A stretch of DNA of 47,140 bases from Bacteroidales bacterium (GTDB lineage: Bacteria; Bacteroidota; Bacteroidia; Bacteroidales; Marinilabiliaceae): the NCBI GenBank assembly GCA_022768325.1, contig JALEMI010000064.1:1-47140 (forward strand), given 5' to 3'. The translations under genes were made by a program, and so were the position numbers. Shown one piece after another: positions 1-47,140 of the stretch; within the stretch, counting starts at the first letter, position 1; the number at the start of each line of letters is the position of its first letter. Under the pieces are notes generated by a model. It was not told the DNA's origin. It worked only from the letters and a program-made list of their open reading frames with translations, and did not search any database.

Positions 1-2
1 AC

Positions 3-59
3 ATCAACGACAGGCTCAGCAACGAGGCTGAGGTCAAACGCCTTAAGAAACTCTTGTGA
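3..59 (+). CDS. C-terminal tail of an unidentified upstream gene (partial)
   Basis: An open frame enters from the left edge and stops at TGA 57-59. It encodes about 18 residues ending NEAEVKRLKKLL, a charged helical tail. The GTG start of the next gene overlaps this stop (GTGA), which is typical of translational coupling and supports this being a real gene end. Too little is present to name a family. Confidence 0.5.
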   Translation: MNDRLSNEAEVKRLKKLL

Positions 60-1117
60 TTCGGATTCTCTCCTTCTTACTGCCTCTCGTCGCATACTTC
101 ATAGCAGAACAGCTATGGGGTGGTCTCGTTGGTCTGCTAACGAGTTTCGCCATTACGCTCATCGTAAACGGTATCGTCTGGCTCAAAGAAGGAAAGTTTT
201 ATATCGGCGATGTAGTTTCAGATTTCCTTTTCGTCCTTGTCTTTGGGCTTGTGGACATTGTCGTGGAGAACATCGCCCCTAATGCCGAGACTCTCGCAAC
301 GTCGATTGCTCTTACAGCCATTCTCGCCATCACCGTCGCCGTTGGTCCTAAGCGAGTTTTGGGCGGAATGATTGATAAGGTTCGCCCTGGGCTAACAAAG
401 AACCCGTACTTCCTCAGCCTTATGCGGGGGAGTTTCTTTCGCATGACCTTATGGTCTGCTTTTGCCACTTGCCTTTTCCTTTTCGCCTTTCTTTATGATG
501 ATTCTGCTGCCTCAGCATGGATTGAGCAATACGCCCTCATAGTTGTTCTCGTTTCCTATTTGGCGACAGAGATTCTCTTTTCAAGAGTCAAAAAATCAAA
601 GTTTAAGGGTGTTGAATGGGTTCCGCTCATGACACCAGATGGCACGGTTGTCGGTGGTTCGCCACGTCCCCTCGTTCACGACGGAAGCCATTGGCTCCAC
701 CCCGTCGTCCACCTTCACGTAGTCTCCTCAGACGGCAAACTCCTACTTCAGCTAAGACCCCAAACAAAAAAGATTCAACCAGGCAAATGGGACACTGCCG
801 TTGGAGGTCACATCGCCCTCGGCGAACAACTGACCGATGCCCTCAAAAGGGAGACAGCCGAAGAAATAGGCCTCACTAATTTTAATGCTCGCCTGGTACG
901 AAAGTATATTTGGCATTGCGATGTTGAGGACGAATATGTCTTTGTCTTCCACACAAGCAGCGACGGTCCGTTCAACCCAAAGAACCAAGGAGAGGTCGAT
1001 GAACTTCGTTTTTGGTCAGCACAAGAACTCTCTGATGCCATCGGCAAAGGCATCCTGACGCACAATCTCGAAAAAGAACTTAATGAAGGCCTCATTCAAG
1101 AGCTTCAAATTAAATAA
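56..1117 (+). CDS. Integral membrane domain (septation protein IspZ/YciB-like) fused to a C-terminal Nudix hydrolase
   Basis: Predicted 353 residues starting at GTG, overlapping the preceding stop by four bases. Residues 1 to about 175 hold five or six hydrophobic segments in an arrangement resembling the YciB/IspZ membrane family, including a short soluble loop with the sequence KNPYFLSL. Residues about 210-345 form a Nudix domain. The Nudix box lies at residues 251-273, with G251, E257, R265-E266, E269-E270 and G272 in place. The region around it (QLRPQTKKIQPGKWD) resembles the isopentenyl-diphosphate isomerase-like or YfcD-like Nudix branch, so a phosphorylated small molecule is the likely substrate; the specificity is unknown. 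The membrane part would tether hydrolysis to the inner membrane. The SDR gene follows 28 bases downstream on the same strand. The Nudix call is firm. The membrane-family call is by resemblance only. Confidence 0.8.
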   Translation: MIRILSFLLPLVAYFIAEQLWGGLVGLLTSFAITLIVNGIVWLKEGKFYIGDVVSDFLFVLVFGLVDIVVENIAPNAETLATSIALTAILAITVAVGPKRVLGGMIDKVRPGLTKNPYFLSLMRGSFFRMTLWSAFATCLFLFAFLYDDSAASAWIEQYALIVVLVSYLATEILFSRVKKSKFKGVEWVPLMTPDGTVVGGSPRPLVHDGSHWLHPVVHLHVVSSDGKLLLQLRPQTKKIQPGKWDTAVGGHIALGEQLTDALKRETAEEIGLTNFNARLVRKYIWHCDVEDEYVFVFHTSSDGPFNPKNQGEVDELRFWSAQELSDAIGKGILTHNLEKELNEGLIQELQIK

Positions 1118-1145
1118 CCTATTCCCCGAATAATTCATTTCCTCC

Positions 1146-1934
1146 ATGAATAAAAGGTCACAACATATCAAAACAGCTCTCGTCACGGGAGCCACTTCTG
1201 GTATCGGCAGAGCCACAGCCCTCATGCTCGGCAGATTAGGCTATAACGTCGCAATTACAGGCCGACGCCTCCCCCTCCTCCAAGACCTTTGTCGCGAAAT
1301 TGAGCAGACCTCTGGCGTCGAGAGCTACATCCTCTGCTTCGACATCCGCGATAAGCACGAGGTTTTCGATTCTTACGATATGTTGCCCGATTCGTGGAAA
1401 AAACACCTCAAGGTGTGCATCAACAACGCCGGTCTCGCCCTCGGAGCCGATAGCTTCGAGAATTGCGATGATAACGATTGGGACACGATGATTGACACCA
1501 ACATAAAGGGTCTCCTCTACATTTCTCAACTCGTGGCAAACACCATGAAAGAGAACGGATTCGGCCACATCATCAACATCTCCAGTGTAGCAGGTCGTCA
1601 CGTATACTATGGCGGCAATGTCTACTGCGCCACGAAACACGCAGTGGATGCCATCACCCAATCTATGCGCATCGACCTCCTCAAATACGGCATCAAAGTC
1701 TCTTCCATCGCGCCAGGCATGGTAAACACCGAATTCTCGCTCGTGCGATACAAAGGCGACAAAAACAAGGCCGACAATGTCTACAAGGGCGTAAAGCCCC
1801 TATCCGCGCAAGACATAGCCTCAACTGTCGAATTCATCGTTACGCGTCCTCCTCACGTATGCGTCAACGACATCCTTATCATGCCAGCTCAGCAGGCTAA
1901 CCCATATTACGTCAATCGCGACGATGAGGAGTAA
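1146..1934 (+). CDS. NADP-dependent short-chain dehydrogenase/reductase, YdfG-like
   Basis: Predicted 262 residues, the usual length for a classical SDR. The glycine-rich dinucleotide motif TGATSGIG lies at residues 14-21. A TGRR sequence after the second strand favours NADP over NAD. NNAG is at 93-96, and the catalytic triad can be placed as Ser147, Tyr160 and Lys164 (YCATK). The closest resemblance is to the YdfG group, which oxidises 3-hydroxy acids such as serine and 3-hydroxypropionate or reduces malonic semialdehyde; the substrate here is inferred and not certain. The gene lies 28 bases after the Nudix fusion, probably in the same transcript, and ends just before a strong hairpin. Confidence 0.88.
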   Translation: MNKRSQHIKTALVTGATSGIGRATALMLGRLGYNVAITGRRLPLLQDLCREIEQTSGVESYILCFDIRDKHEVFDSYDMLPDSWKKHLKVCINNAGLALGADSFENCDDNDWDTMIDTNIKGLLYISQLVANTMKENGFGHIINISSVAGRHVYYGGNVYCATKHAVDAITQSMRIDLLKYGIKVSSIAPGMVNTEFSLVRYKGDKNKADNVYKGVKPLSAQDIASTVEFIVTRPPHVCVNDILIMPAQQANPYYVNRDDEE

Positions 1935-1954
1935 AGCCCCCACAAAACATAACG

Positions 1955-1989
1955 AACCCCGCCTTAGATCTCATTTCTAAGACGGGGTT
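1955..1989. terminator. Bidirectional intrinsic terminator between convergent genes
   Basis: A 14-position stem (1955-1968 with 1976-1989, one mismatch) starts AACCCCG and ends CGGGGTT around a 7-base loop. It sits between the SDR stop (+) and the SixA stop (-). The A/T-flanked arms could serve both strands. Confidence 0.75.
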
Positions 1990-2018
1990 TGCCGTATTCT
2001 ATGCCTCAGCTCTTCTCT

Positions 2019-2498
2019 TTACAGGAAGCTTGCGCAGACAACCTTTCCACTGCGAGCCGATACTTCGTCCCAAGAATCACACTCAAACCGTAGGATAAGA
2101 ACGCCAGCCGTAGGAAATGAGCATGGCAAAGCGTCTTCGCACAAATTCGACGCCTTATATGTTATGTCGGGATTATGAGCCACCACCATCGCACACTCAG
2201 CCCCTTCAGCATTCTTGCCGATACAATCCAACAGCTCCTGCGTGGTGTACGCCTCATAAAGGAAATGCTCATAGGTCTCCTTTTCGGGCTTAGGCAGCTG
2301 CTCTATGATTATCGCCGAGGTCTCTCGTGCACGCCGTGCGTCGGATACTATGGCAAACTCGGGCTCTACGCCCCACCCTTTCAGCAACAGACCTACATCC
2401 GATGCTTGCTTACGCCCGCGGCTTGTGAGTTTTCTACTGAAATCGTCGCCATACGTGAACTCAGCTTCGCCATGGCGTACCAAAACAAGCGTCAGCAC
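2019..2498 (-). CDS. sixA: SixA-like phosphohistidine phosphatase (histidine phosphatase superfamily)
   Basis: Predicted 159 residues, matching the short SixA branch of the histidine phosphatase (phosphoglycerate mutase-like) superfamily. The catalytic RHG motif is at residues 8-10 (His9) and the second active-site histidine is in VAHNP (His108). An SDARRARET segment at 52-60 supplies the phosphate-binding arginines. Family members remove phosphate from phosphohistidine on signalling proteins; the partner here is unknown. The gene starts 5 bases after the stop of the beta-barrel gene, so it is the last gene of a three-gene operon. The family assignment is firm, while the protein target is not inferable from sequence. 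Confidence 0.85.
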   Translation of the reverse strand: MLTLVLVRHGEAEFTYGDDFSRKLTSRGRKQASDVGLLLKGWGVEPEFAIVSDARRARETSAIIIEQLPKPEKETYEHFLYEAYTTQELLDCIGKNAEGAECAMVVAHNPDITYKASNLCEDALPCSFPTAGVLILRFECDSWDEVSARSGKVVCASFL

Positions 2499-2503
2499 GT
2501 GCC

Positions 2504-4324
2504 TTAGAATTTGTACGTTATGCCGGCCATGGCGTTGAAGCTATATGACGAGTACCCGAGCCATCGCTGCTGGTCGGCTGCTACAATGTTGTTGATGTTC
2601 AAGAAGGCAGTCCACCTATTCGAGATATAGTAATTGCCACCAACGTTCAGGTCAATAAAGCCGTCGAGGGTCGTGGCTTCGCCCGTAGTCGGGTCGTATG
2701 CCTTACGCTCACCCTCGTACGAGAGTTTTGCTTTAATTCCCAACCGCTCAGTCGGTTTGCATTTGCCCGAGAGCGAAAGCACAAGTTTTGGACGATTCCA
2801 TGCCTCGTCGAGCGAGTTCATGTTGTAGTTGTTATATGCAATTTCAAACAGGATGTTACTGTTTGCCGTCGGTTTGACATTAATGTCGCCATGAACGCCA
2901 AAGAGTTTACCGTCATCCTGCAAGATGGCGAACTGCGGGGCATAGCCAACAATCGTTGTGTCCGCCTCCGTTGCAAAGTGCCTATTCACAAAGAACACCT
3001 CGTCTCCTAAGGACTTGAATGTCATGCCAATGCCCGCTTGGACAGTCTTAGAGAAAGAGCCTCTCAAATCTAAATTGAAGATTATTGGCGCCTGAGAATG
3101 GAAGATGTCGTTCCGGGTAAGATATCGTTTTAAGAGACCATCGTATGCATATTTCCGAGCGTCAGCCGAGACATACTTATTCTGCTCAACAAGGCTGCGC
3201 ATACTGTTCTGCGAGAAGTCGCCCGTCAGACCCGCACTCAGTTTTACGGACCCGTCGCCAATGAAGAACTTCACCCTCAAGTCGGGCTGTACAATAAAAT
3301 CGTCCTTACCCGCATAGTCATCACCAATGACACTAATTATCCTGACACCAAGGCGCAACGCCATGAAGTCATAGTCCATGCGGAAATGGGGCTCAACGTG
3401 GATGTCAGTCCCCTTATGCTCCACAAAGTCGTAATAGTCAGACTCGTCACCGAGTTTCGTTTTGAAGGTGTTGACTACCAAATCGGCATCAAAACCCGCC
3501 ACTTTCTTTATTGGGAAACGGAGTCTTCCGCCGAAATGAATATCCGTCTGACCAACTCCGCTCTTGTTGCCCCAAATGCCAAATCCGGCAAAGGCTTTGA
3601 ACGTGAATTTTTGCAACGGGTCGGCAATTGAATTGCCGATGTCAAACATAAAATCGAAGGACGTATTGCGCTGTTTATCAAAGCTCAATATGTCGGAACC
3701 CTTCATCAGTTTTGCGTCCTCAGTCATGTAGACCACGGTGTCAACAATGGTATTCTGCCCATAACATGAGTAGGCGTTGTTGGCAAAGTCAACATCAAAG
3801 CCGAAGCGCAGATTACCACCGAAGTGGTTGTAGACAAGCCCAGCCCACGTGTCGTTCTGATGTGCCTCAACCTTACCGTCGTCCTCGAGCTTCACCTTGC
3901 CAAGCTGTGCCAAATGGCCCGCTTTCAGCGACAGGTGATGATTCTCCGAATTGCCGTTGTTATATAAGATTTGGCCATAAAACGAGGGCAACGTACCGAC
4001 ACCAGCCTCAACAACCGCACGATAAGGGCTGTTGTAGACGGGGAAATCCATTCCCGCCGCTGACAATGGTTCTGGCTTTGTCGTGACGGTCGATACCCTT
4101 TTAAGCGTCTGATATTTAAAGCTGTCCGAATATTTGACCGTATCGTCAATTATTGGCTCGACGTTAATCTTCTTAGAGCGTCTGAGCGTTGGCTGATAGG
4201 CGTTTACGACATCAACCGAACGATCAACAGTGTTTATCGTGTCATTTTGGGCGGATGCGCTAAATCCATTGACCATGGAGGCCAACAGTGCCATTAGACA
4301 TACGCCAAACGTTTTTTTGCTCAT
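2504..4324 (-). CDS. Outer-membrane beta-barrel protein without a plug domain
   Basis: Predicted 606 residues. A signal peptide covers about residues 1-25 (MSKKTFG, hydrophobic core, ASAQ). A short periplasmic stretch follows. From about residue 90 there is a long run of alternating hydrophobic/polar strands rich in Gly, Tyr, Asp and Asn, ending in a C-terminal aromatic residue (ITYKF), typical of an outer-membrane barrel. It resembles the barrel part of TonB-dependent receptors (for example 'NNIVAADQQRW', 'NRWTAFLNINN') but has no visible plug or TonB box. The gene lies 27 bases after the TPR gene and 5 bases before sixA. A role with the TPR protein in outer-membrane transport or assembly is inferred from this linkage. 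Function unknown. Confidence 0.75.
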   Translation of the reverse strand: MSKKTFGVCLMALLASMVNGFSASAQNDTINTVDRSVDVVNAYQPTLRRSKKINVEPIIDDTVKYSDSFKYQTLKRVSTVTTKPEPLSAAGMDFPVYNSPYRAVVEAGVGTLPSFYGQILYNNGNSENHHLSLKAGHLAQLGKVKLEDDGKVEAHQNDTWAGLVYNHFGGNLRFGFDVDFANNAYSCYGQNTIVDTVVYMTEDAKLMKGSDILSFDKQRNTSFDFMFDIGNSIADPLQKFTFKAFAGFGIWGNKSGVGQTDIHFGGRLRFPIKKVAGFDADLVVNTFKTKLGDESDYYDFVEHKGTDIHVEPHFRMDYDFMALRLGVRIISVIGDDYAGKDDFIVQPDLRVKFFIGDGSVKLSAGLTGDFSQNSMRSLVEQNKYVSADARKYAYDGLLKRYLTRNDIFHSQAPIIFNLDLRGSFSKTVQAGIGMTFKSLGDEVFFVNRHFATEADTTIVGYAPQFAILQDDGKLFGVHGDINVKPTANSNILFEIAYNNYNMNSLDEAWNRPKLVLSLSGKCKPTERLGIKAKLSYEGERKAYDPTTGEATTLDGFIDLNVGGNYYISNRWTAFLNINNIVAADQQRWLGYSSYSFNAMAGITYKF

Positions 4325-4351
4325 TGTCGTCTTTTTATTTCTCTGCTGATG

Positions 4352-7300
4352 CTATTCAACTGGAGCTGCCGCCTCGGTCTCCACATTCCACTTGCTGACC
4401 CTCTCGGAGATCATGCCGGCTATGTCGTCTTCCGCAGCATAGCTCTCTTTCAGTGTCTGCAAGTACTGTACGGCCTGGAAGTCATCGCCCTTGGCGTGAT
4501 ATATGTCAGAAAGTAGGACAAAACTACGTGCCAACCAATATTGGTGAGGAGTACCCTTCTCAATGTAGTCAAACACCTCATTTTCAGCCGACTCGATGTC
4601 GGAGCTGTCGAACAGGTATTGCGCCACGAGATATTTGGCCTCCGCACCCTCGGCGGTCTTGGTACTCTCCGCAAGGTCGCGCATAATGGGGACAGCATCG
4701 GCAGTCTTGCCAAGGGCAATTAGCGACTTAGCCTTAAGATATTGAGCCTCACGAAGAATGGCGGCCGATGCCTGAGGCATTCCTATCACCTTGTCCGCGC
4801 CAGCTATGCATTGCTCAAGGTCGCCCAAGGCTTTCATGCATCGCATCTGACCAATGATGGCCTCGACTTTGTTGGCCTCGACCTCAGCCTCTTGCTCAAG
4901 GCGCAAGAACGATGACAAAGCCTGGCGGTAGTCCTCCGACTTATACAAAAGCTCGCCACCGCGAAGCAACGCCTCTTCCGTGAAGACGCTCCTCGGCTGA
5001 CTTGCCACGTTCTGATAGAGTTGCAACGCCGCATCAAACTCTTTGTCATTGTACAGACAATCAGCCAAATAGAAGTTTGATGGGGTCACGTACCTTCCCG
5101 TTGGGAAAGTCTCAATGTAACGCTTGAATCCGGACTTTGCCTCCTCAAAATTGCCCTTCATGTACTGGTTTGACGCGCTCACGTAGAGCAACGAATCGCG
5201 CTCGCTCTCGCCCACGTGCGCAAAGGCGCCAAGCGTAGAGGTATAGGCAATGTAGCCGTCGTAATCGCCGTTCTCCATATATACGTTGCGGAGGCCGTTA
5301 AGAGCCGAGGCGGCCTCTGGGGTCGACGGGTACTCGTTGACTACGCGCTTATAGAAGGCCATGGAGTTTTCAAACTCGTTGTTGTTGTAGTACAAAAGTC
5401 CGAGTTGCAACATTGCCTGAGGAGCTAAGCTGCCCTTGGGGTATTTCTCCTTGACGACCTTGTAATTGTAGATTGCGTCTTTTATCTGCCCCATGGCCAC
5501 ATACGCCCTACCCTTCTCGAAATACGCGTTGTCGACGTAAATCGATTTCGGATATTTGGAGATAAGAGCGTCAAGCTCAGCAACTTTCCCTTCGTAATTG
5601 TTAAGCAAGCCAAGGCAAATGCCCTTTTGCAACATTGAGTAGGCGCCCTGCTGGTCGGATGCCGATTTGGCAAGGTCGTAGTACTCAATTGCCCCATTAA
5701 AATCGCGGCTCACGTAGAGGCAGTCGCCAATCCTGTTGTACGCATCGGCCAAGAGATTGGAGTACTTGCTGTCGCGAGCCAAAGAGACGTACTTTACGAA
5801 CCAACGGCGGGCGTTGGGATAGTCTTTTTTGTTGTAATAGGTGTAGGCCACATTATAATGCGCCGTGCCGAACTCACTGACCTCAGCCGCCTGGTATGAG
5901 TTGATGAATGCGAGGTACTTGTCGCGTGCGGCCTCAATCTCACGCTTTGAATAGAGGCACTCGCCCTGCCAGAAGAAGGCTCTCGCCTTCAGCTTCACGT
6001 CGTAGTCGCCATATTTGAGAGAATAGGCCAAGAACGTCTCCGCACCCTCAATGTCGCCATTGCTATACAGCTCGATGGCATGGAAGAACGCGATACGTTG
6101 CATCGCCTGATAAAGCTTAAGGTCCTTATGCTTTATCTTCTCCATTGTCTCAAGCGCCTGCTTGTAGTTCTTTGTGTATATAAGAGCCTGACCTATAAGG
6201 CTATACGTCTCGTCGCGATGCACAGTCTGCGGGTATAGGTCAAGATACTCTACAAACGAAGAGATGATGTCTTCGAAGGGAGAGAAATTGAGTTCGAACG
6301 CCAATTTGAGCTTGTTAAAATGGGCATCGTCGGCAATTGCCGCGTCGTATTTGTAACGCGAGGCGGCATCGAACGCCGTACGCGCCCTCTTCTTGTCGCC
6401 AAGCTCAATGCAGCAGGCAGCGAGGTTATAATACGCGTTCTGTGCCATTGCGTCGTCTTCCGACGTCACCTTTGACAAGTTTGCCGCCGCCTTTGAATAG
6501 TTGCCCATGTTGTAATGGGCAAGGCCGATATGGTAGTAATCGGCACGGAGCAGCTTACCCCCCGGGAGTTGAGCCAACTTGTCGTACGCCGCCAACGCGT
6601 CTTTGTACTCTCCGAGCATGAAATGGCTGTCCGCCACGATTCTCGTCATCTCGGCAGCCTTGCCACCGCCTTGATTTGCAAGAGGTTGAGCATATCGCAA
6701 GGCATCGGTGTAATGGCCTTGCATATACATGATGTCGGCAATATAATATGAAGCCGCCGTGTGGAAACCGTCATCTTTCTCCAGCTCCAGGAACATGGGG
6801 AGAGCCGCATCCAAGTTGCCGTTCTCATAGAGGACGTGCGCCCTGTAATAAGCGACCGACTGGGCATATTCGCCCTCCTGACCCTTAATCTTGTTGAATT
6901 GGGCAATGGCCAAATTATGCTGCCCTTGGTCAAAATAGCAGTAGCCGCGTTTGAAGATAAGCGGTACTCGATTCTCTGGGCTTACGTCGCTCTCATTGGC
7001 CTTCTCAAACCACACCAGAGCCTTTTTCACCTTCCCTTTTGAAAGGAGATAATCGCCGGTATGATATTGAGCGTCAGCCCGATAGCTATTCTCCTGATTG
7101 TAGTGTTGGAAGTCATCGAGAAGCCGTTGGGCATCAAGATTGTTGCCCATCTTGGCGGATAGCGACTCAAAATATCGCGCATCCTCAAGCATTACGGCAG
7201 GGGCGTCGTTAGAATGGTCTTTCTGGAAATCTGCGAACTCAGCACGCGCCGCGCCATAGAGGGCCGCGTCATAAAGCGACATAGCGTGTTCAAACTGCAC

Positions 7301-7393
7301 GTCCGGCTCAACAATTGCCTTCGTGGACTGCGCTGCCGATTGCGGTGCTATGCAAAAGAGTAAGGCCAGCACCTGTATGTCTCGTCTCATCAA
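4352..7393 (-). CDS. Large periplasmic tetratricopeptide-repeat protein
   Basis: Predicted 1013 residues, with a signal peptide at about 1-22 (ends SAAQS). Almost the whole mature protein is built of TPR-type helix pairs. Recurrent signatures such as 'A..YYNLA', 'G..KDA...Y', 'YP.S..A..A' and 'ALLRGGELLYKSEDY' repeat every 34-38 residues, with outer-membrane-lipoprotein-like (YbgF/BamD-type) TPR spacing in the middle. No enzymatic domain is visible. It is the first gene of the operon with the barrel and SixA-like genes. Such a long repeat solenoid next to a barrel suggests a scaffold docking on an outer-membrane complex; that is inference. Two Met codons in a row (7391-7393 and 7388-7390) leave the start uncertain by one residue. 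Confidence 0.85.
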   Translation of the reverse strand: MMRRDIQVLALLFCIAPQSAAQSTKAIVEPDVQFEHAMSLYDAALYGAARAEFADFQKDHSNDAPAVMLEDARYFESLSAKMGNNLDAQRLLDDFQHYNQENSYRADAQYHTGDYLLSKGKVKKALVWFEKANESDVSPENRVPLIFKRGYCYFDQGQHNLAIAQFNKIKGQEGEYAQSVAYYRAHVLYENGNLDAALPMFLELEKDDGFHTAASYYIADIMYMQGHYTDALRYAQPLANQGGGKAAEMTRIVADSHFMLGEYKDALAAYDKLAQLPGGKLLRADYYHIGLAHYNMGNYSKAAANLSKVTSEDDAMAQNAYYNLAACCIELGDKKRARTAFDAASRYKYDAAIADDAHFNKLKLAFELNFSPFEDIISSFVEYLDLYPQTVHRDETYSLIGQALIYTKNYKQALETMEKIKHKDLKLYQAMQRIAFFHAIELYSNGDIEGAETFLAYSLKYGDYDVKLKARAFFWQGECLYSKREIEAARDKYLAFINSYQAAEVSEFGTAHYNVAYTYYNKKDYPNARRWFVKYVSLARDSKYSNLLADAYNRIGDCLYVSRDFNGAIEYYDLAKSASDQQGAYSMLQKGICLGLLNNYEGKVAELDALISKYPKSIYVDNAYFEKGRAYVAMGQIKDAIYNYKVVKEKYPKGSLAPQAMLQLGLLYYNNNEFENSMAFYKRVVNEYPSTPEAASALNGLRNVYMENGDYDGYIAYTSTLGAFAHVGESERDSLLYVSASNQYMKGNFEEAKSGFKRYIETFPTGRYVTPSNFYLADCLYNDKEFDAALQLYQNVASQPRSVFTEEALLRGGELLYKSEDYRQALSSFLRLEQEAEVEANKVEAIIGQMRCMKALGDLEQCIAGADKVIGMPQASAAILREAQYLKAKSLIALGKTADAVPIMRDLAESTKTAEGAEAKYLVAQYLFDSSDIESAENEVFDYIEKGTPHQYWLARSFVLLSDIYHAKGDDFQAVQYLQTLKESYAAEDDIAGMISERVSKWNVETEAAAPVE

Positions 7394-7414
7394 TTGATTC
7401 GGATTTTACGGTCG

Positions 7415-7422
7415 TAAAGATA
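7415..7422 (-). promoter_or_regulatory. Putative -7 box for the TPR operon
   Basis: On the minus strand this reads TATCTTTA, one base off the Bacteroidetes -7 consensus TAnnTTTG, about 22 bases upstream of the TPR start. No clear -33 TTTG is seen. The 58-base divergent spacer has room for little else. Confidence 0.45.
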
Positions 7423-7451
7423 GTAAAAATTGAATGACTTAACTTTACGCC

Positions 7452-8600
7452 ATGATTCTACGTTACAACCCGACGTGCGAGTTGGCAATCCGCCATAACG
7501 GCCTGAGCTACACGCCCCCACAAATACTCGCCAAAATGGAGGGCGACCTTGCGCCCCTCATGGCATTCCTCTCAACAAGCGACGACAAGATTGTCGGCAA
7601 CAGACCCGACCCCGTGCTTTGCGATATGTTGCGACGCGCGGGACATTGCGACACGTTCATCACGCCCGCTGAGGCAACGGAGTTCGTTAAGCAAGGCGAG
7701 GCAATCCACCCGTGGGGAGAGAGCCGGGCCCTCTTCGCCTCTGTCGGGATGACGGCGCAAGCGAGGGAGTGGAATCATAGGGAAACCTTTTCGCGCAAGA
7801 CGTCGGTCCTCGTAGAACAAGCAGCCCATGAGGAGTTGGGGCTGCCGTCCGATGCTAATCCCCAAATCGTGCAAGACGTTGCGGCTCTTGACCGCATGGG
7901 CGGGGATGTCGTAATCAAGAGCCTTTGGAGTTCTGCGGGGCGGGGCGTCCGATTCTTTTGCCTCGACATCGAACTACGGGCCGCAAAGGACTTTGCCGAT
8001 AAGTGCATCAAGACGGACGGGGCTGTCGTTGTTGAGCGAAAACTTGCACGGATGGCGGAGCTGTCTTTCCTTTTCCGACGAACCTCGGGCGGAATTGAGT
8101 ACTGCGGCGCAAATGCTTACCGTAGTGCCTCGGGCGGTGCTTTCGGTCTTGAAATCTTCGGGCCAAACTCTTTTGCCGAGGTCGCAAGGGTTGACGGCGA
8201 TTGGGAGGCTAAATACTCAGCCCTCCTTGCCTCGTCGCTGTCGAAAGTGCTAATTTCCAGCCCTTACACTGGCCCCATAGGGGTTGACGCAATGGTGTAC
8301 AGGGGAGGCGACGGCGCACCGCGCTTAAGGTGCTGCATGGAGGTGAACATGAGACATTGCATGGGCGACGTGGCCAATCAGGTTAAGCGGCTCATTGCGC
8401 CCGAAGCGAGTGGCTTTTGGCGGATTGAAGTGTTTAAGAATGATGGTGAGTGGGATGCCTTTTGCGAGCGTCAGGCGAGGGAACAGCCTCTCTGTTTGAA
8501 TCAGAACGGGCTGATTGTCAAAGGGTTCTTCCGATTGTCGGGATTGGGGAGCGATGTTCGTTTTGGTGCTTGCGGATGGGTCGGCTCTCCCCTACCCTAA
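7452..8600 (+). CDS. ATP-grasp-like protein of unknown substrate
   Basis: Predicted 382 residues with no signal peptide. Residues about 135-180 (VVIKSLWSSAGRGV) resemble the nucleotide-binding lysine and glycine-rich loop of ATP-grasp ligases. Residues about 275-315 (GVDAMVY...CMEVNMRHCMG) resemble the metal-binding acidic/asparagine end of that fold. The family normally joins a carboxylate to an amine or thiol using ATP. No partner gene here reveals the substrate. The divergent spacer to the TPR gene is short, and the 3' end overlaps the convergent methyltransferase gene by 9 bases. I recognise the fold by motif only. It could be a diverged, non-catalytic member. Confidence 0.6.
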   Translation: MILRYNPTCELAIRHNGLSYTPPQILAKMEGDLAPLMAFLSTSDDKIVGNRPDPVLCDMLRRAGHCDTFITPAEATEFVKQGEAIHPWGESRALFASVGMTAQAREWNHRETFSRKTSVLVEQAAHEELGLPSDANPQIVQDVAALDRMGGDVVIKSLWSSAGRGVRFFCLDIELRAAKDFADKCIKTDGAVVVERKLARMAELSFLFRRTSGGIEYCGANAYRSASGGAFGLEIFGPNSFAEVARVDGDWEAKYSALLASSLSKVLISSPYTGPIGVDAMVYRGGDGAPRLRCCMEVNMRHCMGDVANQVKRLIAPEASGFWRIEVFKNDGEWDAFCERQAREQPLCLNQNGLIVKGFFRLSGLGSDVRFGACGWVGSPLP

Positions 8601-9803
8601 TCTTCGGCAAAGGACAAGTTTTTGCTCCCCGCTCTTTAGCGTAACGCCGAAGACGAAAGAGTTGTCGTCTTCTTTCATCTTTAGTTTTGCGCGTAAGGCT
8701 TCCGCACTGATTGGGAAATTCCTTACGGCGATGGCGGCTCTGTCGGTCGCCTTTTTCAATGCGGCAAAGCCCTTTTTGCCATTCTCATAAACAGCCTCTA
8801 CGCGAAAACGTCGCCCTGGGAAATCCGGCACATCGGCAGAGTTGATGAATATGTGCGTAGACGACGACAATGCCCTCACGCCATAGCGTTGACCGAGGAG
8901 CTTGAAGGGCGACATCTTCATAAACTGTGGCGACGGCTCGAAAAGGTAGTCCGCAATGGCATCCGCAACGCAAGGCTCTGCCTCTTCCTCCTCCTGCTTC
9001 GTAAAGGCAAAATCTTCACCCTCTCCGCCATCGGAAACCGAGACGGCATGAAGCCGCGGCTCGCCAACACATCCACGCATCAGCCTAACAACCAAGTCCT
9101 TACACTCGCCACCCGCCCCCAAGGCATAGACATCGGCAACAGAAGGCAACTGCCCAACAAGCAACGACACGTCGAGCAATGGCGAGAGCTTGATAATCAC
9201 CACATCCGCCAAATCCAACATCCGCCCTGCCCACTTTTCAACATCGGGCGAGCAGTCCGCCACGCGGAAAACCCGCCCTCCATCGTTAGACCGGCGCGAC
9301 GGGTCGATGAAAATCGTGTCGTAATGAGCATTTGAGGTCGTCAAGAAATCTTCCGCCGTCGAGCAGACAAAAGAGGTGTTCGTCACGCCAAGACGCGAGA
9401 AGTTGTTTTGCGCAGCCGCCACGGCACGAGCGTCGGCATCCACATACGTTACGCTCTCCGCATTCCGTCCCATAAAAAAACAGTCCACGCCAAGGCCGCC
9501 AGTCAAATCGAGAAGGCTTCCTCCACCAACAAGCCCAGCCCTCCATCTGGCCACTGCTTCTGACGAGCATTGCTGAATGGCCACGGGAAAGGGGAAGTAC
9601 AGCCCATCATGCTCAGCCCACATCGGGACCTTTACGGCGAGCCTGTTCCATCCTCCCACTTGCTCCGCCACAAAAGAAGGCCTCACGGTATGGCTCTTGC
9701 GCAGACGCAAAGCCACACCGTGAGGCTCTTGCCCCCTAAACTCCCATATAAGCTTTTGCTCATCGGGAGTGGGGACCTGTTGTAGATTATCGGTTTCGGT
9801 CAC
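8592..9803 (-). CDS. Class I SAM-dependent methyltransferase with THUMP-like C-terminal domain
   Basis: Predicted 403 residues. The Rossmann-type methyltransferase motif I is LLDLTGGLGVD at about residues 98-108. An acidic motif II follows (VTYVDAD), and motif IV is FIDPSRR at about residues 167-173. An N-terminal helical region precedes the fold, and about 120 C-terminal residues follow that match the THUMP-like domain arrangement of Bacteroidetes methyltransferases. An RNA substrate is plausible from that domain but unproven. The ATG overlaps the stop of the activase gene (ATGA at 9800-9803), so the two are probably co-translated. The 3' end overlaps the convergent ATP-grasp-like gene by 9 bases, with no terminator between them. 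Confidence 0.8.
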   Translation of the reverse strand: MTETDNLQQVPTPDEQKLIWEFRGQEPHGVALRLRKSHTVRPSFVAEQVGGWNRLAVKVPMWAEHDGLYFPFPVAIQQCSSEAVARWRAGLVGGGSLLDLTGGLGVDCFFMGRNAESVTYVDADARAVAAAQNNFSRLGVTNTSFVCSTAEDFLTTSNAHYDTIFIDPSRRSNDGGRVFRVADCSPDVEKWAGRMLDLADVVIIKLSPLLDVSLLVGQLPSVADVYALGAGGECKDLVVRLMRGCVGEPRLHAVSVSDGGEGEDFAFTKQEEEEAEPCVADAIADYLFEPSPQFMKMSPFKLLGQRYGVRALSSSTHIFINSADVPDFPGRRFRVEAVYENGKKGFAALKKATDRAAIAVRNFPISAEALRAKLKMKEDDNSFVFGVTLKSGEQKLVLCRRLG

Positions 9804-12800
9804 TTCTGGGGAGGGGTCGTCATGTTGGCGGCAAACAGAAGTAGACGGTTGGCAATGTTGGCTTCCGAAACGCCGCCGTCAAAGTCGAGGGCGAGCATAT
9901 TCAGCTCGGGATATGCCTCTTTGAGCTTCTTCTCGATGCCACGAACAACGATGTGGTTGGCAATGCAACCGAAAGGCTGCATCGAGACGACATTTGTACA
10001 GCCCTGTTTTATGTAGGCAATAACCTCGGCCGGCAACAGCCATCCCTCGCCGAACTGTGCGGAGAGGCATATAATGTCCGAAGCGAGCTTGCTCTGCGTC
10101 TTGATGTCTATCTCGGGCTGATAGAATTTGAAGACCTCGGCCTCGCGGTCGAACTTGTGCTGCACCTTGGTAATCAGCGAATAAGCTATGTCAATAACAA
10201 CAGCCGGCACCTTGAATTTCTTCACGAAATTCTCCTTGTTGAACTTGAAGTTGACGAAAGCTCGCAAGAAGAAGTTGTGAATGATTGGCGGGATGACCTC
10301 GATGCCGTGGTCCATTAGCCAATCGGGCACGTAACGGTGGGAATAGGGGTTGAATTTGAGGAAAATCTCACCTGCTATGCCTGCCTTTGGATAGGTGCGG
10401 TCGGTATAGATGTCGATGGCGTTGAACTCCTCGGCCGCCTGGCGGGTCAGCTTAAGGAGGCCGTTAAGGTCCTTCTTCTCGACAAGGGGGTTTGCCCGGC
10501 GCAAGAAGTCGTCACGCAAGGCGCGGGCAGTACCCTTGACCTTCTCGCGGACGGCAATGGCGTGGTAGAATACAGAGAGCCAATCGCCGAAGAATACGGA
10601 GTAGAGGACAATTGGCGCAGCCTTGACGAGGTTGAGCTTAAAGCCAGGCTGGTCCTCCTTATCGGTGCCGGCAATTCCGATAACGGGAACTTGATGGAAA
10701 CCAGCGTCGACAATGGCCTTGCGGATGAGCGACGGGTAGTTTGTAGCGCGGCATTGACCGAGCTGAGTGACTGCCACAGCCGTCTTGTCCAAATCGTATT
10801 TTCCGCTTTGGAGGGCCTTGATAAAGTCACCGACAATGAGCGTCGCGGGATAACAAACTTCGTTGTTGGAGTACTTAAGACCCAGGTCATTAGACTCGGC
10901 ATCGGAGATTGGCAACGAAACGACATCGTAGCCTTCGGTCTTGAACGCCGCGCCAAGGAGGGGCGAAATGTACTCCGTGAAGAAAGGCGCAAGGATTGTG
11001 CGCTTCTCCTTATCCTCGTTCTCAAACTTGCGGGGGCGGATGAACGGCTTAACATCCGTGCTCAACTCGCCGCCGAATTTGAGGCTCTCGATGAGGGAGC
11101 GGACACGCAGCTTCATTGAACCGACGTTGTTGATGTCGTCGATTTTGAGGAGCGTGAGGCTCTTATTATGGCGGTTGAGGACGCTCCTGGCCTCGTCGGT
11201 AAAGAACGCGTCAGGTCCACAGCCGAAAGAGGTGGTCTCGACAAAATGGACGTTATTACCCTGCCTTGCGGTCCATTGCGCCGAGTTGAGGATTCGGTTC
11301 ACGAAGGTCCACTGCTTCAAGATGAACGTCTCCTTCTCGTCGACAGAGACGCCGCGGACAATGTCCTCGGTCAAGACATCGACACCAAGTTTGGAAATCA
11401 TCTCCGAGACCTTATGCTGGATTAACGGGTCGGTGTGGTAAGGGCGACCGGCCAAGAGGATTACAGAGTGGCGAGCCTTTTGCGCCTCATGGTAGGCATC
11501 GAGATTTGCCTGGCGAAGCTCTCGCCCAAACTTCTCGTACTCCGCGAGGGCAGCGGCGTGCGCCTTCTTAACCGTCTTCTCGTCAACACCGAGTGTCGCC
11601 ATGAACTTCACCATTTGCTTCAGCAGGAGCTTGTCGTCTTGGAAAGAGACGACGGGCGAATCGACAGGCTTTGACACCTTGATTACAGAGGCCACGACCT
11701 CGGGGTATCCTATGATGATTGGGCAGTTGTAGCTGCCCGTGACAGTCTTGTCCTCGCGACGCTCGTAGACCACGCGGGGGAAGAATATGCGGTCGACATT
11801 ATCCATTGCGGCAAGGCCGTAAATATGGCTATGCACAAGTTTCGCGGGGAAACAGATATTGTCGGACATGACGGTGTGGACGCTCTTCTCGTAATCAAGG
11901 AAAAGCGACGGGTTCGACAAGACGACCCTTATGCCGCAGCTCGTGAAGAACTTGTGCCAAAACGGGAACTCCTCGTACATGTTCAGGACGCGAGGAATGC
12001 CGATTGTGAATCGCGGTGTCGGGACAGTCTTCTCCGGCTCATTGGCACGGTCGAAGAGGGCGTGGTACTTATAGACACTCATGTCGACGCCCGCCTTGTC
12101 GGACGCCTTGCCATTGGTGAAGACCTTCTCGCACTTGTTGCCCGAGAAGTATATGCCGCCGTTCTTGAACTTGTATTGCGTTATTCGGCATTGGTTCTCA
12201 CAACCATGGCACGTCAGGGTCTTTTGGTCAAAACTTGCCGCAACGAGGAAGTCGTCGACAGGGCGGCCTTCGGAGAGAGAGTCGTGGGCAAGCCTCTGCG
12301 CATGGAGGGCGCAACCGTAGGCACCCATAAGCTCGGGGACGTTGTTGCAATAGACCGTCCTGCCCGTCAGATTTTCAAACGCCTTGACGATGGAATCGTT
12401 TCGCATCGTACCGCCCTGAAGGACAATGTTTTGGCCAAGCTCGTCGTAGTTCTTTAGTTTAAGAACCTTGAAGAGGCAGTTCTTCACGACGGAATATGCC
12501 AAGCCGGCGGCGATGTCGGCAACAGAAGCCCCCTCGCGAAGCACCTGCTTGACCTTGGAGTTCATGAAGACCGTGCAACGCGTGCCGAGGTCCGAGGGCT
12601 TTTGGCTTTGGCAGGCCTTGACGACGAAGTCCGAGATGTCGCAGCCGAGCGTCTGGGCGAAAGTCTCAATGAACGAGCCGCATCCTGAAGAGCAAGCCTC
12701 GTTGAGCTCCATGCGCGTCAGAGCGCCGTGGTCTACGTATGTCGCCTTCATGTCCTGGCCACCAATGTCGAGAATAAACGACACATCGGGACACATGGCG

Positions 12801-14065
12801 TGGGCGGCTACATAGTGGGCCATTGTCTCAACCATTCCGTGGTCGAGCGAGAAAGCCGCTTTGATGAGGTCCTCGCCATAACCTGTTGAGCATCCGCTCG
12901 TTATGCTGACCTCTATTTTCTCCTCCTTAGCTCGCTGAGTGAGTTTGCTCAGACCGTGCTTAACGGCATCGATGGGATTGCCGCCGTTGTGGGCGTAATA
13001 TTTGAAGATAATCTCACCATTCTCGTTGATTACCACAATCTTGGTGGTAGTCGAGCCTGAGTCAATGCCCAAGAAATTGCGCTTTGTGGCACGACTAACG
13101 TCGACAACGGGGACGTAGTTCTTGGCCTTCTCAACCTTCCACGCGAGGTAATCCTCCTCGGACGTAAAGATGGGCGGCAGCTCGATTGTCGTCTTATTAT
13201 GGTGAGTCTGATTCTCCGTGGTCTTCTTCTCGGGCGCAGGCGAAGTCAGAAGCACGTGGAGCGACTCCATTGTGAAGGGCTCGCTCTCGCACTCAGCCAA
13301 AGCCGTACCCCATGCGGGGATCACATTGGCGTGTTCCTCAATTATGAAGTCATTTTCGAGGGAATAGCCAAAATAGTCGGCCAAAGCCTTACGCAAAGAG
13401 GGGATGAACGTGAGGGGTCCGCCGCAGAGGAGGACCTTGGGCTTAATCTCGCAACCGTGGCTCAGAGTGCTGGCTGTCTGTACGACCACAGCGCGGAAAA
13501 TAGAAGCCGCAATATCCGTCTTGGGGACATTGCGAGCTATAAGGTTCTGAATATCAGTCTTAGAGAAGACGCCGCATCGCGAAGCAATCGGATAGAGAGT
13601 TGTGCTTCGCTGGGCAAGCCCATCGAGGTCGGTCACCTCGACGCCGAGGCAAAGCGCCATCTGGTCGATAAAAGCACCCGTACCGCCGGCGCAATTGCCG
13701 TTCATGCGGAGGTCGGTCACCTTACCATCCTTAATGTACACGATTTTAGCATCCTCGCCACCTATATCTATAATGGTTGACACATCTGGATGGACAGTCT
13801 TCGTGAACTCGGCGGCCGCTACGACCTCCTGCACGAAGTTGATGCCATACCTCTCCGCGACACCTAAGCCGACAGAGCCCGTGATGGAAAGAGTGAAATT
13901 ATCGGAAGGTTGGATTGTTGCGGCGAGCTCGGAAAGAAATGCCTCAATTGCCGCTGGCACGTTAGCTTGATGCCGTCTGTAAGAAGTATACTTTACAATG
14001 CCCTGCTCATCGAGGACGACTATTTTGGCTGTCGTCGAACCGACATCCAATCCTATTCTGTACAT
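9800..14065 (-). CDS. Giant 2-hydroxyacyl-CoA dehydratase activase-type protein (tandem BadF/BcrA ATPase domains plus DUF2229/HgdB-like region)
   Basis: Predicted 1421 residues with no signal peptide. Two ASKHA-fold ATPase domains are in tandem. The first, at about 1-260, has GLDVGSTTAK and DIGGEDAK. The second, at about 330-600, has GIDSGSTTTK, DIGGQDMK and the EACSSGCGSF cysteine segment used by activases to hold a 4Fe-4S cluster. Then comes a DUF2229-like region beginning near CHGCENQC and IGIPRVLNMYEE. The C-terminal part is dehydratase-subunit-like, with conserved cysteines in NNEVCYPA, GQCRATNYP and QPFGCIANH. Known activases use ATP to inject an electron into 2-hydroxyacyl-CoA dehydratases. 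The large fused form is widespread in anaerobes and its own substrate is unsettled. No fermentation genes flank it; the only linked gene is the overlapping methyltransferase. Confidence 0.9.
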   Translation of the reverse strand: MYRIGLDVGSTTAKIVVLDEQGIVKYTSYRRHQANVPAAIEAFLSELAATIQPSDNFTLSITGSVGLGVAERYGINFVQEVVAAAEFTKTVHPDVSTIIDIGGEDAKIVYIKDGKVTDLRMNGNCAGGTGAFIDQMALCLGVEVTDLDGLAQRSTTLYPIASRCGVFSKTDIQNLIARNVPKTDIAASIFRAVVVQTASTLSHGCEIKPKVLLCGGPLTFIPSLRKALADYFGYSLENDFIIEEHANVIPAWGTALAECESEPFTMESLHVLLTSPAPEKKTTENQTHHNKTTIELPPIFTSEEDYLAWKVEKAKNYVPVVDVSRATKRNFLGIDSGSTTTKIVVINENGEIIFKYYAHNGGNPIDAVKHGLSKLTQRAKEEKIEVSITSGCSTGYGEDLIKAAFSLDHGMVETMAHYVAAHAMCPDVSFILDIGGQDMKATYVDHGALTRMELNEACSSGCGSFIETFAQTLGCDISDFVVKACQSQKPSDLGTRCTVFMNSKVKQVLREGASVADIAAGLAYSVVKNCLFKVLKLKNYDELGQNIVLQGGTMRNDSIVKAFENLTGRTVYCNNVPELMGAYGCALHAQRLAHDSLSEGRPVDDFLVAASFDQKTLTCHGCENQCRITQYKFKNGGIYFSGNKCEKVFTNGKASDKAGVDMSVYKYHALFDRANEPEKTVPTPRFTIGIPRVLNMYEEFPFWHKFFTSCGIRVVLSNPSLFLDYEKSVHTVMSDNICFPAKLVHSHIYGLAAMDNVDRIFFPRVVYERREDKTVTGSYNCPIIIGYPEVVASVIKVSKPVDSPVVSFQDDKLLLKQMVKFMATLGVDEKTVKKAHAAALAEYEKFGRELRQANLDAYHEAQKARHSVILLAGRPYHTDPLIQHKVSEMISKLGVDVLTEDIVRGVSVDEKETFILKQWTFVNRILNSAQWTARQGNNVHFVETTSFGCGPDAFFTDEARSVLNRHNKSLTLLKIDDINNVGSMKLRVRSLIESLKFGGELSTDVKPFIRPRKFENEDKEKRTILAPFFTEYISPLLGAAFKTEGYDVVSLPISDAESNDLGLKYSNNEVCYPATLIVGDFIKALQSGKYDLDKTAVAVTQLGQCRATNYPSLIRKAIVDAGFHQVPVIGIAGTDKEDQPGFKLNLVKAAPIVLYSVFFGDWLSVFYHAIAVREKVKGTARALRDDFLRRANPLVEKKDLNGLLKLTRQAAEEFNAIDIYTDRTYPKAGIAGEIFLKFNPYSHRYVPDWLMDHGIEVIPPIIHNFFLRAFVNFKFNKENFVKKFKVPAVVIDIAYSLITKVQHKFDREAEVFKFYQPEIDIKTQSKLASDIICLSAQFGEGWLLPAEVIAYIKQGCTNVVSMQPFGCIANHIVVRGIEKKLKEAYPELNMLALDFDGGVSEANIANRLLLFAANMTTPPQK

Positions 14066-14321
14066 TAGTGATAGTTCGGAGTGTTATTTACTGCTATTTA
14101 CGCGAAATTAGGTAAAAAATCACACGTTAAGGTCACAATCGCCCATTAATATACGCAGCCTTTGGGCGCAGACCATTGCCAAATTAAGCCCGGAAAGCCC
14201 GTCATGAAACCGTGTGAGAAAAAAAATTAGGGATGTCAATAGCTTTTTTCCCCGAAACGATTCATTATTTAATAATCTTAATTATATTTGCGCAACGAAC
14301 AGAACAGAACAGTAACTGAAT
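14066..14321. promoter_or_regulatory. Divergent control region between the activase gene and the xylose cluster
   Basis: A 256-base gene-free, AT-rich stretch. TCACACG (14120-14126) and CGTGTGA (14211-14217) form a 7-base inverted repeat with 84 bases between the arms. GCCCG is repeated around GAAA near 14187-14201. A 15-base sequence at 14175-14189 (ATTGCCAAATTAAGC) recurs in the yggS promoter region. Three tandem GAACA units lie just before the regulator start (about 14297-14311). One or more of these may be an operator for the xylose regulator; none is proven. Confidence 0.4.
14283..14290 (+). promoter_or_regulatory. -7 box of the xylose cluster promoter
   Basis: TATATTTG fits the Bacteroidetes -7 consensus TAnnTTTG exactly, 32 bases before the regulator ATG. 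No good -33 TTTG is present at the usual distance, which would fit a promoter needing activation. Confidence 0.6.
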
Positions 14322-15317
14322 ATGTCTGATATAACCCTTAACATTGACGGAGAGGTCAGTACGCCGAAATTCCGGTTATTGGCAGAAGCGGTGAAAAACG
14401 CAATCTCCGAAGGGAAACTCCACACAGGCGAGAGCCTCCCGTCCGTCAGCCTCATCTGCGAACAATTCAACTTGTCTCGCGACACGGTGTTTAAGGCCTA
14501 CAGCCTGCTTCGCGAACAGGGTGTCGTCATGAGCCACCCGGGCAAGGGTTACTATATTGCCGACCACATCACGAAGGTATTCGTATTCCTCGACACATTC
14601 AAGGCCTACAAAGAGGTTTTGTATGGGAGCTTTTTCCGCAATCTTCCTCGCGACGTAATTGCCGATGTAAACTTCCACCACTACAACCCTCAGCACTTCC
14701 GCAAATTAATCGAGGACAGCTTAGGGCGATACAGCAAATATATAATAATGCCGTTCATCTCGGACGAGACGGAGAAAGTTTTGGCTCGGATCCCTAAAGA
14801 GCGGCTGCTGATAATAGACTGGAACATCTTCTCGTCGATAGACTCAAACGTTGTGTATCAGGACTTTGGCACGGCTTTGGCAAACGGGTTGGAGAGCGTA
14901 GGCGACAAGATTGCCAAGTACGACCAGCTCCAGTTCATCTACCCCGACTACACGTACCACCCATACCAATCCGTCATCAGCTTTGAGCGGTTCTGCCGTC
15001 TTCATAACCTCCAACACAGCGTCTTGCGCAATCCAGAAGATCTTAACGTCCAAAAAGGTTGCGCCTACATAACCGTTTCGGACAGAATGCTGGGCAGAAT
15101 TTTGGAGCAATGCCACATAAAAGGTTTTGAGACGGGCAAAGACGTCGGCATCATCTCGTATAACGAGACCCCGATGAAGAAATTCATCGACAAGGGCATA
15201 ACGGTCTTCTCGACGGACTTTGAGAAAATGGGTAAGCTGGCGGCGCAATTCGTATCGCAAGACAAGCCGATGAACGAGTGCGTACCGTCGAGCATGATAG
15301 TCCGTTCTTCTTTATAA
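14322..15317 (+). CDS. GntR-type winged-helix regulator with LacI-like sugar-binding domain (probable xylose regulator)
   Basis: Predicted 331 residues. Residues about 12-80 are a GntR winged helix-turn-helix (PKFRLLAEAV, SLPSVSLICEQFNLSRDTVFKAY, then GKGYYI). Residues about 85-331 resemble a periplasmic-binding/LacI-type effector domain (LIIDWN, GKDVGIISYNETPMKKFIDKGITVFSTDFEKMG). This is the AraR-like architecture, where a sugar changes DNA binding. The gene is first in the cluster, 45 bases before the xylulokinase gene, so D-xylose or a derivative is the likely effector by context. It may regulate itself, since the only obvious promoter lies in front of it. Whether it represses or activates cannot be told from sequence. 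Confidence 0.85.
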   Translation: MSDITLNIDGEVSTPKFRLLAEAVKNAISEGKLHTGESLPSVSLICEQFNLSRDTVFKAYSLLREQGVVMSHPGKGYYIADHITKVFVFLDTFKAYKEVLYGSFFRNLPRDVIADVNFHHYNPQHFRKLIEDSLGRYSKYIIMPFISDETEKVLARIPKERLLIIDWNIFSSIDSNVVYQDFGTALANGLESVGDKIAKYDQLQFIYPDYTYHPYQSVISFERFCRLHNLQHSVLRNPEDLNVQKGCAYITVSDRMLGRILEQCHIKGFETGKDVGIISYNETPMKKFIDKGITVFSTDFEKMGKLAAQFVSQDKPMNECVPSSMIVRSSL

Positions 15318-15362
15318 AAATCAGGGAACTACCCCATACATAACCAAAAAACTTAAATCACG

Positions 15363-16844
15363 ATGTATCTCCTTGGCGTAGATGTCGGAAGCTCTTCCGT
15401 CAAAGCGAGCCTTGTCTCCATAGACAACGGCAAGTGCGTATCGTCGGCCTTTTTCCCAAAGAGCGAGGCAAAAATATCGGCTCCAAAGCCGGGCTGGGCT
15501 GAGCAGGACCCTCAGTCTTGGTGGGATTACCTTAAGCAATCAGTAAGCGCAGTCATGGCGGAGAGCGGAGCTAAGCCCGCGGACGTCAAGGCGATAGGCA
15601 TTTCGTATCAGATGCACGGCCTTGTCTGTGTTGACAAAGAGCAGAACGTCTTGCGCCCCTCCATCATCTGGTGCGACTCGCGAGCTGTCGGCATTGGGCA
15701 GGAGGCTTTTGAGAACATCGGCGAAGAGCGTTGCCTCGGACATCTGCTCAACTCGCCTGGCAACTTCACGGCCAGCAAGTTGAAGTGGGTCAAGGACAAC
15801 GAGCCTCAGATTTTCGACAAGATTCACAAGGTCATGCTCCCCGGCGACTACATCGGCATGAAGATGACGGGCGTGATTCGCACCACCGTATCGGGCTTGT
15901 CTGAGGGCATGATGTGGGACTTTGCGGACAGGAAAGTTGCTAAAATGCTATTGGACCATTACGAAATCCCAGAGTACCTAATTGCCGATATTTGCCCGAC
16001 TTTTGGCGAACAGGGCAGACTGCTTGCCTCTGCCGCAAAAGAGCTTGGCCTGCAAGAGGGAACTCCCGTGACATATCGCGCTGGCGACCAGCCCAACAAC
16101 GCCCTCTCGCTCAACGTATTCAACCCTGGTGAGATTGCCTCGACGGCGGGAACGTCGGGCGTGGTATATGGTGTGAACGGGACGGTCAATTATGACCCGC
16201 AATCGCGCGTCAACACCTTTGCTCACGTAAATCATACCGACGAGGACACTCGCCTTGGCATCTTGCTCTGCGTCAACGGCACGGGAATCCTTAACTCTTG
16301 GCTCAAGCGCAACATCTTGCCCGAGGTATCCTATGCGGAAATCAACAACATTGCCGCTCAGGCGCCTATTGGCAGCGAGGGCCTCAGCATCCTCCCATTT
16401 GGAAACGGAGCGGAACGTATGTTGCAGAACAAAGAGGTGGGTTGCCAATTCCAGGGCATCAACTTCAACTTGCACAACCGTTCTCACATTGCGCGTGCCG
16501 TACAGGAGGGAATTGTCTTCTCGTTCCAATATGGCATTGAGATAATGCAGCAGATGGGCATGGAGGTGAACAAAATCCATGCGGGTAACGCGAATATGTT
16601 CCTAAGCCCCCTCTTCCGCACCACCCTCGCATCGATTTCCGGGGCCACAATTGAGCTCTATGACACCGACGGCTCTGTTGGCGCAGCCAAAGGCGCAGGC
16701 ATTGGCGCTGGCATCTACAAGGACAATAACGAGGCTTTCGCATCGCTTGAGAAGGTCTCAGTAATTGAACCTGACGCAAAGAACAAGGAGCAATATGAGG
16801 CTGCGTACGCCCTCTGGAGAGAGTGTCTTGAAAAGAACATCTAA
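15363..16844 (+). CDS. xylB: Xylulokinase
   Basis: Predicted 493 residues, the standard length for FGGY-family xylulokinase. The N-terminal phosphate loop GVDVGSSSVKA is at residues 5-15. The substrate signature YQMHGLV is near residue 81. The catalytic Asp lies in the RAGDQPNNA motif near residue 240. The C-terminal ATP-site glycines are in GNANMFLSPLF and GAAKGAGIGAG. The enzyme phosphorylates D-xylulose to D-xylulose 5-phosphate in the cytoplasm, feeding the pentose phosphate pathway. It is directly upstream of xylose isomerase, and the 88-base gap between them holds a hairpin. Confidence 0.96.
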   Translation: MYLLGVDVGSSSVKASLVSIDNGKCVSSAFFPKSEAKISAPKPGWAEQDPQSWWDYLKQSVSAVMAESGAKPADVKAIGISYQMHGLVCVDKEQNVLRPSIIWCDSRAVGIGQEAFENIGEERCLGHLLNSPGNFTASKLKWVKDNEPQIFDKIHKVMLPGDYIGMKMTGVIRTTVSGLSEGMMWDFADRKVAKMLLDHYEIPEYLIADICPTFGEQGRLLASAAKELGLQEGTPVTYRAGDQPNNALSLNVFNPGEIASTAGTSGVVYGVNGTVNYDPQSRVNTFAHVNHTDEDTRLGILLCVNGTGILNSWLKRNILPEVSYAEINNIAAQAPIGSEGLSILPFGNGAERMLQNKEVGCQFQGINFNLHNRSHIARAVQEGIVFSFQYGIEIMQQMGMEVNKIHAGNANMFLSPLFRTTLASISGATIELYDTDGSVGAAKGAGIGAGIYKDNNEAFASLEKVSVIEPDAKNKEQYEAAYALWRECLEKNI

Positions 16845-16883
16845 TCCATCAAAAACAAGAAGTAAATCAAGTAATTAACATTA

Positions 16884-16914
16884 GGGAATGGGTTTCTGAA
16901 CAACACCCGTTTCC
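16884..16914 (+). other. Hairpin in the xylB-xylA spacer
   Basis: GGGAATGGGT (16884-16893) can pair with ACCCGTTTCC (16905-16914), 10 pairs including two G-U. No U-run follows, so it is not an obvious terminator. It could be an mRNA processing or stability element just ahead of the strongly expressed xylA. Confidence 0.35.
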
Positions 16915-16932
16915 GCAAAATAACACAACAAA

Positions 16933-18246
16933 ATGGCAAAAGAGTACTTCGCCAACATTGGCAAAATCAAGTTCGAAGGCGCACAGAGCAAGAACCCTCT
17001 CGCATTCCGTTACTACGACGCAGAGCGCGTCGTCATGGGCAAGACGATGAAAGAGTGGCTCAAATTCGCCATGGCATGGTGGCACACCCTCTGCGCAGAG
17101 GGCGGCGACCAGTTCGGTGGCGGCACGAAGAAATTCCCTTGGAACACGAACAGCGACCCCGTCCAGGCAGCCAAGGACAAGGTAGACGCAGGCTTCGAAA
17201 TCATGCAGAAGCTCGGCATCGAGTACTACTGCTTCCACGACATTGACCTCGTATCTCCCGGCGCAAACGTAGCTGAGTACGAGCAGAACCTCAAAGAGGT
17301 CGTAGCCTACCTGAAGCATAAGCAGCAGGAGACAGGCATCAAGCTCCTCTGGGGCACGGCAAACGTCTTCAGCGACAAGCGTTACATGAACGGCGCATCG
17401 ACGAACCCCGACTTCGACGTTGTTGCTCGCGCAATTGTCCAGATTAAGAACGCAATCGACGCCACCATTGAGCTCGGCGGCACGAACTACGTATTCTGGG
17501 GCGGTCGCGAGGGCTACATGAGCCTCCTCAACACCGACATGAAGCGTGAGAAGGCACACATGGGCCAGATGCTCCGCATGGCTCGCGACTACGCACGTTC
17601 TAAGGGCTTCAAGGGCACATTCCTCATCGAGCCCAAGCCAATGGAGCCTTCTAAGCATCAGTATGATGTTGACACTGAGACTGTTATTGGCTTCCTCCGT
17701 GCAAACGGTCTCGACAAGGACTTCAAGGTCAACATCGAGGTTAACCACGCCACCTTGGCCGGCCACACTTTCGAGCACGAGATTGCTTGCGCAGTAGACA
17801 ACGACATGCTCGGCAGCATCGACGCCAACCGTGGTGACTATCAGAATGGCTGGGATACCGACCAGTTCCCCATCGACAACTACGAGCTCACCCAGGCATG
17901 GATGGAAATCATCCGTGGCGGCGGCTTCAAGGACGGCGGCACGAACTTCGACGCCAAGACACGTCGCAACTCCACCGACCTCGAGGACATCATCATCGCT
18001 CACGTAAGCGGAATGGACGCAATGGCCCGCGCACTCCTCTCTGCCGCTGACCTCCTTGAGAACAGCGACTACAACAAGATGAAGGCCGAGCGTTACGCCA
18101 GCTTCGACAGCGGCAAGGGCAAGGAGTTCGAGGAAGGCAAACTCACCCTTGAGCAGGTATACGAGTACGGCAAGCAAGTAGACGAGCCTAAGCTCACGAG
18201 CGGCAAGCAAGAGCTCTACGAGCAACTCGTCAGCATGTATTGCTAA
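16933..18246 (+). CDS. xylA: Xylose isomerase
   Basis: Predicted 437 residues, the length of class II xylose isomerases. The catalytic pair is His102/Asp105 in [29 protein letters not shown] and the metal-ligand stretch [16 protein letters not shown] are all present, followed by SIDANRGD. The enzyme interconverts D-xylose and D-xylulose using two divalent metals. Codon choice is strongly skewed towards C-ending and G-ending forms (CTC, GGC, AAG, ATC), more than in its neighbours, which suggests very high expression. It lies between xylB and xylE, and a strong terminator hairpin follows 14 bases after its stop. Confidence 0.98.
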
Positions 18247-18260
18247 AAGAGTATAAGCCA

Positions 18261-18301
18261 AAGGCCGGCTCTCTGAGAAAATCTGAGAGCTGGCCTTTTT
18301 T
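18261..18301 (+). terminator. Intrinsic terminator or attenuator between xylA and xylE
   Basis: AAGGCCGGCTCTC (18261-18273) pairs with GAGAGCTGGCCTT (18285-18297), with one G-T wobble. The arm runs straight into a T tract ending at 18301. Read-through would be needed for xylE to be on the xylBA transcript; otherwise xylE has its own promoter in the remaining 65 bases. Confidence 0.8.
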
Positions 18302-18366
18302 ACACAACCTTGGCGAAACGTTAATAAAGATTGAACCTGTTAGCATTTCGCCACCAAAAGAAAACA

Positions 18367-19851
18367 ATGACAGAAAATCCAAATCTTACCACAGAGAAAG
18401 GCAGCAAGGCATACCTGACGGGCATCGTCATGGTGGCGGTCTTGGGCGGTCTTCTGTTTGGTTACGACACGGCCGTGATTTCTGGCGCGGAGAAGGGACT
18501 TCAGGCCTTCTTCCTCGGAGCGAAAGATTTCGAGTACACGGGATTTTGGCACGGGTTCGCCTCGTCGAGCGCACTTATTGGTTGCATCATTGGCAGCGCG
18601 TTGTCGGGCATATTCGCGACACGGTTGGGGCGTAAGAAGTCGCTCTTCACGGCTGGCTTGTTGTTCTTCATATCGGCTACGCTGACGTATTACCCTGAGT
18701 TCCTGTTTTTTGAGGATGGCAAAGCTACGTTTGGGCTTCTCATTGCGTTCAACATATACAGGGTGATTGGTGGTATTGGCGTTGGATTGGCTTCGGCCAT
18801 TTGCCCGATGTACATTGCAGAGATTGCGCCGGCGCGGATACGCGGCACGTTGGTGTCGTGGAACCAGTTTGCAATCATTGCGGGACAGCTCGTGGTGTAC
18901 TTTGTGAACTTCCTTATCCTTGGCGACCACAAGAACCCCGTTATCGACCTTGTGGAGGGCGTGTATAGCGTTGCCGCAGGTTCTGACCCGTGGACAATTG
19001 AGACGGGATGGAGGTATATGTTTGGCAGTGAGGCTGTCCCGGCGGCACTCTTTGCGACGCTCGTGCTGATGGTGCCTGAGACGCCGCGTTATCTCGCAAT
19101 GACGGGCAACGACGCAATGGCCAAGAGCGTACTGAGCCGCATAAATGGTCAGGCTGAGGCCGAGAAGATTCTTGCCGAAATCAAGGCCACGGCACATGAG
19201 AAAGTAGAGCCTCTGCTCAGCTACGGCTGGATGGTGATATTTGTCGGCATCATGCTCAGCGTATTCCAACAGGCTGTGGGCATCAACGCCGTCCTTTACT
19301 TCTCGCCTCGCATCTTCGAGAGCATGGGCATGGGCGACCCGATGAGCTACACCGTCATGATGGGCGTTGTTAACCTGAGCTTCACGCTCGTGGCAGTGCT
19401 GACAGTCGAGAAGTTTGGGCGTAAGCCACTGCTGTTCTGGGGTTCGCTTGGCATGGCCATTGGCGCGTGTGGCGTTGCGTTGAGCAACGTTATTGCTGAG
19501 CCGGGTCTGCTTCCCGTGGTGAGCATCATGATTTACACGGCTTCATTCATGTTCTCGTGGGGACCTATATGCTGGGTTCTCATTGCGGAGATTTTCCCGA
19601 ACACCATACGCGGCGCGGCTATGGCTATTGCCGTGGCGTTCCAATGGACGTTTAACTTCATTGTCTCGTCGACCTTCGTGCCGATGTATGACATGACGAC
19701 GGAGTCGATGCCTAACTTTGGCCACGTCTTCGCGTACGCGCTCTACGGCGTGATTTGCGTTATCGCGGCCATATTTGTCCTCAGGCTGGTGCCCGAGACG
19801 AAGGGCAAGACATTGGAGGATATGACAAAACTTTGGCGGAAAGAGAAGTAA
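18367..19851 (+). CDS. xylE: D-xylose:proton symporter, MFS sugar porter family
   Basis: Predicted 494 residues from ATG 18367. An upstream in-frame TTG at 18331 would add 12 poorly conserved residues, so the ATG is preferred. Twelve hydrophobic segments are visible. Sugar-porter signatures include GGLLFGYDTAVISG in helix 1, the loop motif GRKKS after helix 2, RVIGGIGVGLASAICPMYIAEIAPARIRG split across helices 4-5, PETPRYL before the central loop, QQAVGINAVLYFSPRIF in helix 7, and PETKGKTLE after helix 12. It imports D-xylose, by proton symport in characterised relatives, across the inner membrane. Position after xylBA fits. A convergent terminator follows. Confidence 0.93.
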   Translation: MTENPNLTTEKGSKAYLTGIVMVAVLGGLLFGYDTAVISGAEKGLQAFFLGAKDFEYTGFWHGFASSSALIGCIIGSALSGIFATRLGRKKSLFTAGLLFFISATLTYYPEFLFFEDGKATFGLLIAFNIYRVIGGIGVGLASAICPMYIAEIAPARIRGTLVSWNQFAIIAGQLVVYFVNFLILGDHKNPVIDLVEGVYSVAAGSDPWTIETGWRYMFGSEAVPAALFATLVLMVPETPRYLAMTGNDAMAKSVLSRINGQAEAEKILAEIKATAHEKVEPLLSYGWMVIFVGIMLSVFQQAVGINAVLYFSPRIFESMGMGDPMSYTVMMGVVNLSFTLVAVLTVEKFGRKPLLFWGSLGMAIGACGVALSNVIAEPGLLPVVSIMIYTASFMFSWGPICWVLIAEIFPNTIRGAAMAIAVAFQWTFNFIVSSTFVPMYDMTTESMPNFGHVFAYALYGVICVIAAIFVLRLVPETKGKTLEDMTKLWRKEK

Positions 19852-19871
19852 GTGCCTGAATAGTAAGGAAG

Positions 19872-19904
19872 AGCGGGAGTCGGATGATATATCCGGCTCC
19901 CGCT
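19872..19904. terminator. Bidirectional terminator between xylE and pepF
   Basis: AGCGGGAGTCGGA (19872-19884) pairs with TCCGGCTCCCGCT (19892-19904), 13 positions with one G-T wobble and a 7-base loop. It lies between convergent stops. Confidence 0.7.
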
Positions 19905-19928
19905 TGGGGTTTATAGGGACTTGTTGTT

Positions 19929-21803
19929 TTACAGCAGTTTCTCAATCTCGTCCATGAGGGCGTTCATTTTGGCGATTGCGGTGTCGAAGGGTTGGGAAGA
20001 TAACATATCTACTCCGGCATCGGCGAGTTGGTCGATGGGGTACTTGGAATCGCCGCAAGCGAGGAAGTTGAGGTAGCGTTCGAGAGCGCCTGGCTTGGAC
20101 TTGAGGACGTCCTCGGAGAGGGCTTGAGAGGCTACGAAGGAGGTGCTGTATTGGTAGACGTAGAAGCCCATGTAGAAATGGGGGATGAAAGCCCATTCTA
20201 TGTTAACCCTCTCGTCGACATTGCAGATTCCAGCGTCGTGACCGTAATACTTGCGGGTGATGCGACCATAGAGTTCAGAGAGAGCCTTGCCCGTGATGGG
20301 TTCTCCCCTCTCTGCCATCTTGGACGCTTCGAGCTGGAACTCAGCGAACTGCGTTTGACGGAAGAGGGTGCCTTTGAAGCCGTCCAACATACTCATTAGG
20401 AGGGAGATACGCTCGGCCTTGTTAGTGAGGCGGGAGAGCATGAGGTCGTCGAGCAGGGCTTCGTTGAAGGTGGAGGCGACTTCGGCGACGAAGATGGAGT
20501 AGTCGGCCAAGGGGTATGGTTGGCGGAGATTGGAGTAGTAGCTCTGCATGGTATGCCCCAACTCATGAATCATTGTGCCGACGCTTTCATAACGACCGTC
20601 GAAGTTCATGAGGATGTAGGGGTGGACATCGTATGCGCCGCCATTGGAGTAGGCGCCAGAGGCCTTTCCTTTGTTTGGCATGAAGTCAATCCAACGCTCT
20701 TCAAACGCCCTTTGAACGACATTTGAATAGTCTTCACCAAGCGGTTTGATGGCATCCAAAATCATTTGGCGAGCCTCGTCGAATGTGAAAGTGAGGTCGA
20801 CATCGGCGACGGCAGGCGCATAGAGGTCGTAGTATTCGAGGCTGTCGAGACCAAGAAGCCGCGCCTTCAATTTGAGATAGCGATGGAAGGTGGAGAGATT
20901 GCGGTTTACGTTGTCTACGAGAGACTTATAGACATCGGTGGGGATGTTGTTGCCATAGAGGGCGGCATCGAGGGCCGAGGGGTATTTACTAACCACGGCG
21001 TCGAACTGCCTGCGGCGTATGTTGCCGTTCATCAGTTCACCAAAGGTGCCCTCGAACTTCTTGTAATTGTCCCAGAAGGCTTCGAAGGTGGCCTTGCGAT
21101 CCTCTCTCACCTGCGAGCACCTGACATTTGCGAAAGTGGCGTGGCTTAGCTCAACTGTTGAGCCGTCGGAGAGCTTGACGGAAGGGGTTGGCATCTCGGC
21201 ATCGGAGAAGACGGAGAACGCATCGTAGGGAGTGTTTCCGATGATAGACATCTTTGCCAAGATGGCCTCCTCGGCCTCGGAGAGGGTGTGTTTCCTCTCG
21301 CGGAGGACGCGGTCGATTGTCATCCTGAAATCTTCGAGGCGTGGCTCTTGCTCACGGAATTTCTTGTAGGTCTCTTCGGGGATGGAGGCCATCTCGGAGG
21401 AGACGAAATCTGTGAGTTGGGCGTAGTTGATGCCTACTTGCTGAACCTCTTTGACGAGGGCGAGATTGTCGGCGATTCTGATGTCCTGATCGGAGAGCAG
21501 AGAGGCGTAGATATAGAGCTTGGCCATGATACGACCGTTCTCGCTATCTTGGTGAAGGTAAGCGTAGAGTGTGCTGGCGGATTCGGCGAGACGACCCTTG
21601 TACTTGCGGATGTCGGAGATACTCTGTGCGAGCTTCTCTTTCTCTTGACGCCAATCGTCAACGGATTTGTAAATGGGCGTCAGGTCCCATTTATACTTAT
21701 CCTCTACGTTACTTCTTTCTACTTGTGCCATTGTCAGCATGTTAAGAGAAAGCGCGGACACCGAAAGCATCGTTGTCCGCGCGATAAATTTTAGTGTATT
21801 CAT
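19929..21803 (-). CDS. pepF: Exported oligoendopeptidase F (M3B zinc metallopeptidase)
   Basis: Predicted 624 residues. The M3 zinc motif HELGH has His413, Glu414 and His417, within GTMIHELGHTMQSYYS. The third ligand region lies about 25 residues later (ADYSIFVAEVASTFNE). PepF enzymes cut oligopeptides of roughly 7-17 residues. Unlike the cytosolic enzymes of Firmicutes, this copy has a signal-peptide-like N-terminus (residues about 1-26, ending LTMAQ), so it probably acts in the periplasm on imported peptides. Its start is 3 bases after the stop of the upstream lipoprotein gene, implying co-transcription with that gene and yggS. Confidence 0.93.
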   Translation of the reverse strand: MNTLKFIARTTMLSVSALSLNMLTMAQVERSNVEDKYKWDLTPIYKSVDDWRQEKEKLAQSISDIRKYKGRLAESASTLYAYLHQDSENGRIMAKLYIYASLLSDQDIRIADNLALVKEVQQVGINYAQLTDFVSSEMASIPEETYKKFREQEPRLEDFRMTIDRVLRERKHTLSEAEEAILAKMSIIGNTPYDAFSVFSDAEMPTPSVKLSDGSTVELSHATFANVRCSQVREDRKATFEAFWDNYKKFEGTFGELMNGNIRRRQFDAVVSKYPSALDAALYGNNIPTDVYKSLVDNVNRNLSTFHRYLKLKARLLGLDSLEYYDLYAPAVADVDLTFTFDEARQMILDAIKPLGEDYSNVVQRAFEERWIDFMPNKGKASGAYSNGGAYDVHPYILMNFDGRYESVGTMIHELGHTMQSYYSNLRQPYPLADYSIFVAEVASTFNEALLDDLMLSRLTNKAERISLLMSMLDGFKGTLFRQTQFAEFQLEASKMAERGEPITGKALSELYGRITRKYYGHDAGICNVDERVNIEWAFIPHFYMGFYVYQYSTSFVASQALSEDVLKSKPGALERYLNFLACGDSKYPIDQLADAGVDMLSSQPFDTAIAKMNALMDEIEKLL

Positions 21804-21806
21804 TGA

Positions 21807-22730
21807 TTATTCTGCGAACTCATTTCGAACTTGCGATACAACGTCCTTGAGAGCGAGAAGAATATCCTTGTCGAGGGTACCAGGCTTGTTGGCGTGGATT
21901 GTAGTCGTCTTGGTCTCAGCATCGGTTATTGCGGAGACACGGCCAGAGACGGGGACTTCAACGGCATCGAATACAGCACTAATCTCGTCCATTTTGGAAC
22001 GTATGTAGGTTAGATCTTCGTCGGAGTTGTTGACATTCATACCGTCGATGATGGTCAACATGGTGGTGAGAGAGAGCTTTTGCGCAACGAGGCGGCCAAC
22101 GATGTCGGCGTTGAGCTTGTCGGGGTTGACAAGATTGAGAGCGAGATAGACGCCCTCGACCCATGCGCCAGCCATGACCATTGTGGCGATGTTGCGACGG
22201 TTGTTTTCAGCGAGGTATTGGTTGGTGTTGATGTAGACTTCGCTAATCATGTTGAGAGCCTCTTGTCGAGAGAGGTCGGAGCTTTCGAGACGTGAGAGCA
22301 TATCCTCGTCGAGAATCTTCACGATTCCGAGCTTTTGCGTGAGCGTCTTTAGCGTAGAGAGGTAATCGACCATTCTCTGCGACTGGTTGAACATACCTGT
22401 GACACTCATGTCGGTGGCGTAGATGCCGAGGTTGAGCGCCATCTTCATGTTGCTGGAGTACTTAGAGGACTTGGCGAGGGGCGAGAGAAGCTGCTCGTCA
22501 AAGCGTACGCCTGTCTCCTTGATGATGGAAGCCATCTCGATAGGGGCAGGGAGGGTGTAGAAGATCGTCTTCGACTTATTGAGGTCGTCGGTAGCAGCGT
22601 CGGTGTTTGCCAGAGAGACTGAATCGACGACTTCGGTGTCTTCTAAATTGGTTGTTGTCTGCGTACGCAAGCAAGAAGTCAGAGATGCGATGCACAAGAG
22701 AGTGCCGACTGTCGCAAAAGTTATCTTCAT
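21807..22730 (-). CDS. Conserved lipoprotein of unknown function
   Basis: Predicted 307 residues. The signal sequence ends in a lipobox (SLTSC, Cys20), so the protein is a lipoprotein. The rest is mainly alpha-helical with no catalytic motif that I recognise. Segments such as LNLGIYATDMSVTGMFNQSQ and WVEGVYLALNL look like a conserved helical fold. The gene sits 6 bases after yggS and 3 bases before pepF, so it is probably in one operon with them. A link to periplasmic peptide handling is possible from context but has no direct support. Confidence 0.75.
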   Translation of the reverse strand: MKITFATVGTLLCIASLTSCLRTQTTTNLEDTEVVDSVSLANTDAATDDLNKSKTIFYTLPAPIEMASIIKETGVRFDEQLLSPLAKSSKYSSNMKMALNLGIYATDMSVTGMFNQSQRMVDYLSTLKTLTQKLGIVKILDEDMLSRLESSDLSRQEALNMISEVYINTNQYLAENNRRNIATMVMAGAWVEGVYLALNLVNPDKLNADIVGRLVAQKLSLTTMLTIIDGMNVNNSDEDLTYIRSKMDEISAVFDAVEVPVSGRVSAITDAETKTTTIHANKPGTLDKDILLALKDVVSQVRNEFAE

Positions 22731-22736
22731 TGTGTG

Positions 22737-23420
22737 TTAATTTTTAACGCTATAATCTCGTTGTCCGAAGATTAGGCTTCCGATACGAACGATGTTAGCT
22801 CCGTATTCAACGGCAATCTTGTAGTCGTTAGACATTCCCATGCTAAGGAGCGAGAAGGAATCGTCTTGTTTGAAGAACTCGTTTTTGATGTTCTCGAAAA
22901 GAGTCCTTGTAAGCTCGAATTCTGATTTGAGTTGTTCGACATCGTCGGTGTTGGTGGCCATGGCCATGACCCCTCGGATGCGGACATTTGGAAACTGCGC
23001 CAACTGACCAGAGCTAAGGAACATCTTCAAATCGTCGGGAGCGAAGCCGAATTTGGAGAGTTCCTCGGCGACATGGACTTGCAGGAGACAGTCGATTACT
23101 CGACCGACCTTTTTAGCCTCCTTGTCTATGACGCTCAGGAGCTTAGGGGAGTCAACAGAATGGATGAGCGAGACAAATGGGGCGATGTACTTAACCTTGT
23201 TTGTCTGCAGGTGTCCGATCATGTGCCAACGGATGTCGGTTGGGAGTACGGACGCCTTCTCTGTCATTTCTTGAACCTTGTTCTCACCGAAGTCGCGCTG
23301 TCCGATGGCGTAGGCCTCTTGGAGCATCTCGACGGGGTGGGTTTTCGACACGGCCAGCAACAGAACGTTGGATGGTAGTGTGGCATTGACTTCCTTAATT
23401 GCCTGAGTTAATTGTGACAT
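22737..23420 (-). CDS. yggS: YggS/PLPBP family pyridoxal phosphate-binding protein
   Basis: Predicted 227 residues, the normal length. The PLP-anchoring lysine is Lys26 in AVSKTHP. GERDFGEN-type (QRDFGENKVQE), WHMIGHLQTNK, and the C-terminal SMGMSND and VRIGSLIFG motifs are all present. The family has a single-domain alanine-racemase-like barrel with no known catalysis. It buffers free PLP and affects vitamin B6 and amino-acid balance in the cytoplasm. It is the first gene of the set yggS, lipoprotein, pepF. Confidence 0.95.
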   Translation of the reverse strand: MSQLTQAIKEVNATLPSNVLLLAVSKTHPVEMLQEAYAIGQRDFGENKVQEMTEKASVLPTDIRWHMIGHLQTNKVKYIAPFVSLIHSVDSPKLLSVIDKEAKKVGRVIDCLLQVHVAEELSKFGFAPDDLKMFLSSGQLAQFPNVRIRGVMAMATNTDDVEQLKSEFELTRTLFENIKNEFFKQDDSFSLLSMGMSNDYKIAVEYGANIVRIGSLIFGQRDYSVKN

Positions 23421-23459
23421 TTGATTATTGGCTGAGCGAGTGGCTCAATCACATTTCCA

Positions 23460-23474
23460 ATTGCCAAATTAAGC
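23460..23474 (-). promoter_or_regulatory. Probable yggS promoter element sharing a 15-mer with the activase promoter region
   Basis: The 15 bases ATTGCCAAATTAAGC lie 40 bases upstream of the yggS start. On the minus strand they contain TTAATTTG, one base from the -7 consensus. The same 15-mer is at 14175-14189, upstream of the minus-strand activase gene. Confidence 0.35.
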
Positions 23475-23510
23475 AAAATTTTGACAAGAAGCCAAGGGGG
23501 CGGGGCAAAA

Positions 23511-24770
23511 TCACTCCTCGTTATTATCGACGAGTTTGACGAAGAGGCCGGACCTTAGTTTGGGTTCGAACCACGTTGTCTTTGGGGGCATGATATTGCC
23601 CGTATCGGCGATGTCGGTGAGTTGCCTCATGGAGACGGGATAGAGGGCGAAAGCCACGCAGGCGTCGCCGTTGTCGACACGCCTCTTAAGCTCGCCAAGA
23701 CCTCGGATGCCGCCGACGAAATCGATGCGCGGGGAGCGTCGCATATCCTCAATACCGAGAATTGGGGTTAGCACATTGTCGGTGAGGACACTCACATCGA
23801 GGACGCCTACGGGGTCGGAATCGTTGTAGGTGCCCTCCTTGGCTGTGAGTTTGTACCACTCATTTCGGAAATACATGGAGAACTCGTGGAGGCGAGAGGG
23901 GGTGTATTGATCTGGGCCAATCTTCTCGACCGTCATGACATTGGCGAGACGTGCGAGGAAATCGTCGTCGGAGAGGCCGTTGAGGTCTTTGACGAGGCGA
24001 TTGTAGTCCATGATATGGAGTTGGGAATCGGGGAAAATAACGGCCATGAAGAAATTGTAATTCTCTCGGCCTGTGTGATTGGGGTTGTTGGCGGCGAACT
24101 CCTTGCCGATTCGCGCTGCGGCGGCAGTGCGGTGGTGACCGTCGGCCACGTATGTAGCTTCGACTTTTTGGGCGAAGAGACGCTCAATCTCGGCGACCGT
24201 GTCGGCGGCACTGATTACCCAAAGGCGATGGACAACGCCGTCGGGCGAGGTGAAATCGTAGACTGGGGTAGAGCGTTGGGCGTTTGCGACAATGGCATCG
24301 AGCTCGGGGACGGCCTTGTAGGCGAGGAATACCGGCTCGATGTTGGCATTTAGCCAGCGGGTGAGAACCATGCGGTCCTCCTCCTTATCGGGGCGTGTCA
24401 GCTCGTGTTTCTTGATTAATCCGTCCTCGTAATCTTTGCAAGCGGCAGCGGCCACGATGCCCGACTGGCTTCGGCCGTCCATAACCTCCTCGTAGACATA
24501 GTAGCAGGGCGTCTCGTCTTGGGTGAGCCAGCCGTTTTGCTTAGCTTTCTCGAAATTCTCTTTAGCCTTGGCGTAGACTGTGTCGGAGTGGATATCGGTG
24601 CCTTGCGGGCAGCAGATTTCGGCACGTGTGATGTTGAGGAGGCTGACCTCGTCACCATTCGCCATGGCGGCGGCCTCGGCGGAGTTCATGACATCGTAGG
24701 GGAGGCATGAGACGCGAGCAGCAATTGTTGGGGCTGGTCGGAGGGCTTTGAATGGGCGGACTTTTACCAT
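23511..24770 (-). CDS. DUF1015 family protein
   Basis: Predicted 419 residues, the usual length for DUF1015. Typical features are the N-terminal VRPFKALRPAP, the CLPYDVMN segment, and YVADGHHRTAAAAR near residue 215, which is the most conserved stretch of the family. No signal peptide. The biochemical role is unknown. In many Bacteroidetes the gene accompanies serine-biosynthesis genes, but here it stands between a terminator and the yggS operon, 90 bases from yggS. Function cannot be inferred further. Confidence 0.9.
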   Translation of the reverse strand: MVKVRPFKALRPAPTIAARVSCLPYDVMNSAEAAAMANGDEVSLLNITRAEICCPQGTDIHSDTVYAKAKENFEKAKQNGWLTQDETPCYYVYEEVMDGRSQSGIVAAAACKDYEDGLIKKHELTRPDKEEDRMVLTRWLNANIEPVFLAYKAVPELDAIVANAQRSTPVYDFTSPDGVVHRLWVISAADTVAEIERLFAQKVEATYVADGHHRTAAAARIGKEFAANNPNHTGRENYNFFMAVIFPDSQLHIMDYNRLVKDLNGLSDDDFLARLANVMTVEKIGPDQYTPSRLHEFSMYFRNEWYKLTAKEGTYNDSDPVGVLDVSVLTDNVLTPILGIEDMRRSPRIDFVGGIRGLGELKRRVDNGDACVAFALYPVSMRQLTDIADTGNIMPPKTTWFEPKLRSGLFVKLVDNNEE

Positions 24771-24796
24771 GTGAGAGAAGGGATGTGGAGTTAATG

Positions 24797-24829
24797 AAAA
24801 GGCCTGACAGTCACGAGGAGTGTCAGGCC
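24797..24829 (-). terminator. Intrinsic terminator after the DUF4332-like gene
   Basis: A 9-base perfect stem (24801-24809 GGCCTGACA with 24821-24829 TGTCAGGCC). On the minus strand it is followed by a short T run (the AAAA at 24797-24800). It ends transcription from the helix-hairpin-helix gene before DUF1015. Confidence 0.7.
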
Positions 24830-24873
24830 CTGCGCTATATCGCTAATTTATGAAAAAATTGCGAAAGTCGGAG

Positions 24874-25281
24874 TTAGTAGGAGACGATAGGCTCAAGTTG
24901 CTTGGCCTGCTCGACCATTCTCTCAATCTCGGAGACTGCGGGGACGCGGTTGCAGAGGTTCTTTTGCTCGTTGACCTCGACCATTTTCGCATGGAGATTT
25001 GCGGGGACACGGTCGCGGAGCTCCTTGACTGTGTCGACGCCAGAGGCTTCGAGCAGTTCAGCGAACTGACCTGCGACGCCGTTGATTCGGAAGAGGTCGG
25101 CGTGGTTGACCCAGGTGAGGATTAGCTTGCCGGAGATGCCCGTCTGCTCGGCCAATTTAGCCCTGCCGTTGCTTGTTGCGCCTTCGCGGAGGAGGTCGTC
25201 GGTTGTCTTGATGCCGATTGCTTCGAGCTTCTGGGCGTAGGTTTCGCCAATGCCCTCGATGTCAATAATCTTGTGTGCCAT
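24874..25281 (-). CDS. Small helix-hairpin-helix protein, DUF4332-like
   Basis: Predicted 135 residues. Two helix-hairpin-helix-like halves are visible: DIEGIGETYAQKLEAIGIKTTDDLLREGAT near the N-terminus, and FRINGVAGQFAELLEASGVDTVKELRDRVPANL in the middle. Both have the G-[IV]-[GA] turn found in DUF4332 and DNA polymerase/ligase HhH modules. Such modules usually bind nucleic acid backbones or other proteins. The gene lies 38 bases after the TonB receptor stop on the same strand and is followed by a terminator, so it may be the last gene of that transcript. No functional link is evident. Confidence 0.8.
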   Translation of the reverse strand: MAHKIIDIEGIGETYAQKLEAIGIKTTDDLLREGATSNGRAKLAEQTGISGKLILTWVNHADLFRINGVAGQFAELLEASGVDTVKELRDRVPANLHAKMVEVNEQKNLCNRVPAVSEIERMVEQAKQLEPIVSY

Positions 25282-25319
25282 AATGATTTAGTTATGAAGA
25301 ACTATGAAATGTATGAAAG

Positions 25320-28094
25320 TTAGAATTTGAAGTTGAGACCAACAGTGTAGATTCCGGGAATCTCGTCACAGTAGACAAACTCGCGTTTCTTGGTATTGAG
25401 GAGGTTGTGACCATTCAAGAAGAACTCAACATTCTCGGCTGGGCTATAAGCGAGCTTGAGGTTGACAGTGAAACGCTGGCTGAGCTTCTCGCCGTTGGAG
25501 TTGTACTTCGTGGCGTATGTGCGAGGACCGATGTAGTTGGTGAAGAGAGAGGCATTGAACTTTTCGAATGGCTTATAGATAAGGCCAAGCATACCGTAGA
25601 AGTGAGGTGTAGCTTTGGACTCTACGCCATCTTCGGGTTCGGAGCCGAAGTTGCGAGCGAGGCGTCGGTTAGCCTCGTCGGTAAGGTCGAGAGTGCCGTT
25701 CTTGATTTGCTCTCGGATTTGGTCAGCCGAAGTGGCACCGACATCGTAAGTACCGAGTTTGTCGTTGCTGAACTCAGACTCCAGACGGACGAGTGTTGCT
25801 TCAGCGATTTTTTTCAATTGCTCAGCCTTTTGTTCGTCGGAGAGGCTGTTGTTGCCCATGACAGCTTGCTGCTGAGCGATGACTTGCATCATCTCACCCA
25901 TGAGGCGAGACTTCGACCTCGTAAGAAGCTCCTGGATGACTTGCGTCTGGCTATATTGATAATAGTCGTCGATGAGCGTTTTTTGGATGTTTGCGTTCAG
26001 CTTGGCAATGAGTTTTTCGGAAATAATCCAATCGACATTGAAGCTGATTCCGAACTGATTGACCTTGTATGGCAAGACAGTGTATTTGATTGACGCATAG
26101 GTCTTAAGGCTTGAGATGAGCTGACCTAAGTTCATGGCACCACTAAGGTAGTCTGCCGCAACAGACTTATCGACACGGATGACACCCGTGTTAGCTTGGA
26201 GCGAGCCGAAGTCGGTGGAACGGGAGTAGAAGGCTTCAGCATCGATGAGAAGCTTTGGGGAAGGTTTGACGCGGTAACCAATTTCGAAGTTGTCAGTCTT
26301 CACAAGGTCGGCCTCGGGGTCAGAGCTGAACTGGAGGTAATTGGGAGCCATGAGGGTGGAACGCGTCCACTGGAAGTTGGCATTGGAGTTGACCATGACG
26401 GCAGAGCGGTTGGCGCGGCCGTATACGAGCCTGATGAAATTGTTATCGTTGATGCTGTAATTGGCGGACAACTGCCAAGAGTGGTGGAACTTATCGGGGA
26501 TATTGGTCTTCTCGGCACGATAGGCACCGATGAAGCGGAATCCGTTTACACGATAGTCGAGGCGGATGTATGGAGCGAAGCTCTTGACCTTTGCGTCGTA
26601 GTTGAAGAAGCCCGAGAGGTGGTTGTTGTTATTGGGGTCGTACTTGTAGCCAGGGTCATGGTTAGTCCAAGAGTAGCCTTTGGACAAATCGTCGTAATCG
26701 GGGACGTAATCCTCATAATAGATTTGCTGGAAGGCAAGACCTGGCCTGATGAGGAGAGAGCCGACGTTGATGTCGTACTCTGCCGACACGTTCAAGTTGC
26801 TGGTCTTGGTTTTGAAGCCTGGGACACCTACAGCATAGTTTTGTGGACCGCCTGCGTAATTGGCGAGAATCTTTAAATCCTTGATAGCTGCGGAGAGGGC
26901 GACATAGCCAGTCTTAGACTGACGGCCGTTGAATGAGAAATAGTCGTCGCCGACGGGGGTTGTGTTGGCGTAGGAACGCTGATAGCCAGCTGTGAGATCG
27001 AAACGGATGTCGCTTGTGGGGGTGAAAGTCAGATAGGCGTTGTAGCCCTCAGACTGGCGGGCGAGAGCGGAGTTCTCGAACATGGAGGACGATGGAGACT
27101 CTGGCTCAAGGCAGTTGTAGAGGACGTACATATCGTTGTCGGGATAGAGCTGCTTGAGGTCTTCAAGGCGAGAGGGGCGGACATATCCACCAGCAGACAT
27201 ATCGGTGAGAGCGCCCGAGGTGAGATAACCGACGAAGGCTTCCTTGGTGAAGGCGGAGCAGACTTCGGGAGCGCCCGTGTTTGCCATATACACGCCCGAA
27301 GCGGGGATGACATAAAGCTCGTCGGTAGGCCTGTCGCGATGCTGCATGCTCAAGGTCAGGCCGACGGCGAACTTGGAATTGACAGCCTTGCGGATGGCCA
27401 CATTGCCGATGTAGGTGTTGTCATTTCCTAATTGGACATTGCCAGAAACCGTAGCGGTTGCAGAATCGGGCTTCTTTGTGAGGATGTTAATAACACCCGT
27501 TACGGCATTTGAGCCGTAGAGCGCGGACGCTGCACCACGGACAACCTCGATGCGGTCGACATCCTCGATGTCGATGGGGAGCATATCGAAATTGACGGCA
27601 CCCATGGTAAGGTTGTTAACGGGCCTACCGTCGATGAGGACGAGGGTGTTTGCGTTCTCGGTGTAGAGAAGCATGTTATTATCCGGGATGTTGATTAGGC
27701 CGCGCATCTGGATATCGTAGATACCGTTCGTTTTCTCGGCGACAATCATACCGGGGATTAGACGGAACGCCTCCTCAATGGTTGTCACGCCATAGGTACG
27801 CATCTCGTCATAAGTAATAACCGTTGTTGAGAGCGGAGACGTAAAGGTGTTCTCCTCCTGTTTTGAGGCGGAAGAGACATTCTTATTCATGATAAGAGCG
27901 AAAAGCTCATCGACAGAAGAGACACCGAGTGTCTCAACAGCCTCCATCAGATCCTCGAGGGGCAACTCCGAGAGTTCATCGGTCGTCATGGCCAGTATCT
28001 GCTCGCGGGTGAGCTTCTGCTGTGCCGATGCTGACAAAGCTACTGCCGCTAAAATGAATAGCGATAGGATTTTCTTAGAAATTGAATACATCAT
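25320..28094 (-). CDS. TonB-dependent outer-membrane receptor with a helical insertion
   Basis: Predicted 924 residues, signal peptide about 1-24 (ALSASAQQ). The short N-terminal stretch (LEDLMEAVETLGV...VSSASKQEEN) is typical of receptors lacking a carboxypeptidase-like domain. The plug domain follows (TSPLSTTVITYDEM, GMIVAEKTNGIYDIQMRG, VLIDGRPVNN, IEVVRGAASALYGSNAVTGVINI), then a 22-strand-type barrel ending in VGLNFKF. Residues about 725-825 break the barrel pattern with a long charged Q/E/K-rich helical stretch (for example MMQVIAQQQAVM, SDEQKAEQLKKIAE). There is no SusD-like partner, so a siderophore, vitamin or small-molecule ligand is more likely than a glycan. The DUF4332-like gene follows. 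Two adjacent Met codons leave the start uncertain by one residue. Confidence 0.93.
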   Translation of the reverse strand: MMYSISKKILSLFILAAVALSASAQQKLTREQILAMTTDELSELPLEDLMEAVETLGVSSVDELFALIMNKNVSSASKQEENTFTSPLSTTVITYDEMRTYGVTTIEEAFRLIPGMIVAEKTNGIYDIQMRGLINIPDNNMLLYTENANTLVLIDGRPVNNLTMGAVNFDMLPIDIEDVDRIEVVRGAASALYGSNAVTGVINILTKKPDSATATVSGNVQLGNDNTYIGNVAIRKAVNSKFAVGLTLSMQHRDRPTDELYVIPASGVYMANTGAPEVCSAFTKEAFVGYLTSGALTDMSAGGYVRPSRLEDLKQLYPDNDMYVLYNCLEPESPSSSMFENSALARQSEGYNAYLTFTPTSDIRFDLTAGYQRSYANTTPVGDDYFSFNGRQSKTGYVALSAAIKDLKILANYAGGPQNYAVGVPGFKTKTSNLNVSAEYDINVGSLLIRPGLAFQQIYYEDYVPDYDDLSKGYSWTNHDPGYKYDPNNNNHLSGFFNYDAKVKSFAPYIRLDYRVNGFRFIGAYRAEKTNIPDKFHHSWQLSANYSINDNNFIRLVYGRANRSAVMVNSNANFQWTRSTLMAPNYLQFSSDPEADLVKTDNFEIGYRVKPSPKLLIDAEAFYSRSTDFGSLQANTGVIRVDKSVAADYLSGAMNLGQLISSLKTYASIKYTVLPYKVNQFGISFNVDWIISEKLIAKLNANIQKTLIDDYYQYSQTQVIQELLTRSKSRLMGEMMQVIAQQQAVMGNNSLSDEQKAEQLKKIAEATLVRLESEFSNDKLGTYDVGATSADQIREQIKNGTLDLTDEANRRLARNFGSEPEDGVESKATPHFYGMLGLIYKPFEKFNASLFTNYIGPRTYATKYNSNGEKLSQRFTVNLKLAYSPAENVEFFLNGHNLLNTKKREFVYCDEIPGIYTVGLNFKF

Positions 28095-28328
28095 TTAGAG
28101 AATTATTCATAAGACGCAAAACCTCGAATGCTCTAAGAGACAGAACATCTTTGCATATATGCGCCCGGATAAACATTACAGTTTCCAATTATAACAGACG
28201 AATTACAGCGATATAAAAAGTTAACCTTTAGCGATTGGCCTTTTATAAACCTCTCAGTGCCTTCATACGTAATTCCCTTACGTAAGGTTATAGTGAAGGA
28301 ACGATAAAAATGGCTTCAAAAAGACATA
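28095..28328. promoter_or_regulatory. Control region upstream of the TonB receptor, with nested inverted repeats
   Basis: A gene-free 234-base spacer. A perfect 12-base palindrome CCTTACGTAAGG (28276-28287) sits inside a wider repeat (CCTTCA at 28260-28265 with TGAAGG at 28294-28299). TACGTAA occurs twice (28266 and 28279). A 10-base palindrome GCATATATGC is at 28153-28162. These could be operators, or the first could be the 3' hairpin of the upstream lipoprotein gene. No riboswitch motif that I know is visible. Confidence 0.4.
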
Positions 28329-29831
28329 TTACTTATCGCGGACAAGCCTGACTGCGATTTTTGCGCTCGTAAGGACCTCATTTTCGGCAGATTTTCCGCA
28401 TTGATTGTCGTTGAACGAATCTTGGAGGAAAAGCATAGACTGGGCGTAGCCGAAGGACGTGACATCGGACGAAAGGAGGTAAACGCCATAGGTATAGTCA
28501 CCAGCGATGTCCATATTGGCGGGAAGGAAGATGGCAGTTCCGTCCTTGCTTACGACCTCCACGCCGTTAACGCCATTTAGACGCCCCCAGCTCCAGTTGC
28601 ATTGGTCAATAAGCTCTTGCGCCTCGTCGACAGTCGGGAGACGCCATCCATTGAAAGATGCGGAGGCGGCCTCGTCGAAAGAGAGGGACGTGCCGAACTC
28701 GGAGGCGGAGGCGGCTCCATAGTTCTTTGTGGCCCATATTACGGAGAGCCCCATATCGGCCTCGCTGCCACTGGTCATGACAATTGGGAGCGTCTTGAAA
28801 GTCTTGACATCGCCGTAATAGGTGTTAATCTTTGTTTGGGTGCCCACCTTCTCCTTTATTGTAGCGAAAGAGCGGAAATAATAGCGTTTGTTGGCACGGA
28901 GGGCCTTGGGCGTGACGGAGAAAAGCCCCATGCCTCGCTCGTCGATTGTCTCGGGGGACAGCTTAAGAATCGCCTGGTCAGACGCGGCATTGACGCTATC
29001 GACGGTCACCTCGCGGTTCTTCTCGTAGAAGAGAATGCCGAAGTCTGTGGCGTCGGAAAAGAGGACATTGAGGTCGCCTGACAGCTTGGCGGAGAAAGTG
29101 TTAACATCCTCGGCATCGAGAGTCGCGACGCTGATTTTGGGCGTATGGAAAGAGCGGACATCGCCCCAGAGATAGACCTCGCGCATGGTAGCCGTTCGCA
29201 TGAGGACGAAAGCGCAATAATAATAGGTCTTGTCGGGGTCGAGATTTCGGATCATGTATGTGGAATCGCAAAGCGTTGACTGCTCGCGGATGATGCGCTC
29301 GCGGGTGGAATAGTATATGCCGTAGCTTCCTTTGAACTTCTTGGGGTCGATTGGCTCGCTTAAGGACATTTGGAGCTGCGCGCCAAAGGCGTAGACATTT
29401 ATGGCGGAATCGGTGGTGGCTGTCAGACGGTGAGTGCGGAACTTGTAGGTCTGGGAATTGTAAATCAGGCCGTTGCGCTCGACGCTTGTGGAGAAATAGT
29501 AAGTAGTATCGGCATAGAGATTCGAGAGATGGACCTCGCTGCGTCCGTTGCCGAGATATTGGGCTCGGAAATATTCGCCCGTTGTAGAGATGTACTTGGT
29601 GTTTTGGAGCGAGAGGCGTAGGCCCGTGATGTCGGAAGAATCGGCATTATCGCCGAAGATGCCCCGGACTACGGCACTGTATGGCGTAACCTCCTCGACG
29701 GAAACGAGGCGTGTGGTATCGTCGTCGTCAATGTTGGCTGGAGGGTCGACGGTCTCCTTTTCGCAGCTCACGAAGAGTGAAAAGGCTGTCAGGAGGGTGA
29801 AGAATAGCGATATGGAGAGTAGGTTTTTCAT
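28329..29831 (-). CDS. Surface lipoprotein with fibronectin-like repeats and a C-terminal DUF1566-like domain
   Basis: Predicted 500 residues with a lipobox (LFVSC, Cys23). Residues about 40-350 contain three fibronectin type III-like units, each ending with a 'L..[DN]T.YYF..[FY]...' strand (YADTTYYFSTSVERNG, DPDKTYYYCAFVLM, RANKRYYFRSFATIK). Residues about 365-500 (GLSVIWATKNYGA, GWRLPTVDEAQELIDQCNW, AVRLVRDK) match the DUF1566/Fibrobacter-paralog type domain found at the end of many surface proteins. It is probably a cell-surface adhesion or display protein; ligand unknown. A -7 box lies just upstream, so it has its own promoter. Confidence 0.82.
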   Translation of the reverse strand: MKNLLSISLFFTLLTAFSLFVSCEKETVDPPANIDDDDTTRLVSVEEVTPYSAVVRGIFGDNADSSDITGLRLSLQNTKYISTTGEYFRAQYLGNGRSEVHLSNLYADTTYYFSTSVERNGLIYNSQTYKFRTHRLTATTDSAINVYAFGAQLQMSLSEPIDPKKFKGSYGIYYSTRERIIREQSTLCDSTYMIRNLDPDKTYYYCAFVLMRTATMREVYLWGDVRSFHTPKISVATLDAEDVNTFSAKLSGDLNVLFSDATDFGILFYEKNREVTVDSVNAASDQAILKLSPETIDERGMGLFSVTPKALRANKRYYFRSFATIKEKVGTQTKINTYYGDVKTFKTLPIVMTSGSEADMGLSVIWATKNYGAASASEFGTSLSFDEAASASFNGWRLPTVDEAQELIDQCNWSWGRLNGVNGVEVVSKDGTAIFLPANMDIAGDYTYGVYLLSSDVTSFGYAQSMLFLQDSFNDNQCGKSAENEVLTSAKIAVRLVRDK

Positions 29832-29854
29832 CTGGCGAGTTAAGAGTTCCTAAG

Positions 29855-29862
29855 CAAATATA
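29855..29862 (-). promoter_or_regulatory. -7 box for the fibronectin-like lipoprotein gene
   Basis: The minus strand reads TATATTTG, an exact TAnnTTTG match 23 bases upstream of the ATG. No -33 box is apparent. Confidence 0.55.
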
Positions 29863-29885
29863 GGAAATAAGCTGGTATGAATATG

Positions 29886-29915
29886 AAAAAAGCCCCGAAG
29901 CAGAGCTTCAAGGCT
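29886..29915 (-). terminator. Intrinsic terminator of tRNA-Arg
   Basis: On the minus strand AGCCTTGAAGC pairs with GCTTCGGGGCT through 11 positions (two G-U) around a 3-base loop. A run of six T follows (the A tract at 29886-29891). It starts 12 bases after the tRNA end. Confidence 0.75.
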
Positions 29916-29926
29916 AACTTAGTTTG

Positions 29927-30000
29927 TGATACCGGAGGGATTCGAACCCCCAATCTTCTGGGCCGTAACCAGAGGCATTATCCAATTGTGCTACGGTACC
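29927..30000 (-). tRNA. tRNA-Arg (anticodon ACG)
   Basis: A full cloverleaf reads on the minus strand. The acceptor arm is GGTACCG with CGGTATC (one G-U). The D arm is GCAC/ATGC. The anticodon stem TCTGG/CCAGA encloses loop TTACGGC with anticodon ACG. The T arm is GGGGG/CCCTC around TTCGAAT, with discriminator A. CCA is not encoded; the next bases are CA. The A34 implies deamination to inosine to read CGU, CGC and CGA. Confidence 0.95.
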
Positions 30001-30026
30001 GAACCGTGTCATTCATTTTGACAATG

Positions 30027-30034
30027 CAAAGATA
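30027..30034 (-). promoter_or_regulatory. -7 box of the tRNA-Arg gene
   Basis: The minus strand reads TATCTTTG, an exact match to TAnnTTTG, 27 bases before the tRNA 5' end. The terminator of the candidate RNA gene lies just upstream, separating the two units. Confidence 0.65.
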
Positions 30035-30077
30035 GGAATATTCTCGATACGTTGTAACGTTTGAGCAACTTTTTTGA

Positions 30078-30098
30078 AAAAAGAGCCACGGCTCTTTC
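30078..30098 (-). terminator. Intrinsic terminator of the candidate RNA gene
   Basis: AAAGAGCC (30081-30088) and GGCTCTTT (30091-30098) form a perfect stem. On the minus strand it runs into six T (30078-30083). The adjacent TTTTTTGAAAAAA is itself symmetric. Confidence 0.75.
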
Positions 30099-30255
30099 AT
30101 TTAGACCACCTGGCGAGTTGTTTTTAGCCCCAAGCGCATCCACTGGGTCGATATGGTCGGAAGGTACGTGCTGGACTTCCGGCTTCGCGTAGGCACCAGG
30201 TAACGGAGGTACGGCCTTTCTGGCCAGCAGAGGTTGGAACAAGAGGGAGGCCGTT
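30078..30255 (-). ncRNA. Candidate structured non-coding RNA, unidentified
   Basis: On the minus strand several paired elements lead into an intrinsic terminator. A 10-position closing stem pairs TTACCTGGTG with CGCCAGGTGG (30194-30203 with 30107-30116). Inside it, CGGAAG/CTTCCG pair (30158-30163 with 30176-30181). Upstream is GGCC-AGAAA-GGCC, and GTAACGG near the 5' end can pair with CCGTTAC. The region lies between tRNA-Arg and htpG with no convincing ORF. A housekeeping RNA (6S or a diverged SRP RNA) is possible, but I could not match the conserved core of SRP, tmRNA or RNase P. The 5' end is uncertain. Confidence 0.45.
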
Positions 30256-30582
30256 ACTCATGATGATTTGAGGATGTAAATGAAATAGCCGTTAGAAAGA
30301 GAGATTGGCGAAAGAATGAGCTGCTGTGAATCAAGAAGTTGAGGAGCAAAGAAAATTGACGGGGGAATGGCATGAGAGTGACGAGAAGCCCGAAGAAAGA
30401 GAGGAGGCGTGACAAAAGTTCAGAGGCGCGTGACGAAGTGGGCATAGTGAGACTTTTTGTCAGACGGGCAACAACGTGGCATAAATAGGGCAAAAACAGT
30501 ATGACGTTATGGCACGAGTAGTACCTTGGCATAAAATTTGACTACCGAGGTGCAACGAACTCAAGAAAAAATATCTAAAGAT
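30256..30582 (+). promoter_or_regulatory. htpG upstream region with repeated TGGCAYRA and GTGAC motifs
   Basis: No gene is supported here. TGGCAYRA occurs four times on the plus strand (30368, 30477, 30510 and 30527). The copy at 30477 (TGGCATAAATAGGGC) has GG and GC at the -24/-12 spacing of a sigma-54 promoter. GTGAC occurs at 30378, 30409 and 30430, spaced 31 and 21 bases, about whole helical turns. TAAAATTTG at 30532-30540 is a poor -7 box about 43 bases before the htpG ATG. The signals suggest special regulation of the chaperone gene; they are not proof. Confidence 0.4.
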
Positions 30583-32640
30583 ATGGCATCTGGAAAAATT
30601 GGAGTGTCTACCAAAGACCTCTTCCCTATCATCAAGAAATTTCTTTACTCGGACCACGACATCTTCTTGCGCGAGATAGTATCGAACGCAGTAGACGCGA
30701 CCCAGAAGCTCAAAGTCCTTGCGAGCAACGGCGAATTCAAGGGTGAGCTTGGCGACGTGAAAGTGCGCGTCACCCTGGACAAGGAGGGCAAGACCATCAC
30801 GGTGTCGGACAACGGCATCGGCATGACCGCTGAGGAGGTTGAGAAATACATCAACCAGATTGCGTTCTCGGGAGCAGAGGAGTTCCTGGAGAAGCACAAG
30901 AACGACGCGGCCACGATAATTGGCCACTTCGGACTTGGATTCTACTCCGCATTCATGGTCTCTGACCGTGTGGAGATTGTCACGAAATCTTACAAAGAGG
31001 GAGCGAAAGCCGTCCGCTGGTCGTGCACGGGCGAACCCGAATACACGCTTGAAGAGGCGGAGAAGGCAGAGCGGGGCACGGACATCATCATGCACATCTC
31101 CGACGAGGAGAAAGAGTTCCTTGAAAAGAACCGCTTGCAGGAGCTTCTGAACAAGTATTGCAAGTTCTTGCCCGTAGAGATTGCCTTTGGCAAGAAGACG
31201 GAGTGGAAAGACGGCAAAGAGCAGGAGACGAGCGAGGACAACATAATAAACGACACGACGCCCGCATGGGTGAAGAAGCCCGCCGACCTGAAGGAAGAGG
31301 ACTACGTGAAATTCTACCACCAGCTCTACCCGATGGCTGAAGACCCGTTGTTCTACATCCACCTGAACGTAGACTACCCGTTCACCTTGACGGGCATACT
31401 GTACTTCCCGAAGATAAAGAACAACATCGACATCAACCGGAACAAGATACAGCTCTATTGCAACCAAGTCTTTGTTACGGACACGGTGGAAGGCATTGTG
31501 CCAGACTTCCTTACGCTGTTGCACGGCGTAATTGACTCTCCGGACATTCCTCTGAACGTATCGCGCTCATACCTGCAATCGGACGGCAACGTCAAGAAGA
31601 TTTCGAGCCACATAACCAAGAAAGTGGCAGACCGACTGGAGGAGATCTTCAAGAACGACCGTGCGACATTTGAGAAGAAGTGGGACGACCTGAAGATATT
31701 CATCGAGTACGGAATGCTGACCGACGACAAATTCTTTGACAGGGCACAGAAATTCGCCCTGCTGAAAGACGTTGACGGCAAGTACTTCACCTTCGAGGAG
31801 TACAAGACACTGGTCAAAGAGAACCAGACGGACAAGGACGGCACAATGGTCTGCCTCTACGCCCACGACAAGGCGTCGCAGTTCAGCTTTATTGACAGCG
31901 CGCAGAAGAAGGGCTACAACGTCCTGCTGCTGGACGGTCAGCTCGACACGCCGTTCATGAACCAACTGGAGCAGAAATGGGAGAAGACGCGCTTTGCCCG
32001 CGTTGACGCCGACACGATTGACAAGCTAATCGTGAAGAACGACGCGCCAGAGCTGAAGATCTCGACGGCCGAGAAGTCGAACCTTGAAGAGGTGTTCCGC
32101 GCCGAGACACCGAAGGACGACGCAAAAGTGAACTACACCGTCTCTGTCGAGGCGTTGGGCGAGAACGAGCTTCCCGTCATCATCACTCAGAACGAGTGGA
32201 TGCGCCGCATGAAAGAGATGAGCGCAGTACAGGGCGGCGCGATGTCGTTCTACGGAGAACTGCCCAACACACTCAACCTCGTGGTCAACGCCAATCACCC
32301 GCTCGTAGAACGCGTATTGGCAGAGATGGGGACAAAGACGGCGAGTGAGCTTGCCCCAATTGCCGACGAGATGGAGAAGAAAGAGGCTCGCAAAGCAGAG
32401 CTGAACAAGGCCAAGGAGGGCAAGAAAGACGAAGAGATACCTCAGGCCGACATTGACGAGCTTCAATCTGTGGAGAAGCAGATTGGCGAGCTTCGCGACA
32501 AGCGTAACAACGTCTTGGCGAACTTTGCAAAGGACGAGAAGCTCGTATCGCAGCTTATTGACCTTGCCCTCTTGTCGAACAACATGCTGAAGGGCGAGAG
32601 CTTGACAAACTTCATTAAGCGCAGCATCAGCCTCATGTAA
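30583..32640 (+). CDS. htpG: Hsp90-family molecular chaperone HtpG
   Basis: Predicted 685 residues from ATG 30583 (MASGKIGVSTKDLF), which matches the usual HtpG N-terminus. An in-frame TTG 45 bases upstream would add residues that the family lacks. The GHKL ATPase motifs are present: REIVSNAVDATQKL, DNGIGM and GHFGLGFYSAFMV. So is the middle-domain sequence RNKIQLYCNQVFVTD, ending in PLNVSRSYLQSD. Compared with E. coli HtpG, a charged K/E-rich stretch (EKKEARKAELNKAKEGKKDE) interrupts the C-terminal dimerisation region; a similar insert is common in Bacteroidetes. It folds client proteins in the cytoplasm under stress. A terminator follows, and the upstream region is repeat-rich. Confidence 0.97.
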   Translation: MASGKIGVSTKDLFPIIKKFLYSDHDIFLREIVSNAVDATQKLKVLASNGEFKGELGDVKVRVTLDKEGKTITVSDNGIGMTAEEVEKYINQIAFSGAEEFLEKHKNDAATIIGHFGLGFYSAFMVSDRVEIVTKSYKEGAKAVRWSCTGEPEYTLEEAEKAERGTDIIMHISDEEKEFLEKNRLQELLNKYCKFLPVEIAFGKKTEWKDGKEQETSEDNIINDTTPAWVKKPADLKEEDYVKFYHQLYPMAEDPLFYIHLNVDYPFTLTGILYFPKIKNNIDINRNKIQLYCNQVFVTDTVEGIVPDFLTLLHGVIDSPDIPLNVSRSYLQSDGNVKKISSHITKKVADRLEEIFKNDRATFEKKWDDLKIFIEYGMLTDDKFFDRAQKFALLKDVDGKYFTFEEYKTLVKENQTDKDGTMVCLYAHDKASQFSFIDSAQKKGYNVLLLDGQLDTPFMNQLEQKWEKTRFARVDADTIDKLIVKNDAPELKISTAEKSNLEEVFRAETPKDDAKVNYTVSVEALGENELPVIITQNEWMRRMKEMSAVQGGAMSFYGELPNTLNLVVNANHPLVERVLAEMGTKTASELAPIADEMEKKEARKAELNKAKEGKKDEEIPQADIDELQSVEKQIGELRDKRNNVLANFAKDEKLVSQLIDLALLSNNMLKGESLTNFIKRSISLM

Positions 32641-32667
32641 AAATTGAGCGTCGCGCAGTAAAAAAGT

Positions 32668-32707
32668 AAGCGGGGTGAGCCGAAAAGGTTCATCCCGCTT
32701 CTCTTTT
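32668..32707. terminator. Terminator after htpG
   Basis: A 14-pair stem (32668-32681 with 32687-32700, two G-U) is followed by CTCTTTTT. It lies between convergent htpG and the nuclease gene and can also act on the minus strand. Confidence 0.75.
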
Positions 32708-32725
32708 TGCGTTATGGGTGTGGGG

Positions 32726-33949
32726 CTAATCCCAGAAGGGGCCGGTGACGCTCTCTACTTGCGCCTCGGTCTCGTCGGGAAGATTGCAGAAGAAATCGAG
32801 GCCTGTCTTAGACTCCAGCTCATCGACTGTGACGACATATTTCTTGATGTCCGCGACGGTGAAATCGGAAGAGCCGTCGAGCGGCGTGATTTGGTCATCG
32901 TGGGGGACATAGAACGCCACGGCGGAGTAGTCGCCACTTTTTACGGCGAGGATGGCCATGAAATAGAAGGCTGGGCAGGCGAGGCCCTTGATGGTCATGC
33001 CATTGGCGTCGGTTGTGGCATACTTACCGTCACTACCTGGGGTGGAGCTGGTGAAATTGGTAAGGAGATTATTGATGTCGCCGCCCTTGCAGACGAAAAT
33101 GGTATCGTATTTTGCGGACTGGGTTGCACTACCCCACTTTCGGACCTCGTCCTCCATGCGTCGCCAGATGCCGGCGTTGAAACCGTTGAGCATGGGGCTC
33201 ATGTTGCTGAAATAGAAGGTCTGCTCGTTCATCTCGGTGGAATAGAGGCGATCGCCAGATGCGCAGATGTGTCCGCGGTCGAGACCGTCGTTGGTGTGGT
33301 TGTAGTTTGTCACCTGCATCTCCGTTGGGAGTTCGGGGTCGGGCTTGAAAGCGTCGCTGCTGGCGCGGGTGACGTTCATTTGGCTGCTGTACTTATCGAG
33401 AGTATAGGCCACCCATGCGGAGTGCTTGAGGTCGTTGTTCCATTCGAGGGAGAAGTTGACATCTGTCACGCCGTTGAGCTTGGCGTAGTGGGTGACGAAA
33501 GTGTTCTCGGCGTTGAAACGTGGCATCTCGGTACGTAGGGAGACGGCGCCGAAGAGGGTCGCATCGTTGGCGTTGACATTAGCCTGCGGGACAGAGGGAT
33601 CTTGGGAGATTCGGAGAGTATCGGAGGCATCGCCACAGCGGATGGAGAGCGTCACAGAGCGGGAGGCGGTTGACGGATTTGCGAGGATTGTTGCGGCAAT
33701 GGTGGCATCGCCATTTCCGTAGGTCTTGTCGAGAGAGAGCCACGTGGGGACACCCGAAACTGTCCAGGATGCATTGGCGAACACGGTGAGAGTTGTCTCG
33801 CCGCCAGTGCATGGGAATTGGGTTTGAGCCGCCGCGATGGATACGGAGTCATTGTCGTCGTCGGAACAGGAAGTGAGAGCCACAGGAGCGAGCGACGCGA
33901 GAAGCGACAAGGAAGCGACGCCCAAGCTCTTAATGAGAGAAACGTTCAT
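32726..33949 (-). CDS. Secreted BACON-domain DNA/RNA non-specific endonuclease lipoprotein
   Basis: Predicted 407 residues from ATG 33949 (MNVSLIKSLGV); an upstream in-frame start lacks a proper signal sequence. The lipobox is ALTSC (Cys28). Residues about 44-117 form a BACON domain (GGETTLTVFANASW, WLSL, SRSVTLSIRCG, RISQD). Residues about 140-400 are a His-Me finger NUC nuclease with the catalytic DRGH motif at 224-227, followed by ASGDR and SNMSPMLNGFNAGIW, where the asparagine binds the metal. The enzyme cuts single- and double-stranded DNA and RNA without sequence preference, probably at the cell surface. It is 84 bases after the large lipoprotein gene, in line with the TonB receptor. 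Confidence 0.9.
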   Translation of the reverse strand: MNVSLIKSLGVASLSLLASLAPVALTSCSDDDNDSVSIAAAQTQFPCTGGETTLTVFANASWTVSGVPTWLSLDKTYGNGDATIAATILANPSTASRSVTLSIRCGDASDTLRISQDPSVPQANVNANDATLFGAVSLRTEMPRFNAENTFVTHYAKLNGVTDVNFSLEWNNDLKHSAWVAYTLDKYSSQMNVTRASSDAFKPDPELPTEMQVTNYNHTNDGLDRGHICASGDRLYSTEMNEQTFYFSNMSPMLNGFNAGIWRRMEDEVRKWGSATQSAKYDTIFVCKGGDINNLLTNFTSSTPGSDGKYATTDANGMTIKGLACPAFYFMAILAVKSGDYSAVAFYVPHDDQITPLDGSSDFTVADIKKYVVTVDELESKTGLDFFCNLPDETEAQVESVTGPFWD

Positions 33950-34033
33950 TGTTTGGACAATATGATCAAAATGAAAAAGGGGGAGACGGGACAATAGGCC
34001 CATTCTCCCCCAATTTATTATTTCAAATATGTG

Positions 34034-36433
34034 TTACTCAACCTCTTGGAGAGAATCAGCAACATATTCGAAGGAAGCCTTTCCGATACACTTGTACTTG
34101 ATAGTGTAGTTGACGTTGGAGTTGGTGCCATTGTTCTCCTTGCTGTAATAGGCAACGAAATTGATGGTGTAGATGAGGTCTACACCGTCGATTACGTTGG
34201 CATCGGGATAAAGAGTGCCGAGCACCTTGCCGTAGGTCTCGATGAGATTCTGCTGCATTTGGGCGAGGACCTCGTCGTCGGTCATATCGGCGAAAGCGCT
34301 TGATTGCTCCTTAGCCTTGGCAGCTCGCCAGTCGACATTGTTGTAGTAAGCGGAGCTGCCCGTGTAATACTCGTTGTTGGCATAGGTCGTGACGTAGCCT
34401 TCGCCCTTGTTTACCGCGCCATTGGGGACATCGATATTCTCCCAAACCCAGTCTGTTACAGCCTGATAGAAAGCCTTGGCGGTAGCATCGTTACGGTCGG
34501 AAGAGAGAGTGATGGTGACGGAAGGATCGTACATCCAAGAAGAAGCCTTGACGAACTGGCCTTTGGCGGTCACGTAGGTTGCCGTAGGAGCCCACTCGCC
34601 ATTTACGAACTCGTACTCAGCAGCCTCGATGTTGGAGCCGTAGTAGTAGACTACAGCCGCCTTGTCGGACTCGAGGGCATAGGGGAGCTTGGTGGCGAGG
34701 AACTTAGCGAGATAGGTTGCGGGCTTGTAGGTAGAGCTGAAGCTGTTGGTAGAGATGCCCATTGCCTTGTAGTCGGCGGGGTTGACAACGAGGACGTCGG
34801 AGGGGATGGACCATGTTGCGCCGTCGTAAGAGTAGATGGCGAATTTGGTCTCGGAATTGTCGATTGCCTTGAGGCTCTTGCTGCCATCGATTACGAAATC
34901 GGCGGTCTCGTCATACTCAGTTGTCACCAATACCTGCAGATAGTCCTCGACGCTGTTGCCGCTGAAATAGTTGGCAGCCCAATCGACAGTGATGTAGGGA
35001 GAGGTGAGCTCGGTAAGGTCGAGTTCCTTGGTAATGAACCAGCTATCGGACTCGTTGTTAACCTTGTTGACGAATGCGGAAGCCTTGGCACCATACTTTG
35101 AGTCGAGCGTCCAAACGTAGGTGGAGCCGGTTGGGAGAACGACATCCTTGATGACATAGCCCTCGGGGAGTTCGGTGGTGAGAAGCGTATTGTTCTCGAC
35201 GACACCGAGCTTAGAATTGGCGTAAGCGCCGTAGGAGCTGAACTTGGAATCGTAAGTGATGGTCTTGGAAACAGCGTAGTTGACGATTTCGACACCAGAC
35301 GCTGTGACATTGAAATTCCAGTCATAACCCTCGTCGCCGACGGCATCGGCTGTGTTGAAGCTATCGTAGGTACCCTTCATGTAGAGGTAGAGGCCGTCGG
35401 CGTTCTTGATGCTATAACCGTTGGCAGAGGCGGCTACCTCGACAAAGATAGACTCGGCATCGGCAGCAGCCACGACACCGTCGGTAACGGTTACGGGGTC
35501 GCTAACGCAATAGCCGTACTCCTTGCCGCCCTTAATCTTGCCGTAGGCGTAGTAAGAGCCGTCGACATTGGCGAGAATGAGATACTTGCCATCGCCGCTG
35601 AACTTGGTGGCCTTCTTGTAAGAACCGTCATCTTGGGCGGCGTAGAGTTCGGGCGTGACGTAGTTGGAGAGGGCGGCATCGGCAACCTTAAGGTTCTTAA
35701 CCTCGACAGTACCAGCCAAAGAGGAGGTGCTGAGATAACGGATACCGACACGAACAACTTGACCTGCGAAATCGGAGAGGTCAATCTTGCCGGAGGAGAC
35801 ATAGGTCCAATTGGTGCCCTCGGGATAGTTGGCACCGGAGAGCTTGGTCCAATGGCACTCGGGAGCATCGGAGACGGCGGATGGCTCGGTCTCGGAATAC
35901 TTGTAGGTTACGAGGACATAGTCGCCGGCCTGTGCATCTTCAACCGCAGCGGGGAGGACGGACGCGATGGCGGACTCGGTGGACTTGGTTACATAGCTGG
36001 CCTTAGAATTGCCCTTCCAGATTGTGACATAGTCGTCGGAAGTGAGCTCATAAGACTTGGCTGCGGCGAGAGTTGTGAGATACTCGGGAGCAGCGACGGC
36101 GAGCTTGTAGGTGATGTTTACGGCAGAACCCTTGTCGGCAGTCTGCCACTTGGAGGCGGCGAACTTGGCGATATACTTCTGCGCGATGGCATCGGAGGGG
36201 AACACCTTATTGCTCTTGACAGAGGCGAGATCAGCGACATCGGCCTCGTCGATTGGGGTGTATCCGCCGATGGTGGTATAGTCGGCATCTTGAAGTTCGT
36301 ATGTTACTCCAGATACGACATTCTGACGGCTCTCGTTGACAAGCTCGTCGAGCCCGTCAAAATTGTCATTGTAGTCTTCGCAAGCGGACAGAGCCACTGC
36401 CAAGGCTGCAAATAGAATATGTTGCGATTTCAT
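34034..36433 (-). CDS. Large surface lipoprotein with choice-of-anchor-J-like domains, partner of the TonB receptor
   Basis: Predicted 799 residues from ATG 36433; an ATG three codons upstream is also possible. The lipobox is ALSAC (Cys18). Two jelly-roll-like segments resemble choice-of-anchor-J/cleaved-adhesin domains: NWTYVSSGKIDLSDFAGQ...VRVGIRYLSTSS (about residues 210-250) and WFITKELDLTELTSPYITVDW (about 465-490). Between them lies a trefoil-like stretch (GYSIKNADGLYLYMKGTYDSF). The C-terminal ~200 residues include ATYVTAKGQF and DVPNGAVNKGEGYV, of unknown fold. It starts 18 bases after the TonB receptor stop, the position of a SusD-like surface partner, but it is not SusD. Probable role: capture of ligand at the surface for the receptor. 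Ligand inferred as nucleic acid from the neighbouring nuclease. Confidence 0.72.
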   Translation of the reverse strand: MKSQHILFAALAVALSACEDYNDNFDGLDELVNESRQNVVSGVTYELQDADYTTIGGYTPIDEADVADLASVKSNKVFPSDAIAQKYIAKFAASKWQTADKGSAVNITYKLAVAAPEYLTTLAAAKSYELTSDDYVTIWKGNSKASYVTKSTESAIASVLPAAVEDAQAGDYVLVTYKYSETEPSAVSDAPECHWTKLSGANYPEGTNWTYVSSGKIDLSDFAGQVVRVGIRYLSTSSLAGTVEVKNLKVADAALSNYVTPELYAAQDDGSYKKATKFSGDGKYLILANVDGSYYAYGKIKGGKEYGYCVSDPVTVTDGVVAAADAESIFVEVAASANGYSIKNADGLYLYMKGTYDSFNTADAVGDEGYDWNFNVTASGVEIVNYAVSKTITYDSKFSSYGAYANSKLGVVENNTLLTTELPEGYVIKDVVLPTGSTYVWTLDSKYGAKASAFVNKVNNESDSWFITKELDLTELTSPYITVDWAANYFSGNSVEDYLQVLVTTEYDETADFVIDGSKSLKAIDNSETKFAIYSYDGATWSIPSDVLVVNPADYKAMGISTNSFSSTYKPATYLAKFLATKLPYALESDKAAVVYYYGSNIEAAEYEFVNGEWAPTATYVTAKGQFVKASSWMYDPSVTITLSSDRNDATAKAFYQAVTDWVWENIDVPNGAVNKGEGYVTTYANNEYYTGSSAYYNNVDWRAAKAKEQSSAFADMTDDEVLAQMQQNLIETYGKVLGTLYPDANVIDGVDLIYTINFVAYYSKENNGTNSNVNYTIKYKCIGKASFEYVADSLQEVE

Positions 36434-36451
36434 TGTTGTCAATTTAATGGT

Positions 36452-39175
36452 TTAGAAAGAGACCTTCAGACCGAGGGAGTATGTTCTGCCGAAACCGTAG
36501 AAGACTTGGTAGGCGGACTCCCAATTGTGCTTGTCGCCGTCGGTGGCCTGCTGGATGTACTCCTGATCGAAGAGGTTGTTGACCTTGCCAGAGAGACGCG
36601 CGTTGAGCTTATCGCCGATTTTGAAAGCGTAGGAGGCATCAACATCGAAGGTGTAGCTGGACGGGATTCTCCAAGGGCTTGAGAAAACCTTTATACCGTT
36701 GAAAGTGATGTCGTTGGAGCTGAAATCCCAGTCGGCATAGTTGCGAGCGAAGAGGTTGTAGTCGGCACCAATCTTGAGGCCTTGCATAGGCTTGAACTTA
36801 ACGCCGAGAGCGGCGGTTGTTTGAGCAGAGCCACCGACCTTGACCTTGTCGAGTTCGAGCTTCATGTAGGCATGGTCGTCGGCCTTTGCGCCAGAGGCGA
36901 CGTTGCCCTTGGAATCCTTAAGAGGGTTGCCGGCGGAATCGTAGAAATAGCCGACAGGGGAGCAATCCCAAATCCAATCGCCGAAAGAGAACATACCCGT
37001 GATGTCGACCCACTTAGCGGGCTTGGCGGTGAACTCGACCTCGACACCCATGTGGCGAGCGTCAAGACCCTCCATGTTGAAGAACCAAGTATCTTGCTCA
37101 CCATTGGCCTTCGTGATGTCGCCACGCTTGCTCTGCGTCTTATTCATCCACTTTGTCAAGTAGGCATTGACCTTGGCGTCGAAGGGAGCGGACTGGAAGC
37201 CATAACCGAGTTCGAAAGAAGCGACCTTCTCGTTGACGGCATCGGGGTTGGTCTCGTTGCTAACAGTGCTGGAAAGGAAAGCACCACCCGAGAAGAAAGG
37301 AGCGCGGCTGATGAAACCGGCGTTGATGAAGACGTTGTTATTCTCGTTGATATTGTAGTTTGCGCCGCCCTTGACGGTGCCACCCCAGAAGTTTACCTTA
37401 TCGGACTCGGCGTGGGAATCGTCGTAATAGAAGCGGTCGTAACGCCAGTAGCAAGTATTTGAAACAGAGCCGGAGACGAAGAAATTGAACTGGTTGAGAG
37501 TGTACTCGGCTTGTGCGAAGATGCCCTCTTGGACAGTGTAGCCGTCGTAGTCACGATAGACGACATCGCCGACGTGGAGTTTCTCATAGACGAAATTGGG
37601 GTCGTTGGCCTTGGCGTTGTTGTAGGCCTTGACATTCTTACGGTAGTAGTTGTCGGTGAAGTACTCACCATTGTAGAGGTCGGTGATCTCGTTGGTGTGC
37701 TTGCCCCTGTACCAGCGGAAATCGACACCGCCTGTTACTGTGAGATCCTCGCTGATTCGGTTCTCGTAGTTGGAGACGAAGCCAATCCAGTTGTGGTAGT
37801 TCTTGGAGATACTCATGACCATGTCGGAACCGTGGTCGCTTGAGGCGTTCATCTCTTGAATCTCATCGTAGGCGAAAGTACCATCCTCATGGCGGAAAGT
37901 GGTATTGAGCGAGCCGTTGGAAGCGCCGTACCACTTATTCTTGTAGTCGGAAGAGGTACCCATACCGGAGTTGCCATATCCGCGGCCGATGGAGACATAG
38001 ACGACAGAGGAGAGGCTCTGGTTGTCGGTTATCTGCCACTGGTGGTTGAGGGAGATTTGTGGCTTGTGGTAGACGTTTCTGGCCGAGGCTTTGCGCTCGC
38101 CATTGAGACCGAAGCCGTAGGTTGGGTTGTAGCGGTACTCGCTCTGGCCCTTCATGTAGTCCTTGACCTTTTGCCAGCCAGCGATTGTGAGACCGTCGTA
38201 GGAGCTGCGCTGATTGTGCCACTGAGGAGCGCCGAAGGCCGTAAGAGTGAGCTGGTGGTCGGAATTGAGACGCTTGGCGATGCTTGCGAACCAGTTGTAG
38301 CCCTCGAACTCTGTGCCTTGGACGTAGCCGTCGCCCCAAGTCTTAGCGAGAAGGACGGTGAAAGCCCAGCCTTTGGAGTTCATGCCCGAGGAGACCGTTG
38401 CGAGCATCTTCTGATAGCCATCGTTACCGACGGAATAGGAGACAGCCCCACCCTTCTTGGACTCGATACCTTTGGTGACGACATTAATTGAACCACCGAC
38501 GGAGGGAGCGGAGAGCTTCGTAGCACCGAGACCGCGTTGGGTCTGCATACTGCGGGTGACATCGCTAAGACCCGTCCAGTTGGACCAATAGACGCCGCCC
38601 CACTCCATATCGTTCATGGGGACGCCGTTGACCATGACGGCGATGTTGGCAGACTTGAAGCCACGCATATTAATCTGCGAATCGCCATAGCCGCCGCCGG
38701 CCTTTGTTGCGTAGACACCAGGGGTAGCCTTGAGGACCTCGGGGAACTCCTGGTTGCCGAGCTTAGCCTCAATTATCTCTGGGGAGACAGACGAGAGCGC
38801 GACAGGCGTCTTACGCGCAACGGCGATAGAGCTCTTGACAATGACATCGTCGAGCGTCTTGGAATCGACAGCCATGTAGATGGCACCAAGATTTTGGGTC
38901 TCGGCATTGAACGAGAGCTTCTCGTAGCCGAGGAAAGTGATGTCGATGCTTTGAGGTAAGCTTGCGACCTTGATTGAGAAGTTACCGTCGAGGTCAGTGA
39001 CCGTACCGTTGGATGTTCCCGACAGAATGACAGCGGCACCGACGATGGGCTCTTTAGTAGCCTTGTCGAGCACTGTTCCATTCACCGTCTGCTGAGCGAA
39101 AGCGCAGACGGATGTCAACAGCAGAAGCAACACCCACGCGAAACGAGACGTGCCCCTTGAGTGAAATGTTTTCAT
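36452..39175 (-). CDS. TonB-dependent receptor with carboxypeptidase-like N-terminal domain
   Basis: Predicted 907 residues from ATG 39175 (MKTFHSRG), which gives a proper signal peptide ending CAFAQ. The longer in-frame start has no signal sequence at its N-terminus. Residues about 30-110 are a carboxypeptidase-regulatory-like domain (VNGTVLDKATKEPIVGAAVILSG, GTVTDLDGNFSI). The plug follows (FPEVLKATPGVYATKAGGGYGDSQINMRGF, IAVMVNGVPMNDMEWGGVYWSNW) and then a full barrel ending in YSLGLKVSF. Such receptors import ligands across the outer membrane using TonB energy. It is the first gene of the block with the surface lipoprotein and nuclease, and lies downstream of the PiT gene on the same strand. 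Confidence 0.93.
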   Translation of the reverse strand: MKTFHSRGTSRFAWVLLLLLTSVCAFAQQTVNGTVLDKATKEPIVGAAVILSGTSNGTVTDLDGNFSIKVASLPQSIDITFLGYEKLSFNAETQNLGAIYMAVDSKTLDDVIVKSSIAVARKTPVALSSVSPEIIEAKLGNQEFPEVLKATPGVYATKAGGGYGDSQINMRGFKSANIAVMVNGVPMNDMEWGGVYWSNWTGLSDVTRSMQTQRGLGATKLSAPSVGGSINVVTKGIESKKGGAVSYSVGNDGYQKMLATVSSGMNSKGWAFTVLLAKTWGDGYVQGTEFEGYNWFASIAKRLNSDHQLTLTAFGAPQWHNQRSSYDGLTIAGWQKVKDYMKGQSEYRYNPTYGFGLNGERKASARNVYHKPQISLNHQWQITDNQSLSSVVYVSIGRGYGNSGMGTSSDYKNKWYGASNGSLNTTFRHEDGTFAYDEIQEMNASSDHGSDMVMSISKNYHNWIGFVSNYENRISEDLTVTGGVDFRWYRGKHTNEITDLYNGEYFTDNYYRKNVKAYNNAKANDPNFVYEKLHVGDVVYRDYDGYTVQEGIFAQAEYTLNQFNFFVSGSVSNTCYWRYDRFYYDDSHAESDKVNFWGGTVKGGANYNINENNNVFINAGFISRAPFFSGGAFLSSTVSNETNPDAVNEKVASFELGYGFQSAPFDAKVNAYLTKWMNKTQSKRGDITKANGEQDTWFFNMEGLDARHMGVEVEFTAKPAKWVDITGMFSFGDWIWDCSPVGYFYDSAGNPLKDSKGNVASGAKADDHAYMKLELDKVKVGGSAQTTAALGVKFKPMQGLKIGADYNLFARNYADWDFSSNDITFNGIKVFSSPWRIPSSYTFDVDASYAFKIGDKLNARLSGKVNNLFDQEYIQQATDGDKHNWESAYQVFYGFGRTYSLGLKVSF

Positions 39176-39379
39176 AATAAGTTTTATTTCAGAGGAATGC
39201 GCAAATATAAACACTATCGGAACAAAGTGTGAAATATTCAGCCCAAAAACGGATTTAGAGAATCTCAAATTTTGTAAAGAAATCAAACATGGTATCCGTG
39301 CTTACGGGGGCCGAGATATTTCACACTATTGACAATTGCAAAAATGATTTGCGAAGTCTATTGTTGATTCATTATTTCG
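39176..39379 (-). promoter_or_regulatory. Promoter and operator-like repeats upstream of the TonB receptor
   Basis: The minus strand reads TATATTTG at 39202-39209, an exact -7 box 27 bases before the ATG. A perfect 12-base inverted repeat flanks the region: AGTGTGAAATAT at 39226-39237 and its reverse complement at 39316-39327, 78 bases apart. TGTAAAGAAATCAAACAT at 39273-39290 resembles a sequence upstream of the PhoB-like gene. Wide arms are compatible with a looping regulator. Confidence 0.5.
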
Positions 39380-41674
39380 TTAATATTCGCCATCTCGTGC
39401 GGTCTCTTTGTCCTCCTCGGACACAGTCTGCGGGGCATTGAAGCATTTTACGGACTGGATATGGTGGCGGAGGTTATTTACGAGGTTTTGAGTCTCCCTG
39501 AGGAGGTTGATGTAGACCATGAGCACCTTGAAATCCTTGGGATTGACACCGGACTGCAGGCGATTCATGTGGGCATGCCTAACGGCCTTTAGCACCTTGC
39601 GGAGCTCGATGGCCCTCAGTCGGAGCGTCTCGTAGTCTATGAAATCGAGGGAATTGACCATCCTTGCGGCATTCTCTAACAGCTCGTTGACGCTGCGTCG
39701 GATGGGCGCGAACTCCTTCTCGGCCTCCTTGGGCAGAGGGTTGAAGCCATTGTCAACGTGCTCGATTACAGGGGAATGCATCTGGCGGAGAATGCGGACG
39801 TATTGGGAGCGGCAATCTAAGCCGAGTTGGAGCCAGAGGCCGCTGTCGTTGAGCGTTGAATAGCCTTGCAGCTCGTCCTTATGCGCCAATTGACCAAACT
39901 CGAGCATTTCGAGACGACCGTTCCTATGATTAATGCGCATCTCGACATCGAGACGATTGCCTACCTGGCGAAGGACGCGCACACGACGACCGAGGAAAGC
40001 ATCGACAATGTCGTTGAACAAGATTTCCGACTGCCTGATGGCGAGAGAATCGTTGGACGCCGCACGGACATTGAAAGAGTCGGGCGTAGGCTTGGCGACC
40101 ACGGCGACAGGGCTCGTGGACCTCGCCGATGCTTTCTTCTTGCCGACGAAATTGCTCTTCACGACAACGAAGACGACGAGCAGCATGAAAGCGAACATGG
40201 CGACAATGCCTAAATAATACATCACCGCACATACAATGGCAGCCGTGAGGAAGGCAATGGCGGCAGTGAGGAACCATCCGCCGATGACGGTCAGCACACC
40301 CGTGACACGGAACACGGCCGTCTCGCGACCCCAAGCCTTATCAGCGAGGCTGGAACCCATGGCGACCATGAACGTCACGTAGGTCGTTGAAAGGGGGAGC
40401 TTATAGCTTGTGCCGAGTACAATGAGCACGGACGAGAGCACCAGATTGACAGCAGCGCGGACGGCATCGAAAGCGGCACCTTCGGGCATCTCCGTATTGC
40501 GATTGTCGAACCTTTGGCCTATGGCGACCTTGAGGCGGCGAGGCATGAGGCGTTCAACATTGGCAAAGAAAGCCTCGGTGTTGCGGACGATGCTGCGTGC
40601 GGGGCGGCTTGAGCCGAACATCTCGTCGGAGCTGTCTTGGCGGCTTAGGTCGACGCTTGTCTTTACGACAGTCATTGCCTTCTTGGAGAAGACAAGCGCG
40701 AGAATCATGATGACACCTGCCCCGAGGAGGTATGGGGTGGAGGATTTTGCGGACTCCATGAGCGACGTCATCATGAAAGAATCGGGGTCGGGACATCCCG
40801 CGTCGTACCAGTCCTGGTAGGATGACAAGCCGGCAAGGGGTACGCCGATGAAGTTGACCAAGTCGTTGCCGGCGAAAGCCATAGCGAGGGCGAACGTTCC
40901 GAGGAGAATGACAATCTTGAACACATTGACCTTCAAAGCCAATAGCAAAAGCGAGATGATTGTTGAGAAGGCAAAGAAACTGAGTAAGATGAGCCTGACA
41001 TTTGCGGCGACCCACTCGCGAGCCTCATGGCTAATCATGGGCGACTTGCCCAAGCCTTTTACGAAAATGAAGTAGCAGAGAATGGTGAAAGCCAAGCCGC
41101 CAAAAATGGCTACGGGGACGAAACCGACCTTGCTGCTTTGGAACGTGAAGACGAGCCTCGCGAGCCACTGAACAATGACACCACAAACGAAAGCGATGCC
41201 GACGCTGACGAAAATGGCAACGATTACGGACAAGCACTTATCGGTATTGATAAGGTCGGAATAGACAAAAGTATCGGACTGCGCAATCTTAACGGCCGCC
41301 AAGAAAGAAGCCGCACCGAAAAGCTCAAAGACAAGCGAGACGGTGGTGGACGTGGGCAGACCTAAGGAATTGAAACGGTCGAGAACGATGACATCCGTGG
41401 CCATGACAGCGAGGAAAACCACGATGACATCGGCAAACGAGAAATTGGAAGGGAGCATGATGCCATGGCGGGCGACATCCATCATGCCAGACGACATGAA
41501 AGCACCGACCACGACACCGACCGAAGCCATGATGAGCAGAGTGCGCCAATGAGCAATGCGAGCGCCTACTCCCGAATTGAGAAAGTTTACCGCATCGTTG
41601 CTGACGCCGACAAAGAGGTCGAAGACGGCCAGCAAGAGCAGGAAACCGATGATGATAATGTAGATTGTAGCCAT
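39380..41674 (-). CDS. PiT-family inorganic phosphate transporter with long C-terminal helical domain
   Basis: Predicted 764 residues. Both PiT signatures are present: GVSNDAVNFLNS at residues 23-34 and FAGNDLVNFIGVP near 275. Also present are the GLPTSTT and KLPLSTTY halves and about 10-12 membrane segments over residues 1-520. The last ~220 residues (from about 545) are soluble, helical and charged (FLGRRVRVLRQVGNRL, RSVNELLENAARMVN, AHMNRLQSG), resembling PhoU/DUF47-type regulatory helices. PiT proteins take up metal-phosphate with protons or sodium. It lies between a divergent PhoB/PhoR-like pair and a TonB/nuclease block, all suggesting phosphate nutrition. The control region is shared with the regulator gene. 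Confidence 0.92.
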   Translation of the reverse strand: MATIYIIIIGFLLLLAVFDLFVGVSNDAVNFLNSGVGARIAHWRTLLIMASVGVVVGAFMSSGMMDVARHGIMLPSNFSFADVIVVFLAVMATDVIVLDRFNSLGLPTSTTVSLVFELFGAASFLAAVKIAQSDTFVYSDLINTDKCLSVIVAIFVSVGIAFVCGVIVQWLARLVFTFQSSKVGFVPVAIFGGLAFTILCYFIFVKGLGKSPMISHEAREWVAANVRLILLSFFAFSTIISLLLLALKVNVFKIVILLGTFALAMAFAGNDLVNFIGVPLAGLSSYQDWYDAGCPDPDSFMMTSLMESAKSSTPYLLGAGVIMILALVFSKKAMTVVKTSVDLSRQDSSDEMFGSSRPARSIVRNTEAFFANVERLMPRRLKVAIGQRFDNRNTEMPEGAAFDAVRAAVNLVLSSVLIVLGTSYKLPLSTTYVTFMVAMGSSLADKAWGRETAVFRVTGVLTVIGGWFLTAAIAFLTAAIVCAVMYYLGIVAMFAFMLLVVFVVVKSNFVGKKKASARSTSPVAVVAKPTPDSFNVRAASNDSLAIRQSEILFNDIVDAFLGRRVRVLRQVGNRLDVEMRINHRNGRLEMLEFGQLAHKDELQGYSTLNDSGLWLQLGLDCRSQYVRILRQMHSPVIEHVDNGFNPLPKEAEKEFAPIRRSVNELLENAARMVNSLDFIDYETLRLRAIELRKVLKAVRHAHMNRLQSGVNPKDFKVLMVYINLLRETQNLVNNLRHHIQSVKCFNAPQTVSEEDKETARDGEY

Positions 41675-41865
41675 AAAGAGTTGTGTAACAATTTTACAGC
41701 CGCAATATTATCGGCACGTAATTACACAGCGACTAAGCGCATATTACAAAGCTGTAACAAAAGCCCCAACGCATTGTCTCGCAATATTGTAACACAATCG
41801 AAACACCTGATAACGCCAAAAACAGCCATATTTGCGAATCGGGAAAACACTAAAGGCAAAAAGAC
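41675..41865. promoter_or_regulatory. Divergent PiT/PhoB control region with repeated TGTAACA
   Basis: TGTAACA occurs three times on the plus strand (about 41692, 41754 and 41788). The last is TGTAACACAATCGAAACAC, whose two halves match with an 11-base period, as in Pho-box-like direct repeats. On the other strand TTGTTACAGCT is followed by TTGTAATA at the same period. CATATTTG at 41827-41834 is a near -7 box for the regulator gene, without a -33 box. This supports activator-dependent control. That the activator is the PhoB-like protein is inference. Confidence 0.45.
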
Positions 41866-42573
41866 ATGACAGAAGGAAAATCAAGAATATTAGTCGTAGA
41901 CGACGAGCAAGACATTTGCGACATCTTGAGCTTCAACATAAAGACGGCAGGATATGACGTCATGACCGTAAACTCGGGCGAAGAGGCAATTGAAAAAATC
42001 AGGAGGGCCACGGACAAGCCCTTTGACCTAATCCTCCTCGACGTCATGATGGGCGGAATGTCGGGCTTCGAGATGGCGCAAATCTTGAAGAGCGACCCGG
42101 CGACAGCGGACATCGCCATCATATTCCTCACGGCCAAGGGCACTCAAAACGACACGATAACCGGCCTCAACATTGGGGCCGACGACTACATCTCGAAGCC
42201 CTTCTCGCTTCAGGAAGTCATGCTGCGCATAAGAGCCGTATTGCGACGGACTAAGAGCGACGCGACATCGTCCAGCAAAACAAACACATTGACATACAAG
42301 ACCTTGTCGATTGACCAGGACAGGAAGACGGTCTGCATTGACGGCGAAGAGATTGCCGTGACGAAGACTGAATATGAGATATTGCGGCTATTCCTGATGC
42401 AAAAGGGGCGAGTCTTGTCGCGTCAGGACCTAATAGAAAAGGCATGGCCGGACGACGTGATGGTGTCGGACCGCACGGTGGACGTGAACATCACGCGAAT
42501 CCGCAAAAAGGTTGGACGATATGCCGACAACATCGTCACAAGACTTGGATTTGGCTACATATTTGAGGAATAG
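41866..42573 (+). CDS. OmpR/PhoB-family response regulator
   Basis: Predicted 235 residues. The receiver domain, residues 1-120, has the acidic pair VDDEQD, phospho-acceptor Asp59 (LLDVMM), Thr/Ala at FLTAKG and Lys111 in SKPF. The winged-helix DNA-binding domain, about 140-235, has LSIDQDRKTV, LTKTEYEIL-like TKTEYEILRLF, RQDLIEKAWP, VDVNITRIRKKVG and TRLGFGYIFEE. It forms a two-gene operon with the kinase (stop 42573, kinase ATG 42578). The kinase sensor resembles PhoR and the divergent gene is a phosphate transporter, so a PhoB role is likely. Sequence alone does not settle the signal. Confidence 0.9.
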   Translation: MTEGKSRILVVDDEQDICDILSFNIKTAGYDVMTVNSGEEAIEKIRRATDKPFDLILLDVMMGGMSGFEMAQILKSDPATADIAIIFLTAKGTQNDTITGLNIGADDYISKPFSLQEVMLRIRAVLRRTKSDATSSSKTNTLTYKTLSIDQDRKTVCIDGEEIAVTKTEYEILRLFLMQKGRVLSRQDLIEKAWPDDVMVSDRTVDVNITRIRKKVGRYADNIVTRLGFGYIFEE

Positions 42574-42577
42574 GGAC

Positions 42578-43993
42578 ATGACGATACCAAAACTACACGT
42601 TGGGCAGAGGCTTTTCCTCTGCGTTCTGAGCATCTTCGTAATCTTTGCCGCCTCGCTGATCCTCTTTCAGCAGAGCCGTGAACGGCAGTATAAACGCGAC
42701 GCGCTGAACTCGCAGCTTCAAGAGTATAACTATCGCATTTTTAGCGAGATGGAGCGCAAGGGCATGGACTTTGCGTCGGCAAACAACACCCTCGAAACAT
42801 TCCCTAACGACAACCTTCGCCTGACAATAATTGGCGAAAACGGAAACGTACTCTTAGACAGCGAGCATGGTGAGATTGCGACCATGACGAATCATAGCGA
42901 CCGAATTGAGATACGCGAGGCGAAAAAGAACGGCGCAGGCAGCGACTACGACAGGAACAGCACCACGACGGGAAGGAAATATTTCTACTCGGCAACGTAT
43001 TTCCCCACAGCCAAAGTGTTTGTGCGCACCGCCCTACCCTACGACGACGAATTGGCAGACAACCTCAAGGCCGACCAGCACTACATTTGGGTAGCCCTCT
43101 TCCTCTTAGGGCTGCTCTCATTAATATTGTGGCAATTTCTTGTCCGCCTGGGTAACAATATTGAGAACCTGCAGAAATTTGCCATTAAGGTGGACCGGAA
43201 TGAGAGCCTTACGGAGAGAGACATAGAATCCTTTCACAAAGACGAGCTTGGCGACATTGCCAAACGGATTGTAAGGCTTTACAAAAGACTGACCGAAACG
43301 CAGGAGCAGCAGACGAGGCTGAAAAAAGAGCTTACGCAAAACGTGGCGCACGAGCTAAAGACCCCCGTAGCGAGCATACACGGCTACATGGAGACCCTCC
43401 TAACGAACCCGGACATCCCGCAAGAGACAAGGCTTCAATTCATGGAGCGATGCTTTGTGCAGACCAAGAGGCTGAGCTCCCTGATTCAGGACATATCGAC
43501 ACTGAACAAACTTGACGACAAGGAGAGCGAGACATTGAGCGACGAGCCAGTGGACATATCGGCCGTTATTGCCACCATCATGAACGACACGGCACTCCAA
43601 CGGAGCGAGCGCAAGATGGAGTTTTGCAACAAACTGCCCCAAGGGGTCGTTGTGCGTGGCGAATATTCCCTTATTTACAGCATATTCCGCAACCTTACGG
43701 ACAACGCCATAGCATACGCTGGCGACAGCACGACGATTACCCTCCAGGGGCATGAGACGCGCACATCGTGGTTCTTTGAGTTCTCGGACAACGGCGTGGG
43801 AGTGCCCGAAAAGTGCCTGCCACGGCTATTTGAACGATTCTATCGCGTAGACAAGGGCAGAAGCAGATCCATGGGTGGGACGGGTCTTGGCTTGGCAATT
43901 GTAAAGAACGCCATACTGCGGCATGGCGGGACGATAAGCGCCATGAATCGCAGAGGTGGCGGATTGATATTCTTATTCTCGCTGAAAAAGTAG
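42578..43993 (+). CDS. PhoR-like membrane sensor histidine kinase
   Basis: Predicted 471 residues from ATG 42578, four bases after the regulator stop. An earlier in-frame ATG would overlap the regulator gene and lacks support. Transmembrane helix 1 is at about 11-30 and helix 2 at about 169-189. The extracytoplasmic sensor between them contains LRLTIIGENGNVLLDSE and TNHSDRIEI, the pattern of PhoR/WalK-type sensors. A HAMP linker follows. The H-box is NVAHELKTP with His258. The N-box is NLTDNAIAY, and G-boxes are FSDNGVGVP, FERFYRVDKGRS and GTGLGLAIVK. It would phosphorylate the adjacent PhoB-like regulator. The kinase call is firm, and the phosphate signal is inferred. Confidence 0.9.
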   Translation: MTIPKLHVGQRLFLCVLSIFVIFAASLILFQQSRERQYKRDALNSQLQEYNYRIFSEMERKGMDFASANNTLETFPNDNLRLTIIGENGNVLLDSEHGEIATMTNHSDRIEIREAKKNGAGSDYDRNSTTTGRKYFYSATYFPTAKVFVRTALPYDDELADNLKADQHYIWVALFLLGLLSLILWQFLVRLGNNIENLQKFAIKVDRNESLTERDIESFHKDELGDIAKRIVRLYKRLTETQEQQTRLKKELTQNVAHELKTPVASIHGYMETLLTNPDIPQETRLQFMERCFVQTKRLSSLIQDISTLNKLDDKESETLSDEPVDISAVIATIMNDTALQRSERKMEFCNKLPQGVVVRGEYSLIYSIFRNLTDNAIAYAGDSTTITLQGHETRTSWFFEFSDNGVGVPEKCLPRLFERFYRVDKGRSRSMGGTGLGLAIVKNAILRHGGTISAMNRRGGGLIFLFSLKK

Positions 43994-44012
43994 GCATCCG
44001 GGGACAGAACGA

Positions 44013-44060
44013 AAAAAAAGGCATCCGCCTAACTTGAAGATTTGACGGATGCCTTTTTTT
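44013..44060. terminator. Bidirectional terminator between the kinase gene and rplS
   Basis: A perfect 15-pair stem: AAAAAAAGGCATCCG (44013-44027) with CGGATGCCTTTTTTT (44046-44060). It has T tracts on both strands. A third copy of GGCATCCG overlaps the kinase stop (43993-44000) and could compete for pairing. Confidence 0.9.
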
Positions 44061-44078
44061 GATCTTGAAGTTGGAGAA

Positions 44079-44426
44079 TTATCTCCTCTTCTCCTTGATG
44101 CGGGCCTTCTTGCCGGTGAGACCGCGGAGATAGTAGAGGCGAGCCCTACGAACCTTGCCGATGCGGTCGACGGTGACCTTGTCGATGAAAGGCGAGTTCA
44201 TCGGGAAGATACGCTCGACACCGATGCCATTGGAGATCTTGCGGACGGTGAAGCGCTTGCCAACACCTTCGCCCTTGATCTGGATAACTACGCCCTTGAA
44301 GACCTGAATACGCTCCTTGTTACCCTCCTTGATCTTGTAGGAGACGGAAACAGAGTCGCCAGACTTGAAAGAAGGCAACTCGACGCCACTCTTGAAGGCG
44401 TCTTGAGCAATCTTGATTAAATCCAT
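44079..44426 (-). CDS. rplS: 50S ribosomal protein L19
   Basis: Predicted 115 residues, the standard size. Family motifs include [51 protein letters not shown], and [17 protein letters not shown] at the C-terminus. It sits at the interface with 16S rRNA in the 50S subunit. It is monocistronic here, outside the usual trmD-linked operon, with its own promoter and a leader of about 80 bases. Codon choice is highly biased, as expected for a ribosomal protein. Confidence 0.98.
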
Positions 44427-44460
44427 TGTTTTGTTTAGAACAATATGGGTTTTACGATAA

Positions 44461-44519
44461 CGCAGTATTCGCCGACACCCTTGTTCGACCAGAGACTGCG
44501 CAGAACGGGGACAAAGTTA
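44461..44519 (-). promoter_or_regulatory. rplS promoter and leader hairpin
   Basis: The minus strand reads TAACTTTG at 44512-44519, an exact TAnnTTTG. Downstream of it a 6-base stem (44495-44500 with 44461-44466, CGCAGT/ACTGCG) closes a 28-base loop region in the leader. A leader fold could serve L19 autoregulation, but no known motif is recognised. Confidence 0.5.
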
Positions 44520-44547
44520 ATTATTTAATTGACATAGTGTTGCGTCA

Positions 44548-46416
44548 CTACTTGAAATATTTGTTGAGTTCGTTCATGGCATCGTTAAACTCTTTGGCTG
44601 GAAGTTTGTAACCGTTAACGGGGTTTAGATTGGCGTCGTAGACATCGAGTGCGCCGTCGGCGGTCTTTTCGAGGATTGAATCGCCCTCGATAATGAAGGC
44701 GTAATTAAGATTTGAGCCGACGACGTGCCAACGTCTTGGCACAGAATCTGTTAGGACATGGCCTGCTGAGTAGTCGGAGATGTCGTTGCGGACACCAAGA
44801 TAGCGGCTCATGAGAGTTGCGGCGATGTCGTAGTGGGTTGTGCGGTGGGTGAACTTGTGGGGCTGCTGCATATCGGGGAAATGGCAAATTAGCGGCACAC
44901 CAATCTGATGGAGGGAGAAATTGCCATTATGGCCCCAATAGTTCTTGTGATTCTCGTTGAACTCTTGGCTATGGTCGCCAGTTAGGACGACTATCGTGCT
45001 ATCCATGAGGCCTTTACGTTCGAGAGCGTCGAACACTCGGCTCATGATTTCGTCATCTTGATTACACGTATTGCGATACAGATTCCAGAAGGGCTCGGGA
45101 TCGAGGTCATTATTGAGCTTTGTGTAGTCGGCGTATTCCCATGCGGGTTGGAACTTAACATTCTTATCCTTAGGGAGTTGGAAACTGTGAGGGAGGTCGA
45201 AGAACAAGAACGAGAAGAATGGGGCGGACGTGTCGGTCCTTGCCTCAAGATCGGCTAAGAAATTGTCGGCCAAGCGGTTGTCTCGCTCAATGACTGACTC
45301 ACCCTCGGTTTTGATATTGAGGTTGGGGACATTGGAGAACAGCACCCTTGCAAAAGGAGGGTCTGTCAATGGGGCACTTGGGTAAACCTGGAAATCGTAG
45401 CCAAGCTCAAGAAGCCTGTCGACGAGGGGTGGCGTGATATGGGATGCCTCGAAAGCCTCCCAATAATAGCACGGGAGGCCGTAGAAAACGCCAAAGACAC
45501 CACTCTGCGTACCGTTGCTGCCGCTTACGTGATTGGCGAACCATTGATTCTTCTGAGCGAAGTCGTAGGCCGTCGGCATACACTCGGGCGTGAAGGCTCG
45601 GCGATTCCACGAGTCGATGAGAATGAAGATGATATTGGGCAGCTTCTCGGGACGGACATTGTCAAAAGGTCGCAGAGGGTATTGAATATCAGAGCTTTGG
45701 GTATGAGCGGACGCCAATTTGCGATAATCGTCTGGAGCAACGAAGCCATGTCGGACCATGAAGCCGTAGGCCGTCATTGGGAAATAGTAGGGAATTAGCT
45801 TTGCGCTCTTGACGACAGACTGGTGCTGCATATAGGACGCGTAAACATGCCATCCGTGAGCAAAAAGCGTACATGCCACGAAAACCGACACAACAGGAAC
45901 GGCAAAAGCCTTGCGGAACTTCCGCCACACGAAGGACGAAACCCACCAAAGACCCGTCACCACCGCAGACAACAGCACAAACATGACGCCCTCCTTGACG
46001 TAGAGCATCGTATCGAAAGTGAAAATCTCGGCCGCACTATCGCCAAAGAACATATTGAGAATGAAGCCATTAATATGGAAGCGGTACAGCGCAAAGACCT
46101 GCTCGTTGACGTAGCACAAAATGCACAATGCGACGACCAGCACGATGTGGACGACAGTGGCGACACGCGGAAGACGCACGGCCGCAAAAATCAGGTATAC
46201 AAGAAACGGAATCAGCGCCACTTGCGACGCATGACTAATGGTTGACGCTATGAAGAAACACCACCCCTCAAAATCCATAAGTTCGGCAATGGAATTACCG
46301 AACATATAGCTAACGAATTGAAAAGCAATGACAAAAGCGGAAATAGCGTAGAACAAGAAACCACGCTTTAAGGAGTCGCGAAAAGATTCGTCCTTAATTG
46401 AACAAGATTTAGTCAC
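44548..46416 (-). CDS. YejM/PbgA-like inner-membrane protein with sulfatase-fold domain (DUF3413-like)
   Basis: Predicted 622 residues. Five hydrophobic helices lie in about residues 15-190, followed by a periplasmic alkaline-phosphatase/sulfatase-fold domain from about 255 (NIIFILIDSWNRRAF). The stretch SGSNGTQSGVFGVFYGLPCYYWEA corresponds to the nucleophile loop; VVLTGDHSQEF and HNGNFSLHQIGVPLI are the metal-site loops. The layout and loop match YejM/PbgA, which in enterobacteria senses lipopolysaccharide and tunes its synthesis, rather than true sulfatases. Candidate nucleophile Thr/Ser is present, so phosphotransfer to lipid or glycan is also possible. A near -7 box (TATCTTTC, 46440-46447) is upstream. 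No LPS genes flank it. Confidence 0.8.
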   Translation of the reverse strand: MTKSCSIKDESFRDSLKRGFLFYAISAFVIAFQFVSYMFGNSIAELMDFEGWCFFIASTISHASQVALIPFLVYLIFAAVRLPRVATVVHIVLVVALCILCYVNEQVFALYRFHINGFILNMFFGDSAAEIFTFDTMLYVKEGVMFVLLSAVVTGLWWVSSFVWRKFRKAFAVPVVSVFVACTLFAHGWHVYASYMQHQSVVKSAKLIPYYFPMTAYGFMVRHGFVAPDDYRKLASAHTQSSDIQYPLRPFDNVRPEKLPNIIFILIDSWNRRAFTPECMPTAYDFAQKNQWFANHVSGSNGTQSGVFGVFYGLPCYYWEAFEASHITPPLVDRLLELGYDFQVYPSAPLTDPPFARVLFSNVPNLNIKTEGESVIERDNRLADNFLADLEARTDTSAPFFSFLFFDLPHSFQLPKDKNVKFQPAWEYADYTKLNNDLDPEPFWNLYRNTCNQDDEIMSRVFDALERKGLMDSTIVVLTGDHSQEFNENHKNYWGHNGNFSLHQIGVPLICHFPDMQQPHKFTHRTTHYDIAATLMSRYLGVRNDISDYSAGHVLTDSVPRRWHVVGSNLNYAFIIEGDSILEKTADGALDVYDANLNPVNGYKLPAKEFNDAMNELNKYFK

Positions 46417-46690
46417 AGTATTGTAATAGATTCCCTATCGAAAGATACTCAGGGGAACGAATCCAACCTTTGCCCCCGAATAGAGAAAATTTGAAATAAT
46501 GCGATGAAGACCGTAATAAAAAGTACCCTAACAAGCCCTCGAATGCCCTACTCCTACAAGTATGTAGTTCCAGAAAGAACAGCGCGTCCGCATACGCGGC
46601 CACTGTTGTCCCGCCATATCTTGGGAATTGTCAGGAGACGAAATTAGGAAATCTGACGGACAAGCGCAAGGGGAATGAAGAGGGCGGGAA

Positions 46691-46858
46691 ATGTGCCATT
46701 GCGCCTATGGCGAGGAGGAGGTTATACGCCAGGCGACGGGCGACAAGGTCACGCGCCAAACGCCCACCGACAACGCCAAGCTCGCACAAGCGAGAGCGAG
46801 GGCCTCAAAGACCGCGGCGGCGGCAGAAATCAAGAATATGAGAACAAGGAGGCAATAA
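46691..46858 (+). CDS. Possible small protein of 55 residues, hypothetical
   Basis: ATG 46691 to TAA 46856-46858. The product is basic and helical (VIRQATGDKVTRQ, AKLAQARARASKTAAAAEIKNM), ending RTRRQ, with a CHC motif at residues 2-4. Its composition is more protein-like than the overlapping longer frame on the same strand. There is no family match and no clear ribosome site, so it may be chance in a GC-rich stretch. Confidence 0.25.
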   Translation: MCHCAYGEEEVIRQATGDKVTRQTPTDNAKLAQARARASKTAAAAEIKNMRTRRQ

Positions 46859-46917
46859 AAAATTTCCCCAACACCAAAGGCGAAGGGGATATATCTTTAG
46901 ACCAACACACAAAAAAT

Positions 46918-47091
46918 ATGCGCATAGTCATTAGTATCAGTGAGAAAGACCTTAGAAGCGTAACTCCTCATCCCGAGTTTCAAGCGCTAGGACAAAATAG
47001 TGTTCCCTTTCCAACGAGCCGCCGTGGCACTCATGTGACTCAACGGCGAACTAAGTGCCTTTCTAGTATCAAAGATACGAAAGGGGGATGA
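46918..47091 (+). CDS. Possible small protein of 57 residues, hypothetical
   Basis: ATG 46918 to TGA. It begins MRIVISISEKDLRS and is preceded at 46892-46899 by TATCTTTA, a near -7 box at a suitable distance for a short leader. The second half is low in hydrophobic residues (TSRRGTHVTQRRT), which argues against a folded protein. No family is recognised. It may instead be leader DNA of a gene beyond the window. Confidence 0.2.
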   Translation: MRIVISISEKDLRSVTPHPEFQALGQNSVPFPTSRRGTHVTQRRTKCLSSIKDTKGG

Positions 47092-47140
47092 AAAATCGCA
47101 AGGGAATAATAAAAAGAGAAGAGCAAGCATAAAAGTCGCC

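Follow-up and report, generated by a model that had tools for sequence, protein, structure and literature searches.

The window, by which we mean the whole stretch of 47,140 nucleotides that was analysed, is one entire contig of the 2.72-Mb genome, 92 percent complete, of a gut-type bacterium. An ORF check recovered, between htpG and rplS, all six genes of the block that the initial annotation had read as a possible phosphate-responsive locus for nucleic-acid scavenging, each where it had been placed. The minus strand carries PiT and, after it, a TonB-dependent receptor, a lipoprotein and a nuclease, in that order; phoB and phoR run rightward on the plus strand, and a 191-nt region holding Pho half-sites is common to phoB-phoR and the divergent, leftward PiT gene. 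As read from the sequence, the likelier starts are 39175 (not 39286) for the receptor, 36433 for the lipoprotein, 33949 for the nuclease and 42578 for PhoR. The features are as follows.

32726..33949, minus strand: predicted lipoprotein nuclease with BACON and Endonuclease_NS domains (Pfam); the ORF reaches 34003, with a likely start at 33949
33979..34011, minus strand: terminator-like hairpin in the lipoprotein/nuclease gap, a stem of -21.7 kcal/mol and then TTTTT
34034..36433, minus strand: large non-SusD lipoprotein without a family match, partner of the TonB receptor by pairing counts
36452..39175, minus strand: TonB-dependent receptor (plug, CarbopepD_reg) by profiles, under the SusC/RagA cut-off
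39202..39209, minus strand: -7-like promoter element TATATTTG in front of the receptor; no Pho box precedes it
39226..39327, no strand: perfect 12-nt inverted repeat, AGTGTGAAATAT / ATATTTCACACT, between the PiT and receptor genes
39380..41674, minus strand: PiT phosphate permease of 764 aa (PF01384)
41703..41759, no strand: predicted Pho half-sites TGTTAC/TGTAAT in tandem, plus TGTAAT 16 nt before the -7-like TAATATTG, in the PiT/phoB gap (weight matrix score 17.5)
41866..42573, plus strand: PhoB response regulator (NF053854)
42578..43993, plus strand: PhoR sensor kinase (NF053855); the ORF opens at 42512
44019..44054, no strand: terminator-like inverted repeat flanked by A and T runs, in the phoR/rplS gap (read from sequence)

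The block is made of two modules lying side by side, namely PhoB-PhoR with PiT, and the receptor with the lipoprotein, then the nuclease. It does not look like a single operon, and the six-gene arrangement looks local.

The family assignments of the initial annotation agreed with our profile searches. PhoB scored 326 bits against the cut-off of 270 for NF053854, and PhoR 552 bits against 500 for NF053855 (both NCBIfam profiles for Bacteroidota); PiT matched PF01384 (PHO4) at 2.1e-21, with 76.8 bits for a gathering score of 33.7. In a PiT tree the window's protein forms a long branch. PhoB was found over the cut-off in 24 of the 71 genomes of the family, and PiT adjoined PhoBR or lay near it in seven of 20 PhoB loci taken from the 23 other such genomes (G055, G058, G060, G062, G067, G013 and G016). 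Among 29 PiT loci collected across the order, with flanks of about 1.5 kb, PhoB or PhoR adjoined PiT in eight. Because this adjacency recurs both in the family and order-wide, the reading of PiT and PhoBR as a phosphate module is supported. No PstB was found over the cut-off in the window's genome (best 150 versus 343 bits).

For Pho boxes we used a weight matrix derived from sequence alone, with 13 promoters at PhoB/pst loci from beyond the window's genus as its input; its consensus consists of TGTAAC tandem repeats 11 nt apart, followed in most of the 13 promoters by TANNTTTG. The score of 17.5 in the PiT/phoB region was reached by none of 3000 dinucleotide shuffles, and in a composite model (half-sites plus -7 element, trained without any receptor promoter) the window's PiT was among the highest 4 percent when 559 upstream regions were ranked. 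The PiT/phoB intergenic region thus carries a clear predicted Pho box.

In the second module, the receptor showed a TonB plug (1.7e-13) and a CarbopepD_reg_2 domain (Pfam), and reached 94.6 against the SusC/RagA profile TIGR04056, whose cut-off is 368. The lipoprotein matched nothing in Pfam, NCBIfam or the PDB sequences, and no SusD profile of Pfam or NCBIfam recognised it; consequently, the label "non-SusD" given by the initial annotation holds by profile. A match to the lipoprotein was present in 35 of the 71 family genomes, the window's own included. From the 34 others we drew 28 loci with room for the comparison (the remaining six genomes held short domain matches only), and the receptor adjoined the lipoprotein in all 28; a 29th, L063, comes from a second G056 contig, whose start falls inside the lipoprotein. 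A receptor-alignment search confirmed 576 places, and the best 80, kept with organism names, gave the same picture, the lipoprotein adjoining the receptor in 75 of the 80 and a contig end cutting off two of the five exceptions. The hosts among these best 80 include Bacteroides graminisolvens, gallinarum, cellulosilyticus, rodentium, clarus and salyersiae, and also Odoribacter, Porphyromonas, Lutibacter and Flammeovirga. The receptor is almost always paired with the lipoprotein. In several genera the receptor is preceded by a TetR-like gene together with a palindrome resembling an operator.

Within the lipoprotein family, both the N- and C-terminal ends are conserved and the middle is variable. 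An OB-fold nucleic-acid domain was matched in 8 of 45 members (E up to 0.01, best 2.3e-5), DUF5017 in 16 of 45, and a lectin-like domain in one; the window's own lipoprotein has neither OB-fold nor DUF5017, nor any other Pfam match.

Adjacency to the phosphate genes did not follow the pair. PiT, PhoB or PhoR lay near it in none of the 29 same-family loci (several contigs being short), and PhoB or PiT in none of the 80 named loci, within four genes before and five after the receptor; weak kinase matches, of 57-80 bits, occurred in three of the 80. Conversely, a receptor or lipoprotein match was absent from all 20 family PhoB loci, and a receptor stood beside PiT in none of the 29 order-wide PiT loci (flanks of about 1.5 kb). 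Four genomes of the same genus (G055, G058, G060 and G067) carry both modules, on separate contigs. In the near relative G056 the contig begins less than 200 nt before the receptor, which puts any PiT adjacency beyond view. A conserved six-gene locus was therefore rejected. The initial annotation had named the occurrence of the trio in relatives without phosphate genes as grounds for giving up its proposal, and as far as adjacency goes this is what we found. The receptor/lipoprotein machine is widespread in the relatives, and its position beside phosphate genes is probably peculiar to the window's species or close kin.

The nuclease of the window combines PF01223 (9.5e-40), with a DRGH motif read from the sequence, and a BACON domain (PF13004, 6e-10); it also has a lipobox-like stretch, TSC-SDDDN, read in the same way. 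It resembles solved nucleases of the PF01223 family and EndoG, in which RGH is aligned. Endonuclease_NS enzymes cleave phosphodiesters, and the DRGH motif has a catalytic role. Directly beside the pair, BACON/Endonuclease_NS genes were found at seven named loci (among them L182, that is, G063) and, in the family, also in G056, G059 and G061; Endonuclease I occupied this place in G016, G017 and L247, and S1/P1 nucleases at seven loci. OB-fold proteins and DUF5020 adjoin the pair as well, and the lipoprotein has an alkaline phosphatase as its neighbour in G025 and also in G022, where the assignment is by cluster membership only.

With home-made profiles, 20 of 23 nuclease genes fell at the two adjoining positions, versus 180 of 897 gene positions overall (p 5e-12, kinship ignored). 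Since these profiles derived from clusters that had drawn attention by lying next to the pair, we repeated the count with all of Pfam. Right after the lipoprotein (63 genes), Endonuclease_NS was found seven times, OB-fold seven times and Exo_endo_phos three times. Before the receptor (66 genes), S1-P1 was found seven times and the top family was ABC_tran, EttA-like, with 10; for the 103 genes at positions ±3, the 25 families listed (of 211) included no nuclease. Neither count allows for shared ancestry, at least three same-genus loci appear twice across two sets (L040/L181, L049/L182 and L053/L180), and about three quarters of the named pairs have no adjoining nuclease. Still, unrelated nucleases or OB-fold proteins adjoin the pair in different lineages, which supports the nucleic-acid role that the initial annotation had proposed; the substrate and the direction of transport are inferred. 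A 5'-nucleotidase domain occurs at two other loci of the window's genome. No phosphatase is found among the six genes, and no PF00245 alkaline phosphatase in the window's assembly.

Terminator-like hairpins helped to delimit the transcription units. At the receptor-lipoprotein junction such a hairpin was found in only one of 78 cases, so that these two genes look like one unit. After the lipoprotein stop it was present in 10 of 11 nuclease-bearing loci (window included) and in 45 of 57 others, versus none of six loci with an OB-fold partner; in the window, the lipoprotein/nuclease gap folds with a z of -3.0. A plain operon from receptor to nuclease was therefore rejected, and the nuclease would need read-through or a promoter of its own.

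The Bacteroidota -7 consensus is TAnnTTTG. Before the window's receptor, where a -7-like element is present, no Pho box was found: the score of the gap was equalled by 1509 of 3000 dinucleotide shuffles, and the composite model placed this promoter at 26 percent of the 559 upstream regions. Nor was a Pho box found before the receptor of the near relative G056. The 12-nt inverted repeat in the gap was considered as a conserved operator and dropped, its second arm not being kept in G056. Among same-genus receptor promoters, those of G065 and G066 fitted the composite model well, despite the lack of a PhoB over the cut-off in these two genomes; G060 and G063 fitted weakly, and the other family loci poorly.

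A different picture emerged from Bacteroides-type genomes, outside which the promoter repeat is mostly absent. When the same composite model was applied to the 80 named loci, with 772 upstream regions in all, the best 11 scores included eight of this receptor and two of a second receptor family. A 27/38-nt spacing of the half-sites from the -7 element, picked after this ranking, was found in 15 of 51 versus 4 of 1245, two of those four being the pair's own operon. A scan of 13 Bacteroides-type genomes, mostly chosen for high-scoring receptor promoters in that ranking, yielded 27 sites, versus four for a reversed control pattern. The next gene was the pair's operon at 12 sites (once via a second receptor heading it), the second receptor elsewhere at four, saccharopine dehydrogenase at five, Porin_O_P (phosphate-selective porin O/P) at one, and others at five. 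As the genomes had mostly been picked by their receptor promoters, no independent weight attaches to the figure of 12 of 13 genomes; it does attach to the scarcity of other sites and to the control. The same pattern gave no sites in the window's genome. Allowing up to two mismatches was of no use in the genus (62 hits versus 71 for the reversed control, no better). At up to one mismatch, real and control hits numbered 60 and 38 in the family and 9 and 6 in the genus, an excess so small that single genome-wide hits were not relied on alone; of the nine genus hits, four precede PiT, one lies in the PhoBR stretch of G062 and two precede the receptor. The phosphate link proposed by the initial annotation thus splits in two: the promoter sequences make phosphate control of the receptor operon likely in Bacteroides-type relatives, but at the window's own receptor the Pho box is missing.

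The explanation that we favour, and consider fairly probable, is a phosphate module next to a separate nucleic-acid importer, the latter probably belonging to the Pho regulon of Bacteroides-type relatives. In the first module, low phosphate would be sensed by PhoR, and PhoB would bind the predicted box in the PiT/phoB gap, raising its own operon together with PiT; in the window, PiT stands at the place held by Pst in some relatives. In the second module, DNA or RNA would be cut by the surface nuclease, and the fragments would be held by the surface lipoprotein and moved to the periplasm by the TonB receptor; 5'-nucleotidases encoded elsewhere could then release phosphate and nucleosides. A Pho-box-like promoter of its own probably makes this second module part of the Pho regulon in Bacteroides-type relatives. 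As the window's receptor lacks that element, the module would there be driven either by its own promoter, independent of phosphate, or by read-through from PiT. A broader reading, which we hold as a tentative one a little short of even, is that the pair is a Bacteroidota-wide, as yet unnamed nucleic-acid importer with a swappable lipoprotein middle (OB-fold among the variants) and a swappable nuclease partner, placed in the Pho regulon in gut Bacteroides and beside phosphate genes in the window's species, with nucleic acids serving as a phosphate source.

The alternatives are partly compatible with the favoured explanation, and their probabilities need not sum to one. The two modules might be chance neighbours. 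The second would then import nucleosides or nucleic acids as a source of carbon or nitrogen or for salvage, and where it lies would mean nothing for regulation. The absence of a Pho box before the receptor in both the window and G056 fits this, as do the non-conserved adjacency to PhoBR/PiT and the same-genus genomes that hold the pair without a PhoB over the cut-off. However, the Pho-box-like promoters of the receptor operon in Bacteroides-type genomes and in G065/G066 argue against it, and we give it somewhat less than an even chance.

The reading of the initial annotation, in which the six genes form one phosphate-controlled scavenging locus here, would require PhoB to switch on the trio via read-through from PiT. 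PiT and the receptor lie on the same strand, only 204 nt apart, and the hairpin in the gap is weak (-10.4 kcal/mol), so read-through from the putatively Pho-controlled PiT gene into the receptor is possible; the Pho box at the PiT promoter and the Pho-box-like sites upstream of the receptor in relatives would agree with it. On the other hand, the receptor has its own -7-like element without a Pho box, the nuclease lies behind the terminator-like hairpin, and the adjacency was found in none of the relatives examined, the G056 contig being too short upstream to judge. As a single unit, the block is unlikely.

It is likewise doubtful that, in Bacteroides-type genomes, the tandem TGTA-repeat upstream of the receptor serves an OmpR-type regulator other than PhoB. 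Its first half-site is often TGTAGC rather than TGTAAC, at 38/27 nt from the -7 element; moreover, a similar site occurs in G065/G066, where PhoB is not found over the cut-off, and four of the 13 scanned genomes have no PstB match. Nevertheless, the same 11-nt tandem repeat occurs in these genomes at eight of nine pst loci, in the region before the genes that we read as pstS and pstC (PstB alone having been identified by profile), and one further site precedes the phosphate-selective porin O/P gene. Least probable is that the pair imports some other cargo (peptides, metal complexes or glycans) and has nucleases as occasional neighbours: the many named loci without an adjoining nuclease, the single lectin-like domain, the frequent DUF5017 and the lack of a recognised binding domain in the window's lipoprotein would suit it, but nucleases from several unrelated families turn up repeatedly in just the positions next to the pair, and OB-fold domains are found within and after the lipoprotein.

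Returning to the favoured explanation, some of its elements have known counterparts. The statement that such a coupling had not been described was too strong, since in Flavobacterium johnsoniae PUSIV is a cluster of phoBR with a TonB transporter induced by low Pi and a surface lipoprotein (PMC8115612). PUSI-IV resemble what is proposed for the window in linking a TonB transporter and a surface lipoprotein to phosphate starvation (PMC8115612). The co-localised phosphatase or phosphodiesterase of a PUS, as we read the clusters of that paper, has its equivalent in the Endonuclease_NS gene after the pair. The partners in PUSI/II are SusD-type, and FI/FII are polygalacturonase-like (PMC8115612), whereas in the window the lipoprotein belongs to no known family and the receptor lacks a Pho box. 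The extracellular nucleases EndA1/EndA2 of F. johnsoniae are induced by low Pi and listed there as orphans, and PitA is named in a figure legend (PMC8115612). In Bacteroides fragilis, PhoBR controls Pst, phosphatases and a phosphate/sulphate permease, and PhoB binds the pstC promoter; the representative table of that regulon contains no receptor/lipoprotein/nuclease operon, and the main text gives no Pho-box consensus, the word "consensus" being absent from it (PMC3547664).

As in SusCD-type complexes, a barrel receptor and a surface lipoprotein are encoded as a pair; unlike in SusCD, the receptor of the window is under the SusC/RagA cut-off and the lipoprotein is not SusD by any profile. To our knowledge, the uptake of DNA and RNA by gut Bacteroidota, and their use for phosphate, is poorly mapped. 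What appears new is a widespread non-SusD pair with exchangeable nucleases and Pho-box-like promoters, of which we found no report in the literature searched. The pair is widespread and its lipoprotein side unannotated, and this makes uptake of DNA or RNA for phosphate directly testable in cultured Bacteroides.

For Bacteroidota of marine sediments, extracellular nucleases and nucleotidases have been proposed to serve DNA feeding, in a paper whose main text contains neither "TonB" nor "SusD" (PMC8289736). Lutibacter took up carbon from labelled DNA (PMC8289736), and among our named loci the pair is present in two Lutibacter MAGs (L215 and L218).

As shown by the PiT tree, the phosphate permease of the window sits on a very long branch (1.97) and groups neither with the PhoBR-linked PiT proteins nor with the second PiT group of its own genus. 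In a search of 393 genomes of the order, the closest full-length homologue shares 52 percent identity with it.

The following features of the window and of its own genome are relevant here:

39380-41674, minus strand: PiT phosphate permease
39226-39327: perfect 12-nt inverted repeat with arms 78 nt apart, just upstream of the -7-like element of the TonB receptor
L065:7899-10797 (contig C11, own genome): gene whose product partly resembles the surface lipoprotein over one stretch, followed by an Endonuclease I gene

At L065, the Endonuclease I also holds a lipoprotein-similar stretch. Upstream there is a GTAGTAACA/TAGTAACA repeat in tandem.

In loci from other genera of the family (L054-L062), a TetR-cluster gene is often found 5' of the receptor, and in several of them the receptor is preceded by an ACCGACC..GGTCGGT-like palindrome; together, these features suggest that a different regulator acts on the receptor in those genera. 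The receptor promoters of two genomes of the window's own genus, G065 (L043) and G066 (L042), carry well-placed Pho-box-like repeats; a profile search of both genomes found no PhoB above the NCBIfam cut-off.

Among the 13 Bacteroides-type genomes, mostly chosen for well-scoring receptor promoters, five (loci L293, L294, L301, L304 and L310) showed the same Pho-box-like promoter as that of the pair receptor at a second TonB-type receptor family (PF25183, CarboxypepD_reg). Members of this family adjoin the receptor-lipoprotein pair in five named loci (L196, L213, L218, L246 and L257). A conserved promoter fitting the same pattern precedes a saccharopine-dehydrogenase-like gene in five genomes (L297, L305, L316, L317 and L318).

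Profile matches identified two other window genes:

44548-46416: protein with DUF3413 and sulfatase domains
9800-14065: BadF/BcrA-type ATPase with DUF2229, 1421 aa

The former is kin of YejM/PbgA, yet scores far under the cut-off of that family; the latter is probably a CoA-enzyme activator fusion.
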